The position numbers were made by a program, and so were the translations under genes. From positions 1 to 64,000 of the forward strand of contig PBKD01000012.1 of assembly GCA_002722055.1 (NCBI GenBank): a DNA stretch of 64,000 nucleotides. Direction: 5' to 3'. The stretch is from Rhodospirillaceae bacterium (lineage in GTDB: Bacteria; Pseudomonadota; Alphaproteobacteria; SHVP01). The notes below the pieces were generated by a model. It had not been told where the DNA came from and did no database searches. It saw nothing but the letters and a program-made list of their open reading frames with translations. This document shows, piece after piece, positions 1 to 64,000 of this stretch; position 1 is the first letter of the stretch, and the number at the start of each line of letters is the position of its first letter.

Positions 1-177
1 GGTTTTGATCCTGGTCCTTTTGCTCCTGGCCCTGGAGGTTTTGATCCTGGTCCTTTTGCTCCTGGCCCTGGTGGTTTTGATCCTGGTCCTTTTGCTCCTG
101 GCCCTGGAGGTTTTGATCCTGGTCCTTTTGCTCCTGGCCCTGGAGGTTTTGATCCTGGTCCTTTTACCCCTGGTGGA
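1..177 (+). repeat. 36-bp in-frame tandem repeats
   Basis: Four nearly identical 36-bp units (1-36, 37-72, 73-108, 109-144), differing only by an A/T change at the end of unit 2, are followed by a degenerate unit (145-177) and looser FDP/FEP repeats to about 245. Each unit encodes GFDPGPFAPGPG. The array continues to the window edge, so its length is unknown. Near-identity at DNA level implies recent expansion by slippage or recombination. Confidence 0.9.
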
Positions 178-3075
178 GGTTTTGAACCTATTGGGTTCCA
201 ACCAGGCCCAATCTTTGATCCAATCTTTGATCCTATTTTTGAGCCAACTCCTGGAGTGATTCCAATTGAAAATAATGCTGGTAATAATTTAGGAAATAGT
301 CCACCAACTTTGACTCCTTTTTCATCTTTAAATTTGTCTCCAGGTCAGGGAATGGCGCTAAGCTTAATAGCAACTGATCCAGATGGCGATGCAGTTACCT
401 TTGCCGTAACCGGTGGATCACAATCGACTATTTCAGTGACTATTGACGATGGGATTGACCAGATATTTAGTGCAGCCAGCCCTGTTTTTATTGATCGATT
501 AACCCAAGCGGGTATTAGTCCATCTGAACCCGTCACTGAGGAAACTATTAGTCTTGTAACAGGTGCATTTAACGCAGCTTCGGCAGCTGCTCAAGCAAAA
601 GCATTAGAACTTGGGATACCCAATCATGGACCGACTGATGAACTTATAGATACTGTTTTTCTAGCTGCTATTACTTCAGGATCGTCTCCAAATGATGCAA
701 TAAATGCTGCAGTTCAAGCTGCCAAAGCATTTGTTCCTGATATGATACTTTTACAAGTAGCAAATAGTTTTCAAAATCAATCATTAACATTAAATGTAAC
801 CGCTACAGATATAAATGGGGCAACTACTGTTGAAACAATCTTTATTAGTGTTGGTGCTGGTGGACCAGTAGCAGTAAATAATATTAGCGATGAAGCAATA
901 GAAGCAGGTGCGGGTATTACTGGTGTGAATGGTTCAGGGAATGTTTTAGCAAATGATACTGGAGATGGAATAACTTTAACTGCTATAAGAACAGGTTCTG
1001 CTGAAGGAAGTGGAACAGCTGGGACGGTCGGTTCCCCAATTCAAGGTAACTTCGGAACACTGACAATAAATTCATCCGGTAATTATACATACGAAGTAAA
1101 TAATTCTAATACTACTGTTAATGCTTTACAAACTGGCCAAACTCTAACGGAGTCTTTTAATTATACTATTACTAACCAGTCTGGTTCAGATACTGGGGTT
1201 CTCGAAATAGAAATAAAAGGTTCTAATGACGCACCAATTGCTGTTGGTGATACTGCTACGGCAACGGAAGGTACTGCAAGTCAAGCCGCAGTGAATGCAA
1301 CGGGTAATGTATTAACTAATGATAGTGACGCTGAAACTGGAAACTTGGTTGTTTCATCGGTAGTATCAGCGGTAACCGGGACTACCACTAGTAACTTTGG
1401 CACAATCACCATGGCATCTAATGGAGCATTCACATATGTAGTTAATGATTCTAATACTACAGTGGATGCTTTGGGAACAGGTCAAACCTTAACTGATACA
1501 TTTACTTATACCCTTGCTGATTCTCAAGGTGCAACAACCTCAGCAAATTTAGTGATTACAATTAATGGAGTTACTGATCAAGCCGGTCCTAGGGTTGTTG
1601 GCTATTATAATATATCAAATGGTCAGGGAAATTCAGTACAAATTCAAAATATTATAGACGCAGGTCATACACCCCAAAATATGACAACCCTATCAGCAAC
1701 TGAATTAAGTCAAATTGATGTTTTATATGTAAACAATCCAAGTAATTCCAACCATACAGGTGGAGGGTCAGAATACGTAAATGCAATGCCAGCTATCGAA
1801 GCTTTTGTTGCTAGTGGTAAAGTATTAATTTACCACGATCGAAATGTTAGAGATATTGAAACTATTTTACCAGGAAATAACGGTATAACGTCTGCTAGAG
1901 ATTTTGGTGAAAGTAGAGCCATTGATATTCTAGACAATACAACTTTAGTTACCGATGGTCCTGGTGGAGTACTAAATGATACCTCTCTTGATAATGGAGG
2001 TTCTTCCAACCATGGTTTTGTTCACGAAGCATCATTACCTGCTGGTGCCGTCAAAATACTGAGCTCTACAACAGATAGTAAGATTATTACATTCTCTTAT
2101 GCGCATGGAGATGGTCATGCAATATACTCAACTATTCCACTTGATCATTACCTTAGAGCAGGCTCAGGTCAACCAAAAGAAAACTTGAGGGAAGTCTATG
2201 CTCCAAATGTAATTGCTTATGCTGCAGAATTAGTTGACCCAATCGTTTTGGATCTAGATGGAGATGGTCTTGAGTTTATTCATCTTCAAGGAAACTCTGT
2301 TGACTTTTCTATGGATCCCACTGGCACTATAAGTCCAAACGATTGGTTAAGCCCTGATGATGGTTTCCTTGTTTTTGATAAAAACGAAAATAATAAAGTT
2401 GATGATATAACAGAATTATTCTCAGAGTTTTTTGCAGACGGTGTCTCATCTGGAATGGAAGCATTAAAAATATTTGATGAAAATAATGATGGAGTTATTG
2501 ATTCCAAGGATTCACTTTTTTCTAAATTATTAATTTGGCAGGATAAAAACTCAGATGGAAAAACTGATCAAGGTGAACTAAATAATATTTCAGATTTTGG
2601 AATAAATTCATTAAACCTTGCTTCTGAAGATGCTTTTCAAATTGTTGGTGATAGTGTTTTGCTATCTTCTGGTAATTTTGAAACGGAGGATGGTGAACAA
2701 GGTACTTTAGGTGAAGTTGCATTCAGTGTTACTAATGATGATAAATCTGATATACCAACAGTTGACCTAGGAAGTATTTCTAGTCTTCAAATTGCAGACT
2801 TAGAAAGGTTGGATACGACAAATAATTCCAATGAAAGAACTATTATTAACCTTGAAGATATTTTAACTTCTGGAAATACCCCAAGAGAATTATCCATATT
2901 CGGCGATAAAGGTGATGATTTGGTAATAAATTCTCTCTCTGAAAAAGTGGAATTAAGCTCTATTTTGATGGAAGGCTCAGTGGAGGCAACTAAGATATCT
3001 TTCGAAGGGACTTCAACTACACTGTTTGTAGACAATGATATTTCAGTCAGTATTAACCAAACTAGCCTTTTCTAA
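1..3075 (+). CDS. Large secreted repeat protein / adhesin, 5' end cut by window edge
   Basis: The frame is open from base 1 to a TAA at 3073-3075 (1024 codons visible), so the true start lies left of the window. Codons 1-59 are Gly/Pro/Phe/Asp repeats (GFDPGPFAPGPG). Codons about 288-410 and 411-527 are two VCBS-type beta domains, each with the 'GNVLxND' and 'TxTFxYT' patterns. Codons about 530-745 resemble a ThuA/glutamine-amidotransferase-like domain (start GPRVVGYYN). Codons about 746-873 carry Asp/Asn-rich EF-hand-like loops (LDLDGDGLE, FDENNDGVID, DKNSDGKTD). The acidic C-terminus lacks Cys and ends in ISVSINQTSLF, as expected of a type I secretion substrate. A TolC-family gene follows 154 bp downstream. 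Cell-surface adhesion or matrix function is inferred from the family; the ligand is unknown. Confidence 0.85.
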   Translation, partial: GFDPGPFAPGPGGFDPGPFAPGPGGFDPGPFAPGPGGFDPGPFAPGPGGFDPGPFTPGGGFEPIGFQPGPIFDPIFDPIFEPTPGVIPIENNAGNNLGNSPPTLTPFSSLNLSPGQGMALSLIATDPDGDAVTFAVTGGSQSTISVTIDDGIDQIFSAASPVFIDRLTQAGISPSEPVTEETISLVTGAFNAASAAAQAKALELGIPNHGPTDELIDTVFLAAITSGSSPNDAINAAVQAAKAFVPDMILLQVANSFQNQSLTLNVTATDINGATTVETIFISVGAGGPVAVNNISDEAIEAGAGITGVNGSGNVLANDTGDGITLTAIRTGSAEGSGTAGTVGSPIQGNFGTLTINSSGNYTYEVNNSNTTVNALQTGQTLTESFNYTITNQSGSDTGVLEIEIKGSNDAPIAVGDTATATEGTASQAAVNATGNVLTNDSDAETGNLVVSSVVSAVTGTTTSNFGTITMASNGAFTYVVNDSNTTVDALGTGQTLTDTFTYTLADSQGATTSANLVITINGVTDQAGPRVVGYYNISNGQGNSVQIQNIIDAGHTPQNMTTLSATELSQIDVLYVNNPSNSNHTGGGSEYVNAMPAIEAFVASGKVLIYHDRNVRDIETILPGNNGITSARDFGESRAIDILDNTTLVTDGPGGVLNDTSLDNGGSSNHGFVHEASLPAGAVKILSSTTDSKIITFSYAHGDGHAIYSTIPLDHYLRAGSGQPKENLREVYAPNVIAYAAELVDPIVLDLDGDGLEFIHLQGNSVDFSMDPTGTISPNDWLSPDDGFLVFDKNENNKVDDITELFSEFFADGVSSGMEALKIFDENNDGVIDSKDSLFSKLLIWQDKNSDGKTDQGELNNISDFGINSLNLASEDAFQIVGDSVLLSSGNFETEDGEQGTLGEVAFSVTNDDKSDIPTVDLGSISSLQIADLERLDTTNNSNERTIINLEDILTSGNTPRELSIFGDKGDDLVINSLSEKVELSSILMEGSVEATKISFEGTSTTLFVDNDISVSINQTSLF

Positions 3076-3229
3076 TAAACTTTTTAACCAATTAACCATA
3101 TATAAATAACCAGTTTTTGATATACTTTCTTGAAAATTGTTCAAAATTGTGGGAAAAATAGATAATTTTGGGAATAATTCTTAAATTATCTAGTGATTGT
3201 CTTTATGGTAAGTAGCAATAGGTAAAATT

Positions 3230-5494
3230 TTGATAAAACGTTATATAAATAAATTATTAAAAATAATTTTTATTTCCTTCATTAGTAAAATTTTATTTCT
3301 ATATTCTGTTAATGCTGAGTCTTTAACTGAAGTAGCTAAAAAAGCTGTACCCAATCATCCATCAATAATTGCTCAAAAACAACTTTTAAAAGCAGCTAAA
3401 ATTGGTATTCGTGAAGCTAAAGCTGGTTACCTTCCATCAGTTGATATGCGTTTGGGTGGTTCAAGGGCAAGAACAAATAGTTCAACAACCAGAGGTCGAG
3501 CTACAAGGCCTACAGATAGAAGTTCGCAAAGTAAAGTGCTTACAAGAAAAGAAGGAAGCTTAACTGTTAGCCAGATGATTTTTGATGGATTCGCTACTAA
3601 AAATCTTGTAGGAGCTGCAGCTTCTAGATATGAACTTGCTAATGAACAAATATTAGAAATTGCACAAGGCGTAAGTCTTAGGTTATCTGCAGCTTATGTA
3701 GGAGTTGCAAGAGATAGAAGGTTATTAAGTCTGGCTGAAAAAAATATAAAGCGACATTCAGACATCATTAAGCAAATTCAGGTTCAAGTAGATTCTGGTG
3801 GTGCTACTGCTGCTGATCTTGATCAAGCAAGAGCTAGAATTGAAGGTGCAAAAGCAATATATATGCAAATGGGGGGGAGATTGCGAGACTCAGAAGCAGG
3901 TTATTTGGAAGCAGTAGGATCTTTGCCAGGTAATATAATTTTTCCTAAACCTGATAATGAAGTTTTTGGTTTTTCGAAAGATAATCAAACTAACTCTGAT
4001 AAGGATAAACCTCAATCTCTAGTTCAAACTTCTGATGAGTATAATTCAGCACTTGAAAAAATTATAGATTTAGCAATGGAAAGTAATCATTCTCTTAATT
4101 CGGCTAGGTTAACAATTGATTCTGTTATGTCTGCTAGAAAAGCAGCTAAATCACCATTCTTACCAAGAGTTGATTTACAGTTATTAGGTTCTAGAACACA
4201 AAATGTTGGTGGGTCCCCAGGAATGAGTTCGGATCATGTTGCAACTTTTAATTTTACATATAATTTTTATAGGGGTGGTGGTGATACGGCCAGACTTGAG
4301 TCAAGTAAAGCTTCTTTAGCTGAGTCAAGAGCTAGATTAATGGAGGCAAAGAGGTTAATTGAACAGACTTTAAGAATTAGCTTTAATGCCTGGAATACGG
4401 CAAGGTCACAATTACCATCGTTAGAGAGTCGTGTGGAAGCTTCGCAAGCTGCACTTGATTCATATAAGGAACAATTTACATTAGGAAAAAGAACTTTGCT
4501 AGAGGTTCTAAATGCAGAAAATGAAGTTTTTGGAGCTAGATCTGCATTAGCTGAAGGTAGTGCAACTGTTTTGCTAGCCCAATATCAAGTATTAGCTGCA
4601 ACTGGTACGTTAACAAATTATTTAGAAGTTGATGTTTTTGGAAATGGGGAGAGTATTTCTAATGAAAGCCAATCAAACGATCCAGTAGAAATAGATAATA
4701 CTAAATTAACAAATAAAATTAATAAAGAAACTAATGATAGTAATAAAGAAAAAACTTTTATTAATAAGAAAAATTTAAATCAAACAAGTAAATTAGATAA
4801 TGGAATAAAATCAGTTATCTCACCAAATAATTCTAATAATCTTAGAAGAAAACAAAATGAAAATTTTGTAAATATTGAAAAAGATAAATCTTTATTAAAA
4901 ATAGAAAACTCTAAAGTAACTAAAAAAGATAAGAAGGTTCCTGAATTAATTCAAAAGATATCGGATCCAAAAAATGTTATGGCATTTAATCCTACTAAAA
5001 ATATAAATGAAAAGGGAAATATAATTAATTATAATCAATACGCCATGTTTAAAAAGCCTGGAAAAATTAATAAGATTTTAAAACCAATTAATTTAGTTGA
5101 AACAAAAAAAATATCTAATATTCAGAACTTAATCAAAAAAAACTACAATCAATTAGTTTTACTGAAGCCAGTCGCCCTAAAAGAACAAAAAAAATTAATC
5201 AATAATAGTTCTTTATTAAAAATATCAAAAAAACCAGTTACAAGAAAAATAGAAAAAGTATACAGCTCTAAACCAAAAGAAAATATAGAAGATCGTAAAA
5301 TACTAAATAAAAATCAACCAAACAATGAATCAAAGCTTTTGATCAAGGGTCAAATAGAATCTGTAATTCAAAAAAGACCGAACCCAGTTAGTGTTATAGA
5401 AAAAAACAAAAGAGTTGTAAATGATACAAAAGAAAAAGTTATCTCAATAAAAATTGAAAGGCCACCAGTTTTTCTGCCTGGTGAGCCATCTTAA
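3230..5494 (+). CDS. TolC-family outer-membrane efflux/secretion protein with long basic tail
   Basis: The 754-residue product starts at a TTG; no in-frame ATG lies nearby upstream. Residues 1-29 form a signal peptide (basic start, hydrophobic core, ending VNA before E30). Residues about 30-465 match the TolC/OEP fold: two alpha-helical hairpin repeats with typical motifs (QMIFDGFATKN, ADLDQARARIEGAK, YNFYRGGGD, LGKRTLLEVLNAENE). TolC forms the outer-membrane duct of type I secretion and efflux systems. Typical members are 430-500 residues. Here residues about 480-754 are a Lys/Asn/Ile-rich low-complexity extension coded by strikingly A-rich DNA. It lies directly after the secreted repeat protein, suggesting it serves that substrate; the ABC transporter and membrane-fusion partners are not in the window. 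Confidence 0.88.
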   Translation: MIKRYINKLLKIIFISFISKILFLYSVNAESLTEVAKKAVPNHPSIIAQKQLLKAAKIGIREAKAGYLPSVDMRLGGSRARTNSSTTRGRATRPTDRSSQSKVLTRKEGSLTVSQMIFDGFATKNLVGAAASRYELANEQILEIAQGVSLRLSAAYVGVARDRRLLSLAEKNIKRHSDIIKQIQVQVDSGGATAADLDQARARIEGAKAIYMQMGGRLRDSEAGYLEAVGSLPGNIIFPKPDNEVFGFSKDNQTNSDKDKPQSLVQTSDEYNSALEKIIDLAMESNHSLNSARLTIDSVMSARKAAKSPFLPRVDLQLLGSRTQNVGGSPGMSSDHVATFNFTYNFYRGGGDTARLESSKASLAESRARLMEAKRLIEQTLRISFNAWNTARSQLPSLESRVEASQAALDSYKEQFTLGKRTLLEVLNAENEVFGARSALAEGSATVLLAQYQVLAATGTLTNYLEVDVFGNGESISNESQSNDPVEIDNTKLTNKINKETNDSNKEKTFINKKNLNQTSKLDNGIKSVISPNNSNNLRRKQNENFVNIEKDKSLLKIENSKVTKKDKKVPELIQKISDPKNVMAFNPTKNINEKGNIINYNQYAMFKKPGKINKILKPINLVETKKISNIQNLIKKNYNQLVLLKPVALKEQKKLINNSSLLKISKKPVTRKIEKVYSSKPKENIEDRKILNKNQPNNESKLLIKGQIESVIQKRPNPVSVIEKNKRVVNDTKEKVISIKIERPPVFLPGEPS

Positions 5495-5505
5495 AAAAAT
5501 TCATA

Positions 5506-6261
5506 TTAGTGAATAAAATCATCAGGTTTTTGTTGACCTGCAGTCATCGGAGAAATGTTATTTTTTAACAACCCATTAGTTTCATAATCATTTAATTTAT
5601 GAATTTTTACTAATTCAGCATTATTAATATTTTCAGTATATTTTTTTAATTTCTCAATCATAGACTTTCTTTGAATTTGCCCACACCTAATTACATCAAA
5701 TGAAATAAATGGTTTAATAATATTTATACCAGAAAAGGCAAAGGCATTAATAATTGGCCATAATATTATGTTTATACTTCCATGTCTCCCTTTGCTGGAA
5801 TAGGTTTCTCTTTTGCCATTAGTAGTAATTGATAAAAGTATTTTTTTTTTATTTAATAAACTTTTATCAAACCAAAGATTTTTTGAGGGTTGATGTGCAA
5901 AACCTTCAGATAAAACTCTATCACACCAGCCTTTTAGGATTGCAGGCATACCATATAACCATAAAGGGAACTGAAGAATTATAATATCTGACCATTGGAT
6001 ATTCTTATGTTCATATTCTATATCAGATGAAGTTGTGTTATTAATAATAGAATCTAATTGTGCTTTTGGAAATTGAACTAGATCTGTATCACTTTGATTA
6101 CTGAAATTTTCTCTTGAGAGTAGTGGATTAAAATTATTTTTATACAGATCATTAAATTTTACTTTATGTCCTTTATTTTCTAAAAAAACACGAAGTTCAT
6201 TTGCAATAGAAGAATTGAATGATTTTGATTCAGGGTGAGCAAGAATTATATAAAAATTCAT
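5506..6261 (-). CDS. NAD(P)H dehydrogenase (quinone)-like flavoprotein, Flavodoxin_2 family
   Basis: The 251-residue protein has the N-terminal flavodoxin-like strand/loop (YIILAHPESKSFNSSIA) that binds the FMN/FAD phosphate, and the family signature QFPLWLYGMPAILKGWCDRV followed by GFAH. These are hallmarks of the NQO1/MdaB/KefF group, which makes two-electron reductions of quinones with NAD(P)H. Length is usual for the NQO1-like branch. Its ATG shares one base with the TAA of the upstream methyltransferase gene (TAATG), so the two are probably translationally coupled. The physiological substrate cannot be read from sequence. Confidence 0.85.
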   Translation of the reverse strand: MNFYIILAHPESKSFNSSIANELRVFLENKGHKVKFNDLYKNNFNPLLSRENFSNQSDTDLVQFPKAQLDSIINNTTSSDIEYEHKNIQWSDIIILQFPLWLYGMPAILKGWCDRVLSEGFAHQPSKNLWFDKSLLNKKKILLSITTNGKRETYSSKGRHGSINIILWPIINAFAFSGINIIKPFISFDVIRCGQIQRKSMIEKLKKYTENINNAELVKIHKLNDYETNGLLKNNISPMTAGQQKPDDFIH

Positions 6262-7424
6262 TAATTTTTTTTACATCCAAAAAGAAACCAAGCACCAGCA
6301 CCTCCAAAATCACCTCCTTGGAAAAGTTTTGTTCTTCCTTGAGCGTATTCATTTTGAATTGCGCTTTGCTGTACATTTTTAAAAAAGAATTTTGTATCAA
6401 AACCACATTCATTTAAAGTTTGTTTTAAATTTATTTCTTTTAATGGGCCCCAGAAAGGTTCATTATTGTTGTAGGTATCCCAATCTAAGATAAATTGATC
6501 ATAAAAATCCATTCCTTCAAATTCAGGTGTTTCTGCATGCACCATTAACCCTCCGGGTTTTAGAAGCCTATTGCATTCTTTCATAATATTTTTAAAAGCA
6601 GGGTGAGAAGTTTCATGAAGAAGAATATGAGAAACAATTAAATCAAAACTCCTATCTTTAAAATTTGTTTTTTCAGCATTCTGTTGTGAAAAATGAATTT
6701 TTTTTGACATTGATTTTGCTCTGGAATGGCCGTACCTAAGAAATGGACCAGAAATATCGATTGCATGAACATCAGAACCAGGAAAAGTATCTACATATGG
6801 AGTTGTTGAATGTCCTACAGAACAGCCCATATCAAGTATTTTTTTGGGATTTAATTTAGAATATTTTTCTTTTATAAAACTAATTATTGTTTTACCCATA
6901 TCTTCATTATATGCCCCCATTCTTCCCATGGAATATAAAAAAACACCAGGATCATAAACTGCACCAGGGAGTACATCATCTTCTATTAGTTCATTATGAT
7001 ATCCGCCAGGTATACAATGTATATCTACAGCACTCATATACCTAGGAACTTCCAATTTTTTGTTTAGTTTTAATGAACCTAAAGAGGATCTGTTTTTGAT
7101 AGTTTTTGCTTTTTTTGCTAATACATATATCTGTCTTTCTGCAATTTCACTTTGAATATCTTGTTTCATTTCTTGGCTAGTTCTTTGTAGAGAACTCCAT
7201 ATTTGGTAAGAACTTTCTTTATTCATAACTTTTCTTACTTCATGACGGCTTTTAGGAAATAAATTTTTATTTTTATTTAAATTTATAGTTTTTTGGTATG
7301 TTGATTTTAATTTTGGTGAAATATGATTAGCCAAATGTAATTTAAGGTTTGAAACATACATTTGACGAGATGCTTCATCATGTGTATTTTCTGGTAGCAT
7401 GTCATGTTTGCCTTGAAGTTCCAT
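6261..7424 (-). CDS. Class I SAM-dependent methyltransferase with N-terminal extension
   Basis: In this 387-residue protein, residues about 195-310 form a Rossmann methyltransferase core: motif I ILDMGCSVGHS, an acidic residue ending strand 2 (VHAIDIS), and the post-motif FDLIVSHILLHE and LLKPGGLMVHAE segments. The first 190 residues are Lys-rich, hydrophilic and match no domain I recognise. The C-terminus has a Gly-rich stretch (GGDFGGAGAWFLFG). It sits between an HxlR regulator (24 bp upstream) and the quinone reductase (1-base overlap), suggesting one transcript. The acceptor is unknown; a small-molecule substrate fits the catabolic neighbourhood better than RNA or protein, but this is inference. 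Confidence 0.8.
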   Translation of the reverse strand: MELQGKHDMLPENTHDEASRQMYVSNLKLHLANHISPKLKSTYQKTINLNKNKNLFPKSRHEVRKVMNKESSYQIWSSLQRTSQEMKQDIQSEIAERQIYVLAKKAKTIKNRSSLGSLKLNKKLEVPRYMSAVDIHCIPGGYHNELIEDDVLPGAVYDPGVFLYSMGRMGAYNEDMGKTIISFIKEKYSKLNPKKILDMGCSVGHSTTPYVDTFPGSDVHAIDISGPFLRYGHSRAKSMSKKIHFSQQNAEKTNFKDRSFDLIVSHILLHETSHPAFKNIMKECNRLLKPGGLMVHAETPEFEGMDFYDQFILDWDTYNNNEPFWGPLKEINLKQTLNECGFDTKFFFKNVQQSAIQNEYAQGRTKLFQGGDFGGAGAWFLFGCKKN

Positions 7425-7448
7425 AATTTATCCTTCCTTTACATTATA

Positions 7449-7925
7449 TTACTTAAACCGGTAATCTATTGATTTAGTAGCACCGGGTCCTGGTGTCGTA
7501 ATTATATCCCAAATATTTATTTCATCTCCACTCTCATTTTGAATTTTTAAGTTAGGTATTTTTTTATTTGTTAATCTATCCTTGAGGATCATTGGTATTT
7601 CACCTGGAGATAAAATCCATTTATCACACCATTGAATTAGAGCAATTATAATTGTAGCTGTACTTAAACCTTTTTGTGTTAATAAATAATAAGATCTTTT
7701 ACTATTAGGATTAATAGCTTTTTTTTCCATCAAACCTTCTTCAATAAGTTTATTTAGACGGACTGAAAGAATATTTTTTGCAATACCTAAATTATTATAA
7801 AAATCATTAAATTTTTTTGTTCCAAGTAGAGCTTCTTGTAAAATTGGTAAAGTCCACCACTCGCCTAGAATTTCCATAGATTTTGCTAATGAGCAGGCGT
7901 CTGATGAATGGCTAACTTTTTTCAT
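7449..7925 (-). CDS. HxlR-family winged-helix transcriptional regulator
   Basis: The 158-residue protein has the HxlR signature: a conserved early Cys (C11), the SLxxLGExWTLxIL-like helix (KSMEILGEWWTLPILQEAL), the LGIAKNILSVRLNKLIEEGL recognition helix and the wing YYLLTQKG. HxlR proteins are small dimeric DNA-binding regulators, often sensing electrophiles or quinones through the N-terminal Cys and controlling adjacent genes. The downstream neighbour two genes on is a quinone-reductase-like flavoprotein, which suits a redox or quinone sensor. It lies 63 bp beyond the MmgE/PrpD gene on the same strand, so it may start its own transcript. Confidence 0.9.
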   Translation of the reverse strand: MKKVSHSSDACSLAKSMEILGEWWTLPILQEALLGTKKFNDFYNNLGIAKNILSVRLNKLIEEGLMEKKAINPNSKRSYYLLTQKGLSTATIIIALIQWCDKWILSPGEIPMILKDRLTNKKIPNLKIQNESGDEINIWDIITTPGPGATKSIDYRFK

Positions 7926-7988
7926 ATTAAATTTATAGAATAAAACATAGCTTTAATCAACTTTAGTTTTATTATTAAACCTTTAATT

Positions 7989-9398
7989 TTATTCACAAAA
8001 AGGGTCTAATATTGAACAAGCATTATCTAGTTGTTCAATATTCCATAATTTTTCAAGAAAATCAGCTTTTTGTTGATCAGATATTTGACCAAATGAAGCA
8101 TCATTAAATTTTTCTTCAAGATCAATATTACTTAGTGGGTTTAGTGGCCCGCCTCTATAATTTTCATCAGCCCAACGGGTATGTTTAGTCCCATTATTTG
8201 TTATCAATTCAATTTTACTTCTAATTTTATCAAAACCCATAGACTCAATTTCACTATCTTGTATTGTTGTAATTTTTTTTTGCATTTCTTGAACCTCTTT
8301 TTTTCTTACAAAGGCATTAGTAAATTCTGCTTTTCCTGCCTTACCTGCAATTGCAATTGCAGATAAAAGAAAATGCATACAAAATTTTCCTTCTAATTCT
8401 GTATTAGCAAATTGATAACGGATCGGTCCAAGAATATTTTGTGCAGCATAGAGTTTTATTTCTTGAATATCTTTAAATTGAATTTTTTCTTCTTCCATAA
8501 GATATTTTAATGCATCCATACTTGGATGTGTTAAAACTCCGCAAGGATATGGCTTTATGCTTACTCCAGGGTTCTCAATAGTTAAAGGATTGCCAAATTT
8601 ACCTAAGACATGATCTAAATCTGCTCCCGGTCCGGCGATTGCAAGGTAGCCCCATTTACCATCTAACGAGTTTACATCTGCAGTAAAACCATTTTTTACA
8701 AGTAAAGCAGCTGTAACACCATTTTCAGATGATCTTCCCACATGTAGAGGTTTTGTCATAGTTCCAAAATTTGCTCTAATACCTGATGCCATAGATGAAG
8801 CAATTCCAATTGTCATAGCTATTTGTTCTTCATTGAAATCAAGCATTTTTGCTGCTGCTACTGCTGAACCAAAAGTTCCAATTGTTCCTGAAGTATGAAA
8901 TCCTCTAGCATAATGATCAGGGTTTATTGCTTCTGCAATTTTACATTCAACTTCAAAACCAGCATTAAATGCTGTGAGGAATTGTTTACCATCAACACCT
9001 CCAATCATTTCTCCAATTGATATACAGGCAGATAATGGTGGAACTGTTGGATGAGTTAATAGTCCATACATTCTTCCTGGTCCATAAGATAATTGAGTAT
9101 CATCCCAGTCCATTGCATGTCCAGCTAAACCATGCCATAAGGCTGAGAGGTGTGCTGGAAATTTTTTACCTTTTATTCCGATTAGTCTTGAATCTGGAGA
9201 ACCACTAGTACTTTCTATATATTTATACATTACACTTAGTGCATCTTGCTCAGTTCCACCGATCATTACCGAAATACCATCAAGTATACATCTTCTACTT
9301 ATATTAAGTGCTTCATTAGATATTTGATCATAATTAAATTTGTCAACAAATGTTGAGGCTTCTTTAGTTAGAGATATTTCAGAAGAACCTTTATTCAT
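7989..9398 (-). CDS. MmgE/PrpD family protein (2-methylcitrate dehydratase-like)
   Basis: From the chosen start the product is 469 residues, near the usual 450-480 of the family. The N-terminal helical domain has the WHGLAGHAMDWDDT segment, and the centre has the SAVAAAKMLDFNEEQIAMTIGIASS and GRSSENGVTAALLVKNGF patterns typical of MmgE/PrpD. An ATG further out (9434) would overlap the upstream deacetylase gene by 31 bp. I prefer the ATG at 9396-9398 because AAGGAAGG lies about 9 bases before it. Family members dehydrate 2-methylcitrate or act on other hydroxy-di/tricarboxylates (for example IDS-epimerase, cis-aconitate decarboxylase). There are no prpB/prpC genes nearby, so methylcitrate is doubtful. 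Confidence 0.87.
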   Translation of the reverse strand: MNKGSSEISLTKEASTFVDKFNYDQISNEALNISRRCILDGISVMIGGTEQDALSVMYKYIESTSGSPDSRLIGIKGKKFPAHLSALWHGLAGHAMDWDDTQLSYGPGRMYGLLTHPTVPPLSACISIGEMIGGVDGKQFLTAFNAGFEVECKIAEAINPDHYARGFHTSGTIGTFGSAVAAAKMLDFNEEQIAMTIGIASSMASGIRANFGTMTKPLHVGRSSENGVTAALLVKNGFTADVNSLDGKWGYLAIAGPGADLDHVLGKFGNPLTIENPGVSIKPYPCGVLTHPSMDALKYLMEEEKIQFKDIQEIKLYAAQNILGPIRYQFANTELEGKFCMHFLLSAIAIAGKAGKAEFTNAFVRKKEVQEMQKKITTIQDSEIESMGFDKIRSKIELITNNGTKHTRWADENYRGGPLNPLSNIDLEEKFNDASFGQISDQQKADFLEKLWNIEQLDNACSILDPFCE

Positions 9399-9403
9399 TT
9401 TTT

Positions 9404-10273
9404 CTAACCTTCCTTTATATGTTTTTTGAACCAAGAAGAAATAGTTTTACCGGTCATAAAAATTGTATCATTTCTATTTAAAAGTTCGTCTATAATTTTT
9501 TCAAACGAACCAATTCTGTGAGGTACTCCAATTAAATGAGGGTGAGTAGCAATGGTTAGTATTCTTGGATTTTTATATATTTCTTTTTCAAAGGTAATTA
9601 AAGTATCTTTTACCCTTTGAAAATAATCATATGAATTTTGATATTGTATTGCATACATAGGGCTATCATTAATTTCCAAAGTATATGGCATACATATTAG
9701 TGGGCCATATTTTGTTTTCATCCAACGCGGAAGGTCGTCTATTACCCAGTCACACACATACTCGATTCCCTCTTTTTTTAAAATGTCGGGAGTTGAGATT
9801 GTTTCTCTTAGTCCTGGACCAAGCCAGCCTATTGGACGGTATCCAAAGAAATTTTCTAATTTATCAAGGCAATTTTTAATTAACTCAGCTTCATTCTCTT
9901 CTGCTTGAATTGATTTTTGGTGCATACCGTGACCCACAATTTCCCAGTTAGATTTTTTTATTTTTTTTGCTACTTGAGGGTAATCGTCAATAATACTAGC
10001 ATTCAAAAAACCACTTGCTGGTATTTTTTTTTCTTCGATTATTTTAATTAATCTGGGTATGCCAGCTCTAAGACCATATTCAGCCCATGAAAAATTAGGT
10101 ATATCAGGTAGTGACTCCTTGCCGTGAGGAGCAGTAAGTATTTTTCTTGGCATAGAATTATTAAAATTCCATGATTCTACATTAACAACAACATTAACAA
10201 TTATTGATTTACCATTGGGAGGTGGTATTATTAAATCATCAGTAAAACTGAAAGGCACCCTTGGGTTTGTCAT
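9404..10273 (-). CDS. Polysaccharide deacetylase (NodB) family, allantoinase/PuuE-like
   Basis: The 289-residue protein has the NodB-fold features of the PuuE-like branch: a NVVVNVESW strand where classical deacetylases have the metal-binding Asp pair, WEIVGHGMHQKS, GWLGPGLRETISTPDILKKEG, VCDWVIDDLPRWM and the C-terminal ATHPHLIGVPHRIG. This branch hydrolyses C-N bonds of small cyclic amides such as allantoin rather than polysaccharides. There is no signal peptide, so a cytosolic small substrate is likely. Its start overlaps the SDR stop by 4 bases (ATGA type), which indicates an operon with the SDR, CoA-transferase and acyl-CoA dehydrogenase. Substrate unknown. Confidence 0.82.
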   Translation of the reverse strand: MTNPRVPFSFTDDLIIPPPNGKSIIVNVVVNVESWNFNNSMPRKILTAPHGKESLPDIPNFSWAEYGLRAGIPRLIKIIEEKKIPASGFLNASIIDDYPQVAKKIKKSNWEIVGHGMHQKSIQAEENEAELIKNCLDKLENFFGYRPIGWLGPGLRETISTPDILKKEGIEYVCDWVIDDLPRWMKTKYGPLICMPYTLEINDSPMYAIQYQNSYDYFQRVKDTLITFEKEIYKNPRILTIATHPHLIGVPHRIGSFEKIIDELLNRNDTIFMTGKTISSWFKKHIKEG

Positions 10274-11061
10274 ATAAATTTACTCCTCCCTCCATCACTT
10301 GTTACTGTTGTTCCAGTTATATTTTTTGAGATATCTGATGATAGATATATTATTAAGTTAGCAATATCTTTTGGGTCAGCAAGTTTTTTTATTATATTTT
10401 CATTTAAAAACTCTTCTTCAATTTCTTGAATGGATTTATTTGTTGATTTAGCTAAAGATTTAAACATATCTAAAATACGTTCTGTTCTTGTTGGGCCAGG
10501 ACTGACTGCATTTATTCTAATCCCATATTGTCCTAGTTCGTCAGCTAATCCTTTAGTTAAAGATAGTAAAGCGGCATTTACTGATGATCCTGGAAGCATA
10601 AGTTTATTTGGTTTTTTTCCAGTATCTCCTATAACATTCACTATTCTTCCATCTTTTTGCTCTTTCATGTAAGGAATGACAGTCCTAATTACCCTTATTG
10701 TTCCAAAAAACTTTAAGTTAAAAGAATCTTCCCAATCTTTATCTGGAATTTCTGAAAAGATTCCTCCTTTTGCAGCTCCCGCAGAATTTACTAAAACATC
10801 AATTTTATTATATTCTGAAATGCAATATTTTGATATTTCTAATGCAGAAGTTGGATTTGTTAAATCACAAGGAAAAATTCTAACTTGTTTCTTATATTGA
10901 TCTAGTTCGTCTATTCTAGATTGTAGTATTTTTTTATTTCGTGATATTAAGACTACGTTCATATTTTCTTTTATCATTTCTTTAGCAGTTTCCCAACCAA
11001 TGCCTCTCGAACCACCAGTAATAATAGCTGTCTTGTCAGTTAAGTTTGTTTGAATTGCCAT
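10270..11061 (-). CDS. SDR-family oxidoreductase lacking the canonical YxxxK motif
   Basis: The 263-residue Rossmann protein has the cofactor motif TGGSRGIG (residues 15-22), the CDLTN adenine-binding site, the NSAG structural motif, and the IRINAVSPGPTRTER segment after helix 5. Where classical SDRs have YxASK, this protein reads LPGSSVNAALLSLTKG, so the catalytic Tyr and Lys appear replaced (about Gly and Asn). The start is an ATG preceded by a purine-rich tract. It lies in the run with acyl-CoA dehydrogenase and CoA-transferase, suggesting a hydroxyacyl or keto intermediate. It may be an atypical reductase or a non-catalytic cofactor-binding protein. Confidence 0.87.
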   Translation of the reverse strand: MAIQTNLTDKTAIITGGSRGIGWETAKEMIKENMNVVLISRNKKILQSRIDELDQYKKQVRIFPCDLTNPTSALEISKYCISEYNKIDVLVNSAGAAKGGIFSEIPDKDWEDSFNLKFFGTIRVIRTVIPYMKEQKDGRIVNVIGDTGKKPNKLMLPGSSVNAALLSLTKGLADELGQYGIRINAVSPGPTRTERILDMFKSLAKSTNKSIQEIEEEFLNENIIKKLADPKDIANLIIYLSSDISKNITGTTVTSDGGRSKFI

Positions 11062-11096
11062 AATTAAATATGATTATTAAATTAAAAGAAATTAAT

Positions 11097-12224
11097 CTAT
11101 AAACTAAATTCTTTTCTTATGGAAGATCCATGTTCATTAAGTGATGGAATACTTTTTGGTTTTTTTTGTTTATCATTAGTAATAATAGGTGATTTTACTA
11201 GTTTGACTGTACCATTAGGAGATTCAAAATCATTTAATTTTAAATGTGGATGATTATTAAAATCCTCAATTGAGTTAAGGAAGCCAAAAGCTATATCATT
11301 ATCTTTCAATTTTTGTGCGATAATATCTTTTTTAAATTTTTGAAAAAAATTATTAATAATTTTGTCAAGTTCTCTTCTATTTTGTGATCGCTTCTCATTA
11401 TTAGAAAATTCTTCTTTAACCGCAAGATCAGGATCTTCAAAAACTTTTGAACAAAGTCTTTCCCATTCACGCTCATTTTGTATTGAAATTACTATGATTT
11501 TTTCATCACCAGTCAAGTAGGCTCCATATGGTGCTATACCTGGATGGCTAAGGCCAACTCTTTTTGGCGGTTTTCCAGAATATTGTGATAAAAGTAAAGG
11601 AACTGACATCCAATCAGCTAAAGAATCAAATAGTGAAATCTTAAGTGAAGTACCTAGTCCAGTTTTTTTCTTCTGTAATAGTGCTTGACATATAGCTTGG
11701 ACACTATACATGCCCGCAGCTATATCACATATACTGACACCTACTCTAGAAGGTTCGTCGGGTCCACCAGTTATTGACGCCAGGCCTGTTTCACATTGAA
11801 TTAAAAAATCATATGCTTTCATATCCCTGTATGGTCCTTCTTCTCCGTAACCAGATATGTCGCATGTAATAAGTTTAGGATATTTTTTACGTAAATCCTC
11901 AGAACCTAAACCTGCTCTGGCAGTTGCTCCTGGTGCTAAATTTTGGATAAATACATCTGCCTTACTTAAAATATTGTGTGCTAGCTGAAGATCTTCATTA
12001 TTTTTTATATCAATTACAATTGATTCTTTTCCTCTATTAAGCCAAACAAAATAAGCTGATTGTCCGAGTACAGCTGTATCATAATTCCTAGCAAAATCAC
12101 CTTCTTTTCTCTCAAATTTGATTACTCTTGCCCCAGCATCAGCAAGTCTTGAGCTACAGAAAGGAGCAGCTAAAGCCTGTTCAAGGGATACAACCAAAAC
12201 TCCCTCAAGAGGTGCAAATTCCAC
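11097..12224 (-). CDS. Class III CoA-transferase (CaiB/BaiF family)
   Basis: The 375-residue protein begins MEFAPLEGVLVVSLEQALAA and has the family LNRGKESIVIDIKN and QNLAPGATARAGLG segments. The expected nucleophile Asp is D167 in SICDIAAGMYS. Family III enzymes transfer CoA between carboxylic acids through an aspartyl-CoA thioester. The GTG start shares a base with the acyl-CoA dehydrogenase TAG (TAGTG), a strong sign of translational coupling. The two enzymes therefore probably act in sequence: activation of an acid to its CoA thioester and then alpha,beta-oxidation. The length is slightly short of 390-400, with a shortened C-terminus. The acid involved is unknown. Confidence 0.9.
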   Translation of the reverse strand: MEFAPLEGVLVVSLEQALAAPFCSSRLADAGARVIKFERKEGDFARNYDTAVLGQSAYFVWLNRGKESIVIDIKNNEDLQLAHNILSKADVFIQNLAPGATARAGLGSEDLRKKYPKLITCDISGYGEEGPYRDMKAYDFLIQCETGLASITGGPDEPSRVGVSICDIAAGMYSVQAICQALLQKKKTGLGTSLKISLFDSLADWMSVPLLLSQYSGKPPKRVGLSHPGIAPYGAYLTGDEKIIVISIQNEREWERLCSKVFEDPDLAVKEEFSNNEKRSQNRRELDKIINNFFQKFKKDIIAQKLKDNDIAFGFLNSIEDFNNHPHLKLNDFESPNGTVKLVKSPIITNDKQKKPKSIPSLNEHGSSIRKEFSL

Positions 12225-13405
12225 TAATATGACCTCGGAAGACCTAGAACATGCTCACTTAAATAAGATAAAATAAGATTGGTCGAAACCGGCGCTACTT
12301 GATATAGCCTGGTTTCTCTAAATTTCCTCTCGATATCATACTCTGCAGCAAAACCAAATCCACCATGAGTTTGGACACACATTTCAGCTGCCTGCCAAGC
12401 AGCTTCAGATGCTAGCATTTTAGCCATGTTAGCTTCAGGGCCACAATTTTCACCTGCATCAAATTTTCTTGCCGACTCAACAACCATCATGTTTGCAGCT
12501 CTTAATGCTGCATAAGCTTTGGAAATAGGAAATTGTATACCCTGATTTTGACCAATAGGTCTTCCAAAGACATGTCTTTCATTTGCATAATTAACTGCTT
12601 TTTCAATAAACCAATCCCCGTCACCAATACATTCATGAGCAATTAAAATTCTCTCTGCATTCATTCCGCTTAAAATATATCTGAACCCTTTTCCTTCATC
12701 ACCAATAAGGTTTTCAACTGGAACTTCCATATCATCAAAGAAAACCTCACATGAAGAATGATTCATCATTGTTCTAAGAGGTCTAATGGTTAGACCATTA
12801 TTTTTAGCTTTTTGCATATCAACTACCAATACAGACAATCCGTCAGTTTTTTTCTGGACTTTTTCTTTTGGAGTTGTTCTTGCCAGTAAAAGCATTAAGT
12901 CAGAATACTCAGCTCTACTGGTCCATACCTTTTGACCATTGATAATGTATTTATCACCTTTTTTCTCTGCTGTAGTTCTTAAACTGAGAGTATCTGTCCC
13001 ACTAGTAGGTTCAGTAACACCAAAGGCTTGAAGTCTTAAATCTCCCGATGCTATTTTTGGAAGCCATCTTTTTTTTTGTTCTTCGCTGCCATGCCTTAAA
13101 ACGGTTCCCATAATATACATTTGAGCGTGAACTGCTGCTCCATTACATCCACACCTATGTATTTGTTCTAATATGGCCCCTGCATGTGTAATTTTTAGTC
13201 CTGATCCACCATACTCCTCTGGAATTAAGCATGATATAAATCCCGATTTAGTGAGAGCTTCAACAAACTCTGTAGGGTATGAATTATCTTTATCTTTTTC
13301 TCTCCAATAATCTCCAGGAAAATCATTACATAATGATTTTACGGATTCTCTGATTTGATCTATGTCATCAGGGCCTTGTTGTGTATAGGATTCAGCTGTA
13401 CTCAT
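12224..13405 (-). CDS. Acyl-CoA dehydrogenase
   Basis: The 393-residue flavoprotein has the full acyl-CoA dehydrogenase layout: N-terminal helical domain, the beta-domain signature FGVTEPTSGTDTLSLRT and KVWTSRAEYSDLML, then the C-terminal helical bundle with RHVFGRPIGQNQGIQFPIS and QTHGGFGFAAEYDIERKFRE. The C-terminus (LYQVAPVSTNLILSYL) belongs to the branch that does not carry the EGTSEI-type ending. It oxidises an acyl-CoA to the 2-enoyl-CoA, passing electrons to ETF. It is the first gene of the minus-strand run; the 104-bp gap upstream probably holds the promoter. Chain specificity cannot be told. Confidence 0.93.
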   Translation of the reverse strand: MSTAESYTQQGPDDIDQIRESVKSLCNDFPGDYWREKDKDNSYPTEFVEALTKSGFISCLIPEEYGGSGLKITHAGAILEQIHRCGCNGAAVHAQMYIMGTVLRHGSEEQKKRWLPKIASGDLRLQAFGVTEPTSGTDTLSLRTTAEKKGDKYIINGQKVWTSRAEYSDLMLLLARTTPKEKVQKKTDGLSVLVVDMQKAKNNGLTIRPLRTMMNHSSCEVFFDDMEVPVENLIGDEGKGFRYILSGMNAERILIAHECIGDGDWFIEKAVNYANERHVFGRPIGQNQGIQFPISKAYAALRAANMMVVESARKFDAGENCGPEANMAKMLASEAAWQAAEMCVQTHGGFGFAAEYDIERKFRETRLYQVAPVSTNLILSYLSEHVLGLPRSY

Positions 13406-13509
13406 TAAATTTCCTTATTTACTAACTTATCTACTTAAAAATCTTAATACCCATTCAAAAAAATAAGCAAAAATTTGCATGGGCAGGGATATCTTTATTT
13501 TTTATTTTA

Positions 13510-14070
13510 TTATTCTTTTGAAACTTCTTTTACAATATCATCGTATTCTTTATCTTGTTTCTCCCTAGTTATCTGATCAAGTTCTACCTGAACAATTCTT
13601 AGGACTCTTGCTATAAACTCTGAACGCCACTGTGCTCTAAATGCTTCAGTTATATCATCAGGTTCATAATCTTCTATAGCTTGATGAGACGCCCATTTCT
13701 TTTTTTGTGCTAATCTTTCATGGGTATCTAATCTCTCTCTTAAAACAGAAACTTCTCCTGTAAGTGCCATAATCATAGCAAGTAATTTATCTATATTTGG
13801 GTCATCAAAAAAGTAGGGTCTTCTGCCTTTAGCTGTTCTGATTCTTTTTACTTTCGGTTCAGGGTGGGGATGTCCAGGTATCCAACTAGATGTTGATTTT
13901 TGTGTTTTAGCTTTTGGCTTTCGAGAGATTTTTTTAGTAGCTTTTTTTGTTACTTTTCTGGCAGACTTCTTATTTGTTGTTTTTTTTGCGGATTTTTTTA
14001 CGATTTTCTTTTTAACAGCTTTACGCCTAACTGGTTTTTTTTTACTATTTTTTTTAGTCTTTCTTGCCAT
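13510..14070 (-). CDS. Histone H1-like Lys-rich protein with conserved C-terminal domain
   Basis: The 186-residue protein has two parts. Residues 1-60 are almost entirely Lys, Arg, Ala, Thr and Ser with repeated KKxxKK and ARKVTKKATKK runs, like the tails of bacterial histone H1-like proteins (HctB, AlgP), which bind DNA non-specifically. Residues 61-186 are ordinary and partly helical: PGHPHPEPK, a RRPYFFDDPNIDKLLAMIMALTGEVSVLRERLDTHE coiled-coil-like region (cut here at its most obvious elements), and an acidic end. I do not recognise the second part. The ATG follows GGGAGAG. Nucleoid association is an inference from composition only. Confidence 0.75.
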   Translation of the reverse strand: MARKTKKNSKKKPVRRKAVKKKIVKKSAKKTTNKKSARKVTKKATKKISRKPKAKTQKSTSSWIPGHPHPEPKVKRIRTAKGRRPYFFDDPNIDKLLAMIMALTGEVSVLRERLDTHERLAQKKKWASHQAIEDYEPDDITEAFRAQWRSEFIARVLRIVQVELDQITREKQDKEYDDIVKEVSKE

Positions 14071-14199
14071 AATTCTCTCCCAATGTAAAATAGGTCAAAG
14101 AAGATATAAATTTATTGGTATAATAATGTATAATATATGTAACTTAAATGTTTAATTTTATGTTTTTTTTAATTTTAGCAATTTCCTCTGGAGTTTTAT

Positions 14200-15819
14200 A
14201 TGAGTGATTATGATTTTATCATTATTGGTGCTGGTTCAGCTGGTTGTGTTTTAGCCAATAGGCTTTCAGAAAATCCAAAAAATAAAGTTTTATTATTAGA
14301 GGCTGGTGGTTCAGATTGGTCTCCAATGATACATATTCCCCTTCTTGCTGGGGTTGCCTATTTTGATAAATCTATAAATTGGGGATACGACACAGAACCA
14401 GAAAAGCACTTAAAAGACAGGCAATTGCATTGGCCAAGGGGTAAGGTTATTGGAGGTTCATCATCAATTAATGGTATGATGTATATTAGAGGAGACTCTC
14501 ATGATTTTGACGGGTGGCGTCAACTTGGCCTTGATGGATGGGATTATGCCAGCGTTTTACCCTATTTTAAAAAGTCAGAATGTAACCTAGAGAAAAAAGA
14601 TAGTAAATTTCATGGATCTAATGGGCCATGGAAAATAAAAAGATGTACTTCTGATAATCCACTTTATAAAGCATTTTTTGAATCTTGTTATAATGTTGGG
14701 TACAGAATGACTGATGATTTTAATGGTGCCAATCAGGAGGGTTTTCAATGGCATGATTTTAATATTGCAGGTGGTCGAAGACAAAGTACTGCTGTTGCTT
14801 TTTTAAAACCCTCTTTAAATAGAAAAAATCTTCATATTATAAAACAAGCTCATGTAACTAAGATCTTGATGGATAGAAAAAAAGCTATTGGGGTAGAATT
14901 TGACAGATATGGAACAAAAAGTTCTTTTAAGGCAAATAAAGAAGTTATTTTATCTAGTGGTGCGGTTAACTCACCTGCTATTTTAATGCATTCTGGAATA
15001 GGAGAGGCTAATTTACTAAAAAAGTTTGATATTAATGTTAACCATAACTTGCCAGGTGTTGGAAAAAACCTCCAAGATCATTTAGGAGTATATGTACAAC
15101 ATGAATGTTTGCAACCAGTTACTATGTACAAATGGTTTAGGCCAGATAGAGCAGTAACAATGATGATAAATGCTCTACTCTTTAAGAAAGGTATTGCTAC
15201 AAGTTTACCACTAGAAGCAGGCATGTTTGCAAAAAGTAATCCAGATTTAGATAGACCTGATATTCACATACTAATGGTGCCAGGTTTGAACCTTTCAGCA
15301 TCTCAAAAAGGACAGCAAAAGCATGGTTTTTTAATACACGTTTATCAACTTAGGCCTGAGAGTAGAGGGGAGATTATAATAAATTCAAATAACCCTTATG
15401 ATAAGCCACTTATGAAACCAAATTATTTCTCTGCTGATCCTGATTTAGCAGTTACTAGGGAAGGGGTAAAGATAATTAAGAAAATTTTTTCACAAGAACC
15501 ATTTAAACCCTACCTAGGTAAACCTATTTCACCTGATAAATTTGAGCAAAATGACTCTGAGATAGAAGATTGGGTTAGGTCTTCTGCAGAAACAGTTTTT
15601 CATCCTACATCTTCCTGTAAAATGTCGCTTTCATCAGATCCAATGGGTGTGGTTGATAATTCATTAAAGATTCATGGAGTTGATAACTTAAGAGTAGTTG
15701 ATGCATCAGTAATGCCTACAATTAATTCAGGAAACACACAGGCTCCAACAGTTATGATTGCTGAAAAAGCCGCAGATATGATTTTAGGTAAAACTCCGTT
15801 ACCCAAAGCAGAAGTATAA
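14200..15819 (+). CDS. GMC-family FAD oxidoreductase (choline/alcohol dehydrogenase-like)
   Basis: The 539-residue protein has the dinucleotide motif GAGSAG (residues 10-15), the GMC signature 1 PRGKVIGGSSSINGMMYIRG, signature 2 GAVNSPAILMHSGIG, and the catalytic pair H468 (VFHPTSSCKM) and N512 (NSGNTQAPT). The enzymes oxidise primary alcohols using FAD; choline dehydrogenase and alkanol dehydrogenases are nearest in layout. There is no signal peptide, so it is cytosolic or membrane-associated. SD-like CCTCTGGAG lies before the ATG. It converges on a second GMC gene with only 12 bp between stops. Substrate unknown; no betaine aldehyde dehydrogenase gene accompanies it. Confidence 0.93.
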   Translation: MSDYDFIIIGAGSAGCVLANRLSENPKNKVLLLEAGGSDWSPMIHIPLLAGVAYFDKSINWGYDTEPEKHLKDRQLHWPRGKVIGGSSSINGMMYIRGDSHDFDGWRQLGLDGWDYASVLPYFKKSECNLEKKDSKFHGSNGPWKIKRCTSDNPLYKAFFESCYNVGYRMTDDFNGANQEGFQWHDFNIAGGRRQSTAVAFLKPSLNRKNLHIIKQAHVTKILMDRKKAIGVEFDRYGTKSSFKANKEVILSSGAVNSPAILMHSGIGEANLLKKFDINVNHNLPGVGKNLQDHLGVYVQHECLQPVTMYKWFRPDRAVTMMINALLFKKGIATSLPLEAGMFAKSNPDLDRPDIHILMVPGLNLSASQKGQQKHGFLIHVYQLRPESRGEIIINSNNPYDKPLMKPNYFSADPDLAVTREGVKIIKKIFSQEPFKPYLGKPISPDKFEQNDSEIEDWVRSSAETVFHPTSSCKMSLSSDPMGVVDNSLKIHGVDNLRVVDASVMPTINSGNTQAPTVMIAEKAADMILGKTPLPKAEV

Positions 15820-15831
15820 CTGTGAATTAAT

Positions 15832-17448
15832 TTATTGTTTATTTAAAATTAGATCAGATGCCTTCTCAGCAATCATAATTGTTGGTGCATTAGTATTAGA
15901 ACTTGTTATTAATGGCATTATTGATGCATCAACTACTCTTAAGTTATCAACTCCAATTACACGTAAATCATTATCTACAACACTATTTAAATCTGTTTTA
16001 GGTCCCATTTTGCATGTTCCTACAGGGTGAAAGACTGTTTCAGCAGTTTTTCGTATCCAGTGATCTATTTGCTCTTCAGTTTTAATTAGGTTTCCTGGCT
16101 CAATTTCATGAGAAAAATATTTTGATAATGGTTTTTGTGAAAAAATATTTCTTATAACTTCAACACCGTTTCTCAAGCAAATTATATCATTCTCTTTTTC
16201 TAAATAATTTGCATATATTTTTGGTTCCCCTAATGGATCTTTTGAGTTTAGAGTAATTTTACCTCTACTTTCTGGTCTTAGTTGATAAATGTTTGCAAAA
16301 AAACCTGGTTGATTGAGTCTATCACTCTTTGACCAGGGAAATCTTATTTTACCAGTAGAAAGACCAGGCAGAAAGTGACTTTGAAGATCGGGTATGTCTT
16401 TATCTTTTGTTGATTTTAAGTATGCACCTGCTGTTAGTGGAAAAATAGATCCTATTCCTTTTTTTAATATATATGCTTTTAAAATATTTAATGTAATTTT
16501 ATCCCACCGTAAATATTTATGGAGTGTGTCATTATAGTCTGAAGCAATTTGAATTCTGACTAAAAGATGATCTTGAAGATTTTTACCTACACCATTTAGG
16601 TTGTTAATAACCTTGATTCCTATTTTTTGTAATTCTTTACCAGGGCCAATCCCTGAACGTAATAATAATGAAGGGCTATTTACTGTTCCCGCTGATAAGA
16701 TTACTTCTTTTTTTGTATAAAAGTTTTCTTCTTTATTTCTAATTATAACTCTAACTCCAGTACAGTTTTTTTTATTAAATAGTATTTTTTTAACATGACA
16801 ATTAGTGAGGATTCTAAGATTTTTTCTATTTCTTGATTTATTTAAAAATGTTTTGGATGTGCTTTTTCTTTTTCCAGCTTCCCATGTAAATTCATAGTAA
16901 CCGACTCCAGAAGCTTCACCATTATTAAAATTATTACAATAATTTTCATTAGCCGCCATTCCAGACTCAATAAATGCCTCTGTAATTGGGTGAGAGAAAG
17001 GTGATTTGTTTATTGGAAGATAACCATATGGATTGATTTCTTTTTTGTTTTTATTCATATACTTATGGGATTTAATAAAATACGCTTCAACATCATCCCA
17101 ACCCCAGCCATTATTACCTAATTGTGCCCAAGTATTATAGTCTGACGTTAAACCTACAGTATAAATCATTCCATTTATTGAGGAAGATCCGCCTAACACT
17201 TTACCTCTAGGCCAAAAAATTTTTCTTCCATTTAAATATTTTTCAGATTCTGTTTGATAGTACCAATTGTTGTACTTAAAACGATATAATGACCCTGCAA
17301 GAATGGGAATATCATAAAGGGGATTCCAATCTTTGGGTCCTGCTTCAATTAATAATACTTTAATTTCAGGTCTTTCTGAAAGTCTATTAGCTAAAACACA
17401 GCCAGCGCTTCCTCCTCCAACAATTATATAATCAAAATCTTTGCTCAT
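15832..17448 (-). CDS. GMC-family FAD oxidoreductase, second paralog
   Basis: From the ATG at 17446-17448 the product is 538 residues, starting MSKDFDYIIVGGGSAGCVLANRL. That start is preferred to one 48 bases upstream because it aligns with the first GMC protein and has AGGAC just before it. It shows GGGSAG, PRGKVLGGSSSINGMIY, SAGTVNSPSLLLRSGIGP, and the catalytic H474 (VFHPVGTCKMG) and N518 (SSNTNAPT). It is clearly homologous to the neighbour at 14200-15819 but strongly diverged, and lies tail-to-tail with it. An inverted duplication or paired use on related alcohols are both possible. Confidence 0.92.
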   Translation of the reverse strand: MSKDFDYIIVGGGSAGCVLANRLSERPEIKVLLIEAGPKDWNPLYDIPILAGSLYRFKYNNWYYQTESEKYLNGRKIFWPRGKVLGGSSSINGMIYTVGLTSDYNTWAQLGNNGWGWDDVEAYFIKSHKYMNKNKKEINPYGYLPINKSPFSHPITEAFIESGMAANENYCNNFNNGEASGVGYYEFTWEAGKRKSTSKTFLNKSRNRKNLRILTNCHVKKILFNKKNCTGVRVIIRNKEENFYTKKEVILSAGTVNSPSLLLRSGIGPGKELQKIGIKVINNLNGVGKNLQDHLLVRIQIASDYNDTLHKYLRWDKITLNILKAYILKKGIGSIFPLTAGAYLKSTKDKDIPDLQSHFLPGLSTGKIRFPWSKSDRLNQPGFFANIYQLRPESRGKITLNSKDPLGEPKIYANYLEKENDIICLRNGVEVIRNIFSQKPLSKYFSHEIEPGNLIKTEEQIDHWIRKTAETVFHPVGTCKMGPKTDLNSVVDNDLRVIGVDNLRVVDASIMPLITSSNTNAPTIMIAEKASDLILNKQ

Positions 17449-17519
17449 TTGTCCTAGTATAATTTGATGAATAAATAAAAATAGTATATTTTTCAAAAAA
17501 AAATATTATACTTAATGAT

Positions 17520-17729
17520 ATGAAAAAAAATATAACTAAAATAGATGAGAATGACATAATTAGGATATCAGATATTTATTTCCAAAAAAATATTGATAAT
17601 CAGCAGTCATTTGCTCTATCGAAAGAGATTAATTCATTGAGATTTTCTCTTCTTTCCCAGGCTAAATACTTGGACTATGACTCTGAAGCATTTAACTTTA
17701 GCAATACTTTATTAAGCTTGAAGAAGTAA
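17520..17729 (+). CDS. Small protein, possible GatC/AtzG-like partner of the amidase
   Basis: The 69-residue ORF ends six bases before the amidase ATG and is on the same strand. Amidases of the AtzE and GatA groups often have a 60-100-residue partner encoded immediately upstream (AtzG, GatC). The product is mostly helical, with FALSKEINSLRFSLLSQAKYLDYDSEAF and no transmembrane segment or Cys pair. The length and position fit a stabilising subunit; I cannot claim sequence similarity to AtzG by eye. Alternatively it is an independent small protein or a leader peptide. Confidence 0.5.
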   Translation: MKKNITKIDENDIIRISDIYFQKNIDNQQSFALSKEINSLRFSLLSQAKYLDYDSEAFNFSNTLLSLKK

Positions 17730-17735
17730 ATTGAA

Positions 17736-19157
17736 ATGAGTATAGAAATTTTAAACTTAAGTTTGACTGATGTTTCAAAAAAAATAATCAAAAAAGAAAT
17801 TTCTTCAGAAGAATTGGTTAAACTTTCAATTGAATCTTCTAAAAAATGGAATCCAATTATAAATGCATTCATTAAAATTAATGAAGATAATGCAGTAACT
17901 GCCGCTCGCAAAGCAGATCAAGCTCTCAGCAAAGGAAACCCTTTGGGTATATTGCATGGAATTCCTCTAGCTCACAAAGATCTTTTTTATTTAAAAGGCC
18001 AACCTATAACTTGTGGTTCAAAAGTTCTTAATGGTTATGTATCAGAGTATGACGCTACAGTAATAGACAGATTACATAATAAGGCTGGAGCTATAAATGT
18101 TGGAAGATTGAACATGGCTGAAATTGCAGTTGGTGCAACCGGAAGGAACGAACATTATGGCCATTGTAGAAATCCATGGGATCCAAAAGTTATGACTGGA
18201 GGTTCATCTAGTGGTTCTGGAGCAGCAGTTGCAGCAAGAAATGTTTTTGGTTCATTAGGAACTGATACTGGAGGGTCAATAAGAATTCCTGCTTCTGCAT
18301 GTGGGCTTGTGGGTATTAAAGCTACATATGGAAGGGTTAGCAGGTATGGAGTTATGCCTCTTTCTTATTCTCTTGATAATGCTGGGCCAATGGCAAGGAC
18401 AGTTGAGGATTGTGCTAGGCTTTTTAAAGTAATTGCTGGTTATGATAAATTTGACTCTTTAACAAGTACTGAGTCAGTACCTGATTATGAAGAGATAATT
18501 AAATCTGCTGATTTAAGAGGCAAAACAATAGGTATACCTAAAAATTATTTTTTTGATAATGTTGAGGAGTCAATCAATGCCTCTCTTCAAAGTGCTTTAT
18601 CTATCTTCAAAAAATTAGGAGTTAAAATTGTAGAGGTTGAGGTTACTGATCAAATAGTATTAAGAGATATGACGAATATACTTTTGAAAGCTGAGGTTAC
18701 AAATACGCACTTAGAATGGCTAAGAGATAAACCTAATGAGTATCAAAGTGAAGTTCGTGCAAGACTTGAAGCAGGTTTATTTGTTTCTGCAGTAGATTAT
18801 TTGAGAGCTATGCGATTGAGAAGTAAATTAACAAAAAATTTTGTTGATTTATCTCTAGGTAATTGTGATTTACTCTTTACACCCTCAATTCCCATAGAGC
18901 CTCCAACTCTTGAAGAAATAGACATTGCTGTTCAACAAGATGCTCTTTCAATTAATGAAAAAGTTCCATGGTGTACAAGACCTTTAAACTATCTTGGCCT
19001 TCCAGGTATTTCAATTCCATGTGGCTTTACCCCAAAGAACATTCCAATTGGCTTTCAACTAATTGGACGGCCATTTTCAGAGGACTTATTATTTAACTTT
19101 GGTCATGCTTATCAATTGGAAACTGATTGGCATACAAAACCTCCTGTTTTTAATTAG
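17736..19157 (+). CDS. Amidase signature enzyme (GatA/AtzE-like)
   Basis: The 473-residue protein carries the amidase-signature Ser-cisSer-Lys triad: K81 (AHKDLF), S157 in TGGSSSGSGAAVAARN, and S181 in GTDTGGSIRIPAS. Spacing S157-S181 is 24 residues, as in malonamidase and FAAH. Family members hydrolyse amide bonds of small molecules or act as GatA in tRNA transamidation. No gatB lies nearby and the only neighbour is the tiny upstream ORF, so a catabolic amidohydrolase is more likely than tRNA-dependent GatA. It converges on the FlaEY-like gene (17-bp gap). Confidence 0.9.
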   Translation: MSIEILNLSLTDVSKKIIKKEISSEELVKLSIESSKKWNPIINAFIKINEDNAVTAARKADQALSKGNPLGILHGIPLAHKDLFYLKGQPITCGSKVLNGYVSEYDATVIDRLHNKAGAINVGRLNMAEIAVGATGRNEHYGHCRNPWDPKVMTGGSSSGSGAAVAARNVFGSLGTDTGGSIRIPASACGLVGIKATYGRVSRYGVMPLSYSLDNAGPMARTVEDCARLFKVIAGYDKFDSLTSTESVPDYEEIIKSADLRGKTIGIPKNYFFDNVEESINASLQSALSIFKKLGVKIVEVEVTDQIVLRDMTNILLKAEVTNTHLEWLRDKPNEYQSEVRARLEAGLFVSAVDYLRAMRLRSKLTKNFVDLSLGNCDLLFTPSIPIEPPTLEEIDIAVQQDALSINEKVPWCTRPLNYLGLPGISIPCGFTPKNIPIGFQLIGRPFSEDLLFNFGHAYQLETDWHTKPPVFN

Positions 19158-19174
19158 TAAATTTCTTTAATATT

Positions 19175-21940
19175 CTAGAATAGTCTTGTATTATTTTTAT
19201 TAGGACTTAGGCTTAGTATTCCTGCTGCAATTCCAAGATTTGAGTTACTATTAGTGTTTAATAAACCTGCATTTGCGTTAGCTGTAGAGTTTTGTAATCT
19301 TTGTAAGGCACTTTCAAGTGTTGCTATTTGATCAAGAATTCTTTGAGGAGCTCTTCCTTGGGGTTTAAACTCAGGGTCAGGGCCATGAGTAAGCAGGCGA
19401 TGAGCCTTCTTGACGGTTAATTTTGCAAAGTCAATTAATGCTGTTGCTTCTCCTGCTTTTTCTTTTGATTTTATTGTAATATCATTTGTAAAACCTAAAC
19501 CAAATGCAGTTTGAACAAAATCATTGGATCCATCATCATTAATTTCTCCAAATAACGTTTTTTCTCTTAAACCAATTGCTTCCAGCCCATCAGACCCTTC
19601 AGCTCCCTTGATTAATTCAACTTTATTTCCATTTAAAGCTGAAACCTTTAGGAATCTTCCTGTAAGGTCCTCGTCAATAAATTGAACTGTTCCACTTGTT
19701 GTAATTCTAGATCCTAAGGCTTGTCGCATTTTAAATGCTAAAAATCCAAATGTATCATCATCTTCAATGATAATTTGTTCATTTGGACCATCATTAATTG
19801 ACATAAAGAAATAGTCACCAGCCCTAGCAGAACTTACTGCAGTAACTAGTTCCGAAGAATCAGGTGGTACTTGTCCATTTGGCAACCCAAAACGGGATAA
19901 AATGTTTGTTCCGTTATTGTCAAACGCAATACCTTTTGCTTTACTGTCAAAACCTCCACCAAATTGATGGCGCCAAGCTTGAGTTCCATTAGCATTTAAT
20001 TTAATAACAAAGTTATCTTTTCTTCCAGAACTTGTTTCTCCATCTAGTGTTCCTGTTGTACGTCCTGCTACGTATGCTTCACCAGTGGTTGGGTTTACTG
20101 TAATTCCAAAACCTTTATCATCTTCAGTTGTTCCAAGGAAAGTTCTGTAAACAAAACCTCCGTCTATTGGAAGTTTAAAAGCAAATGCATCTCTATTTCC
20201 ACGATGAGTTTGAAGTGATCCTACATTTAGAAAAGGGACGTCAGAAAAACCTGTTGCGTATACATTTCCGTCGTTATCTACAGCTAGATCTGTTATTTTA
20301 TCATCACCAGCATTTCCAATTGTTCTCTTATTTATAGCCCCATTCTCATCATCAGGGTAATGAGCTATAAATATTGACTCATCCTCTTCGCCTGATACCC
20401 ATACTGAGCCATCAGGAGCTATGGCTATAGCATCAAAGTGTTCCTCACTATTGTCAGGAGTATCATTTTGTGCTGCAAATCCTCCTAATTGTCTATTATA
20501 TATAAGGTTACCATTATTATCGAGTTTAGTTATGTAAGCATCAGAGTTTCCTCCATGTGCTTTATCAGGAGCAATTGCAGACTTTGTAAAACCAGCGAGG
20601 AATACATCGCCATCAGTATTAAGAGACATTGAAAAAGCACCATCATCTGCAAAAGGAGCAAGTTGTCTTGTAAAAATTTCTATACCATTTTTATCATATT
20701 TTGAAACGAAGGTATCATAATTACCTCCATGTCCGTCAGCATCCAACAAACCATGAACTTGACCAGCAACAAAAACATTATCATTAGCATCAACTTTAAC
20801 TGAGAATGCTGTGCCATCAAAAGGTGCACCTAATCTTCTTGTAAAAAGTAAATTTCCTGCAGCATCATACTTCTGAAGAAAGATATCTTTTGCAACGGGA
20901 TCAATTTTTTGGTCTCCAAGATCACCTTCTGTTGTGCCAACAACATATACATCCCCATTACTATCTATAGCAACAGATTCAGCTCTATCTCCAGCATTTA
21001 CTGTGTCAATTTGATTAAAGAACACTTCGTCAGGGTCGGTATCACCAAGGTTATCTATTTTTGCAAGATAACCACTGCCAAGCTTATCTTCACCTCTAAT
21101 TCCAGCAACATAAACAGATTCACTTTCGTTAGAGTTTGAAGTTATTGTTACAGTTTCATCAAAACCAATATCTAACTTGAAACCAAACCTAGTTTCGCTA
21201 TGTCTCTCAACTTTTAAAGATGTAGCAATACCAGCATCAACTAGTTCATCATTAACGTGATTTGATATATTATCTAAAGTATAATCATTTACGTCAGAAC
21301 TAATGTCACTCATTGTAATAGTAACAGTTCTTACAGTTCCAGAAGCATCAGTTGATTGAATTGTAAATTGGTCAGTTGTTTGAATTCCAGATATAGGAGT
21401 TATTCTATCCTCTAATATAGTCGCTCCTACAAAAATAGGAGCTCTTTCCTCTTGAGGTAAGGTTAATAAGGAGCTTATTTCACTTGATAAAAGACCTAGG
21501 TCTAGAGAAAGTCTGTCATATTGAGCATTATCTATGAAATCTTTCAACTCTTTTACTAGTTTTTGGAATTGAGTATCTAAAATTTTTGCAAGTGGTTCCC
21601 CCTTTTTTGTTTGAATAAAATCGGCCATATCACCCAGTCTATTTAGAGCTTTAAATACTGCAAATAGTACTTTGTCATCAGAATTTAGATCATCTCTATC
21701 AAAAAGAGGATCATTTTTATTAATTAAATTTTCACCTTTTATTGCCCTCCTCTCTAAAGGAGAAACGTCAGGTTTAGGTGGGAGCTCCCAGGGAGGAATT
21801 ACTGCAGGTGTTTTTAATAATGATGACAATTTTCCTTTTCTAAGAACTTCAGCTCTCAGGCTTTGGGACATACCTCCACCATTTATAAAAAAATCTGTTA
21901 ATACTGTTGAAAAATCAAATTGTGTAATTGGACCAACCAT
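19175..21940 (-). CDS. FlaEY-like flagellar protein with SBBP beta-propeller repeats
   Basis: The 921-residue protein has three parts. Residues 1-170 are helical and hydrophilic. Residues about 270-660 contain repeated SBBP/beta-propeller units (SVAIDSNGDVYVVG, SVKVDANDNVFVAG, AIAPDGSVWVSG, GITVNPTTGEAYVAG). Flanking segments resemble flagellin/hook-protein type repeats (about 190-265 and 690-790). The C-terminus is Asn-rich. Caulobacter FlaEY has, as I recall, a comparable layout and a flagellin-regulatory phenotype. A strong GG-N10-GC element upstream ties it to the sigma-54 flagellar regulon. There is no signal peptide. GAGG precedes the ATG. It is divergent from the sugar cluster. The role in filament assembly or flagellin control is inferred. 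Confidence 0.7.
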   Translation of the reverse strand: MVGPITQFDFSTVLTDFFINGGGMSQSLRAEVLRKGKLSSLLKTPAVIPPWELPPKPDVSPLERRAIKGENLINKNDPLFDRDDLNSDDKVLFAVFKALNRLGDMADFIQTKKGEPLAKILDTQFQKLVKELKDFIDNAQYDRLSLDLGLLSSEISSLLTLPQEERAPIFVGATILEDRITPISGIQTTDQFTIQSTDASGTVRTVTITMSDISSDVNDYTLDNISNHVNDELVDAGIATSLKVERHSETRFGFKLDIGFDETVTITSNSNESESVYVAGIRGEDKLGSGYLAKIDNLGDTDPDEVFFNQIDTVNAGDRAESVAIDSNGDVYVVGTTEGDLGDQKIDPVAKDIFLQKYDAAGNLLFTRRLGAPFDGTAFSVKVDANDNVFVAGQVHGLLDADGHGGNYDTFVSKYDKNGIEIFTRQLAPFADDGAFSMSLNTDGDVFLAGFTKSAIAPDKAHGGNSDAYITKLDNNGNLIYNRQLGGFAAQNDTPDNSEEHFDAIAIAPDGSVWVSGEEDESIFIAHYPDDENGAINKRTIGNAGDDKITDLAVDNDGNVYATGFSDVPFLNVGSLQTHRGNRDAFAFKLPIDGGFVYRTFLGTTEDDKGFGITVNPTTGEAYVAGRTTGTLDGETSSGRKDNFVIKLNANGTQAWRHQFGGGFDSKAKGIAFDNNGTNILSRFGLPNGQVPPDSSELVTAVSSARAGDYFFMSINDGPNEQIIIEDDDTFGFLAFKMRQALGSRITTSGTVQFIDEDLTGRFLKVSALNGNKVELIKGAEGSDGLEAIGLREKTLFGEINDDGSNDFVQTAFGLGFTNDITIKSKEKAGEATALIDFAKLTVKKAHRLLTHGPDPEFKPQGRAPQRILDQIATLESALQRLQNSTANANAGLLNTNSNSNLGIAAGILSLSPNKNNTRLF

Positions 21941-21964
21941 ATAAACCTCATAATGAAATATGTA

Positions 21965-21981
21965 TGCAATATTTAGGCCAA
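21965..21981 (-). promoter_or_regulatory. Sigma-54 promoter of the FlaEY-like gene
   Basis: On the minus strand the site reads TTGGCCTAAATATTGCA: GG and GC dinucleotides exactly 10 bases apart and a TTGCA -12 element. It would start transcription about 14 bases before the ATG. Same architecture as the flagellin sites. Confidence 0.72.
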
Positions 21982-22112
21982 TGGTTAATTTTTATTAATA
22001 AATTAAAAAAATAGCTAAAATTCTCTTAATTATAAAAATATTAGGAATTTGTTAATCAAAATTTGTCAAATTAGCAGACGTTTGTTAACAAATTTTTTAT
22101 ATAGGAGTAATT

Positions 22113-23693
22113 ATGGGTAGTGCAAAAAATGCTGCAATTCCTATAAATCTTGTTAGAGAACCCAACTCTTATCAGGAAAAAATAAAGTCTATTGAGGATC
22201 TTTCTAATATAAGTTCTTCTGCTAAAAGATTGAATAAAAGGGTTGTATTAGCTCATGGTGTATTTGATTTGGTTCACCTTGGTCATGTTCGTCATCTTGA
22301 GACAGCAAAAAAAGAAGGCGATATTTTAATTGTTACAATCACCCCCGACGAATTTGTTAATAAAGGACCCGGTAGACCTGTTTTCAATGCTAACTTAAGA
22401 TCTGAAATGTTAGCAGCTCTTCAATGTGTTGATTGGGTAGGGATAAATAAATGGTCAAGTTCTGAATTATTAATAAATATAATTAAACCAGATATATATG
22501 TAAAAGGTTCTGATTATACTAATGAGGGTGAGGATATTACTGGTAAAATTAAAATTGAAAAGGATGCTGTTAAAAATAACGGTGGTAAGGTGATTTTCAC
22601 AGATGAAATTACCTTTTCTTCATCATCATTAATAAATCAAAATTTAAATATTTTTGAACCTCCTGTTGTTGAATATTTATCAAATATAGATAGAGATTTG
22701 CATCTAAAAAAATCTCTAAATGCTATAGATTCAATTAAAGATATGAATGTTCTATTTATCGGTGAAACAATTATTGACGAATATCAATATGCTAAACCTA
22801 TGGGAAAATCTGCTAAAGAAAATATAATTTCTTCCGCACATGTTGGAAGAGAAGTTTTTGCTGGAGGAGTAATAGCTGCAGCCAATCATGTAGCAGATTT
22901 TGTAAAAAAAGTTGATATAATAACTATTCTTGGGGAAAGAGAACCTTATCTAAATTTAGTAAATGACACACTTAGAGATAATGTAAATATAAATACTTTA
23001 TGGCGCTCAGGTATGCCTACAATAAGAAAATGTAGATATGTTGATCCTGGGCATATGAAGAAAATGTTTGAGGTATATCATTTTGATGATACACCTTTAT
23101 TTGGTAAGATTGAAGATCAATTATCTGAAATGATTCATGATAGAGCCAATAACTATGATTTAGTTATAGTTACTGATTTTGGTCATGGAATGTTTACTCA
23201 AAAATCAATTGATCATTTACAAACAAATTCTAAATTTTTAGCAGTAAATGCGCAGAGTAATAGTGCTAATCTTGGCTATAATTTAATCACTAAATATAAA
23301 AAATCTGATTTTATTTGTATTGATGCACCTGAAGCACGTCTTGCTATGTCTGATAGATACACTGACTTAGGTGATTTAATTGAGAGTAAATTAAGTAAAT
23401 CTATTAGTTGTAAAAATTTTATTGTTACACATGGTGAAAGAGGTTGTGTAACTTGGTCCGAAAAATTAGGAGCAAATAATGTTCCAGCATTTACCTCTCA
23501 AGTAGTAGATACTGTAGGTGCCGGAGACGCACTTTTATCAGTAACTTCACCTATTGTTGCAGCTGGTAATGATATTGATATAGCTGGTTTTATTGGTAAT
23601 ACGGTTGGTGCTTTGAAAGTTGGCATTGTTGGTCATAGAAAGTCTGTAGAAAAAATTCCAGTTCAAAAATATTTAACAACATTGCTTAAATAA
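22113..23693 (+). CDS. Nucleotidyltransferase-PfkB kinase fusion (HldE-like, reversed domain order)
   Basis: The 526-residue protein has a cytidylyltransferase-like domain first (residues about 40-195: HGVFDLVHLGHVRHL with HxGH at H55-H58, and YVKGSDY) and a ribokinase/PfkB domain second (about 205-526: FAGGVIAAANHV, and DTVGAGDA with catalytic D472). In Escherichia coli HldE the kinase comes first and the nucleotidyltransferase second. HldE phosphorylates D-glycero-manno-heptose 7-phosphate at C1 and attaches AMP. The downstream genes (GmhA-like, epimerase, HAD, transketolase) fit a nucleotide-heptose pathway. SD TAGGAG precedes the ATG. It heads a run of twelve plus-strand genes. Confidence 0.85.
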   Translation: MGSAKNAAIPINLVREPNSYQEKIKSIEDLSNISSSAKRLNKRVVLAHGVFDLVHLGHVRHLETAKKEGDILIVTITPDEFVNKGPGRPVFNANLRSEMLAALQCVDWVGINKWSSSELLINIIKPDIYVKGSDYTNEGEDITGKIKIEKDAVKNNGGKVIFTDEITFSSSSLINQNLNIFEPPVVEYLSNIDRDLHLKKSLNAIDSIKDMNVLFIGETIIDEYQYAKPMGKSAKENIISSAHVGREVFAGGVIAAANHVADFVKKVDIITILGEREPYLNLVNDTLRDNVNINTLWRSGMPTIRKCRYVDPGHMKKMFEVYHFDDTPLFGKIEDQLSEMIHDRANNYDLVIVTDFGHGMFTQKSIDHLQTNSKFLAVNAQSNSANLGYNLITKYKKSDFICIDAPEARLAMSDRYTDLGDLIESKLSKSISCKNFIVTHGERGCVTWSEKLGANNVPAFTSQVVDTVGAGDALLSVTSPIVAAGNDIDIAGFIGNTVGALKVGIVGHRKSVEKIPVQKYLTTLLK

Positions 23694-23705
23694 GAGAGGT
23701 TAAAG

Positions 23706-24317
23706 TTGAAAAATTTAATAAATAAATATTTTGAAAAAATCTCAGAATTATCATCATTATCAACTGTTAATTGCAATGAAGGTAAAATTTACAATCTATC
23801 TGAAACTATAGATTTATTTATTAATAAATCGTATGAGTCTACAAGGAATGGAAAAAAATTAATGTTTATTGGAAATGGTGGTTCATCAACCATTGCAAGT
23901 CATATGGCTGAAGATTTCAGTAAAGCAGCAAATTTAAGGTCATTAGCTTTTAACGACCCAGCATTTATAACATGTTTAGGTAATGATTATGGCTATGAAT
24001 ATATTTTTTCTAAACAAATTGAATTATTTGCCCAGCAAGGAGATATACTAGTAGCTATATCAAGTTCAGGGGAGTCAATGAATATTATTAATGCAGTAAA
24101 AGTAGCAAAAGAAATAGGGTGTTGGGTCCTAACTCTCTCAGGTTTCAATAAAAATAACCGATTAAATAAACTTGGAAATAGAAATGTTTTTGTACCATCT
24201 GACCAGTATGGTTTTGTTGAAATTGCACATCTATCTATTTGCCATGGAGCACTAGATATTGCATTGGGTTGGAAAGGCAAATCTTTAAATATTAATCCTA
24301 TAAAGGTAGCAATATAG
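23706..24317 (+). CDS. SIS-domain sugar-phosphate isomerase (GmhA-like)
   Basis: The 203-residue protein has the SIS-domain signature FIGNGGSSTIASHMAEDF and the phosphate loop AISSSGESMNIINAVK, and the C-terminal QYGFVEIAHLSICHGALDIALG helix of GmhA, where Glu and His act in catalysis. GmhA converts sedoheptulose 7-phosphate to glycero-manno-heptose 7-phosphate. TTG start, 6 bases after AGAGAGG, which overlaps the end of the upstream fusion gene's trailer; the gap is 12 bp. Context with the HldE-like fusion and transketolase supports heptose chemistry; another ketose phosphate is possible. Confidence 0.85.
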   Translation: MKNLINKYFEKISELSSLSTVNCNEGKIYNLSETIDLFINKSYESTRNGKKLMFIGNGGSSTIASHMAEDFSKAANLRSLAFNDPAFITCLGNDYGYEYIFSKQIELFAQQGDILVAISSSGESMNIINAVKVAKEIGCWVLTLSGFNKNNRLNKLGNRNVFVPSDQYGFVEIAHLSICHGALDIALGWKGKSLNINPIKVAI

Positions 24318-25310
24318 ATGAAAAATAAAAAAATACTTATCACTGGAGGTGCAGGGTATGTTGGAAGCTCCCTTGTTCCTAAGCTTTTGAAATTAGGACA
24401 TGAAGTCATAGTATTTGATTTATTCATGTATGGTGATGTTTTTTTTGATATTAAAAGTAATCCTAAACTCAAACTAGTAAAATCAGATATAAGAAACTTA
24501 AAAGATATTAGTAATAATATAAAGGGTTGTGACACAGTAATTCATCTTGCTTGTATATCAAATGATCCAAGTTTTGAGTTAAACCCTGAACTAGGTAAAT
24601 CAATTAACTATGATGCTTTTACACCATTAGTAGAAATATCTAAAGAAAATGGTGTTGAAAGATTTATATATGCTTCATCTTCAAGTGTATACGGAGTTAA
24701 AAATGAATTAGATGTAACTGAAGATTTATGTTTAGAACCTCTTACAGATTATTCAAAATATAAAGCCTTATGTGAAGAAATTCTTTTAAAAAACAAAGAA
24801 AAGGGGTTTTATCCATTAATCATTAGACCTGCAACTGTTTGTGGTTATGCAAGAAGACTAAGATTAGATCTTACAGTTAATATTTTAACTAATCATGCAA
24901 TAAATAATGGATTGATAAAGGTCTTTGGCGGATCCCAAAAACGACCAAATATAAATATAGAAGATATGACGGATCTATATGTCAATTGTATAAATTATCC
25001 CTTAGATAAAATTGACTGTAAAATTTTTAATGTTGGTTACGAAAACCACTCAATAAATGAAATTGCTAGAATTGTTAAAAATACACTTAAGAAAAAAATT
25101 GATATTGTGCATGAAAAAACAGATGATTTACGTTCTTACCATGTGTCATCTAAAAAAATAGAAAGAGAGTTAGGTTTTGTTCCAAAAAGAACAATAAATG
25201 AGGCGGTAGAAAGTATCAATCAAGCATTTATTCAAAATATTATTCCAAATTCTATGATTGATAGTAGATATTATAATATAAAAACAATGCAGAATATAAA
25301 TTTACAATAA
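24318..25310 (+). CDS. NAD-dependent nucleotide-sugar epimerase/dehydratase
   Basis: The 330-residue extended SDR has the NAD motif TGGAGYVGS (residues 9-17), the YASSSSVYG Ser region, and YSKYK as the YxxxK active site. The sugar-binding half has RPATVCGYARRLRLD and the RPNINIEDM loop. Such enzymes change C4 or other stereocentres on NDP-sugars; HldD, which epimerises ADP-heptose, is one comparison. Its ATG directly follows the GmhA-like stop, so the two are coupled. The final product is unknown. Confidence 0.88.
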   Translation: MKNKKILITGGAGYVGSSLVPKLLKLGHEVIVFDLFMYGDVFFDIKSNPKLKLVKSDIRNLKDISNNIKGCDTVIHLACISNDPSFELNPELGKSINYDAFTPLVEISKENGVERFIYASSSSVYGVKNELDVTEDLCLEPLTDYSKYKALCEEILLKNKEKGFYPLIIRPATVCGYARRLRLDLTVNILTNHAINNGLIKVFGGSQKRPNINIEDMTDLYVNCINYPLDKIDCKIFNVGYENHSINEIARIVKNTLKKKIDIVHEKTDDLRSYHVSSKKIERELGFVPKRTINEAVESINQAFIQNIIPNSMIDSRYYNIKTMQNINLQ

Positions 25311-25314
25311 GATT

Positions 25315-25929
25315 ATGAGAATAGGGTTAGATTTCGATAATACGATTGTTAATTACAATTATCTTGTACACGATATAGCTGTGAAAAGAAATTTAATAAA
25401 TAAAAATTTTAAAAAAGATAAAAAATTTATAAAGGAGCACTTAATAAGTTTAAATAAAGAGAGGGAATGGAGAGAAATTCAGTCATTAATTTATGGTAAG
25501 GAAATATTTAGAGCTAAATTATTTAATAATTTTAGTAACTTTATAAAAGAATGCAGAAAAAATAATTATTTTTTACAAATTGTAAGTCACAAAACTGAAG
25601 TATCAAATCTTACAAACAATGGCCCTAGATTAAGACAAAATGCAATTGAGTGGATGAATAGAAATAAGTTTTTTTCTAATTTTAGATTTAAAATTTCAGA
25701 TATACATTTTGAAAATACAAAGTCTAAAAAAATAGATAGAATTAACTTTATAGGTTTTGATTATTTTATTGATGATTTAGAGGAAATTTTTTTAAATAAA
25801 AAATGGCCATATAAAACTACTCCAATTCTTTTTAATAAAAAATCAAATGTAGAAAGTGACAAAATTATTTTATGTAATTCATGGAATAATATTTATAAAT
25901 TTTTTTTTAAAAAAAATATTTTGGTATAA
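25315..25929 (+). CDS. HAD-superfamily phosphatase-like protein
   Basis: The 204-residue protein begins MRIGLDFDNTIVNYN, with the HAD nucleophile D6 and acid/base D8. Motif II is probably S91 (QIVSHK), motif III K in TKSKK, and motif IV the Asp pair D153-D154 (FIDDLEE). HAD phosphatases remove phosphate through an aspartyl intermediate. GmhB, which dephosphorylates heptose 1,7-bisphosphate, belongs to the same superfamily, and the position beside GmhA- and HldE-like genes suggests the analogous step. DNA here is very AT-rich. The link to GmhB is functional inference, not close similarity. Confidence 0.72.
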   Translation: MRIGLDFDNTIVNYNYLVHDIAVKRNLINKNFKKDKKFIKEHLISLNKEREWREIQSLIYGKEIFRAKLFNNFSNFIKECRKNNYFLQIVSHKTEVSNLTNNGPRLRQNAIEWMNRNKFFSNFRFKISDIHFENTKSKKIDRINFIGFDYFIDDLEEIFLNKKWPYKTTPILFNKKSNVESDKIILCNSWNNIYKFFFKKNILV

Positions 25930-25934
25930 ATAAT

Positions 25935-27035
25935 ATGGTTAATAACTCAAAATTAAAAAAAATAGCTGAAGAATTAATTGGCATGTCACTATCAAAATTT
26001 AGTTCTAGTCAGTTAAAATTAAAAAACCACAGCAAAAATAACCGCCTATATTATTTTATAGCTAATGACAATAAAGAATATGCCCTTAAATCTTATTCTA
26101 AAGATAAATTACATGAAACTAAGAGGTTGGATGTCGAGTTTGAATCCTTAAATTATTTATTCAATTATGGTAAATTTAATATTCCTCGTCCAATAGCTCG
26201 AAATAATAAAGAAAATTGTGGGATATACTCATGGATTAACGGTGAAAAAGTTAATAACATTTGTGAAAAAGATGTACATCAAGTAGTAAACTTTATTAGT
26301 AATTTATTTGAGGTATCTAGGAAAAAAGAATCATATAATCTGCCAAATGCCAAAGAGGCTTGTTTTTCTGCAGACGTAATGGTTAGACAAATTTTTTCAA
26401 GATATAACTTATTAAATAAGGTTTCACCTTTTTATAATGATTTAGCAGAATTTTTAAGAGATGATTTTGAACCTTTGTTAACTCCTTTAGTTAATATAAC
26501 CAAAAAAAAATATAAATATTTAAATTTAAATTTTAATACTGAAATCCCTCACGAATATAAAATTTTATCTCCATCTGATTTTGGCTTTCATAACTCTATA
26601 AGAAACTTAAATGGAGAATTATATTTTATTGATTTCGAGTATTTTGGATGGGATGATCCGGCCAAACTTGTTGGTGATTTTTTATTACATCCTGCTATTG
26701 AAGATATTAATTTTAAATTAAATGAATGGAAATTATTTTATAAATTTATTAAAAAGATTTTTGATTTTGATAACGAATTTCATTCAAGGCTTCTTTTAAA
26801 CTTACCACTTTTATCAATGAGATGGTCCTTAATTTTATTAAATGAATTTTTACCTAATAACTGGGAAAGAAGGGTTTTCTCGGGCGAGAAAAAATCGAGG
26901 GCTACTGTATTAAAAAATCAGTTAAAAAAAGCAAGAAAGTATACACGTTTAGTAAGGTGGTCAATCAATAGTGATGAAAAGAACTTTTTATCAGAAAATT
27001 ATATTGATAATTTTTATTTAAAATCTTTTAACTAA
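25935..27035 (+). CDS. APH/choline-kinase-fold small-molecule kinase
   Basis: The 366-residue protein has an N-lobe with YFIANDNKEYALKSYSKDK (ATP-binding Lys), the catalytic-loop-like SPSDFGFHNSI (Asp acting as base, Asn binding metal) and the metal-binding FIDFEYFGWDDPAKLVGDF, typical of aminoglycoside phosphotransferase and choline kinase families. The canonical HGD of the loop is PSD here. Such enzymes phosphorylate hydroxyls of small molecules, including sugars in anomeric kinases. It is embedded in the carbohydrate cluster (5-bp gap upstream, 9 bp downstream), so a sugar or a decoration such as a choline-like group are candidate substrates. Confidence 0.75.
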   Translation: MVNNSKLKKIAEELIGMSLSKFSSSQLKLKNHSKNNRLYYFIANDNKEYALKSYSKDKLHETKRLDVEFESLNYLFNYGKFNIPRPIARNNKENCGIYSWINGEKVNNICEKDVHQVVNFISNLFEVSRKKESYNLPNAKEACFSADVMVRQIFSRYNLLNKVSPFYNDLAEFLRDDFEPLLTPLVNITKKKYKYLNLNFNTEIPHEYKILSPSDFGFHNSIRNLNGELYFIDFEYFGWDDPAKLVGDFLLHPAIEDINFKLNEWKLFYKFIKKIFDFDNEFHSRLLLNLPLLSMRWSLILLNEFLPNNWERRVFSGEKKSRATVLKNQLKKARKYTRLVRWSINSDEKNFLSENYIDNFYLKSFN

Positions 27036-27044
27036 GAGTTGATA

Positions 27045-27875
27045 ATGCATAAAAGTAAAAATATTAAACTAGATAATAGATCAATTTATTTAAGGCATTT
27101 AGCAATTAAAGGTCTTGCTGGTGGTAAAAGAGGTCATTTAGGTTCAGCCTTTTCTTTAATAGAAATTTTAAGAGTTTTATATGATAAAATTCTTGATATA
27201 GATTCTAATGATCCGGATAATATAAATCGAGATAGATGTATTTTAAGTAAAGGCCACGGTTGTCTAGCTTTATATTCTTTATTAGCAGATAAAAAGTTTT
27301 TTCCTGAATCTGAACTTGATAAATTTTGTCATTTTGATGGTATTTTAGGGGGACACCCTGAAGCATCTAAAATACCTGGGGTGGAAGCTTCAACAGGAGC
27401 TTTAGGTCATGGCCTTTCGATAGGTGTTGGGTTAGCTATCTCAGCTAAAATACAAAGAAGAAATTCTCGGGTATTTGTTATAATGGGGGATGGTGAAATC
27501 AATGAAGGATCAATATGGGAGGCTGCTTTATCTGCAGGTAAGCATAAACTAGATAATTTAACGGCTATCATTGATTATAATAAGCTCCAGTCTTACGATA
27601 AAACATCAATTGTTCAAGACCTTGAACCTCTATCAGATAAGTGGAAAAGTTTTGGTTTTGAGGTTGAGGAAGTAAATGGACATGATGTTACAGAACTTGA
27701 AAATTTATTTTCAAACCTTCCATTAAAAAAGTCTTCACCATCGGCAATAATTTTACATACAGTTAAGGGTAAAGGTATTAAAGAAGCTGAGGGAAACCCT
27801 AAATGGCATCATAAATCAAAAATAACTGAGTCTGAGATAAACAAATTATATTCGGAATTGGAGTTAAACTTATGA
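27045..27875 (+). CDS. Transketolase, N-terminal (ThDP-binding) subunit
   Basis: The 276-residue product has the HxxGxxG-like HLGSAFSLIEIL start, SKGHGCLALY, and the thiamine-diphosphate motif GDGEINEGSIWEAALSAG with NKLQS. This is the first third of a transketolase, encoded as a separate subunit. I chose the ATG at 27045 over a TTG at 27039 because AAGAG sits 6 bases upstream of the former. The next gene completes the enzyme and overlaps by 4 bases (ATGA). Transketolase can produce sedoheptulose 7-phosphate from xylulose and ribose phosphates; in a sugar cluster it likely supplies a specific precursor. Confidence 0.9.
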   Translation: MHKSKNIKLDNRSIYLRHLAIKGLAGGKRGHLGSAFSLIEILRVLYDKILDIDSNDPDNINRDRCILSKGHGCLALYSLLADKKFFPESELDKFCHFDGILGGHPEASKIPGVEASTGALGHGLSIGVGLAISAKIQRRNSRVFVIMGDGEINEGSIWEAALSAGKHKLDNLTAIIDYNKLQSYDKTSIVQDLEPLSDKWKSFGFEVEEVNGHDVTELENLFSNLPLKKSSPSAIILHTVKGKGIKEAEGNPKWHHKSKITESEINKLYSELELNL

Positions 27876-28816
27876 GAAAAACATGTTTAGATATGGTTTA
27901 TGAGCTAGCTAAAGCTGATGATAGAATAGTTTTTATTGGTTCTGATTTAGGGGCAGGCACTTTATCTGAAATGCAAAAAAATATGCCTGAAAGGTTTTTT
28001 ATGGAGGGTGTTTCTGAAGCTAATATTATAGGTATGGCAGCAGGTTTAGCAATGGATGGGTTTATTCCATATGTAAATACAATTTCAACATTCATTACTA
28101 GAAGATGTTATGAACAAATTGCAATTGATTTATGTTTACACAATTTACCTGTAAAATTAATAGCAAATGGAGGAGGTCTAGTTTATGCCCCTTTGGGCCC
28201 AACTCACCTAGCAATAGAGGATATAGCAATAATGAGATCTCTGCCTAATATGAATATTGTATCCCCTTCAGATGCAGAAGAAATGAAAAGGTTTATGAAT
28301 CAATCCAAAGAAATTAAGGGACCAGTATATATACGACTAGCCAAAGGAGGAGATGAAATAGTTTCTGATCCCAAAAATGGTTTCAAATTTGGAGAATCTA
28401 TTCTTATTAAAGATGTTGGTGAGGTTTTGATTGTTTCTTCAGGTATTACAACAAAAGAAGCAATTTATGCATCAGAAGAGTTATCTAAAGAAGGTATAAA
28501 GGCTGGTGTTCTTCATATGCATACAATTAAACCATTTGATTATAAAAGTATTATTAAGTACTCACAAAAGGTAAAACTTATTGTTTCAGTTGAAGAGCAT
28601 ATAAAAAATAATGGATTAGGTAGTGCAATTGGTGATGTTCTTAATGATAATTGTTATCATAAAATGCCTAAACTCATTAAATTAGGAATACCTGATCAAT
28701 TTCCTGATAAATATGGAACTCAAGAAGATTTACTTAAATATTATTCTTTAGATTCAAAATCAATATATGAAAGTGTATTAGGATTTATAAAGTCAAAAGG
28801 GCTAAAGGCTGCTTAA
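27872..28816 (+). CDS. Transketolase, C-terminal (pyrimidine-binding) subunit
   Basis: The 314-residue protein has the pyrimidine-domain features SEANIIGMAAGLAMDGFIPYV (Glu that activates ThDP) and GPTHLAIEDIAIMR, followed by the C-terminal domain (SSGITTKEAIYASEEL, SVEEHIKNNGLGSAI). It pairs with the preceding N-terminal subunit; the genes overlap by ATGA, ensuring equal synthesis. Split transketolase-like pairs are common in surface-carbohydrate clusters, where they provide non-housekeeping C2 transfers. Alternative: a related acetoin- or DXS-like activity, though the domain arrangement is transketolase. Confidence 0.9.
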   Translation: MRKTCLDMVYELAKADDRIVFIGSDLGAGTLSEMQKNMPERFFMEGVSEANIIGMAAGLAMDGFIPYVNTISTFITRRCYEQIAIDLCLHNLPVKLIANGGGLVYAPLGPTHLAIEDIAIMRSLPNMNIVSPSDAEEMKRFMNQSKEIKGPVYIRLAKGGDEIVSDPKNGFKFGESILIKDVGEVLIVSSGITTKEAIYASEELSKEGIKAGVLHMHTIKPFDYKSIIKYSQKVKLIVSVEEHIKNNGLGSAIGDVLNDNCYHKMPKLIKLGIPDQFPDKYGTQEDLLKYYSLDSKSIYESVLGFIKSKGLKAA

Positions 28817-28859
28817 TATTTTAACTATATGTTAATCCTTATTAAATAAGCTTATTTAT

Positions 28860-29669
28860 ATGGATAAACAAGTTCAAAATAGGGTTAATGATTTCGATGC
28901 ATTTTCAAAAAAATTTTTGGAAATAGGTTATGTTATACGACCTATTGTTAATCTCGAAGCATTAAATAAAATTAGAGATACAGTTATTCAGGTAGCAGCA
29001 GATATATTAGAAACTGATATACCTAAAGATAAAGAATTTTTTTTGAACTCATTTCATTATCTAATTGATTATAATAAGTTAAATGATTTTAGACTATCTA
29101 TCTATAATAAATTAAACTCTTTTCCTTGGTTTAAATCTCTATTTTATTCATTAGCAGAATCATATATTAAATCTTTAGTAGGTAATGAGCTAGTTATTCA
29201 AAAAAGAGTAAATTTAAGTATACAACTACCTAATGATGATAGTTCATTATTGCCAGTTCATGCTGATGTTTGGAATGGAGATAGTCCTTACGAGTTAGTC
29301 ATGTGGATTCCAATTGTCGATTGTTATGATTCTAAGTCAATGTTTATATTGCCAATCGGAGAAGAAAATAAAATATCAAAAAGTATTAAATCATTTAGAA
29401 CTAAAAGTAGTGAAGATTTATTTGATATTATAAAAGGAAATATTAAATGGCTAGATATTAAGTATGGAGAAGTTTTATTATTTTCACAAAATTTAATGCA
29501 CGGAAATATTATAAACAAAGAAAATGAAACGAGGTGGTCTATGAATTGTAGATTCAAAAGTTTATTTTCACCATATTCTTCAAAAAAGTTAGGAGAATTT
29601 TTTGAACCCCTGTCTATTAAGCCAGTAACAAAATTAGGAATGAATTATAAATTCCCGAAAGGTTTTTAA
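28860..29669 (+). CDS. Sporadic carbohydrate cluster 2OG-Fe(II) oxygenase
   Basis: The 269-residue protein has the iron-binding facial triad of 2-oxoglutarate oxygenases: H134-x-D136 in LPVHADVWNGDSPYE and distal H214 in FSQNLMHGNI, with R225 (NETRWSMNCRF) placed to bind 2-oxoglutarate. This matches what I recall of the 2OG-Fe(II) oxygenase family that travels with the LIC12192 family protein, encoded next. It would hydroxylate or otherwise oxidise a sugar or sugar nucleotide in the cytosol. A 43-bp gap precedes it, the longest in the run. Confidence 0.8.
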   Translation: MDKQVQNRVNDFDAFSKKFLEIGYVIRPIVNLEALNKIRDTVIQVAADILETDIPKDKEFFLNSFHYLIDYNKLNDFRLSIYNKLNSFPWFKSLFYSLAESYIKSLVGNELVIQKRVNLSIQLPNDDSSLLPVHADVWNGDSPYELVMWIPIVDCYDSKSMFILPIGEENKISKSIKSFRTKSSEDLFDIIKGNIKWLDIKYGEVLLFSQNLMHGNIINKENETRWSMNCRFKSLFSPYSSKKLGEFFEPLSIKPVTKLGMNYKFPKGF

Positions 29670-29671
29670 TA

Positions 29672-30100
29672 TTGAAAAAATCCAAAAAAAAATATGGTTT
29701 TAGAGGGTATGTTGCTAGTGGACGTATCAATGGTCATTTTATTCCACAACATGTTCAAAATATAGTAATTAGAGATTATGCAAATAAAAATAATTTGTTA
29801 TATAAATTATCCTCTTCAGAATATATCATGGAAAATTCTACTATGATATTAGAATCTCTTATTTGTGAATTAGATAAATTAGAGGGTATAATTTTATATT
29901 CTATGTTTCAGTTACCTTCGGATAGAATTTATAGAACAAATTTTTATAAAAAAATCATTGAGAGTAAGTGTACATTACATGCTGCAGTAGAAAATAATAT
30001 GCTTATAGATGATTCAGATATTGTGAAATGGGAGGAGATTCTAATCCTTTCTCAAATTATTCCAGATAATATAGAAGAAATTAAAAATGTCGTACATTGA
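29672..30100 (+). CDS. Sporadic carbohydrate cluster protein, LIC12192 family
   Basis: The 142-residue protein carries the sequence I associate with this family: GFRGYVASGRINGHFIPQHV, QNIVIRDYANKNNLLY, LSSSEYIMENS and LEGIILYSMFQLP. The family is found only with carbohydrate-cluster genes in scattered bacteria, including Leptospira, and its function is unknown. It may be an enzyme or a partner of the adjacent oxygenase. TTG start, preceded at 9 bases by GAAAGG, just 2 bp after the oxygenase stop. Its end overlaps the next gene by 14 bp. Confidence 0.8.
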   Translation: MKKSKKKYGFRGYVASGRINGHFIPQHVQNIVIRDYANKNNLLYKLSSSEYIMENSTMILESLICELDKLEGIILYSMFQLPSDRIYRTNFYKKIIESKCTLHAAVENNMLIDDSDIVKWEEILILSQIIPDNIEEIKNVVH

Positions 30101-30752
30101 TTTTGTTGGAATATTACATAATAAAACAAAGAGAGATTATATAGAGAGAGTAGTCTCTCATGATAAAGCAGAGTGCGCAAAAATTGCTTCGAAATTTAGT
30201 TTTGACTACTGGGATGGTGAAAGATCATTCGGTTTTGGAGGGTATAAATATGATGGTAGATGGTCTGTAGTTGCTAAAGCAATGATTGATCATTACAAAC
30301 TAAATAAAGAGTCTAAAATTTTAGATGTTGGATGTGGTAAAGGTTTTTTAATCTATGAATTTACAAAGCTTATTCCAGGTATTACCGTAAATGGCTTAGA
30401 TATTTCAGATTATGCAGTAAATAATTCAAAAGAAGAAATAAGAGAAAATATTTTATTGGGTTCAGCAGGGGATAAATTTCCTTGGGAAGATAATTCTTTT
30501 GATTTAGTTATAAGTATAAATACACTTCATAATTTATATAATTATGATTTATACAATGCGATAAAAGAGATAAATAGAGTAAGTTCTAAAAATTCACATA
30601 TTACTATTGAGTCATATAGAGGTGAAAGGGAGAAAGTTAATTTACTTTATTGGCAATTAACCTGTAGGTCATTTATGAAACCTGAAGAATGGGAGTGGGT
30701 TTTTTCAGAATACGGTTACAAAGGTGACTACGGCTGTATATTTTTTGAATAA
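30087..30752 (+). CDS. Class I SAM-dependent methyltransferase
   Basis: The 221-residue protein has motif I ILDVGCGKGFLIYEF, the acidic motif II GLDISDYA, and FPWEDNSFDLVISINTLHNL (motif IV-V region). An N-terminal segment (FDYWDGERSFGFGGYKYDGRW) is typical of a family seen in LPS/flagellar sugar clusters. It is probably a sugar O-, N- or C-methyltransferase. Coupled by a 14-bp overlap with the LIC12192 gene and ends directly before the next ATG. Acceptor unknown. Confidence 0.85.
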   Translation: MSYIDFVGILHNKTKRDYIERVVSHDKAECAKIASKFSFDYWDGERSFGFGGYKYDGRWSVVAKAMIDHYKLNKESKILDVGCGKGFLIYEFTKLIPGITVNGLDISDYAVNNSKEEIRENILLGSAGDKFPWEDNSFDLVISINTLHNLYNYDLYNAIKEINRVSSKNSHITIESYRGEREKVNLLYWQLTCRSFMKPEEWEWVFSEYGYKGDYGCIFFE

Positions 30753-31448
30753 ATGAGATTTAAAATGGATAACTTTACAAAAGAAAATCAATATAATGAA
30801 TTATTAAATATTGCAAATAATAATGGTTTATCTTCACTAGGTCTAATGACTAATCAGGTTTGGCATGAAGACCCAAGAAGATTAGCAATAATATTATCTA
30901 GATATAAATTTGTTTCTAAAATGTTAAGTGGTAGGGGTAGTGTGGTTGAAATAGGTTGTGCAGATGCTTTTGGCACAAGAATTGTTCAACAAGAAGTAAA
31001 AAATATTTCAGTATTAGATTTTGATCCAATTTTTATAAATGATGTAAAAGATAGGTTAGATAAAAATTGGCCATTAAACGCGATGGTTCATGATATTCTT
31101 GATGGGCCCATACCCTTTGCTCCATATGAAGCAGCGTATAGTTTAGATGTTTTAGAGCATATTAATAAAAAGCACGAAGATATTTTTCTTAATAATATTG
31201 TAAAGTCTCTTAATATAAATGGAGTATTAATAATTGGAACACCAAGTATTTACTCACAAGATTATGCCTCAAAACAAAGTAGGGAAGGGCATATAAATTG
31301 TAAATCTTCTGAAGAATTAAAATATTTACTAGAAAAGTATTTTTATAATGTTTTCATTTTTTCAATGAATGATGAGGTTGTTCATACTGGTTTTTATCCA
31401 ATGGCTCATTACTATTTCGCTCTTTGTAGTGGGGTAAAAAGTGAATAG
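30753..31448 (+). CDS. Class I SAM-dependent methyltransferase, second
   Basis: The 231-residue protein has VVEIGCADAFGTRIVQQEV (motif I), VLDFDPIF (acidic motif II) and YEAAYSLDVLEHI (motif IV), followed by LIIGTPSIYSQ. It is not closely similar to the preceding methyltransferase. The start may be the ATG at 30753, abutting the previous stop, or an ATG 12 bases later; neither has a strong SD. It overlaps the next gene by 8 bases. Together the two enzymes imply at least two methyl decorations, or a methyl donor for a C-methylated sugar. Confidence 0.82.
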   Translation: MRFKMDNFTKENQYNELLNIANNNGLSSLGLMTNQVWHEDPRRLAIILSRYKFVSKMLSGRGSVVEIGCADAFGTRIVQQEVKNISVLDFDPIFINDVKDRLDKNWPLNAMVHDILDGPIPFAPYEAAYSLDVLEHINKKHEDIFLNNIVKSLNINGVLIIGTPSIYSQDYASKQSREGHINCKSSEELKYLLEKYFYNVFIFSMNDEVVHTGFYPMAHYYFALCSGVKSE

Positions 31449-32292
31449 CACTGCTGATGTAGCTATAATCGGAGGGGATAGCTTTATTGGCAGAAATTTA
31501 TATATTTATCTTAAAAATATAGGTCTGGAAGTTTTTTGTACATCCCATAAAAAGAAAAAAGATTTTATACATTTAGATTTATTAGATAGTTCAAGTAAAT
31601 GGCCCAAAATAAAATCAAAAGTAGCTATAATATGTGCAGGCGTGACATCCATAGAAAAATGTAATCTTAATAAAGAATCATATACAATAAATGTTAATTC
31701 AACTATCAAATTGATAGATAAATTAACAGCAGATGGTATATTTACAATTTTCCTATCCTCAAGTCAGGTATTTAATGGAATGATACCAAATTCATCAAGA
31801 GAAAACTTTTGTAACCCATTATCGGTTTATGGTGAACATAAGTATATTGTAGAAAAAAAAATTATAAAAGATATATCTAATAAATGTATATTAAGAATTA
31901 CAAAAATTATTAATAAATCTTTACCTATATTTCATGATATTTATTCAAAATTAAATGATGGTAAAAAAATTAAAGTATTTAAAAATTATTTTATTTCACC
32001 TGTAACAATTGATTTAACATGTAATATAATACTAAAAATTATAAAATTAAAAAAAGAAGGCATTTATCAACTTTCATCAAGTGATCAGATAAGTTATTTT
32101 GATATGGCTAATTTGTATGTTGAAAATTTAGGTTTAAATAATCACTTAATAGAAGGTATAAATGCAAGACCAGTTGAAATAGGTCTAAATTGTATACCTA
32201 AATATTCTTATTTGGAAATGAGTAAAGAGAAATTATTTTTTGATTTTGATCAACCTACTTCAAAATTTTCAATAAATTCAATTCTCAATTAA
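31441..32292 (+). CDS. RmlD-like sugar-nucleotide reductase (extended SDR)
   Basis: The 283-residue protein starts at a GTG inside the previous gene's end. It has the Rossmann motif GGDSFIGRNL and the RmlD-like features INVNSTIKLIDKL, FLSSSQVFNG and YGEHKYIVEKKI (Y-x-x-x-K active site). The first Gly of the usual GxxGxxG is kept as G-G-D-S-F-I-G. The family reduces 4-keto nucleotide sugars (for example dTDP-4-dehydrorhamnose). It is the last gene of the twelve-gene run and converges on the glycosyltransferase gene with 14 bp between them. Confidence 0.82.
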   Translation: MNSTADVAIIGGDSFIGRNLYIYLKNIGLEVFCTSHKKKKDFIHLDLLDSSSKWPKIKSKVAIICAGVTSIEKCNLNKESYTINVNSTIKLIDKLTADGIFTIFLSSSQVFNGMIPNSSRENFCNPLSVYGEHKYIVEKKIIKDISNKCILRITKIINKSLPIFHDIYSKLNDGKKIKVFKNYFISPVTIDLTCNIILKIIKLKKEGIYQLSSSDQISYFDMANLYVENLGLNNHLIEGINARPVEIGLNCIPKYSYLEMSKEKLFFDFDQPTSKFSINSILN

Positions 32293-32306
32293 AAAATTTT
32301 TAAATT

Positions 32307-35231
32307 CTATTTTACTATAATATGTTCTGGTTTCTTTTTTTGATTATATAAATCCCACATTTTAATAAATGATTTTTCCAAGTTTTTTGCAAGTTTACTA
32401 TTATCAAATAAGGGAGCTGTATATCTTTTTTCTAATATTTTTTGTTTTAATTTCTTTAACTCATTTATATTTTGAGAAAAATAAAGTGCTTTTTCTTCAT
32501 ATTCACGTAAAGAATATGTGATTAATTCAGGAACTTCTAAAGCAGTTAAAATTGTAGCACCATTCCTACTTGGAGGAGAGTCACCAAATAAGGTAATTAG
32601 AGGAACACCTGCCCATAGTGTGTCTGTTGAAGTTACACCACCACCATGAAATTGGTTATCTAATGATAAATCTGCCAAACTTAACCTGGATAAATGTTCA
32701 TCGTGTGGCAACGATTTAGCAAAGATAAGTTTTTCTTTGCTAACTCCTCTTTTTTCTGCTTCAAGAATTAAATTCTTTCTACTTGAAATGCTTCCCTCAA
32801 GCAACCATAGCACTGAATTTGGAATAATTTTTAATAGTCTCATCCATATAGAAAACATTGAAGGGTAAAATTTATAATGTGAATTGAAATTAGTAAAAAC
32901 AAATGCTTCTTCAGGAAGGTTCTGACTTTTACGATTAAATTGTTTTTTTGATACATTAGGTATAGAAGTAGCCATAAAGGTATGTGGAAGGTGGACAATT
33001 TTTTCAGTTATAAATTGTTCCTCTTCTAAAGGGTTTTGCACTTTATCAGTAATAAGGTAATCAATAAACTTTGCACCTGTTGTTGAAGAGAAACCAAGCC
33101 AATGGGCTTGAATTGGAGCTGGTCTTAATGCAAAAATTTCGTACCTGCAACCTCTTGTATGACCAGCTAAATCAATAAGAATATTTATTTCGTCCGATAA
33201 AATTATTTTAGCAGCATCCTCATGTGAAAGATAAGTAATATCAGTAAATTTATCAAACTCTTTTTTAAAATCTTCAGTAATATTATCTTTTCCATATGTA
33301 GATATAGAGTATGCATGATATTCAAAATTATTTTTATCTCTTGCTTCTAAAACACCTTTAAAAGCTATTGCCACACTATGTCTTCTAAAATCTGGTGAGA
33401 TAAAACCAATTTTTAATTTATTTTTAGGATTTATATAGTTTCTTTTCTTTATTAAATCTTTTTTTGAACTTACAAACCTTTGCGCTCTTTCAGAAGTACA
33501 TATAGCTGTTCTTTTCTTAATTGTTTTACTAGCCGGCATACATTGTAAACCAAATGGAGAAACTGAAGGTACTTGTTCCTTCTCCAGTTCATTATTTGTA
33601 TTTTCAATAACCTTTGATACAACTGCCTCTAAATTTTCCCAATTACATTGTTGCATCAATGCATGAGCAAAAAAAGGATAAACTAAATTATTTTTTGGAT
33701 CCTTTTCAAGTGCTTTTCTAAAAGCTATAACTGATTCATCATGTCTTCCATATAATTGAAGCAATGTTCCTAGGTTGAAATATATCTGAGATTTTTCTGG
33801 ATGTTTATCAATAAGTTTTTTATATATTGAAATCGCTTCGTAATATTTACCTAAATTTTGAAGTGATACAGCTAAGTTATTTAATGCTTCAGGGTAATCA
33901 GGTTCAAGGTCATATGCTTTTTTATATGCATCTATTGCTAGTTCTTCTTTATTTAATGATTGATAGACTAAACCGATACCATTAAAAGATCTTGGGTCTT
34001 TAGGATTAATATTTATAGCTTTTTTAAAGTATTTTAAAGCTTCATTAAATTTAGCGTGATTTCTAAGTAAATTACCTAAATTAATATAAGTTACTGAAAG
34101 TTTAGGTGCTAATTTTATAGCAGATTTATAATTATCATAAGCTTTTTCAAAAATACCTTTCTCACTATATGAATTGCCTATATTATTATAAGTCTCAGCA
34201 GACTCTCCAAATTTTTTAATAATTTTCTCAAAGTGACTTATCGCTTTATAATGTTCCTTTTGATTTTGTAATGATATTCCAACATGTAAATTAGCATCAA
34301 TATTTTTTGGATCTATTTCTATGACCTTTTTAAATCTTTCTTCTGCATCCTTAAACTTATTTTGTCCAGATAAAATTTGGCCAATTCCCATTTGAATATT
34401 TATATCTTTTGGGTCGATATTTTCAGCTTTATCGAATAATTTCTTTGCTTCAAAATACTCTCCATTATTTATTTTAAAAAAACCGTAAGCCGTAAGGGAA
34501 GCGATAGATTTTGGCTCTAATCTAATAGCTGCTTTATAATACGTCTCAGCATCTTCCTTTCTATTTTGTCTTTCAATAGACTTAGCTAGTTCAATAATTC
34601 CGTTTACCCAATTAGGTTTCAAATTTACTGCAATACGGAATTTATCCTCAGCTTTTTTGTACAAACCTTTAAAATATAATATTAGACCTAAATGCAGGTA
34701 TGCCTCAGCATGGTTTTTATCAAGGGTAATAGCAACTCTTAAACTTTTTTCTGCCTCATCATATCTTTTAAACTTTATTAATACTGCTCCTAAGGCTAGA
34801 TGCGCTTCAATTAACTTTGGATTAATATTTATAGCCTTTTGAAGAGTGATAATTGCATCTTCTAACTTATTTAGTTTTAAATATAATGAACCCAAATTAC
34901 ATAGCGTAGTACTAATATCTGGATCTATTTCGATTGCTTCTAGATATATTTCTTCTGCTTCATCGAACCTTTTCTGGTTTTGATATAAATTACCTAGATT
35001 AGATAAAATTTTTGGATCATTAGGTTTAATTTTTAAAGCATTTTTTAATATAGGTTCTGCTTTATCATATTTATTTTGTTCCAAGTAGACAGCACCTAAA
35101 TTAATCAGAGCTTCTGGGAGTTTTGGATCTTTTTCTAGTGCTTTATTATAAAAATATACAGCGTCATCAATCCTTCCGGACCGATGAAGTGATAATCCTA
35201 TTGTAAATTGGTCACTTGCAGTACTTTCCAT
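32307..35231 (-). CDS. TPR-GT41 glycosyltransferase (OGT/SPINDLY-like), candidate flagellin glycosyltransferase
   Basis: The 974-residue protein has about 14-15 tetratricopeptide repeats in residues 5-540 (recurring IDPKxxxAxxNLGxxL pattern) and a GT41 catalytic region in about 600-960. Landmarks are KIGFISPDFRRHSVA, QAHWLGFSSTTGAKFIDYLI, FTNFNSHYKFYP and TDTLWAGVPLITLFG. TPRs bind the protein acceptor. In typical OGTs the last motif is preceded by a conserved GHTT; here residues 863-868 read GGGVTS. The gene lies head-to-head with flagellin 1, sharing a 286-bp intergenic region, and tail-to-tail with the sugar cluster. This placement suggests it transfers that sugar to flagellin in the cytosol before export, as FlmG does in Caulobacter. 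Confidence 0.85.
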   Translation of the reverse strand: MESTASDQFTIGLSLHRSGRIDDAVYFYNKALEKDPKLPEALINLGAVYLEQNKYDKAEPILKNALKIKPNDPKILSNLGNLYQNQKRFDEAEEIYLEAIEIDPDISTTLCNLGSLYLKLNKLEDAIITLQKAININPKLIEAHLALGAVLIKFKRYDEAEKSLRVAITLDKNHAEAYLHLGLILYFKGLYKKAEDKFRIAVNLKPNWVNGIIELAKSIERQNRKEDAETYYKAAIRLEPKSIASLTAYGFFKINNGEYFEAKKLFDKAENIDPKDINIQMGIGQILSGQNKFKDAEERFKKVIEIDPKNIDANLHVGISLQNQKEHYKAISHFEKIIKKFGESAETYNNIGNSYSEKGIFEKAYDNYKSAIKLAPKLSVTYINLGNLLRNHAKFNEALKYFKKAININPKDPRSFNGIGLVYQSLNKEELAIDAYKKAYDLEPDYPEALNNLAVSLQNLGKYYEAISIYKKLIDKHPEKSQIYFNLGTLLQLYGRHDESVIAFRKALEKDPKNNLVYPFFAHALMQQCNWENLEAVVSKVIENTNNELEKEQVPSVSPFGLQCMPASKTIKKRTAICTSERAQRFVSSKKDLIKKRNYINPKNKLKIGFISPDFRRHSVAIAFKGVLEARDKNNFEYHAYSISTYGKDNITEDFKKEFDKFTDITYLSHEDAAKIILSDEINILIDLAGHTRGCRYEIFALRPAPIQAHWLGFSSTTGAKFIDYLITDKVQNPLEEEQFITEKIVHLPHTFMATSIPNVSKKQFNRKSQNLPEEAFVFTNFNSHYKFYPSMFSIWMRLLKIIPNSVLWLLEGSISSRKNLILEAEKRGVSKEKLIFAKSLPHDEHLSRLSLADLSLDNQFHGGGVTSTDTLWAGVPLITLFGDSPPSRNGATILTALEVPELITYSLREYEEKALYFSQNINELKKLKQKILEKRYTAPLFDNSKLAKNLEKSFIKMWDLYNQKKKPEHIIVK

Positions 35232-35287
35232 GAGAATAATTTATATATCTCAAGGTTAATAATTTATTTAAATACAAAAAAAATTTA

Positions 35288-35345
35288 TAGGCATATTTTT
35301 CTGCAGAAAAACAAAAATTTCTTTTTTTATGATTTTTTTTGCCTA
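35288..35345. promoter_or_regulatory. Candidate enhancer half-sites upstream of flagellin 1
   Basis: TAGGCATATTTTT (35288-35300) and, inverted, TTTTTTTTGCCTA (35333-35345) lie about 105-150 bp before the sigma-54 element. TAGGCA/TGCCTA half-sites recur upstream of flagellin 2, so they may bind the sigma-54 activator (FlbD-type). Inference from recurrence and distance. Confidence 0.35.
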
Positions 35346-35433
35346 GTTAACAAAAAATTAATTTATAAGAAATTATTTTAATAAAAAAAAGCAATTAAAA
35401 CAATAACTTGTATAATTATATTTTTAATTTGGG

Positions 35434-35449
35434 TTGGCATAACCATTGC
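35434..35449 (+). promoter_or_regulatory. Sigma-54 promoter of flagellin 1
   Basis: TTGGCATAACCATTGC matches the RpoN consensus with GG (35436-35437) and GC (35448-35449) separated by 10 bases. Predicted transcription start is about 35461, giving a 57-base leader. The flagellin 2 site differs at a single base. Confidence 0.9.
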
Positions 35450-35517
35450 GAATGTTATGTCGGCGATTATGCCACATGAAAACCCAGGCTTTGAGCCGCC
35501 TCGTGAGAGAGAGAAAA

Positions 35518-36333
35518 ATGGCTATATCTATAAATACTAACTTAGCAGCTGCTGTAGCTGTACAAAATTTAAATAAAACAAATAAACTACTTAATAGTTC
35601 ACAACTTAATATTGCTACTGGTTTAAGGGTAAATGGTCCAAAGGATGATGCATCTACTTATGCTATTGCCCAAAATCAGAGAGGTGATGTTGCTGGTTTC
35701 AAAGCTATTAGAAGTGCTTTAGCAAGCGGAGAGTCAGCAGTAAATGTTGCTATCGATGCTGGAAAGGCAATTTCTGATTTATTAATTGAAATTAAAGCAA
35801 AAGTTGTTCAATCAAACCAATCCACATTAGATGCTGCATCAAGAACTGCACTTCATAATGATATGAAAGCATTAAGAGATCAAATTACTTCAATTGTTAA
35901 TACAGCTGAGTTTAATGATGTGAACTTAATTCAATCTGGTGCACCAACATTTTCAGTTTTAAGTAATGTTGATGGAAGTGTAATTAAGGTTAGTGCTCAA
36001 GAGATGCATACTACATCACTTGCAGTAAATGCAATCAACTTATTAACAAGTGCTAATGCTGCTTCAGCACTAGGAGCAATTAATACTGCTATTTTGATAG
36101 CATCTGAAAGGTTAGCGGGCTTAGGTGCTTCAGCAAAACGGTTAGATGTACAAAGTGAGTTTATTGTCAAATTAACAGACGTTTTAATAGATGGTGTTGG
36201 TAACCTTGTTGATGCTGATATGGGTGAAGAAAGTGCAAGACTTCAGGCTTTGCAAGTTAAGCAACAACTTGGTATTCAAGCTATTTCAATTGCTAATGCT
36301 CAACCACAATCAGTGCTTGGGTTATTTAGGTAA
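35518..36333 (+). CDS. Flagellin 1
   Basis: From the ATG at 35518 (after GAGAGAGAG) the product is 271 residues. The open frame extends 72 bases further upstream but that part overlaps the mRNA leader and lacks flagellin similarity. The N-terminus (SINTNLAAAVAVQNLNKTNKLLNSSQL) and LRVNGPKDDASTYAIAQ form flagellin D0/D1, and the C-terminus (LVDADMGEESARLQALQVKQQLGIQAISIANAQPQSVLGLF) gives the matching C-terminal D0. The variable D2/D3 region is nearly absent, as in many alphaproteobacteria. Ser/Thr are plentiful for O-glycosylation. Followed by flbT and flaF. Confidence 0.96.
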   Translation: MAISINTNLAAAVAVQNLNKTNKLLNSSQLNIATGLRVNGPKDDASTYAIAQNQRGDVAGFKAIRSALASGESAVNVAIDAGKAISDLLIEIKAKVVQSNQSTLDAASRTALHNDMKALRDQITSIVNTAEFNDVNLIQSGAPTFSVLSNVDGSVIKVSAQEMHTTSLAVNAINLLTSANAASALGAINTAILIASERLAGLGASAKRLDVQSEFIVKLTDVLIDGVGNLVDADMGEESARLQALQVKQQLGIQAISIANAQPQSVLGLFR

Positions 36334-36383
36334 TAAATTAATAATTAATTGAGGAGGGAGCTAGAAATAGTTCCGTAAAATGT

Positions 36384-36782
36384 ATGCCTTTAAAATTAAC
36401 ATTAAAACCAGGCGAGAAATTTGTTCTAAATGGTGGTGTTTTGATCAACGGTGATAGAAGAGCAGATTTGATAATAGAAAATCAGGTTTCTCTTTTAAGA
36501 GAAAGAGATGTACTTCAACCTATTGAAGCAAATACACCAGTAAAGAGAATATATTTTTCAATAATGATGATGTATCTTGATGGTGGCTTAGAGAGTGGCC
36601 ATTATAATGATTTTACTGAAACAATGACTGACTTTATGAGTTTACTAACTACAGAAAGTGCACTTAAAAAGTGTCAACATATCTTGGATGAAGTACACGA
36701 ACAAAGATTTTATACAGCATTAATGACTTGTAAGTCACTTCTTCCCTTTGAGAAAGAGAGATTAGAATATGTCGTACAGTAG
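36384..36782 (+). CDS. flbT: FlbT, flagellin synthesis post-transcriptional regulator, copy 1
   Basis: The 132-residue protein matches FlbT over its length: LKLTLKPGEKFVLNGGVLINGDRRADLIIENQ, RERDVL, and the ANTPVKRIYFSIMMMYLD core. In Caulobacter FlbT binds the flagellin mRNA leader and controls its stability and translation. It lies 50 bp after flagellin 1 and overlaps flaF by 14 bp. The only strong SD-like tract, GAGGAGGGAG at 36351-36360, is 23 bases before the ATG, unusually far, so translation may need folding of the spacer or a different entry. A second copy lies at 39821-40288. Confidence 0.93.
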   Translation: MPLKLTLKPGEKFVLNGGVLINGDRRADLIIENQVSLLRERDVLQPIEANTPVKRIYFSIMMMYLDGGLESGHYNDFTETMTDFMSLLTTESALKKCQHILDEVHEQRFYTALMTCKSLLPFEKERLEYVVQ

Positions 36783-37155
36783 TAATGAAGCAACGTTAGG
36801 TAAAAGTGAATCTGTAATTCCACCAGAAGCTGTTGTGGATGCACGCAAAACTGAAATAGAAGCTTTTGAAAAGGCTACTCAATCCCTAATTAAAAATAAA
36901 GAGAAAGAAATTACTAATCAAAGCTTTATAGAAGCAATAGAGTTAAATAAGCTTTTGTGGAGAACACTAGAAACTGATTTAGCATCAAAGGAAAATCAAC
37001 TTCCAGATGCTCTAAAAGCAAAATTAATTTCAGTTGCTATGTGGGTTGAAAAACATTCTTTACTTGCTGAAAAAGGTGAAGCTAAGGTTGATTCACTTAT
37101 CGAAGTAAATCAATCAATTGTAAAGGGCTTAATAGCTTCAACTGAAAGAGAATAA
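36769..37155 (+). CDS. flaF: FlaF, flagellin synthesis/secretion cofactor, copy 1
   Basis: The 128-residue protein has the FlaF helix pattern: EAFEKATQSLIKN, ELNKLLWRTLETDLASKENQLPDALKAKLISVAMWV, and EVNQSIVKGL. FlaF acts with FlbT in alphaproteobacterial flagellin control and in export of flagellin. It overlaps the flbT end by 14 bp. Its N-terminus (residues 1-28) is unlike canonical FlaF, whereas the copy 110 bp downstream keeps the usual ENPRQTEYRLFADVT start. Confidence 0.9.
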   Translation: MSYSSNEATLGKSESVIPPEAVVDARKTEIEAFEKATQSLIKNKEKEITNQSFIEAIELNKLLWRTLETDLASKENQLPDALKAKLISVAMWVEKHSLLAEKGEAKVDSLIEVNQSIVKGLIASTERE

Positions 37156-37163
37156 AAATATTT

Positions 37164-37237
37164 AACGATAGTTATTTATATATTTAAAAAGAACATATAA
37201 TGGTATATATTTCAAAAAATATTCAATAACTATCGTT
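37164..37237. repeat. 13-bp perfect inverted repeat between the two flaF genes
   Basis: AACGATAGTTATT (37164-37176) and its exact complement AATAACTATCGTT (37225-37237) flank 48 bp. They occupy almost the whole 110-bp gap. They could be paired operator sites or a long-loop hairpin; there is no U-tract. Confidence 0.6.
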
Positions 37238-37265
37238 ATTATTCAAGACAGAAAGTCTAAATACT

Positions 37266-37676
37266 ATGTCGATAAATAAGTATAAAGCAGCACAAAACTC
37301 TACTGAGAATCCCCGACAGACAGAATATAGACTTTTTGCAGATGTTACTAAAGCATTAATATCAATTAAGGATCTAAATTCAAAATATAAAGGACCAGAA
37401 TTTTTTAAAACCCTTGATTGGAATAGACGTCTTTGGTTAGCTCTTCAAACTGATTTAGCTCATGAAGAAAATAGATTCCCCGAGGAATTGAAGGCTAATC
37501 TTATATCTATTTCTTTATGGGTTGATAAGCAAACTAGGTCTGTCATGAAAGGTGAAGCTCAAATTGAAACGCTTATCACGATAAACAGGACAATAATGGA
37601 AGGTTTACTTGCGTCATCTCAGGAAAAAAAATCTTCTGAAAAATCAAATCAAACAAATTCTGATAAAATTATTTAA
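37266..37676 (+). CDS. flaF: FlaF, copy 2 (canonical type)
   Basis: The 136-residue protein begins MSINKYKAAQNSTENPRQTEYRLFADVTKAL, the form of classical FlaF, and continues with DWNRRLWLALQTDLAHEENRFPEELKANLISISLWV and INRTIMEGLL. It shares the core of copy 1 (LxxDLA-x2-EN-x-xPxxLKAxLISxxxWV) but the ends differ. Its C-terminus is Ser/Asn/Lys-rich. It sits between copy 1 and flagellin 2. A duplicated regulator suggests each flagellin group has its own, or one form is expressed differently. Confidence 0.92.
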   Translation: MSINKYKAAQNSTENPRQTEYRLFADVTKALISIKDLNSKYKGPEFFKTLDWNRRLWLALQTDLAHEENRFPEELKANLISISLWVDKQTRSVMKGEAQIETLITINRTIMEGLLASSQEKKSSEKSNQTNSDKII

Positions 37677-37686
37677 TTTACAGCTA

Positions 37687-37736
37687 TTAGGCAAAAATTT
37701 CCTATTATGGCAAAAATTGCCTGGTAAAATTTGCCT
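37687..37736. promoter_or_regulatory. Candidate activator-binding sites upstream of flagellin 2
   Basis: Three related boxes lie in 50 bp: TTAGGCAAAAATTT (37687-37700), the palindrome GGCAAAAATTGCC (37709-37721) and the inverted GGTAAAATTTGCCT (37723-37736). They are centred about 145 bp before the sigma-54 element, a usual enhancer distance for NtrC-like activators such as FlbD. No ORF overlaps. Confidence 0.5.
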
Positions 37737-37841
37737 TTATTATATTTCTTAGCATAATTGTATATTTTTTTTAATATGGTTAATTAGTTAATTTAAATTA
37801 TTAACAATTACTTAAAATTAAATTAATTTTTTGTTAATTAA

Positions 37842-37857
37842 TTGGCATACCCATTGC
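37842..37857 (+). promoter_or_regulatory. Sigma-54 promoter of flagellin 2
   Basis: TTGGCATACCCATTGC has GG (37844-37845) and GC (37856-37857) 10 bases apart, and differs from the flagellin 1 site only at the ninth base (C for A). Predicted start about 37869, giving a leader of about 79 bases. Confidence 0.9.
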
Positions 37858-37884
37858 TTATTATAAGTTGTTTTTAACTAACCG

Positions 37885-37916
37885 CTAGCAAAATGTTGGC
37901 GCCAGCAAAAAGCTGG
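37885..37916 (+). promoter_or_regulatory. Tandem leader hairpins of flagellin 2 mRNA
   Basis: Two 15-base stem-loops stand 2 bases apart: CTAGC-AAAAT-GTTGG (37885-37899, with two G-U pairs) and CCAGC-AAAAA-GCTGG (37902-37916, all Watson-Crick). The SD AAGAGG begins 16 bases later. Both have A-rich 5-base loops. They are a plausible binding site for FlbT on flagellin mRNA. Confidence 0.6.
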
Positions 37917-37947
37917 ATTCGCAATCTTAGAAAGAGGCAAGAATACA

Positions 37948-38769
37948 ATGGTACAAGGATTATCTATTAATACAAACCCTGCAGCACATGTAGCGCTGCA
38001 ACAGTTGAATAAGACTAATAAACTACTTAATCATACTCAGTTGAAAATTACATCAGGTCTTAAAGTGAATGGACCTAAAGATGACTCTTCAACATTCCAG
38101 ATATCAACGCGTCTTAGAGGTGATATTTCTGGTGTTAATGCTGTTAAAATTGCATTAACAAATGGTGATTCTACTGTTCAAACAGCTATAACAGCTGGTA
38201 AACACATAAAAGATCTCCTAATTGAAATGAAGGGAAAAGTTATTCAAGCGAACCAGGCAGGTATCGATGGTAACTCAAGAACCGCTCTTCACAATGACTT
38301 CAGAGCTTTAGCAGACCAAATTTCTACTATTGCTTTAACTGCTGAATTTAACGATGCTAACCTGATTAAATCTGGTGCAACTACATTCACGGTTTTAAGT
38401 TCTCAAGATGGAAGTACAATTTCAATTAGTGCTCAATCAATGGATACTACTGCTTTGGCCATTAATGCCTCGAATCTTACAACAAGCGGCAGTGCAGCTG
38501 CTGCTAGAACAGCTATAGATAGTGCTATAGTTCTAGCTGCTGATAAACTTGCTGTTCTTGGTGCTGCATCAAAAAGAGTTGATGTTCAATTAGAATTTAC
38601 AGGTTCTTTGGCGGACATTCTTACTGAAGGTTTAGGAAATCTCGTAGATGCTGACCTTGCAAAAGAAAGTGCCCAATTACAAGCATTCCAGATCAAACAA
38701 CAATTAGGTGTTCAAGCATTAGCAATAGCAAATGCTGGTCCACAAACGATCTTGGGGCTATTTCAATAA
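37948..38769 (+). CDS. Flagellin 2
   Basis: The 273-residue flagellin begins MVQGLSINTNPAAHVALQQLNKTNKLLNHTQL and keeps the KVNGPKDDSSTFQISTRLRGDI and GLGNLVDADLAKESAQLQAFQIKQQLGVQALAIANAGPQTILGLF ends. The centre carries TTSGSAAAARTAI, shared with flagellin 3 and not 1, so 2 and 3 are closer relatives. AAGAGG lies 11 bases before the ATG. It has its own sigma-54 promoter and structured leader. A perfect 10-bp stem-loop follows the stop, separating it from flagellin 3. Confidence 0.96.
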   Translation: MVQGLSINTNPAAHVALQQLNKTNKLLNHTQLKITSGLKVNGPKDDSSTFQISTRLRGDISGVNAVKIALTNGDSTVQTAITAGKHIKDLLIEMKGKVIQANQAGIDGNSRTALHNDFRALADQISTIALTAEFNDANLIKSGATTFTVLSSQDGSTISISAQSMDTTALAINASNLTTSGSAAAARTAIDSAIVLAADKLAVLGAASKRVDVQLEFTGSLADILTEGLGNLVDADLAKESAQLQAFQIKQQLGVQALAIANAGPQTILGLFQ

Positions 38770-38778
38770 GGGTTTATA

Positions 38779-38810
38779 GGGCTACTTAGTTTCCATTTTT
38801 TAAGTAGCCC
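38779..38810 (+). terminator. 10-bp hairpin between flagellins 2 and 3
   Basis: GGGCTACTTA (38779-38788) pairs perfectly with TAAGTAGCCC (38801-38810) across a 12-base loop, 10 bases after the flagellin 2 stop. No U-tract follows, so it may act as partial terminator or 3' mRNA stabiliser rather than a classic intrinsic terminator. Confidence 0.65.
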
Positions 38811-38864
38811 AAACTCTTCACCTCTGCAGAAGGCGGGGAATTAACTTAGAAGAAGGAAAACAAA

Positions 38865-39692
38865 ATGGTTAAAGGTCTATCTGTTCATACGAACGTTGGG
38901 CAACTAGCTGCTCTTAGTCATTTGGGGGTAACAAACAGGGTTTTACAAGACACTCAGCTTAGAGTTACAAGTGGATTAAAGATAAATAACCCACAAGACG
39001 ACTCTTCTGGATTTCAAATTTCCACAAGAATAAGAGGGGATATTGTAGGAATCACAGCTGTAAGAACCTCACTTGATCTCGGGGTGACTACTGTTAACGT
39101 AGCTATAGAAGGTGGTAAAAGCATCAAAGATTTAGCTATAGAGATGAAAGGGAAAGTAATTCAGGCTAATCAAGCAGGTTTGGATACTAACTCAAGGACA
39201 GCATTACATAATGATTTTATTGCATTAAGAGATCAAATTAATACTATTGCTCTTTCAGCAGAGTTTAATGAGAATAACATTATTAAATCAGGAGCTACAA
39301 CATTAGCTGTTTTGAGTACACAGGATGGAAGTACAATTACAGTTTCAGCTCAAATAATGGATTCAACTACTTTACAAATTAATGCTACAAATCTAACTAC
39401 TAGTGGGAGTGCAGCAGCAGCAAGGACGGCTATTGAAACTGCTATAGCATTAGCTGGTGATAAGCTTGCAGCATTAGGTGCATCTCAAAAATCACTAACT
39501 ATTCAATCAGATTTTACCAGTAAAACAATTGATAGTTTAAAAGAAGCCTTGGGAACACTTGTTGATGCTGATTTAGCAGAAGAGTCAGCAAAACTTCAGG
39601 CATTGCAGATTCAGCAAGCTTTAGGTGTTCAAGCTTTAAATATTGCTAACGCTGGACCGCAGCAGTTACTCGGTCTATTTGGAATAAGATAA
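38865..39692 (+). CDS. Flagellin 3
   Basis: The 275-residue flagellin begins MVKGLSVHTNVGQLAALSHLGVTNRVLQDTQL, with KINNPQDDSSGFQISTRIRGDI and the C-terminal LGTLVDADLAEESAKLQALQIQQALGVQALNIANAGPQQLLGLFG. The N-terminal D0 is the most divergent of the three (LSHLGVTNR instead of LNKTNK), so it may occupy a specialised filament position. I see no sigma-54 element before it. It is probably reached by read-through past the hairpin at 38779-38810 or by another promoter. AGAAGGA precedes the ATG. Confidence 0.95.
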   Translation: MVKGLSVHTNVGQLAALSHLGVTNRVLQDTQLRVTSGLKINNPQDDSSGFQISTRIRGDIVGITAVRTSLDLGVTTVNVAIEGGKSIKDLAIEMKGKVIQANQAGLDTNSRTALHNDFIALRDQINTIALSAEFNENNIIKSGATTLAVLSTQDGSTITVSAQIMDSTTLQINATNLTTSGSAAAARTAIETAIALAGDKLAALGASQKSLTIQSDFTSKTIDSLKEALGTLVDADLAEESAKLQALQIQQALGVQALNIANAGPQQLLGLFGIR

Positions 39693-39700
39693 TTAAATTA

Positions 39701-39726
39701 GGTAGGGGGTAAATGCCCCCTACCTA
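39701..39726 (+). terminator. 10-bp GC-rich hairpin after flagellin 3
   Basis: AGGTAGGGGG (39701-39710), six-base loop, CCCCCTACCT (39717-39726), perfectly paired, 9 bases after the stop. It is the strongest hairpin in the window but lacks a U-tract. Likely end of the flagellin 3 message. Confidence 0.75.
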
Positions 39727-39820
39727 TATATTGGAAGTTAAAAAATTAATATGTTAGAAAATATTAGAAATAATATAAGTTTTTCAATAAACTTTTTTTA
39801 TACTTGTTTTAGAGGTTAAC

Positions 39821-40288
39821 ATGGCTTTAAAGTTAACCTTAAAACCAGGAGAGAAGTTTGTAATTAACGGTGCTGTTATAGTTAATGGAGAAAGAAGGTC
39901 GCATCTATTAATTCAAAACAAAGTTTCTATGTTAAGAGAAAAAGATGTTATGCAACAATCCGAGGCAAATACACCTGTAAAACACATATATTTTGCAATT
40001 CAAATGCTATATTTAGATGAGACAAATGATTCTTCTTTTTATGATGAATTCGCAAAGAGAATCCAAGAATTTATGTCAGCAATTGTTGATAAAGATGCAC
40101 TTAACAAATGTGGTAAAATTTTAAATGCCGTAAATAATGGCAACTATTATTATGGGTTAACAATATGTAAAAAGCTTTTGCCATTTGAAAGATCAAGGCT
40201 TGAATATTTCTCCAATGGTAGTAGTGATTGCAATAAAGAAAAAATAGAAGAAAAACAGATTGAAGAGAGTAAAGTAATATCAGCTTAG
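39821..40288 (+). CDS. flbT: FlbT, copy 2
   Basis: The 155-residue protein repeats the FlbT core: LKLTLKPGEKFVINGAVIVNGERRSHLLIQNKVSM, REKDVM, and ANTPVKHIYFAIQMLYLD, then ILNAVNNGNYYYGLTICKKLLPFERSRLEYF. It carries about 20 extra acidic and Lys residues at the C-terminus. No flaF gene accompanies it; instead a FlaG-like ORF follows 46 bp later. It lies behind the strong hairpin after flagellin 3, hence probably has its own promoter in the 94-bp gap. AGAGG precedes the ATG. Confidence 0.92.
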   Translation: MALKLTLKPGEKFVINGAVIVNGERRSHLLIQNKVSMLREKDVMQQSEANTPVKHIYFAIQMLYLDETNDSSFYDEFAKRIQEFMSAIVDKDALNKCGKILNAVNNGNYYYGLTICKKLLPFERSRLEYFSNGSSDCNKEKIEEKQIEESKVISA

Positions 40289-40334
40289 TTAATTTTTGTA
40301 TTTAGTAAATTTAATTTAATCAGGGTAGCTAGAT

Positions 40335-40682
40335 ATGGAAATAAATATTGACAAAATAAATTATTATAAAAATTTACAATTAGATAAATCTATAAATAAA
40401 AGAGATAATTCTTTAATAAACAAAAACCAACAAAGTATATCAGTTGATAAGTCTTATCTTAATTCACAATCTAATATTGTTGGTCTTAATTATATGCAGA
40501 ATAAAAGTTTGAGTATTCTGCAAGATATTGAGAGTGGTAGAACTGTATATAGATATATTGATAAAAGAACAGATTCTATTATAACACAATATCCCAGAGA
40601 TAGTGAATTAGCAAGAATTGCTTTCTTGAATAAAATCCAGAAGGTAGCTTTAAAAAAATTAGTTAAAGAAGAAAAGAATTAA
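40335..40682 (+). CDS. Small flagellar-cluster protein, possibly FlaG-like
   Basis: The 115-residue protein has a hydrophilic Asn/Lys-rich first 70 residues and a C-terminal RTVYRYIDKRTDSIITQYPRDSELARIAFL. That end resembles the FlaG pattern of a strand pair (V..IDxxTxxIIxQxP) followed by a helix. FlaG proteins affect filament length in several bacteria. The resemblance is weak and by eye only. It lies between flbT copy 2 and the convergent FlgN-like gene (3 bp between stops). Confidence 0.55.
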   Translation: MEINIDKINYYKNLQLDKSINKRDNSLINKNQQSISVDKSYLNSQSNIVGLNYMQNKSLSILQDIESGRTVYRYIDKRTDSIITQYPRDSELARIAFLNKIQKVALKKLVKEEKN

Positions 40683-40685
40683 GTA

Positions 40686-41129
40686 CTATATTATTTCGTT
40701 AAGAACTATAGAAACAGGTTTTTGATTACTTTTTGGTGTTAAAAAACTCATAGAGTAATTGTTATAACCTCTAGGTGGGTTATTAATCCTAGCAACTTCT
40801 TCACTTATAGATTTTATCATACGTTCAGTGACAGTTTTTGCTGCGAATAATGCTCTATTATGATCGTCTAATATTTTTTTGAACTTATTTAAGGTTGATT
40901 TTAATATCTCTAATTCTGAAGTTGAATCAGTAAATGAATCTCTGGGTAATAGACTTAATTCTTTTATTTCTTTCTCATAATAATTACTAAGGGAAGTTTT
41001 ATCTTTTTCTAGTGACTTAATTTCAGAAGGTCTTTTATTTTTTTTTAAATGTTCTGTTTCCATTATAATAATTTTTGAAAGTTTATTTATTACATTTAAT
41101 AAATCGTTAATTCTTTTAGGCAAATTCAT
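40686..41129 (-). CDS. FlgN/FlbY-like flagellar chaperone
   Basis: The 147-residue protein is nearly all helix, with LNVINKLSKIIIMETEHLKKN at the start and the C-terminal PKSNQKPVSIVLNEII ending typical of alphaproteobacterial FlgN-like/FlbY proteins. It includes an ILDDHNRALFAAKTVTERMIKSISEEV coiled-coil segment. Such proteins bind hook-associated subunits before export. The gene is third in the flgI-rod-binding-FlgN set, with 1 bp between it and the previous gene. I am confident of the flagellar link, less of the exact name. Confidence 0.65.
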   Translation of the reverse strand: MNLPKRINDLLNVINKLSKIIIMETEHLKKNKRPSEIKSLEKDKTSLSNYYEKEIKELSLLPRDSFTDSTSELEILKSTLNKFKKILDDHNRALFAAKTVTERMIKSISEEVARINNPPRGYNNYSMSFLTPKSNQKPVSIVLNEII

Positions 41130-41130
41130 A

Positions 41131-41436
41131 TCATATTCCCTGTGATTTGATTATCTCATTAAATACTGCACTACTTATGCCAATACCGCCTTGTTTGCTG
41201 ATAGATTTTGATATTTCCTCATTTAACATTGATCTGTACATTTTTTCAGATGAACCACCACTAAACTCTCCAGGTTCAACCCCGGAATACATTGATTCTA
41301 AAAATTCAAAAATAAAAACGGACTCAAAAGATTCTGCAGCAGACTTTGCCTCTTTTATAAATCTACTATTAGAATTGTTAATTAAATAATTAGATTGTTT
41401 GTTTAATATAATATTTTCATAATTATTTATTTCCAT
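41131..41436 (-). CDS. Rod-binding protein (FlgJ N-terminal domain / CheL-like)
   Basis: The 101-residue protein matches the rod-binding domain of FlgJ: AKSAAESFESVFIFEFLESMYSGVE, then GGSSEKMYRSMLNEEISKSISKQGGIGISSAVFNEII. It lacks the muramidase domain of enterobacterial FlgJ, as usual in alphaproteobacteria, where it is called CheL. It helps assemble the rod in the periplasm. The ATG shares a base with the flgI TAA (TAATG), so the two are coupled. Confidence 0.88.
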   Translation of the reverse strand: MEINNYENIILNKQSNYLINNSNSRFIKEAKSAAESFESVFIFEFLESMYSGVEPGEFSGGSSEKMYRSMLNEEISKSISKQGGIGISSAVFNEIIKSQGI

Positions 41437-42584
41437 TACATTAACCTTATATCTGCTTGAAGAGCGCCAGCTGTTTTTAATGCTTGAAGAATAGAAATCA
41501 TATCTCTTGGGCCAATTCCAAGTGAATTAAGTCCATTTACTAAGTCTTGTAAATTAACACTTTCTTTTACTACAGCCAGTTTTTTATCATCTTGTGATAC
41601 TTCTATAGTAGTTCTAGGAACTGTAACTGTTTCACCTTTAGCTGCAAATGGCTGAGGTTGTGAAACTTGTGGAGTTTCGGTAATACTTATTGAAAGTGTG
41701 CCTAATGCAATAGCGACTGTATTAACTTTTACATCATTACCTAAAACAATTACTCCTGTTGCTTCATCAATCACTACTCTTGCAGGTTGATCTGTATCAA
41801 CTCTTAATTGCTCTATATCTGTAAGTAATTTTACCATCTTATTAGTATAATTTTCCGGGGTCGTTAAACTAATTGTACCTGGGTCTTCGACATTTGCAGC
41901 TTCTTTACCTAAAAAATTATTTATTGTATTTGCAATCCTATTAGCTGTTGTGAAGTCAGGGTTTTTCATTGATATACGAATTTGATTTAGATTGCTAAGT
42001 TCAAAAGCTATTTCTTGTTCAACTATTGCTCCCTGAGGAACTCTTCCAGCAGTTGGAACTCCCTTTACTATTGATGCTGCAGCTCCTTGAGCTTCAAATC
42101 CCCCAACTAGAACTGGTCCTTGGCCTACAGCATAAACTTGACCATTTGCCCCAACTAATGGAGTTACTAGTAATGTTCCACCAAGTAAACTTTTTGCATC
42201 ACCGAGTGTGCTGACATTTAGATCTATTCTGCTTCCTTGTCGCGCAAATGGAGGTAGATTCGCAGAAACCATAACAGCTGCAACATTTTTAGTGTTTAAT
42301 CCTGACCCTCTGGTATTTACACCAAGTCTCTCAAGCATTCCCTCCAGACTTTGTTTAGTAAAAGGAGAATTACCAAGTGAATCACCACTGCCATTTAAAC
42401 CAACTACTAGACCATATCCAACTAAAATATTATCTCTAATACCTTCAAAATTGACTATATCTTTTATTCGCGACGATGAATGAGAGTAATTAATAGAAAA
42501 TGTGAAAAAAATAAAAATAGTAAAAAACTTAAGTAAATAACTAAATTTATTTGATTTAAAAATATTTTGATTAATTTTGTTCAT
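41436..42584 (-). CDS. flgI: FlgI, flagellar P-ring protein
   Basis: The 382-residue precursor has a signal peptide (residues 1-38, hydrophobic core KFFTIFIFFTFSI) and the FlgI features IVNFEGIRDNILVGYGLVVGLNGSGDSL, FTKQSLEGMLERLGVNT, MVSANLPPFARQGSRID and a C-terminal DLVNGLNSLGIGPRDMISILQALKTAGALQADI. FlgI polymerises into the periplasmic P-ring. It heads a three-gene minus operon with the rod-binding and FlgN-like genes, and a sigma-54 element lies 46 bp before its ATG. Confidence 0.96.
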   Translation of the reverse strand: MNKINQNIFKSNKFSYLLKFFTIFIFFTFSINYSHSSSRIKDIVNFEGIRDNILVGYGLVVGLNGSGDSLGNSPFTKQSLEGMLERLGVNTRGSGLNTKNVAAVMVSANLPPFARQGSRIDLNVSTLGDAKSLLGGTLLVTPLVGANGQVYAVGQGPVLVGGFEAQGAAASIVKGVPTAGRVPQGAIVEQEIAFELSNLNQIRISMKNPDFTTANRIANTINNFLGKEAANVEDPGTISLTTPENYTNKMVKLLTDIEQLRVDTDQPARVVIDEATGVIVLGNDVKVNTVAIALGTLSISITETPQVSQPQPFAAKGETVTVPRTTIEVSQDDKKLAVVKESVNLQDLVNGLNSLGIGPRDMISILQALKTAGALQADIRLM

Positions 42585-42628
42585 TTTATTCTCTATGGGA
42601 TTTCTTCCTACAAATACACAACTAGATA

Positions 42629-42645
42629 TGCGAAATATATGCCAA
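42629..42645 (-). promoter_or_regulatory. Sigma-54 promoter of the flgI operon
   Basis: Minus strand TTGGCATATATTTCGCA has GG and GC 10 bases apart; TCGC replaces the ideal TTGC. The TTGGCAT half is identical to that of the flagellins. Predicted start about 34 bases before the flgI ATG. Confidence 0.75.
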
Positions 42646-42798
42646 GTTAAAAATAATAACTTATTGATATTGTTAGTAAATTTTTTGAGTTTAAATTTTA
42701 ATTTTTTAAAAAAGGAATAATTTTCCTAGTTTTATTAAAAAATTAAATTTCTATTAACTTTTATTGACCTAAATACCATTCAAATAAGAGGTTGAAAA

Positions 42799-43218
42799 AT
42801 GAAAATAGAGTCAACAAGATCTTATAATGTAAGTTCTGAAAAAAAAATTAAAAAAAATTTTCCTGTTGGTCAGAGTTTTTCCATCAAGTCTGATGAAGAT
42901 TATAACCTAGATGAGGGTATCAATAGTGTAAATTCTGTTGGAAGCTTGTCATCACTTGATTCTTTATTAGCTATTCAAGAAGTTAACGATCAAACTAATT
43001 CAAATAAAAAAGCTATATTTAAAGGGAAAAAAATATTAAATTTATTGGATGAACTAAAACTAGGTTTACTTAACGGCAAAATACCCATATCAAAATTAGA
43101 TATGCTATTAAATGCAGTAAAACTTGAAAATAACAATAACACAAATCCCAATTTAGCTGAGGTTTTAGATGAAATTGAGTTAAGAGCTTCAGTAGAATTA
43201 GCTAAACTTGGTAAATAA
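42799..43218 (+). CDS. fliX: FliX, flagellar assembly regulator
   Basis: The 139-residue protein has the length of Caulobacter FliX and the same layout: SLSSLDSLLAIQEV, GKKILNLLDELKLGLLNGKIP, LDMLLNAV and the C-terminal LAEVLDEIELRASVELAKLGK. FliX couples assembly of early flagellar structures to the activity of the sigma-54 activator FlbD. Finding fliX here therefore supports sigma-54-FlbD control of the late promoters in this window, although flbD itself is not present. Divergent from flgI. AGAGG precedes the ATG. Confidence 0.88.
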   Translation: MKIESTRSYNVSSEKKIKKNFPVGQSFSIKSDEDYNLDEGINSVNSVGSLSSLDSLLAIQEVNDQTNSNKKAIFKGKKILNLLDELKLGLLNGKIPISKLDMLLNAVKLENNNNTNPNLAEVLDEIELRASVELAKLGK

Positions 43219-43333
43219 ATCAATTCTTTTTTTTCTTTGAAATTTATTGTTGATGAGGTGTTGATTGCCTCATATAATCCTGACCCTAGTATTTTCTATA
43301 ATTTTAACTAATAATTTTTTATATGTGTAACAA

Positions 43334-43807
43334 ATGAGTCAAAAAAAATCGAATAAATCAAAATCCAAATTATCTCGCTCTCTTTTATTTAAACGAGCAA
43401 AAGTTAGCTCGTCTTATCAACCAACTGAGGACGAGCCATTTATGAGTGCGAAACAGAAGGCATATTTTAAAAACAAATTACTTGACTGGAGGGATGAATT
43501 ACTGCAGGAAACAACGCAAACTCTAGCCTCATTGCAAGAAACAACTAATACAGCTCCTGATCTTACTGATAGAGCAACAGTAGAGTCCGAAAGATCCTTA
43601 GAGCTTAGAACTCGAGATAGAGAAAGAAAATTAGTTACTAAAATAGATCAAGCTTTAATGAGAATTGAAGAGGGTACATATGGTTATTGTGAAGAAACTG
43701 ATGAGCCTATTGGGTTAAAGCGACTTCAAGCTAGACCTATTGCAACCCTGAGCTTGGAAGCTCAAGAACGGCATGAAAGAAGAGAGAGAGTATACAGGGA
43801 CGATTAA
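43334..43807 (+). CDS. dksA: DksA, RNA polymerase-binding transcription factor
   Basis: The 157-residue protein has a basic N-terminus, a coiled-coil hairpin with the tip motif APDLTDRAT (D76, D79, A81), and the C-terminal globular region YGYCEETDEPIGLKRLQARPIATLSLEAQERHERRERVYRDD. Only the first of the four zinc Cys remains (C119); this loss is usual in alphaproteobacterial DksA. DksA enters the secondary channel of RNA polymerase and modulates stringent-response promoters. Its place between fliX and flgH is typical for the group. Confidence 0.93.
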   Translation: MSQKKSNKSKSKLSRSLLFKRAKVSSSYQPTEDEPFMSAKQKAYFKNKLLDWRDELLQETTQTLASLQETTNTAPDLTDRATVESERSLELRTRDRERKLVTKIDQALMRIEEGTYGYCEETDEPIGLKRLQARPIATLSLEAQERHERRERVYRDD

Positions 43808-43835
43808 TTTTCAATAATTAATTTTTTGAATTATA

Positions 43836-43870
43836 TGAGGAGGCTTAAATATTCTATATCAGCCTCCTCA
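43836..43870. terminator. Hairpin between convergent dksA and flgH
   Basis: TGAGGAGGCT (43836-43845) pairs perfectly with AGCCTCCTCA (43861-43870) over a 15-base loop, placed between the two converging genes. It could serve both directions. No clear U-tract on either strand. Confidence 0.65.
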
Positions 43871-43882
43871 GGCAAAGACGAA

Positions 43883-44644
43883 CTAGAAAGGAAAAAGAAC
43901 ATCCAATACTTGTTGACCATAACGAGGTTGTTGAACGTCAGTTAACTGTCCACGTCCGCCGTACGAAAGTCTAAGTTCAGCGATTTGAGTATGCGTAATT
44001 GTATTAGAAGCAGTGATATCTTCTGGTCTGACAACGCCAGCAATAATAAATTCTCTAACTTCAAAATTTACTCTTACTTCCTGTCTTCCCTGAACTACTA
44101 AATTACCATTTGGTAAAACCTGTGTTACTAGAGCTGCTACAGTAAGTGTTAACTTCTCACTTCTATCAACGGTTCCAGCCCCAGTATGTTTACTTTCAGT
44201 ACCGAGACTAATCATTGGTGCTAAATTTAGTGACTCAGGAAGTATTTTTTTGAATTGTCCTTCCTGTCCTAGTAAATTTGTTATATCAGAATCTTCAGCA
44301 TTTGATCTTGATCTTTTAGTTGTGTTTGCTAGTGCTGCTTTTTCATCAATATTTATTGATACTGTTATTATGTCACCAACCCTAGCTGCTCGTTGGTCTC
44401 TAAAAAATGCCCTAGCACCTTTTCTCCATAAAGAATTAGCCATATATTGATTTTTTTCAGGTTGAGGCATGGGAAGACTAACCACTTTATAATTTCTATC
44501 CTTTGTGGGGTCATTAATTGGAGTAATGGGAGGTTTTGTTCCAACATATGCTAATCTTGTTATACCATTGCAACCTGATAAAAAAATAGAAATTATAAAA
44601 ATATATACTAATAAATAGAAATTCTTTTTATTTTTGTAGTTCAT
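43883..44644 (-). CDS. flgH: FlgH, flagellar L-ring lipoprotein
   Basis: The 253-residue precursor has a lipoprotein signal with lipobox LSGC (C25), and FlgH hallmarks SLWRKGARAFFRDQRAARVGDIITVSI, an internal KLTLTVAALVTQVLPNGNLVVQG and GVVRPEDITASNTI. FlgH forms the outer-membrane L-ring. Last gene of the minus operon flgF-flgG-flgA-flgH; 16 bp after flgA. Confidence 0.96.
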   Translation of the reverse strand: MNYKNKKNFYLLVYIFIISIFLSGCNGITRLAYVGTKPPITPINDPTKDRNYKVVSLPMPQPEKNQYMANSLWRKGARAFFRDQRAARVGDIITVSINIDEKAALANTTKRSRSNAEDSDITNLLGQEGQFKKILPESLNLAPMISLGTESKHTGAGTVDRSEKLTLTVAALVTQVLPNGNLVVQGRQEVRVNFEVREFIIAGVVRPEDITASNTITHTQIAELRLSYGGRGQLTDVQQPRYGQQVLDVLFPF

Positions 44645-44660
44645 TATACTATGCCTTTTT

Positions 44661-45620
44661 CTAATTTTTACTTTGTAAAAAACTTATATTATTATTTGAT
44701 GGTATTCTTACTTCATTTTTTCCAGTAACTATTCCACTTATAATTTTTCTACTTCTTGGATTTAATACTCTAATATGATCACCCAAACTGCCATGATCTA
44801 AAGATTGACCAACGGTTTTTATTGTCATTAACTCTGATTTAATAAAAAGTGAAACTGCTTTTCCCTTTTCAACTAAACGAATATTTCTTAAGTCAATTTT
44901 TTTTAGAGGGGATCCCTTTCTCAAATTTCTGCTAGCTTCCATTCCAATAATATCATCGATGCTTGTTAAATAATTTATATTAATTCTATTTTTAGCAATT
45001 TTAATAATTTTTATATCGTTATTATTTAATATTTGTCCTTTACTTATTTTATTATTTAGTATTGGAATATTTACCACACTTCTAGCAAAACCTTTTAAAT
45101 TAGTTATTAAAGGACTAAAATCATTTCCCATAATTTTAATATTTGCAAAAAACCTCTCTGTTTTTTCATTGTAACTTAAGTGAATTATTTCTACTTTGTA
45201 GTCACTGTTTATGGGAATGTATCCAATTAAATGATTTGATTTAATTTGTATTATATATTCACTTGGTATTCTATTCTTATTAATTTCATTTATTATATCA
45301 TTTTCAAGTTCTTCTGATGTAATTCCTCTACTAGATCTTCTGATTGTTATTGACTCAATTGTTGAATTAGATTTCCAATCTATATTAAAATTACTTGCTA
45401 ATTTTTTTATTAATTTTAATCGTATAATTTTCTGTTGTCCCGGTTCAGGAGAATTGCCAATTTTTTCATTTGCTATACTTTCAGGTAAACCATTAAAAAT
45501 ATTACCTAATTTAATAATAGGAGAGTCAATTAAAACTTTCTCCTGAATACTTACTGATGCAAATGTTTTAGAAGTAATTAATAAAAATAATACAAAACAA
45601 ATTATTTGATTGAATCTCAT
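44661..45620 (-). CDS. flgA: FlgA, P-ring assembly chaperone
   Basis: The 319-residue precursor has a signal peptide (about residues 1-21, ending TFA) and a C-terminal SAF-type FlgA domain: LNNKISKGQILNNNDIKIIKI, DIIGMEASRNLRKGSPLKKIDLR, then KGKAVSLFIKSELMTIKTVGQSLDHGSLGDHIRVLNPRSRKIISGIV. It assists P-ring formation in the periplasm. Between flgG (17 bp upstream) and flgH. Confidence 0.92.
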   Translation of the reverse strand: MRFNQIICFVLFLLITSKTFASVSIQEKVLIDSPIIKLGNIFNGLPESIANEKIGNSPEPGQQKIIRLKLIKKLASNFNIDWKSNSTIESITIRRSSRGITSEELENDIINEINKNRIPSEYIIQIKSNHLIGYIPINSDYKVEIIHLSYNEKTERFFANIKIMGNDFSPLITNLKGFARSVVNIPILNNKISKGQILNNNDIKIIKIAKNRININYLTSIDDIIGMEASRNLRKGSPLKKIDLRNIRLVEKGKAVSLFIKSELMTIKTVGQSLDHGSLGDHIRVLNPRSRKIISGIVTGKNEVRIPSNNNISFLQSKN

Positions 45621-45637
45621 ATTAAAATTTCACTTTC

Positions 45638-46426
45638 TTATCTTAGGTTCGAAATAGTTCTTAGCATCTCATCTGAAGCAGTTATTACTCTTGAGTTCAT
45701 CTCATAAGCTCTTTGAGCAGTAATCATTGAGACTATTTCAGTAACTGCATTAACGTTAGCAGTTTCAAGAAACCCTTGAAGAATTGTTCCAACTCCTCCA
45801 ACTCCAGGTATTCCAACTGTTGCAGGTCCAGATGCCGGTGTTTCTAATAAAAGATTATCACCTATAGCTTCAAGGCCAGCTTCGTTAGGAAAAGTTACCA
45901 ATTCAAATTGACCTACGTTCTGGGGCTCTACTTGGCCATCTATTTTTACTAAAACCTCACCAGAAGCATTTATAGTAACAGCAACGGCATCTGCTGGTAC
46001 TGTTATCCCTGGTCCGACTGTGAAACCGTCTTGAGTTACAATTTCCCCAGTTGGGCTTAATTGAAATGCACTAGCTCTTGTAAAACCATCTTCTCCATTA
46101 GGTCTCTCTACTCTGAAAAAACCTTTACCTTGAATAGCCATATCAAAATCATTTTCAGTTTGAGATACAGAACCTTGTTCCATTATTCTATAGACAGCAC
46201 CTGCGTTTACTCCTGAACCTAGTTGTATTCCAGACGGAACAATAGTTCCCTGGTCAGATGATGTTGAACCAACCCTTAGTTGGTTTTGGTATAACAAATC
46301 CTGAAATTCAGCTCTTTGTCTTTTAAAAGCAGTAGTATTTAAGTTGGCTATATTATTAGAAATAACTTCAACATTTAATTGCTGTGCCATCATACCTGTT
46401 GCTGCAATAGAAAGCGATTTTGTCAT
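45638..46426 (-). CDS. flgG: FlgG, distal rod protein
   Basis: The 262-residue protein begins MTKSLSIAATGMMAQQLNVEVISNNIANLNTTAFKR with the rod/hook N-terminal motif ANLNTxxFK, has QGSVSQTENDFDMAIQGKGFFRV, and ends in the conserved MITAQRAYEMNSRVITASDEMLRTISNL. Length is the classic 260-262. FlgG builds the distal rod. Downstream of flgF with 24 bp between. Confidence 0.97.
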   Translation of the reverse strand: MTKSLSIAATGMMAQQLNVEVISNNIANLNTTAFKRQRAEFQDLLYQNQLRVGSTSSDQGTIVPSGIQLGSGVNAGAVYRIMEQGSVSQTENDFDMAIQGKGFFRVERPNGEDGFTRASAFQLSPTGEIVTQDGFTVGPGITVPADAVAVTINASGEVLVKIDGQVEPQNVGQFELVTFPNEAGLEAIGDNLLLETPASGPATVGIPGVGGVGTILQGFLETANVNAVTEIVSMITAQRAYEMNSRVITASDEMLRTISNLR

Positions 46427-46450
46427 TTAATTCTCCTCATTCTTAATTTT

Positions 46451-47209
46451 TTAGGCTGAAACTACTTGCCCTAATTTATCAACAGCTTTTCTTTGTAAGT
46501 CATGGTCTGTTTTTAACATATTTGCTGTACTTACGTATGATCTCACTACTTCCATCATTCTTGTCATTTCTAAAATCCCTTTAACATTGGATCCTTCAAA
46601 AAATCCTTGCTTTACAGTAAAATCTATTTTGACAATTAGATCATTTTGGTTGTCTCCAGTAAGATCTATGGGATTAGAATCTGTTTCATATAATCCTCCA
46701 CCAATTTTTTTTAATGTTTGTAAGTCATCAAAGCTAACAATTTTAAATTGTGCTATTTCTCCTTGCTCTCCATTAATTATTCCATTGTCAGTGACAGTAA
46801 TATTTCCATCTTCCTCAGTAATTATTATCGGATTATCGTTATTGTCTAAAACGGGAAGACCATTAAGGTTGACTAAAGTTCCATCTGCAGCCAGTTGAAA
46901 CCTTCCATTATTTGTATATCTAATACCTTGATCAGTATTTATTGTAAAATAAGTATCTTTACTTGTAGTGAAGTCAAATGGACTCCCGGTTTTTTTTAGT
47001 GGTCCTGGTTCATTATTTCTCCAAACACCAAAATCTTGAACTAGAGATACCTCTCTTTTATTTGTTGCCTTAACAACAAATTCTTCAAATATTGGTCTTT
47101 CTCCCCTGTAACCAGCTGTATCAATATTTGCTATATTGTTAGATACAATATCCATTTTTCGGCCAAGAGCAATTTGCCTTGATAGGCCTATATAAGAACT
47201 ATTTTCCAT
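46451..47209 (-). CDS. flgF: FlgF, proximal rod protein
   Basis: The 252-residue protein begins MENSSYIGLSRQIALGRKMDIVSNNIANIDTAGYRGERPIF, has the FDFTTSKDTYFTINTDQGIRYTNNGRF centre and ends MMEVVRSYVSTANMLKTDHDLQRKAVDKLGQ. It is a rod protein homologous to FlgG. First gene of flgF-flgG-flgA-flgH, preceded by a sigma-54 element about 90 bp upstream. Confidence 0.96.
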   Translation of the reverse strand: MENSSYIGLSRQIALGRKMDIVSNNIANIDTAGYRGERPIFEEFVVKATNKREVSLVQDFGVWRNNEPGPLKKTGSPFDFTTSKDTYFTINTDQGIRYTNNGRFQLAADGTLVNLNGLPVLDNNDNPIIITEEDGNITVTDNGIINGEQGEIAQFKIVSFDDLQTLKKIGGGLYETDSNPIDLTGDNQNDLIVKIDFTVKQGFFEGSNVKGILEMTRMMEVVRSYVSTANMLKTDHDLQRKAVDKLGQVVSA

Positions 47210-47296
47210 AACTTTTGCCTTCTTCCTTTGCCTACATAGCTTTTTTTAGCTAGTTGTACTCTGAAGGAACTACCCAATGTAGTTGAATATTTATAT

Positions 47297-47313
47297 TGCT
47301 AAATGCATGCCAA
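47297..47313 (-). promoter_or_regulatory. Sigma-54 promoter of the flgF operon
   Basis: Minus strand TTGGCATGCATTTAGCA has GG and GC 10 bases apart, with TAGC in place of TTGC. The upstream half is the same TTGGCAT seen at the flagellins and flgI. Predicted start about 77 bases before the ATG. Confidence 0.72.
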
Positions 47314-47526
47314 AAAAAAACATTTAATTTCAATAACTTAAAAATATAGATATAATTTACAAGGAAATTTGTGCTTTTCTAGTAGGAAAAAAGTTTCAGA
47401 TTTTTATATTATTTGCAATAAAAGTTATGTTTTTATTTAATGACTAAATAACAATAAATGAGTTGTTAACCTTATTTTACTATAATTTGGCCTACAAAGT
47501 TAGGGGCCAATTGTTAAGGAAGATAA
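47314..47526. other. Intergenic region between flgF and fliL
   Basis: The whole 317-bp divergent gap (47210-47526) holds the flgF sigma-54 element and, at 47487-47510, the inverted repeat TTGGCC-N12-GGCCAA directly before fliL. The latter contains a TTGGCC but has no GC at the required 10-base distance, so I do not call it a sigma-54 site. It might be an operator. Otherwise only AT-rich DNA is seen. Confidence 0.5.
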
Positions 47527-48066
47527 ATGGCTGAAGAAGAAGAAGAGACTAAAGAAGGTGAAGATTCGCCACCAAAAAAAAAGAGAAGTATTAAGAAATT
47601 ATTAATTTTTATTGGGGCTCCAATTATTTTAATAATTATCTTAATAGTAGTAGCATTTTTTCTTGGACTAGGTCCATTTGGAGAAAAAGAGGCAGATAAG
47701 AAAGATGGTGATGAAACGGAGGAAGTAGTAAAGTCTGAACCTCCTCCAACTTTTTTTGAATTACCCGAAATAAGAGTTAATTTAAATACTGATAACAATT
47801 CATTAACCTATTTAAAGGTAATAGTAAGCCTGGAGTTAGCATCTGATTTACCAGAAATAATGGAAGAGAGGAATGCAAAGTTACAAACTCTTATGCCAAG
47901 AGTTATTGATAACCTCCAAATATATATGAGGGAATTGAGATTAGATGATATTAATGGTTCTGCGGGTGTATATAGATTAAAGCAAGAGTTATTATCAAGA
48001 GTAAATAGAGCAGTTCAACCAATAGAAGTTAGAGATATATTATTTAGTGAATTTGTAATTGAATAA
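47527..48066 (+). CDS. fliL: FliL, flagellar basal-body-associated protein
   Basis: The 179-residue protein has a charged N-terminal tail, one transmembrane segment (about residues 25-47: KLLIFIGAPIILIIILIVVAFFLG) and the periplasmic FliL domain (FELPEIRVNLNTDNNSLTYLKVIVSLEL, LMPRVIDNLQIYMRELRLDD, VRDILFSEFVIE). FliL surrounds the stator. The sequence is one of four consecutive genes fliL-fliM-DUF6468-motE. Confidence 0.95.
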   Translation: MAEEEEETKEGEDSPPKKKRSIKKLLIFIGAPIILIIILIVVAFFLGLGPFGEKEADKKDGDETEEVVKSEPPPTFFELPEIRVNLNTDNNSLTYLKVIVSLELASDLPEIMEERNAKLQTLMPRVIDNLQIYMRELRLDDINGSAGVYRLKQELLSRVNRAVQPIEVRDILFSEFVIE

Positions 48067-48096
48067 AAGTTATATTTATATTGAAAGAATTATTTT

Positions 48097-49158
48097 ATGG
48101 CTGAAATTAAAGACGATCTAACTAATGAACAAACTGGGATAATCAATCAGGATGAAATAGATAGTCTAGTTCAAGAAAAGACAGAAGCTGGTATTCAAGC
48201 AATTGTTAATTCTGCTGCGGTGTCATATGAAAGACTACCAATGCTTGATGTAATTTTTGACCGTCTAGTAAGAAGGTTGACCACTAGTTTAAGAAATTTT
48301 ACATCGGATAATGTAGAAGTAACTATGGATGAAATAAAGAATGCAAGATTTGGGCACCACTTAAGTTCAATTTCTTCAAACCCAATTTTAGCAATATTTG
48401 CTGCAAAAGAATGGGATAATTTTGGATTATTAATCCTAGATTCTGAGTTAATTTTTTCAATGGTTGATGTTTTACTAGGAGGAAGAAAAGTTGGAATATC
48501 AGACGTAAGCGGTGAAGATAGAGGTTATACGACTATTGAAAGATCTTTAATTGAAACACTTATAGATGTTGTTCTTAAAGATTTAAGTAAAGCATTTAGG
48601 CCTCTTAGTGAAATTAATTTTGAATATGAACGATTAGAGACAAATCCTAGATTTGCTACAATTGCAAGGCCGGATAATGCAGTTATTACAGTAAAAATGA
48701 AAATATCTATGGAAGATAGAGGAGGTTCAATAGAATTATTATTACCGCTAGCTACTTTAGAGCCAGTAAGAGAACTATTACTTCAAAGATTTCTTGGGGA
48801 AAAATTTGGTAGAGACTCAATCTGGGAAGGTCATTTAGCAACTGAGTTGTGGTCTACTGAAGTTGAAATAGATGCAGTTTTAGATAAAAAAATTATGGAT
48901 CTTGGTGATGTAATGAGTTTTGAAATTGGTGACACTTTAATGTTTAACTCAACAAGCGAATCTGATGTTTATTTAAACTGTGGTAATATTCCTCTTATGC
49001 ATGGAAAAATGGGAAAAGTAGATAAAACAGTTGCAATAAAAATTTCAGAAATTTTATTAAAAAAAATTGACTTACAAGATCATTCAATTGATGAGAATAT
49101 AATTGATGATCAAAATAATCTTTTAGAAGAAAAAAATCAAAATGAAGAGGTAGTATAA
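48097..49158 (+). CDS. fliM: FliM, flagellar motor switch protein
   Basis: The 353-residue protein begins with a CheY-binding-like NQDEIDSLV (about residues 17-25), then the FliM middle domain (LPMLDVIFDRLVRRLTTSLRNFTSDNVEV, FGLLILDSELIFSMVDVLLGG, GYTTIERSLIETLIDVVLKDLSKAFRPL) and C-terminal SpoA-like domain (TELWSTEVEIDAVLDKKIMDLGDVMSFEIGDTLMF). It forms the cytoplasmic C-ring and sets rotation direction. The TAA shares a base with the next gene's ATG (TAATG). Confidence 0.97.
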   Translation: MAEIKDDLTNEQTGIINQDEIDSLVQEKTEAGIQAIVNSAAVSYERLPMLDVIFDRLVRRLTTSLRNFTSDNVEVTMDEIKNARFGHHLSSISSNPILAIFAAKEWDNFGLLILDSELIFSMVDVLLGGRKVGISDVSGEDRGYTTIERSLIETLIDVVLKDLSKAFRPLSEINFEYERLETNPRFATIARPDNAVITVKMKISMEDRGGSIELLLPLATLEPVRELLLQRFLGEKFGRDSIWEGHLATELWSTEVEIDAVLDKKIMDLGDVMSFEIGDTLMFNSTSESDVYLNCGNIPLMHGKMGKVDKTVAIKISEILLKKIDLQDHSIDENIIDDQNNLLEEKNQNEEVV

Positions 49159-49613
49159 TGATTTTTTCATATTTTTTTATGCTTGATATAGTTTTAATAT
49201 TATCATTAATTATTACAATCTTTTGCTGCTTATTTCTTTATAGAAAATTAAGAGAAATACGAAAGTCTGAAAATGAAATAAGAAAAATTATAGTTGAATT
49301 TACTTCAGCAACTGAAAGAGCTAATACAAGTCTCTTAACATTAAAGAAAAGTAGCTCAGATTTAACTAATTTCATGCAGGATAAAATTTCAGAGGCTAAA
49401 ACTGTTATTGAAGATTTAAAGTTTTTAAATGATCAGGGTTTAAAAGTATATAAAAAATTCGACAGTATAGAATCAAATAGTAATAAATTTTCAACAAATA
49501 ACTATTCAAATGAAATTATTTCTAAAAAAAACCTTTATAATTCTGAACCAACATCACTTATCAGATCTGAAATGGAAAAGGAATTGATTAACGCTTTGGA
49601 ACAATCAAGGTAA
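49158..49613 (+). CDS. DUF6468-like single-pass membrane protein of the motility operon
   Basis: The 151-residue protein has one N-terminal transmembrane helix (about residues 8-29: MLDIVLILSLIITIFCCLFLY) and a long helical, coiled-coil-prone stretch (RKLREIRKSENEIRKIIVEFTSATERANTSLLTLKKS). It matches the DUF6468 proteins that lie between fliM and motE in alphaproteobacteria; function unknown. Start overlaps the fliM stop by one base, and motE follows 6 bp later. A role near the motor is inferred from conserved context. Confidence 0.72.
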   Translation: MIFSYFFMLDIVLILSLIITIFCCLFLYRKLREIRKSENEIRKIIVEFTSATERANTSLLTLKKSSSDLTNFMQDKISEAKTVIEDLKFLNDQGLKVYKKFDSIESNSNKFSTNNYSNEIISKKNLYNSEPTSLIRSEMEKELINALEQSR

Positions 49614-49619
49614 GTAATA

Positions 49620-50363
49620 ATGAAAAAATTACCAAAAATAACAATTAGATTTTTACCTATAGTAGCTTTTTTGGCTGCTGTTTCACTTTGTGTAAAGTTA
49701 ACTAATGAAAACTTTACTTTTAAACCAATAGGAATTGCTATAGCACAAGATGAAGATGGAACATCAAAAGATACTGAGAAATCTGATTTAAAAGAATCTG
49801 GAGAAGCAACGTTGCAGGAGGCTCTTGATGAAGACTCAGAATCATTAGATGGTCCCAAAAAGCCAATTTTTACTGCTGCAGAATTAGATATTTTAGAAAA
49901 TTTATCTGAGAGAAGAAAATCACTTGATGCTAGGTCATCTGAGTTAGATATAAGAGAAAACTTATTAGTCGCTACGCAAAAAAGTGTAGAAGAAAAAATT
50001 AATGAATTAAAAAAAATTGAAGTTACAATTCGTAATTTATTAGGTCAACATGATAAACAAGAGAAAAAGAAACTTTTAAGTTTAGTTAGGGTATATGAAT
50101 CGATGAAGCCTAAGGATGCGGCTAGAATTTTTGAAGAACTTGACTTAAATGTCGTTGTGGATGTTGCTGAATTAATGGAGGAGAGACGTTTAGCTCCAGT
50201 TTTAGCATCTATGGACCCTCTCAAAGCAAAAACAATAACCATTGAAATAAGAACGAGGAGGAAGCTTCCTGAGTCAATAAATGTAAAACAGAAAGTTCAA
50301 AACCAAATAACTGAAGAAAATCAGTCAATAGAAAAAGAAGAAGAAGCTCTTCCTTCAAGTTGA
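49620..50363 (+). CDS. motE: MotE-family flagellar protein (MgtE N-like domain)
   Basis: The 247-residue protein has an N-terminal hydrophobic signal/anchor (about 10-26), a coiled coil (residues about 90-145) and the MotE core LLSLVRVYESMKPKDAARIFEELDLNVVVDVAELMEERRLAPVLASMDPLKAKTIT. In Rhizobium, MotE is a periplasmic chaperone for MotC. The family occurs in most alphaproteobacterial flagellar clusters, mostly without MotC, so the exact role here is uncertain. Last of the tight fliL-fliM-DUF6468-motE run. Confidence 0.85.
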   Translation: MKKLPKITIRFLPIVAFLAAVSLCVKLTNENFTFKPIGIAIAQDEDGTSKDTEKSDLKESGEATLQEALDEDSESLDGPKKPIFTAAELDILENLSERRKSLDARSSELDIRENLLVATQKSVEEKINELKKIEVTIRNLLGQHDKQEKKKLLSLVRVYESMKPKDAARIFEELDLNVVVDVAELMEERRLAPVLASMDPLKAKTITIEIRTRRKLPESINVKQKVQNQITEENQSIEKEEEALPSS

Positions 50364-50425
50364 TAATATAGAAAATATTTTACTGTAAATTTAATTAGTT
50401 ATTTTATTTTATATTTATAGAAAAT

Positions 50426-53400
50426 ATGTTAGTTATAATTATGTCATTCTTGCTTTTGAATATAAATTTTTTTAAGAAACTAATAAAATATAAATATTTA
50501 TATATTTATATAATATTTGTTTATTTTTTAAATTTAAATTTCTTAAACGCTCAGGAAAGAGTTGATATCAAAGGATTTGATACAGACCTATTTTCTAGAT
50601 TAGTATTTAATTGGCAGAGCCCTGTAGAGTATCAAGCAGAAATTCAAGGTAAAGAGTTGACGATTAGATTTGATCGTCCTGGTTTATTTGAAATAGAAAA
50701 AATAAAAAATCTTCTACCAAAAGTTGTAAATTCTTCAAGTTATAATTCAAAAAATACAGAAATAAAAATAATTTTAAATAATAATTATGAAATTAAAACT
50801 ACTGCAAATGAATCTTCAGTAATATTTGAAATCCAACAATTAGAAAATTCTGAAAATATTAAAGAAATATCAGTTCCTAAAATAGATAAAGAATTGCCCC
50901 AGTTCAAAGAAACTTCTGGCATAAGGGTTAGGTTAGGAAAACATGAAAAATATAGTCGAATAGTTTTTGATTGGAATGACAAAGTTAAATATAAACTAGA
51001 AAAAAATCTAGATACTGTAATAGTAAGATTTAGTCAAAAAGTAAAATTTACTTTTCCTAGAAATTATAAAAATATAGTATCTTATATCTATAATATCTCC
51101 CAGGAAATTGATGGTAATGAAAGTTTAATTAAAATAAAAACTTCTGATGAAATTAAAATTAGAGACTTTGTAAATAATAAATCGGTCGTAATAGATTTAA
51201 TTCACGATAATAAATTATCTAAAGTAAATATTGCTTCAAAGAATATTAATAAAAATATAAATGAAAAAAATATAACAAAATCTGTAATTACTGATAATGA
51301 TTTAAAAATTGAATTAGAAGAAAAAAAGATCAATGATGGGAATAACAAAAGCAAAGAAAAAAAATCAACTAAAGATGATGAAAAAAATAATAATAAGTTT
51401 ACAATTGAAAAGCCTGGTAAATTAAATATTGATTTCTTAAAAAACGATGATGGTTTGTTAGTTTCTTTTAAGTGGCAGAATCCAACAACTGCAGCAGTTT
51501 TTGAAAGAGCTGGATATAATTGGATTTTATTTGGTGGTAGTGGCCCTTTTAATATATCTCCCATAGGGAAAGAATTTGCGAAAGATTTAATATCAATTGA
51601 ATCAATTAAAATAATGAGAGGATTGGCTTTTCGGTTGAAAGTAAGAGAAGGTTTGTTTGCAAATGTGACAAGAAGGGGTTCTAATTGGAATGTAGAATTT
51701 AAATCAAATAAAAGACAGCTAAATAGGCCATTGCTTGCAAGAGGCCAACCTAATTGGCCTACCGGTCCTAGAGTATTTATTCCAGTAGAAGGTGCTTCCT
51801 CAAGAATAGCCATAGCAGATCCAGAAGTAGGAGATGATTTAGCAGTAATTCCTATTTTGCAGGATGGAAGAGGGAGGGCTCAAGAAAGAATTTTTGCACA
51901 ATTTAAATTACTTCAGTCTGCTCAAGGCATTGTTGTTGAGAGAAGATCTGATGATATTAGAGTTGCTACTGCAAATTATGGTGTTGAGATATCTTCACCC
52001 AATATTGGTTTAGCTTTATCAAATAATAAAAAAGAATTATTAGAAGATAAAGAAGTCTCAGGAGAAGAAGATTTATTTGAAGATGTTAGCTCAATTTTAG
52101 ATTTTGTTGCATGGAGAGGAGAAACTAATATAGAAAACCTTGATCAGTTTAGTCGTCAACTTCAATTGTCAGCCTCAAAAGCTGCTGAAGATGAAAAAAT
52201 TGAGTCTTATATAGATATTGCTAGATTATATATAAGTTACGGTCTTAGTGCTGAGGCATTAGGGTATTTAAGATTAGCTTATGATATAGATCCTTCAATT
52301 GAACAAAATCTTGAATATAAAGCGATAAGGGGTGCTTCATCATATTTGTTAGGTAGAATCGATGAAGCCTCTAAAGATCTATTAGAACCAGATTTCGGAG
52401 TAGATCCTTCAGTTTCTTTATGGAAAGGGGCTATTTTAGCAGCAAGAAAGGAATGGCAAGAGTCAAGACAAGAATTTCAATTAGGTGTTATTGCATTGTC
52501 AGATTTAACTCCAGAACTAAGGGTTAAATTTCAATTATTGGCTGCAGAAACTGCTTTTAAGGCAGGTGAAGTAGCAAGTGCTGAACTTGAAGTTGAATCT
52601 ATTGATCCTGAAGAGGCCTCTTTAGAAAGTATAAGTAGAGGTAAACTAATTATTGGTTTAGCTAGAATGGCAACAGGAGATAAAGTAGGTGGTTTAGATA
52701 TTTTAAATGAAGTTGTAAATGAAAAATATAGACCAACATGGGCTGAGGCACAGATTGTTTATAGTATAGAAAAATATAAACTAGGACAAATGAATATTGA
52801 AAATGCAATTGATAACCTTGAGTCTTTACTCTTTGTATGGAGAGGAGGGCAATTTGAATTATCATTATTAAAAAATTTGAGAGATCTTTATCTTGAAAAT
52901 GAAAACTTTAGAGGAGCAATGAACTCTCTAAGAACAATAAAGACTGCATTTAAAGGAACAATTGATAGCGAAAAAGCTGAGAAAGATTTAAATAATTTAT
53001 TTTTAAGACTTTACTTAGATGGTGAGTCAGAAAAAATGCCTCCTATTAAAGCATTAGCTTTGTATAATGAATTTAGTGAATTAACTCCTGAAGGTGAGGT
53101 TGGAGATAAAATTATAAACAAGTTATCTGAAAGATTAGTTTCAGTTGATCTTTTGGAACAAGCTGCTCAATTATTAAATTATCAAGTATCTTTTCGACTT
53201 AAAGGTATTGAAAAGGGAAGAATCGCTTCTAAACTAGCTGCAGTTTATCTTTTTGATAGGGAAACAAAAAAATGTATTGAAGTTTTAGATAATAGTGAAT
53301 TTGAATTATTACCTCAAGAACTTAAATTAGAGAGGTTATTCTTAAGAGCAAGAGCTTACTTATTAGACGAAAATTACGATAAAGTATTAGATTTGTTAAA

Positions 53401-53773
53401 AAATAATAGTTCAAGGGAAAGTAACATTATAAGAGCTGAGGTTTTTTGGAAAAGTAAAGATTGGGTTAATACTGTGAGCGAGCTCGAAAAGGCTTTGGAC
53501 CTAAGATGGCAATCTAATGAGCCTCTAAATTTTGAGGAAAGAAACCAAGTAATGCAAATGACTGTTTCATTAGCTTTATTAGATGACTGGGAAAATTTAA
53601 ATTTAGTAAGAGACAAATGGTTAAACTTAATGACTAATTCACAAGATGCTGAACCATTTGATATACTTACATTGAGTCCTGATACAGATTCAGTTGATTT
53701 CCGAAAAGTTGCTGGAAGAATAGCGCAAATTGACACATTAGATGCATTTATGAAAAGATATAAAAGAAATTAG
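50426..53773 (+). CDS. Large exported protein with AMIN-like domains and TPRs
   Basis: The 1115-residue protein has a long N-terminal signal or anchor (residues about 1-44, ending NFLNAQE). Three segments look like AMIN/secretin-type beta domains: residues about 45-150 (SRLVFNWQSPVEYQAEIQGKELTIRF), 165-270 (YSRIVFDWNDKVKYKLEKNLDTVIVRFS) and 340-440 (LLVSFKWQNPTTAAVFERAGYNWILFGG), with a Lys/Asn-rich linker between the second and third. Residues about 560-1100 are TPR-like helices (LYISYGLSAEALGYLRLAYDIDP). AMIN domains often target proteins to the periplasm or peptidoglycan. It sits between motE and the convergent fliP, so a motility-linked envelope role is likely. Function unknown. Confidence 0.75.
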   Translation: MLVIIMSFLLLNINFFKKLIKYKYLYIYIIFVYFLNLNFLNAQERVDIKGFDTDLFSRLVFNWQSPVEYQAEIQGKELTIRFDRPGLFEIEKIKNLLPKVVNSSSYNSKNTEIKIILNNNYEIKTTANESSVIFEIQQLENSENIKEISVPKIDKELPQFKETSGIRVRLGKHEKYSRIVFDWNDKVKYKLEKNLDTVIVRFSQKVKFTFPRNYKNIVSYIYNISQEIDGNESLIKIKTSDEIKIRDFVNNKSVVIDLIHDNKLSKVNIASKNINKNINEKNITKSVITDNDLKIELEEKKINDGNNKSKEKKSTKDDEKNNNKFTIEKPGKLNIDFLKNDDGLLVSFKWQNPTTAAVFERAGYNWILFGGSGPFNISPIGKEFAKDLISIESIKIMRGLAFRLKVREGLFANVTRRGSNWNVEFKSNKRQLNRPLLARGQPNWPTGPRVFIPVEGASSRIAIADPEVGDDLAVIPILQDGRGRAQERIFAQFKLLQSAQGIVVERRSDDIRVATANYGVEISSPNIGLALSNNKKELLEDKEVSGEEDLFEDVSSILDFVAWRGETNIENLDQFSRQLQLSASKAAEDEKIESYIDIARLYISYGLSAEALGYLRLAYDIDPSIEQNLEYKAIRGASSYLLGRIDEASKDLLEPDFGVDPSVSLWKGAILAARKEWQESRQEFQLGVIALSDLTPELRVKFQLLAAETAFKAGEVASAELEVESIDPEEASLESISRGKLIIGLARMATGDKVGGLDILNEVVNEKYRPTWAEAQIVYSIEKYKLGQMNIENAIDNLESLLFVWRGGQFELSLLKNLRDLYLENENFRGAMNSLRTIKTAFKGTIDSEKAEKDLNNLFLRLYLDGESEKMPPIKALALYNEFSELTPEGEVGDKIINKLSERLVSVDLLEQAAQLLNYQVSFRLKGIEKGRIASKLAAVYLFDRETKKCIEVLDNSEFELLPQELKLERLFLRARAYLLDENYDKVLDLLKNNSSRESNIIRAEVFWKSKDWVNTVSELEKALDLRWQSNEPLNFEERNQVMQMTVSLALLDDWENLNLVRDKWLNLMTNSQDAEPFDILTLSPDTDSVDFRKVAGRIAQIDTLDAFMKRYKRN

Positions 53774-53804
53774 TCATAATCTTTTTTATAAAAAATATTT
53801 ATTT

Positions 53805-54581
53805 CTAACCAAAACTAAGTACAAGGCTGTTTGTCACTAAGTGCCATCCATCTACTAAAACAAAAAATACAAGTTTAAATGGGAGAGAAATTAGTATTGG
53901 TGGTAACATCATCATTCCCATAGACATTAAAATAGATGCAACAACCATATCAATGATTATGAATGGTATAAACAATAGGAATCCTATTTCGAAAGCTCTT
54001 CTAAGTTCGCTAATTAAAAAAGCAGGAATAAGAGCTCTAAATGGAGTTGCTTGAGGGGATTCTGGAAGTTCTTCCCCCGTTAAGTCTAGAAAGAGTCCTA
54101 AGTCTTTCTCTCTAACTTGACCTAACATAAATGCATGAACAGGTTCTCCTATTCTCCTTGCTGCTTCTGGTTCTTCAATTTCCTCATTAATTAATGGGAC
54201 GATTGCATCTTGATAAGCTGTTTCTAAAGTTGGGGCCATAACATATGCTGTCAGAAATAAAGCTAAACCTACTAGAACAGTGTTTGGTGGAGTTTGCTGA
54301 ACACCCATTGCACTTCTTAATAAAGATAGAACTACTATAATCCGAGTAAATGATGTTAAAACTACCAATAATGAAGGTGCAATAGCAATCACTGTGATTA
54401 AAGCTATTAGTTGCAGAATTCTTCCAGTTAATGGACCAGTTTCAGAACCAAGATCAAGTGAAAATTGTTGAGCAAGAGCTTGATTTGAATATATAACTAA
54501 AAAAGTAGTAATACTTGATATATAAAATAGTATTTTAAATATTTTCATAGAAATTATTTTGTTATTAGATGATTTTTTCAC
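53805..54581 (-). CDS. fliP: FliP, flagellar export-gate protein
   Basis: The 258-residue precursor has an N-terminal signal (ending ALAQQ) and the four-helix FliP body: ITVIAIAPSLLVVLTSFTRIIVVLSLLRSAMG, QTPPNTVLVGLALFLTAYVM, FRALIPAFLISELRRAFEIGFLLFIPFIIIDMVVASILMSMGMMMLPP, and LPFKLVFFVLVDGW. It forms the export gate with FliQ and FliR. Start is taken as a GTG at 54581 preceded by AGGA; it overlaps fliO by 17 bp. An ATG 33 bases later has no SD. Confidence 0.96.
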   Translation of the reverse strand: MKKSSNNKIISMKIFKILFYISSITTFLVIYSNQALAQQFSLDLGSETGPLTGRILQLIALITVIAIAPSLLVVLTSFTRIIVVLSLLRSAMGVQQTPPNTVLVGLALFLTAYVMAPTLETAYQDAIVPLINEEIEEPEAARRIGEPVHAFMLGQVREKDLGLFLDLTGEELPESPQATPFRALIPAFLISELRRAFEIGFLLFIPFIIIDMVVASILMSMGMMMLPPILISLPFKLVFFVLVDGWHLVTNSLVLSFG

Positions 54582-54846
54582 TGCTATTATTTCCTGAATG
54601 AATTACTAAATCTTTTTCGCCTATAAGTAGTAGATGCTCAATTTCCTTATTTTTTACTAATACTAGTTTTCTCTTTGCATCAATATTCATAACTTCTTTA
54701 ATACTTAAATTATTATTTTTAGTTGTATTTATTTTACTTGGTCTTACGGTGAAACCAAATTTCCTTGCGATAACTGTCAGACCTCCAATTAATCCCAAGA
54801 CAAATAAAAGTGCTAAAAAACCCCTAATTAATTGATCAAAATCCAT
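54565..54846 (-). CDS. fliO: FliO, flagellar export assembly protein
   Basis: The 93-residue protein has one transmembrane helix (FLALLFVLGLIGGLTVIAR) followed by a small cytoplasmic domain with VMNIDAKRKLVLVKNKEIEHLLLIGEKDLVI, as in FliO. It is short but complete for the family. FliO chaperones the FliP ring. Overlaps fliP by 17 bp; 8 bp after the unknown gene upstream. Confidence 0.9.
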   Translation of the reverse strand: MDFDQLIRGFLALLFVLGLIGGLTVIARKFGFTVRPSKINTTKNNNLSIKEVMNIDAKRKLVLVKNKEIEHLLLIGEKDLVIHSGNNSSEKII

Positions 54847-54854
54847 TTAAATCT

Positions 54855-55142
54855 CTATATAGTTTTATTTTTGGAAGCTTTATATTTCATAGCAGTAAGT
54901 TGTTTTAGAATTAAATCTTTTAAAATATCTAAATCATTAACTATATTTTCTAATTTACTTGCAATTTTTCTTGATTGACCAGTTGGTAGTTCTAAAATTG
55001 ACTTACATATTCTCTCACACCAAGTTTCAAGATGATTTATACTTACGTAAATACCTTCTCTAACTTTACTTATTGCATCAGTAATAGCTATATTCAAAGC
55101 TTCTAATTCTTGTTCTGCTGAAATGGATATTTTATTGATCAT
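54855..55142 (-). CDS. Small helical protein upstream of fliO
   Basis: The 95-residue protein (MINKISISAEQELEAL at the start) is predicted almost wholly helical, with ISKVREGIYVSINHLETWCERICKSILELP and LENIVNDLDILKDLILKQLTAMKY. I do not recognise a family. Position 8 bp before fliO, same strand, suggests a flagellar chaperone or export factor (FliT/FlgN-like size), but nothing in the sequence proves it. Confidence 0.5.
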   Translation of the reverse strand: MINKISISAEQELEALNIAITDAISKVREGIYVSINHLETWCERICKSILELPTGQSRKIASKLENIVNDLDILKDLILKQLTAMKYKASKNKTI

Positions 55143-55156
55143 TTATTTTTCCTAAT

Positions 55157-55297
55157 TCAAAATTTTTTTTCATTTTTTTTAATATGATTAATTATTTCAG
55201 TTATCAACTCCATGATTTCAATAGGCATACTTTTTGAGATAAAACTCTTACCTGTATTTACTAATTTTTCACTATTTAAATTTTTTTTTTCTAACAT
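55157..55297 (-). CDS. Possible 46-residue ORF upstream of the fliO operon
   Basis: An ATG-initiated frame on the minus strand (start 55295-55297, TGA at 55157-55159) encodes 46 residues, starting MLEKKNLNSEKLVNTGKSF and ending in a helical, Lys-rich MPIEIMELITEIINHIKKNEKKF. It ends 14 bases before the ATG of the 95-residue gene. AAAGAAA is the only weak SD. Might be a real small protein or chance. Confidence 0.3.
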   Translation of the reverse strand: MLEKKNLNSEKLVNTGKSFISKSMPIEIMELITEIINHIKKNEKKF

Positions 55298-55543
55298 TAA
55301 TATTTCTTTACGATCAATTTTTTATTAATTAATAAATTTAATTATCACTACTTATAGTTAAGAAATAGTTAATTTAAATTTCAAGAAAAATGTTTTATAT
55401 CAATAACTTAATAAAAAATAGTTAAAATAAATTAATTTTAAGGAAAATTTTTTCTAAGTATTTTTTTCCTCCCGGAAATTTTTTACCATTTGTTAATTAA
55501 GTATATACATAATGTAAAAATTAAATTTTATAGAGGTTATATT
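55298..55543. other. AT-rich divergent region before flgB
   Basis: This 246-bp stretch separates the fliOP operon (minus) from flgB (plus). It is extremely AT-rich and contains only CTCCCGG as a GC island. I see no GG-N10-GC element, so the flgB operon probably uses another promoter type, as for early (class II) genes. AGAGG before the flgB ATG at 55532-55536. Confidence 0.5.
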
Positions 55544-55948
55544 ATGAATCTATCGAAAATTCCTTTACTTGGTATGGTTACTAAACATATGGATTGGTTA
55601 AATCAGAGACAAAAAGTAATTTCTCAAAATATAGCTAATTCAGATACGCCTGATTATATTCCTCATGATTTAGTTCCTTTAGATTTTGCAGATTTAGCTA
55701 GAGCCCAAACCAAAAAATTAAAAATGAGTGTTTCTAGTGAAAAACATATAGAAGATCCAAATATAAAAAATGGACAATACAGGGGTAAAAAGGATAAATC
55801 ATTTACATCTGAACCATCTGGTAATGCAGTGATATTAGAAGAACAAATGATGCTTCAATCTCAAACCCAAGTAGATTATGAACTTATGACAAGGCTATAT
55901 AAGAAACATGTTGGTATGGTAAAAACTGCTTTAGGCAGAGGTAATTAA
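55544..55948 (+). CDS. flgB: FlgB, proximal rod protein
   Basis: From the ATG at 55544 (AGAGG 7 bases upstream) the product is 134 residues, the normal FlgB size: HMDWLNQRQKVISQNIANSDTPDYIPHDLVPLDF, then a C-terminal MLQSQTQVDYELMTRLYKKHVGMVKTALGR. An ATG-like extension of 18 codons upstream lacks rod similarity. First gene of flgB-flgC-fliE-fliQ-fliR-flhB, all on one strand with gaps of 4-21 bp. Confidence 0.95.
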   Translation: MNLSKIPLLGMVTKHMDWLNQRQKVISQNIANSDTPDYIPHDLVPLDFADLARAQTKKLKMSVSSEKHIEDPNIKNGQYRGKKDKSFTSEPSGNAVILEEQMMLQSQTQVDYELMTRLYKKHVGMVKTALGRGN

Positions 55949-55969
55949 AATTAATAAGGAGTAAAGATA

Positions 55970-56389
55970 GTGAGTGAAGTAGAGTTATTTAAATCAATTA
56001 TGGTTTCAGCCTCAGGTCTGAGAGCACAAAGTGAGAGAATGAGGGTCATAGCTGAGAACCTAGCAAATTCTGACTCACTTCCCCAATCTCCTAATGAAAG
56101 TCCATATAGAAGAAAAACAGTAGATTTTAAAAGTGTTCTTGATAGAAGTGCTGGTGTAGACATAGTAAAAATTAGAAAAGTTGGATTAGATAAGTCAGAT
56201 TTTAAAAGTAGGTATGATCCTGGTCATCCAGGTGCTGATAAAAATGGCTATGTTTTAGAGCCTAATGTCAATTCATTAATTGAGGCTATGGATATGAGAG
56301 AGGCCCAACGTTCCTATGAGGCTAATATTTCAGCATTAGAAACTGCTCGAGCAATGTTAATGAGAACAATAAGTATAATTAATAGATAA
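55970..56389 (+). CDS. flgC: FlgC, proximal rod protein
   Basis: The 139-residue protein begins MSEVELFKSIMVSASGLRAQSERMRVIAENLANSDSLP at a GTG, with AAGGAG 8 bases upstream, and has PYRRKTVDFKS and GYVLEPNVNSLIEAMDMREAQRSYEANISALETARAM. These are standard FlgC features. Second gene of the operon. Confidence 0.96.
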   Translation: MSEVELFKSIMVSASGLRAQSERMRVIAENLANSDSLPQSPNESPYRRKTVDFKSVLDRSAGVDIVKIRKVGLDKSDFKSRYDPGHPGADKNGYVLEPNVNSLIEAMDMREAQRSYEANISALETARAMLMRTISIINR

Positions 56390-56406
56390 ATTTAATGAGG
56401 TAAATA

Positions 56407-56727
56407 ATGGTTGAACCTATTTTAAATACTGCATTTCCAAATAAAATTGATACGACTAAAAAAGTAGAACAGTTTTTACCAAAAGGTGTTGAAGCGCCTA
56501 CTGCAAATGGTAAAAGTTTTGCAGCTTTAGTAAGTCAGGTAACAAACGATGGTATTAATGCAGGAAATAATACTGAAATTCAAGGAACAAAATCTCTAAA
56601 TAAAAGCACAGATATTGTTGATGTTGTTACTGCGGTTACTAATGCCGAGGTTACTCTTGAAACAGCTGTTGCTATTCGAGATAGAATTATTTCTGCTTAC
56701 CAAACAATAATGCGAATGCCTATATAA
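56407..56727 (+). CDS. fliE: FliE, MS-ring/rod junction protein
   Basis: The 106-residue protein has the FliE C-terminus ([38 protein letters not shown]) and an Asn/Lys-rich N-terminus. FliE links the MS-ring to the rod and is an early export substrate. 17 bp after flgC. Confidence 0.94.
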
Positions 56728-56743
56728 ATGATTGGATAATGAA

Positions 56744-57010
56744 ATGACTATTGGTGATTTTTTAGATTTAGCAAGAGATGGTATAACAGTCTTGCTGCTT
56801 ACAGTTGGTCCAATTATGGGTATAAGTCTTGCAGTTGGATTGACAGTAGCTTTATTTCAAGCACTAACCCAAATTCAAGAAATGACACTTACTTTTGTTC
56901 CTAAAATATTATCAACTTTTGTTGGTTTAATAATATTACTTCCTTTTATGATCCGCCAGCTTACTTCTCTAATGGATAGATTGGCTCAAATAATTGTAAC
57001 TGGGTCATAA
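56744..57010 (+). CDS. fliQ: FliQ, flagellar export-gate protein
   Basis: The 88-residue protein from the ATG at 56744 (MTIGDFLDLARDGITVLLL) has two transmembrane helices and the conserved VGLTVALFQALTQIQEMTLTFVPKI linker. A TTG 12 bases upstream is less likely because TTGGATAATGAAATG puts GGA at a proper distance from this ATG. Part of the FliPQR gate. Confidence 0.94.
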   Translation: MTIGDFLDLARDGITVLLLTVGPIMGISLAVGLTVALFQALTQIQEMTLTFVPKILSTFVGLIILLPFMIRQLTSLMDRLAQIIVTGS

Positions 57011-57022
57011 AAGGCAATATTT

Positions 57023-57787
57023 ATGTTGTCAGAATTACTACCAATTGATGTCTTTGGAGTTTTCCTAGTTTTTGTTAGAATGGGCTCAGCCCTAATGATA
57101 ATGCCTGGTATTGGTGAAGCATATATACCAGTTCAAATTAGACTTGGAGCTGCAGCTATACTTACATTTGCTATATCTCCAATTGTTCTTCCAACAGTTC
57201 CAACTCTTCCGGATCTACCGATTGAATTATTTTTTTTGATATTGGGTGAGTTAGTAATTGGTTTATTAATTGGTGCAGCTGCTAGATTGACTATGTCTGC
57301 ATTACATGTTGCTGGAACTGTAATTGCTTTTCAATCAAGTTTAGGTTTTGCACTTTTTGTTGATCCTACTCAAGGAACTCAAGGAGCATTAGTGGCAACT
57401 TTTTTGACTTTACTTGGTCTAGTTCTTATTTTTGCCTCAGGTCTTCATATGCTCACATTAAAAGCTTTAGCAGACTCTTATATTTTATTCACTCCTGGAT
57501 CACTTCCAAATGTAGGAGACTTTTCTGCCCTTGCAGTCAAGTATATAAGTTCATCATTTAAAGTGGGAATTCAAATAGCTGCGCCTTTTATTGTATTCAG
57601 TTTAACATTTTATGTTGGTTTAGGTGTATTAGCTAGATTATTACCACAAATTCAAGTTTTTTTTATAGGTATACCATTACAAATATTTTTAGCATTGACT
57701 ATCTTATCAATAGTTATTGCTCCAGCTATGATTTGGTTTTTGGATCACTTCGAAGTTAGGTTTATTGAATTGATTGCTGATAGATAA
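57023..57787 (+). CDS. fliR: FliR, flagellar export-gate protein
   Basis: The 254-residue membrane protein has six hydrophobic segments and the FliR motifs VRMGSALMIMPGIGEAYIPVQIRLGAA, LILGELVIGLLIGAAARLTMSALHVAGTVIAFQSSLGFALFVDPTQGTQGAL and LPQIQVFFIGIPLQI. It completes the FliPQR export gate. 12 bp after fliQ. Confidence 0.96.
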   Translation: MLSELLPIDVFGVFLVFVRMGSALMIMPGIGEAYIPVQIRLGAAAILTFAISPIVLPTVPTLPDLPIELFFLILGELVIGLLIGAAARLTMSALHVAGTVIAFQSSLGFALFVDPTQGTQGALVATFLTLLGLVLIFASGLHMLTLKALADSYILFTPGSLPNVGDFSALAVKYISSSFKVGIQIAAPFIVFSLTFYVGLGVLARLLPQIQVFFIGIPLQIFLALTILSIVIAPAMIWFLDHFEVRFIELIADR

Positions 57788-57804
57788 ATTTAGGAATTTT
57801 TATT

Positions 57805-58908
57805 ATGGCTGATCAAGATCAAGATAAATCGCAAAAGACAGAAGATGCTACACCCAAAAGACTTGAAGAGGCTTTAAAAAAAGGACAAGTAGCTAAATCA
57901 CAAGAAATTAATCATTTTTTTATGCTAGTAACTGTAACATTTGTGATTTTATTTTTTTCTAATAGTTTTTTGAAAAATATTGGGGAAATTATAATACCTT
58001 TTCTTGAAAGTCCTCATAATATAGCAAGTGATCCTGGAAATTTACTTAGAGTTAGTAAAGAAGTTGGAATAAAATTAGTTGCAGTAATTTCTATACCAAT
58101 AGTTTTTTTTGTTTTAGCTGCAATTCTTGGTAACTTTATACAACATAAACCTGTATTTACTTCAGAACAAATTAAACCAAAACTTAATAAAATTTCTCTT
58201 ATAGCAGGAGCTAAAAGATTATTTTCACCAAGGTCTTTAGTTGAATTCTCAAAAAGTTTAGCAAAATTATTTATTATTGGAGGTGTGATAATTTTAGTTG
58301 TTTTACCAGAAAGAAAAATTTTATCCCAAATGATGACAGTAGAATCATCTGAACTTTTTAATATAATTAAATTTTCAACTTTAAAAATATTTTTATCTGT
58401 CGTAATAATTATGTTTTTTTTAGCAATTGCTGATTTTTCGTTTCAAAAATATGAACATTTAAAAAATTTAAAAATGTCAAAACAAGATATTAAAGATGAG
58501 AACAAGCAAAGTGAGGGTGATCCACAAGTTAAAGCTAGAATAAGAAGTCTTCGTGCGGAAAGATCTAGACAAAGAATGATATCATCTGTTCCAAATGCAG
58601 ATGTAATAATAACAAACCCTACTCATTATGCTGTTGCACTTGAATATGAAGGTTCCTCTATGGAAGCACCTAAATTATTAGCTAAAGGTAAAAATAAAAT
58701 TGCTGAAAAAATAAAAGAAATTGCAAATGAAAATAATATTCCTATCGTAGAGAATCCTCCTTTAGCCAGAGGTATTTTTTCAACAGTTGAAATTGGACAA
58801 GAAGTGCCTCCTGAGCATTATAAGGCAGTTGCTGAAGTAATAGGTTATGTAATGAAAGTTAAGGGAGAATCTGCTAGAAGAAAATTTCAGGCAAAAAAAA
58901 ATAATTAA
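57805..58908 (+). CDS. flhB: FlhB, flagellar export switch protein
   Basis: The 367-residue protein begins DQDQDKSQKTEDATPKRLEEALKKGQVAKSQE, has four transmembrane segments, and the autocleavage motif NPTH in VIITNPTHYAVALEY, followed by a FlhB-C domain (PKLLAKGKNKIAEKIKEIANENNIPIVENPPLARGIF). It switches export from rod-hook to filament substrates. Last gene of the flgB operon. Confidence 0.96.
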   Translation: MADQDQDKSQKTEDATPKRLEEALKKGQVAKSQEINHFFMLVTVTFVILFFSNSFLKNIGEIIIPFLESPHNIASDPGNLLRVSKEVGIKLVAVISIPIVFFVLAAILGNFIQHKPVFTSEQIKPKLNKISLIAGAKRLFSPRSLVEFSKSLAKLFIIGGVIILVVLPERKILSQMMTVESSELFNIIKFSTLKIFLSVVIIMFFLAIADFSFQKYEHLKNLKMSKQDIKDENKQSEGDPQVKARIRSLRAERSRQRMISSVPNADVIITNPTHYAVALEYEGSSMEAPKLLAKGKNKIAEKIKEIANENNIPIVENPPLARGIFSTVEIGQEVPPEHYKAVAEVIGYVMKVKGESARRKFQAKKNN

Positions 58909-58986
58909 AAATTATTAGAACATAACCAAAACAAAATCAAAAAAATACAAATAAATCAATAACTTAAAAAAACACTTGATAAATAA

Positions 58987-59001
58987 GAACAAAACAAGTA
59001 C
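58987..59001 (+). promoter_or_regulatory. Possible LexA box upstream of recA
   Basis: GAAC-N7-GTAC (GAACAAAACAAGTAC) differs at one base from the alphaproteobacterial LexA consensus GAAC-N7-GAAC, 53 bp before the recA ATG. A weaker GAAC-N7-AAAC is at 58918. Position and near-match support SOS control. Confidence 0.45.
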
Positions 59002-59053
59002 AAAATCTTTACTTGCCCAAACTGGGCCATTGTGAGATGGAAGGATAGAGAAA

Positions 59054-60127
59054 ATGTCAAATAGCGCATTAAGATTAGTAGAGAAAGATAATATGGATAA
59101 AACAAAAGCTTTAGATTCAGCACTTACTCAGATCGAAAGGTCTTTTGGTAAGGGATCGATAATGAGACTTGGGCAAGAACAAAATATTGAAGTAGAGAGT
59201 ATACCTACTGGTTCTTTAGGTTTAGATATTGCTCTGGGTATTGGTGGGCTTCCAAAAGGAAGGATAATTGAGATTTATGGGCCAGAAAGTTCAGGAAAAA
59301 CTACTTTGGCGCTTCATGTACTTGCTGAAGCTCAAAAAATTAACGGAACTTGTGCATTTGTAGATGCTGAACATGCATTAGATCCGGCTTATGCAAGAAA
59401 ATTAGGATGTAATGTAGATGAATTGCTTATTTCTCAGCCTGATACTGGTGAACAAGCACTTGAAATAGCTGATACGTTAGTTCGTTCTGGTGCAATTGAT
59501 GTTCTAGTTATTGACTCGGTTGCTGCATTAGTTCCAAGGGCGGAATTAGAAGGAGAAATGGGTGATTCACATATGGGTCTTCAAGCTAGGTTAATGAGCC
59601 AAGCATTGCGGAAACTAACATCCTCAATATCTAAATCTAATTGTATGGTTATTTTTATAAATCAAATAAGAATGAAAATAGGTGTAATGTTTGGCAATCC
59701 TGAAACTACCTCAGGAGGTAATGCACTAAAGTTTTATGCTTCAGTAAGGTTGGATATTAGAAGAATAGGTGCGATTAAAGATAAAGAAGATATTATTGGT
59801 AATCAAACAAGAGTTAAGGTTGTTAAAAATAAGGTTGCACCACCTTTTAAAGTTATTGAATTTGATATTATGTATGGCGAAGGTATTTCAAAACTAGGTG
59901 AGCTTATAGATTTAGGAGTTAAAGCAAACGTAGTAGAAAAATCTGGTTCTTGGTATTCATACAAAGATCAGAGGATAGGACAAGGAAGAGAAAATGCAAA
60001 ACAATTTCTCAGAGAAAATACAGAGGTTGCTTCTTCAATAGAAAGTGCAATTAGGGAGAATGCAGGACTTGTAGTAAGTGATGAAGTGGATTCATCTAGT
60101 CATAATTCAGATGAGCAAGAAGATTAA
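59054..60127 (+). CDS. recA: RecA, recombinase
   Basis: The 357-residue protein has the Walker [10 protein letters not shown] (residues 76-84), the [15 protein letters not shown] region, [22 protein letters not shown] (Walker B and L1), [35 protein letters not shown] and the [18 protein letters not shown] end. It drives homologous recombination and SOS induction. AAGGATAGAG precedes the ATG. A LexA-like box and a strong terminator flank the gene. Confidence 0.98.
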
Positions 60128-60154
60128 ATTTAAGTTAAGGAATTAAATATATAT

Positions 60155-60188
60155 AAAAAAGGCGCATTATAAGCGCCTTTTTTTTTTT
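60155..60188 (+). terminator. Rho-independent terminator of recA
   Basis: AAAAAAGGCGC (60155-60165), loop ATTATAA, GCGCCTTTTTT (60173-60183), followed by a T-run of about a dozen to 60188. A classical intrinsic terminator, the only one in the window with a full U-tract. Confidence 0.95.
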
Positions 60189-60263
60189 AATAAAAAATAA
60201 TTTAGCTTGTATAAAAAATCATTTTATGAGAGTTTTATAAATATTTGTTGTGAGAGAATTTTT

Positions 60264-62918
60264 ATGGTCAGCGTCAGAGATATACGTTCTAAGTTTCTGG
60301 AATATTTTAATAAAAATGGGCATGAAATAGTTAATTCAAGCTCATTAGTACCTCAAAATGATCCATCTTTACTGTTTACTAATTCTGGAATGGTACAATT
60401 TAAAAATGTATTTACTGGTTCAGAAGTAAGAGAATATAATAGAGCTGTAACCACTCAAAAGTGTGTTAGAGCGGGAGGTAAACATAATGATCTGGATAAT
60501 GTCGGTTATACAACAAGACATCATACCTTCTTTGAGATGCTGGGTAATTTTTCTTTTGGTGATTATTTCAAGGATGAAGCTATTGAATTAGCATGGAATT
60601 TAATTACTAAGGAATATGATTTATCTAAAGAAAAATTATTGATAACAATTTTTGATGAAGACGATGAATCAGAAGATATTTGGAAAAAAATTTCAGGATT
60701 TGACGACTCAAAAATTATTAAAATTAAAAGTGATGATAATTTCTGGCGAATGGGTGAATTTGGTCCATGTGGACCATGTTCAGAGATTTTTTTTGATCAT
60801 GGTGATAAAGTTTTTGGAGGACCACCTGGTTCTAAAGATGAGAATGGAGATAGGTTTGTAGAAATTTGGAATTTAGTTTTTATGCAATATGAGGAAAAGA
60901 ATGATGGAAGGGTGTTATTGCCTAAACCATCAATAGATACAGGAATGGGTTTAGAGAGAATATCTGCTATTTTACAAGGGAAGACAGATAATTATGAAAT
61001 TGATTTAATTAAAAAAATTATTCTTAAAAGTTCAGAACTATCTAATTCACCTGTGAATAGAGATAAAAAAGTATCACATAGGGTTATAGCTGACCATCTA
61101 AGATCAACTTCATTTTTAATTGCTGACGGAGTAATGCCTTCAAACGAAGGAAGAGGCTATGTTTTAAGGCGTATAATGCGTAGAGCAATGAGACATGTTC
61201 ATATTATTGGTGTTAAAGATCCATTTATTTACAAACTAGTACCTATTTTAGTTTCAGAGATGGGAGACATTTTTCCAGAATTGAAAAGAGCTGAAGATTC
61301 AATCAAAAAAATTATTAAGAAAGAGGAGCAACAATTTAACCTGACATTAGAAAGAGGACTGAACATCCTAGAAGATGAATTGAATAATTTAAGTCAAGGA
61401 AATGTACTCCCAGGCGAAATAGCATTTAAGCTTTACGATACATATGGTTTTCCTCTAGATTTAACTCAAGACGCTCTTAAACCAAAAGGTTTAAAAGTTG
61501 ATTTAGAATCATTTAATACTCACATGAAAAAGCAAAAGGAAGTAGCTAGAGCATCATGGAAAGGTTCAGGAGATAAAACTCATGAGGAAATATGGTTTAA
61601 AGTTAAAGATAAAATTGGTTCAACAATATTTTCTGGATATGAGGAAATTCAATCTGATGGAGAAGTACTAGCTATACTTATTGATAGAAAAGAAAATAAA
61701 AAAGCTAGTGTAGGTGATAAAGTAGATTTGATTTTAAATAATACGCCATTCTATGGAGAATCAGGTGGTCAGATTGGTGATATTGGTGAAATAAAAACTA
61801 AAAATAATTGTGTTGTTGATGTAGAAGACACAATTAAGATTTTGGATAATTTATATATACATAAATGTATAATTAGGAATGGGGAATTGATATTAGGTGA
61901 TATGGTAACTTCTTATGTTAATAAAAAGAGACGTTTAAATTTAGCAGCTAATCATTCAGCGACACATTTACTTCATTCTGCATTGAGAAAAGTTTTAGGT
62001 AGCCATGTAAATCAAAAAGGTTCATTAGTTACTGATGATAAATTAAGATTTGATATCAGTCATCCAAATCAAATTTCCTTTCAAGAAATAATTAAAATTG
62101 AAAATATCGTAAATCACGAGATAAGATCAAACCAGTTAGTAAATACTGATACTATGGATTATGATAAGGCATTTAAATCAGGTGCTTTAGCACTATTTGG
62201 AGAGAAATATAGTGATAAAGTTAGAGTTGTTACAATGGGAAATAAAAATTCTGATGGTGAATATTATTCTTCAGAATTATGTGGAGGAACCCATGTTACA
62301 AGAACTGGAGATATAGGTTTTTTTAAAATAATTAATGAAAGCTCCGTATCATCAGGTGTTAGAAGAATTGAAGCTTTGACAGGAGAAAAAGCAATTGTGG
62401 CAATCCAAAAAGATCAAAACATAATATTAGATATTTCAAATGAACTTAAAACCTCAAAGATAGGAATAAAAAGTAAAATATCGCATATTATTAAACAAAA
62501 AAAAGAACTTGAAGATAAAATATCAAAATTAAAAATTGAGAAATTAAAAATTAATGATGACGAAAATGAATTTATAAGAAAAATAAATAGTTTAAATTTC
62601 TATAATAGAAAATTAATAAATGTAAATTCAGGAGAAATTAGAAATATTGTTGATAATGCTAAAAAATTAATTCAATCTGGTGTTGTTTTAGTTTTTAATA
62701 TCAATGAAGATAAAGTTTCTCTTGTAGTTGGTGTAACTAGTGATTTATCAAAAAAAATCAATGCAGTAGAAATAGCAAAGATTGCTTCTGCAAATGTTGG
62801 GGGCAAAGGTGGTGGTGGAAGATCAGATTTTGCCCAGGCTGGTGGTACACAAATAAACAAAATCGATGAAACAGTTATCTTAGTCGAAAAAGAAATATAT
62901 AAAATAATTAATAGGTAA
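60264..62918 (+). CDS. alaS: AlaS, alanyl-tRNA synthetase
   Basis: From the ATG at 60264 (GAGAG 7 bases upstream) the enzyme is 884 residues, usual for AlaS. The N-terminal MVSVRDIRSKFLEYFNKNGHE, the class II catalytic core with KCVRAGGKHNDLDNVGYTTRHHTFFEMLGNFSFGDYF, editing motifs NHSATHLLHSALRKVLG and ELCGGTHVTRTGD, and the C-Ala GGKGGGGRSDFAQAGG are all present. A longer open frame upstream overlaps the recA terminator and is not coding. Confidence 0.98.
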   Translation: MVSVRDIRSKFLEYFNKNGHEIVNSSSLVPQNDPSLLFTNSGMVQFKNVFTGSEVREYNRAVTTQKCVRAGGKHNDLDNVGYTTRHHTFFEMLGNFSFGDYFKDEAIELAWNLITKEYDLSKEKLLITIFDEDDESEDIWKKISGFDDSKIIKIKSDDNFWRMGEFGPCGPCSEIFFDHGDKVFGGPPGSKDENGDRFVEIWNLVFMQYEEKNDGRVLLPKPSIDTGMGLERISAILQGKTDNYEIDLIKKIILKSSELSNSPVNRDKKVSHRVIADHLRSTSFLIADGVMPSNEGRGYVLRRIMRRAMRHVHIIGVKDPFIYKLVPILVSEMGDIFPELKRAEDSIKKIIKKEEQQFNLTLERGLNILEDELNNLSQGNVLPGEIAFKLYDTYGFPLDLTQDALKPKGLKVDLESFNTHMKKQKEVARASWKGSGDKTHEEIWFKVKDKIGSTIFSGYEEIQSDGEVLAILIDRKENKKASVGDKVDLILNNTPFYGESGGQIGDIGEIKTKNNCVVDVEDTIKILDNLYIHKCIIRNGELILGDMVTSYVNKKRRLNLAANHSATHLLHSALRKVLGSHVNQKGSLVTDDKLRFDISHPNQISFQEIIKIENIVNHEIRSNQLVNTDTMDYDKAFKSGALALFGEKYSDKVRVVTMGNKNSDGEYYSSELCGGTHVTRTGDIGFFKIINESSVSSGVRRIEALTGEKAIVAIQKDQNIILDISNELKTSKIGIKSKISHIIKQKKELEDKISKLKIEKLKINDDENEFIRKINSLNFYNRKLINVNSGEIRNIVDNAKKLIQSGVVLVFNINEDKVSLVVGVTSDLSKKINAVEIAKIASANVGGKGGGGRSDFAQAGGTQINKIDETVILVEKEIYKIINR

Positions 62919-62957
62919 TATTATTTTTAATTATAAAGTTAATAATTTTTAAAAATA

Positions 62958-64000
62958 TTAAACCATTTCTTTTTTTAGATCGTTATTAAGTTTATTAAGA
63001 AATTCTTTTGTTGTTAACCATTTTTGATTTGGGCCAACAAGTAAAGCAAGGTCTTTTGTCATATAACCTTTCTCAACCGTACTAATACATACATTTTCAA
63101 GAGTATTAGAGAAATTTTCTAGTTCAATATTACTATCTTTTTTTGCTCTATGCATAAGCCCCCTTGTCCAAGCAAAAATTGATGCTATTGGGTTAGTTGA
63201 GGTCTCTTCACCTTTCTGATGCATGCGGTAATGCCTAGTAACAGTACCATGAGCTGCTTCTGCTTCAACAGTATCTCCATCAGGTGTCATCAAAACTGAG
63301 GTCATTAAACCCAATGAACCAAAACCTTGAGCTACTGTATCTGATTGAACATCTCCATCGTAATTTTTACAAGCCCATACAAATTTACCATTCCATTTTA
63401 AAGCACATGCTACCATATCATCAATTAACCTATGTTCATATGTTATACCTAGATCTTGAAACTTATCTTTAAACTCACTTTCATAAATTTCAGCAAATAA
63501 ATCTTTAAATCTACCATCATATATTTTTAAAATTGTATTTTTCGTTGACATATATACTGGCCATTTTCTTAGCAGACCATAGTTCATACAAGCTCGAGCG
63601 AAACCTTTAATTGAATCATCTAGGTTATACATTGATAATGCAATTCCTGAACTAGGAAAATCAAAAACCTCTTTTTCGAAAGAGTGATCTTTATCTTCAC
63701 CTTCAAAAATAATTTTAAGTTTTCCTTTGCCATTAACTTTTATATCAGTTGCTCTGTATTGATCACCAAATGCATGTCTGCCAATAATTATTGGATCCGT
63801 CCACCCTGGAACAAGTCTAGGAATATTTTTACATATTATTGGTTCTCTAAATACTGTTCCACCCAAAATATTTCTTATTGTTCCATTTGGTGAACGCCAC
63901 ATCTCCTTAAGTTTGAACTCTTCAACTCTATCTTCATCTGGTGTGATTGTTGCACATTTAATACCAACTCCTATTTTTTTAATGGCTTCTGCAGAGTCAA
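62958..64000 (-). CDS. icd: NADP-dependent isocitrate dehydrogenase, 5' end cut by window edge
   Basis: The minus-strand frame is open from the right edge to a stop at 62958-62960 (about 347 codons), so the first roughly 58 residues are missing. Visible motifs are [97 protein letters not shown] and [31 protein letters not shown], the standard substrate- and NADP-binding parts of the mitochondrial-type (homodimeric) IDH. It converts isocitrate to 2-oxoglutarate in the TCA cycle. It converges on alaS (39 bp). Confidence 0.97.

Follow-up and report, generated by a model that had tools for sequence, protein, structure and literature searches.

The genes at 22113-32292 of the window, which is the whole stretch of 64,000 nucleotides analyzed here, appear to form a cassette for a nucleotide-activated, heptose-like sugar that would be tailored by a 2-oxoglutarate (2OG)-Fe(II) oxygenase, OG2, together with a protein of the LIC12192 family, and then be transferred to flagellin by a GT41 glycosyltransferase encoded next to the cassette; we give this reading a probability of roughly 0.45. 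The sugar probably decorates the flagellum in this marine bacterial group. OG2 and the LIC12192 protein belong to TIGR04324 and TIGR04323, two widespread families that have no assigned product and are labelled only as “sporadic carbohydrate cluster” families. The analysis assigns to them a predicted fold, a constant partnership and a likely pathway, with a likely acceptor in one lineage, by which their function becomes testable. If the recombinase fold predicted for the LIC12192 protein has indeed been turned to sugar chemistry, such a repurposing would be unusual.

The oxygenase and its partner genes

The core of the cassette consists of three genes:

28860..29669, + strand: 2OG-Fe(II) oxygenase OG2, 269 amino acids (TIGR04324)
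29672..30100, + strand: LIC12192 family protein, 142 amino acids (TIGR04323), predicted serine-recombinase fold
30087..30752, + strand: class I SAM methyltransferase MT1, the third core gene (PF13847)

The first-pass annotation had placed the first two proteins in the sporadic carbohydrate cluster families and had suggested an HMM search, which found both above the curated NCBIfam cutoffs and hence members of the families: OG2 matched TIGR04324 with 330.1 bits (E 8e-99, residues 17-266; cutoff 150), and the LIC12192 protein matched TIGR04323 with 135 bits (E 1e-39, residues 10-129; cutoff 55). Neither protein had a match in Pfam at 1e-3, and a sequence search of the PDB with the two family profiles gave no usable match. 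The iron-binding triad H134, D136 and H214 that had been noticed in OG2 is indeed present in the sequence and, together with R225, is invariant in all 77 homologues. R225 is placed 11 residues past the distal histidine, with the same spacing as in phytanoyl-CoA hydroxylase. When the AF2 model of OG2 (mean pLDDT 91.5) was compared with solved structures by Foldseek, the nearest of the 298 matches at E 0.001 or below were PhyH-type enzymes, among them PtlH (E 9e-10), EctD and HygX, an enzyme of hygromycin biosynthesis, and on this model OG2 is PhyH-like, with a double-stranded beta-helix fold. The HxD...H triad and the 2OG-binding arginine likewise identify it as a PhyH-type 2OG-Fe(II) oxygenase, whose turnover is predicted to depend on iron and 2OG. 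The oxidizing role suggested for OG2 is read from its residues and its modelled fold, and we infer that it would be the heptose that OG2 oxidizes.

In 79 of 80 related loci, the LIC12192 gene comes directly after the OG2 gene, mostly with an overlap of a few bases; in the 80th the contig ends. These loci were collected by similarity to OG2 alone, and adjacency at such a frequency means that the pairing is not due to chance. MT1 is present in 48 of the 53 loci that extend over at least 18 kb; some of these were chosen by LIC12192, and the presence of LIC12192 in 53/53 of them is therefore not independent. The constant pair with its nearly constant methyltransferase points to a shared step. The pair occurs in loci from Proteobacteria, Actinomycetota, Cyanobacteriota, Myxococcota and Ignavibacteriota, while the plasmid collection gave no match to it. 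A reduced setting was observed in L171, where OG2 and LIC12192 are followed by an SDR and MT1 is absent, with a carbamoyltransferase and an ABC-2 transporter nearby; such a setting may make the pair's own reaction easier to isolate.

The sugar cassette and its product

The remaining genes of the cassette are as follows:

22113..23693, + strand: HldE-like protein with reversed order, nucleotidyltransferase (residues 35-175) followed by PfkB kinase (205-508)
23706..24317, + strand: GmhA-like SIS isomerase (TIGR00441 102 bits, below the cutoff of 209.45)
24318..25310, + strand: SDR (EPI) (nearest solved structure 6vo6, phmmer E 3.5e-34)
25315..25929, + strand: HAD-like phosphatase, from a sequence motif (no Pfam or NCBIfam match)
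25935..27035, + strand: APH-like (aminoglycoside/choline-type) kinase (PF01636 E 4e-4, just under the gathering score)
27039..27875, + strand: split transketolase, N part (PF00456; nearest PDB entry 6yak, the N component of a split-chain transketolase, E 5e-66)
27872..28816, + strand: split transketolase, C part (PF02779, PF02780)
30753..31448, + strand: second SAM methyltransferase, MT2 (in 14 of the 53 loci of at least 18 kb)
31441..32292, + strand: RmlD-like sugar-nucleotide reductase (PF04321 80.4 bits)

The pair had been described as lying between transketolase and methyltransferases, which agrees with the split transketolase upstream (27039-28816) and the methyltransferases downstream (30087-31448). 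In the proposed route, the split transketolase would supply a seven-carbon (or similar) ketose phosphate, and the GmhA-like isomerase, the HldE-like kinase/nucleotidyltransferase and the HAD phosphatase would convert it into an NDP-heptose. The Cj1427-like SDR would then oxidize C4, with the electrons passing to 2-oxoglutarate, OG2 and its obligatory partner LIC12192 would oxidize the sugar, either by hydroxylation or by oxidative epimerization, and the methyltransferases and the RmlD-like reductase would finish it.

The HldE-like protein departs from the standard kinase-then-adenylyltransferase order of HldE and scores below every cutoff applied (TIGR02199, 112.8 against 181.5 bits; TIGR02198, 94 against 345; NF008454, 163 against 521). 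A second HldE-like family found in related loci, for example in L017, apparently has the reversed order too. Elsewhere in the genome of the window there are separate, standard GmhA, HldE and HldD genes and a full-length transketolase; the HldE copy, on contig C14, has the standard domain order and scores 432 bits, and the other GmhA copy scores 173 bits, also under the cutoff of 209.45. The low scores of the GmhA- and HldE-like proteins of the cassette, the reversal of the latter and the standard copies elsewhere suggest that the cassette is a second, specialized route. That it might be the LPS heptose route of this genome was considered and rejected, as the standard HldE, HldD and GmhA copies are located elsewhere. 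Among the 53 loci of at least 18 kb, an HldE-like protein is present in 39 and a GmhA-like protein in 25, and the APH gene is never found without transketolase; the HAD protein is fused to the APH-kinase homologue in 15 of the 42 loci having both.

The structure nearest to the SDR, PDB 6vo6, is one that we take to be Campylobacter Cj1427, the 4-dehydrogenase of GDP-heptose. GmhA-like, HldE-like and Cj1427-like proteins recur alongside the pair in related loci, and in L170 homologues of both GmhA (4e-53) and GmhB (5e-33) stand beside it. Cj1427 oxidizes GDP-heptose at C4 while reducing 2-oxoglutarate to L-2-hydroxyglutarate (PMC10680097). Six related loci, L018, L019, L022, L028, L043 and L053, four of which are near relatives of each other, encode an L-2-hydroxyglutarate oxidase, which scored 331 bits against a cutoff of 299. 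The occurrence of this oxidase in some of the clusters would be expected if the SDR makes L-2-hydroxyglutarate as Cj1427 does (PMC10680097). The oxidase in these relatives lends indirect support to a predicted Cj1427-type, 2OG-dependent C4 oxidation by the SDR of the cassette. In L018 the gene lies at 1974-3248, and its product probably recycles the by-product of a Cj1427-like dehydrogenase.

The link to heptose, which is drawn from enzyme kinship, is plausible but indirect. The heptose of the first-pass hypothesis is favoured by the GmhA- and HldE-like enzymes and the SDR near Cj1427 beside the pair; it is weakened by the scores of the former two below curated cutoffs, by which the substrate may not be a heptose, by the separate standard heptose set of the genome and by the distance of the SDR from Cj1427. 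Against a heptose also speak the APH kinase, which has no place in the standard heptose route, and a replacement of the split transketolase by a pyruvate-dehydrogenase E1 alpha/beta-like pair in L065, L072 and L081 (Pelagibacteraceae/gammaproteobacterial) and in L170. Such an E1-like pair would not supply sedoheptulose 7-phosphate, and it was never seen together with the transketolase pair. These four loci make a branched-chain sugar a serious rival, in which the thiamine-diphosphate enzyme would add a two-carbon branch, a hydroxyacetyl group in the case of transketolase or an acetyl group in the case of E1 alpha/beta, to the 4-keto sugar nucleotide formed by the SDR, and OG2 and LIC12192 would act on the branched product. 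L170 also carries a B12-type radical SAM gene and encodes an RfbH-like dehydratase (280 bits), a type of enzyme found in pathways to C4-branched sugars, e.g. yersiniose. Moreover, a genome that already has a full-length transketolase needs no extra supply of sedoheptulose 7-phosphate. The frequent company of GmhA-, HldE- and HAD-like genes with the split transketolase suits a supply role, however, the replacement was seen in only four loci, and the nearest solved relative, 6yak, is named as an ordinary split-chain transketolase; we regard branching as an unlikely, if serious, alternative to the heptose-like sugar.

Linkage to GT41 and flagellins

The cassette is followed by a glycosyltransferase gene on the opposite strand and by flagellar genes:

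32307..35231, − strand: TPR and GT41 (OGT-type) glycosyltransferase, probable flagellin glycosyltransferase (PF13844 308 bits; many TPR matches)
35446..36333, + strand: flagellin (PF00669, PF00700)
36384..37155, + strand: FlbT and FlaF (PF07378, PF07309)
37948..38769, + strand: flagellin (PF00669 at G000:C12:37966)
38865..39692, + strand: flagellin (PF00669 at G000:C12:38883)

The GT41 enzyme, which was absent from the first-pass annotation, stands between the cassette and the flagellins. It matches human OGT with E 3e-82 and retains the lysine of NFNxxYK and the aspartate before LWAG. In the reading that we prefer, it would move the finished sugar onto the adjacent flagellins in the cytoplasm, comparable to FlmG, the flagellin glycosyltransferase of Caulobacter, which uses pseudaminic acid (PMC7591256).

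The order cassette, GT41, flagellin/FlbT/FlaF of the window is kept in G003 (locus L215), which belongs to another genus of the same family. The pair, GT41 and flagellin also co-occur in G008 and in G010, a member of another family, with the gene order kept in loci L153 and L155 as far as these are sequenced, whereas in G001 and G004 the cassette and GT41 are followed by the contig end. When GT41 orthologues were defined by a score of more than 450 bits in a family set of ten genomes, the window's own (G000) and nine relatives, orthologue and TIGR04323 were found together in six of the ten; counted with G010, the genomes having both are G000, G001, G003, G004, G008, G009 and G010. G006 and G007 have flagellins but neither the orthologue nor TIGR04323. 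G002 is a genome of 64% completeness, and G005 has the pair on an 8.8-kb contig and no strong GT41 orthologue. No cassette genes are near the GT41 paralogues of G000, G004 and G006 (L218-L220), and in G006 and G034, two genomes without the pair, neither cassette genes nor GT41 were found beside the flagellins on their contigs. These results suggest a flagellin glycosylation island, in which transferase and sugar genes are linked to flagellins in the window, L215, L153 and L155 and the glycan is predicted.

It might be argued that the product of the cassette goes into a surface polysaccharide or LPS, the adjacency of the cassette to flagellin genes being incidental. Flagellin was found nearby, within about 10 kb, in only 4 of the 80 OG2 loci, a count that rests on BLAST, as flagellin HMMs matched nowhere, even in loci with BLAST-detected flagellins. 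An ABC-type flippase/exporter gene is present in 15 of the 53 loci of at least 18 kb, and in a quick OG2 tree the flagellin-linked loci are scattered rather than forming one clade, so that the linkage needs at least three changes. However, the order of GT41 and flagellin is conserved across genera, the GT41 orthologue and the pair share their presence and absence, the paralogues in the same genomes are not linked to a cassette, and no polymerase or flippase was recognized among the genes scanned, at 22113-36333. We consider the polysaccharide or LPS a poor prospect as the destination in this lineage, and the linkage to flagellin in G003, G008 and G010 means that the pair is not always tied to O-antigen loci. 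The probable flagellar island of the first-pass annotation is, therefore, supported by gene order and shared presence for this lineage only, and does not extend to the wider set of loci, where flagellin would be one destination of the product and not the general one.

The sugar on these flagellins could instead be a nonulosonic acid, as suggested by seven matches to NeuB-type synthases on contigs C7, C8 and C11 of the 2.2 Mb genome G000, and there may be several such pathways side by side; a Maf-type (PF01973) transferase was not found in G000. On the other side of the cassette, a divergently placed SBBP beta-propeller protein of about 920 amino acids (19175-21940, − strand), with homologues in L002, L004, L005, L166, L167 and L169, may also belong to the flagellar island.

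The fold of the LIC12192 protein and comparison with known systems

The least expected result, and one that is new relative to the first-pass annotation, is the fold of the LIC12192 protein. In a Foldseek search of the PDB with its AF2 model (pLDDT 88.8), matches 1-13 were all serine recombinases, the 14th being a putative DNA-binding protein, and the best were serine integrases/resolvases (E 9e-5, TMq 0.67). The protein very probably has the fold of a serine-recombinase catalytic domain, as judged from this model. In a scan of 385 alphaproteobacterial genomes with the NCBI model of TIGR04323, four matches fell below the cutoff: one was a broken copy from the family itself, and the others were proteins of G055, G098 and G208, all three of which are Mpi-type serine recombinases that align collinearly with 20-23 bits; two of the three share one genus and the matches therefore represent two independent cases. 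Profile-profile comparison gave a probability of 0.6% with mixed resolvases, and 12% (P 0.0025) with Mpi-type recombinases in a collinear alignment that spans almost the entire length; the reversed control gave P 0.3 over 16 columns. An HMM built from only the 72 LIC12192 sequences gathered here did not detect recombinases, which the wider NCBI model alone did, and the kinship at the sequence level is accordingly suggestive, while it is the fold that carries the claim. We think common ancestry with serine recombinases likely.

The chemistry of the recombinases seems to have been lost. With residues paired through profile alignments and spacing rather than by structural superposition, the position of the nucleophile, 16, is serine in 54 and alanine in 15 of the 72 sequences, the DRxxR motif of recombinases (DRLGR) is replaced by FMLPx/FQLPS, and the protein, at 142 amino acids, stops past the core of the catalytic domain and lacks the C-terminal DNA-binding domain. 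An alternative in which it stands outside the enzymology, as a regulator that binds DNA or as a recombinase that is still active, and for which its fold and its weak profile kinship might speak, is very improbable given these losses and a slot directly after OG2 that is fixed across phyla, unlike that of a regulator. The family has conserved residues of its own, G12, Y13, Q26, Q29, N30, R34, E50, R88 and E107, which suggests a new active site or a surface for its partner. As a tentative proposal, the LIC12192 protein could be a recombinase catalytic domain that has shed its DNA chemistry and become an obligatory subunit of OG2, or a second enzyme, the pair making an undescribed, oxidized higher-carbon sugar that is put on flagellin by the OGT-type GT41 in this lineage. 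The literature searched contained no report of a recombinase fold or of a flagellin/GT41 setting for TIGR04323, nothing under either family name and nothing on the split transketolase. In L142 (G386:C1:2267455-2267646), a LIC12192 copy is broken by an in-frame stop, perhaps as a relic of a lost cassette.

Each component has a recognizable counterpart among known systems. OG2 shares its fold, the HxD...H triad and the arginine after it with the PhyH-type oxygenases PtlH, EctD and HygX, but its identity to them is 10-17%, and its family has a long conserved stretch of its own at 225-250 (RWSMNCRFK...P). The LIC12192 protein resembles the catalytic domain of a serine recombinase, either resolvase or Mpi invertase, in predicted fold and collinear profile alignment, and differs from it in the lack of catalytic residues and DNA-binding domain and in its location in sugar clusters. 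The cassette is similar to the Cj1427 heptose pathway of Campylobacter jejuni in having an SDR near Cj1427, GmhA- and HldE-like enzymes and a sugar-nucleotide reductase and, in some of its relatives, an L-2-hydroxyglutarate oxidase, although the SDR is a distant relative of Cj1427 only, and the available part of the description of that pathway mentions neither an oxygenase nor a LIC12192 protein or a split transketolase (PMC10680097). Like FlmG, which is also from an alphaproteobacterium, the GT41 enzyme would be a two-part soluble enzyme with an N-terminal flagellin-binding region and a C-terminal glycosyltransferase, but it is an OGT-like GT41 whose donor would be the sugar of the cassette, whereas the donor of FlmG is pseudaminic acid (PMC7591256).
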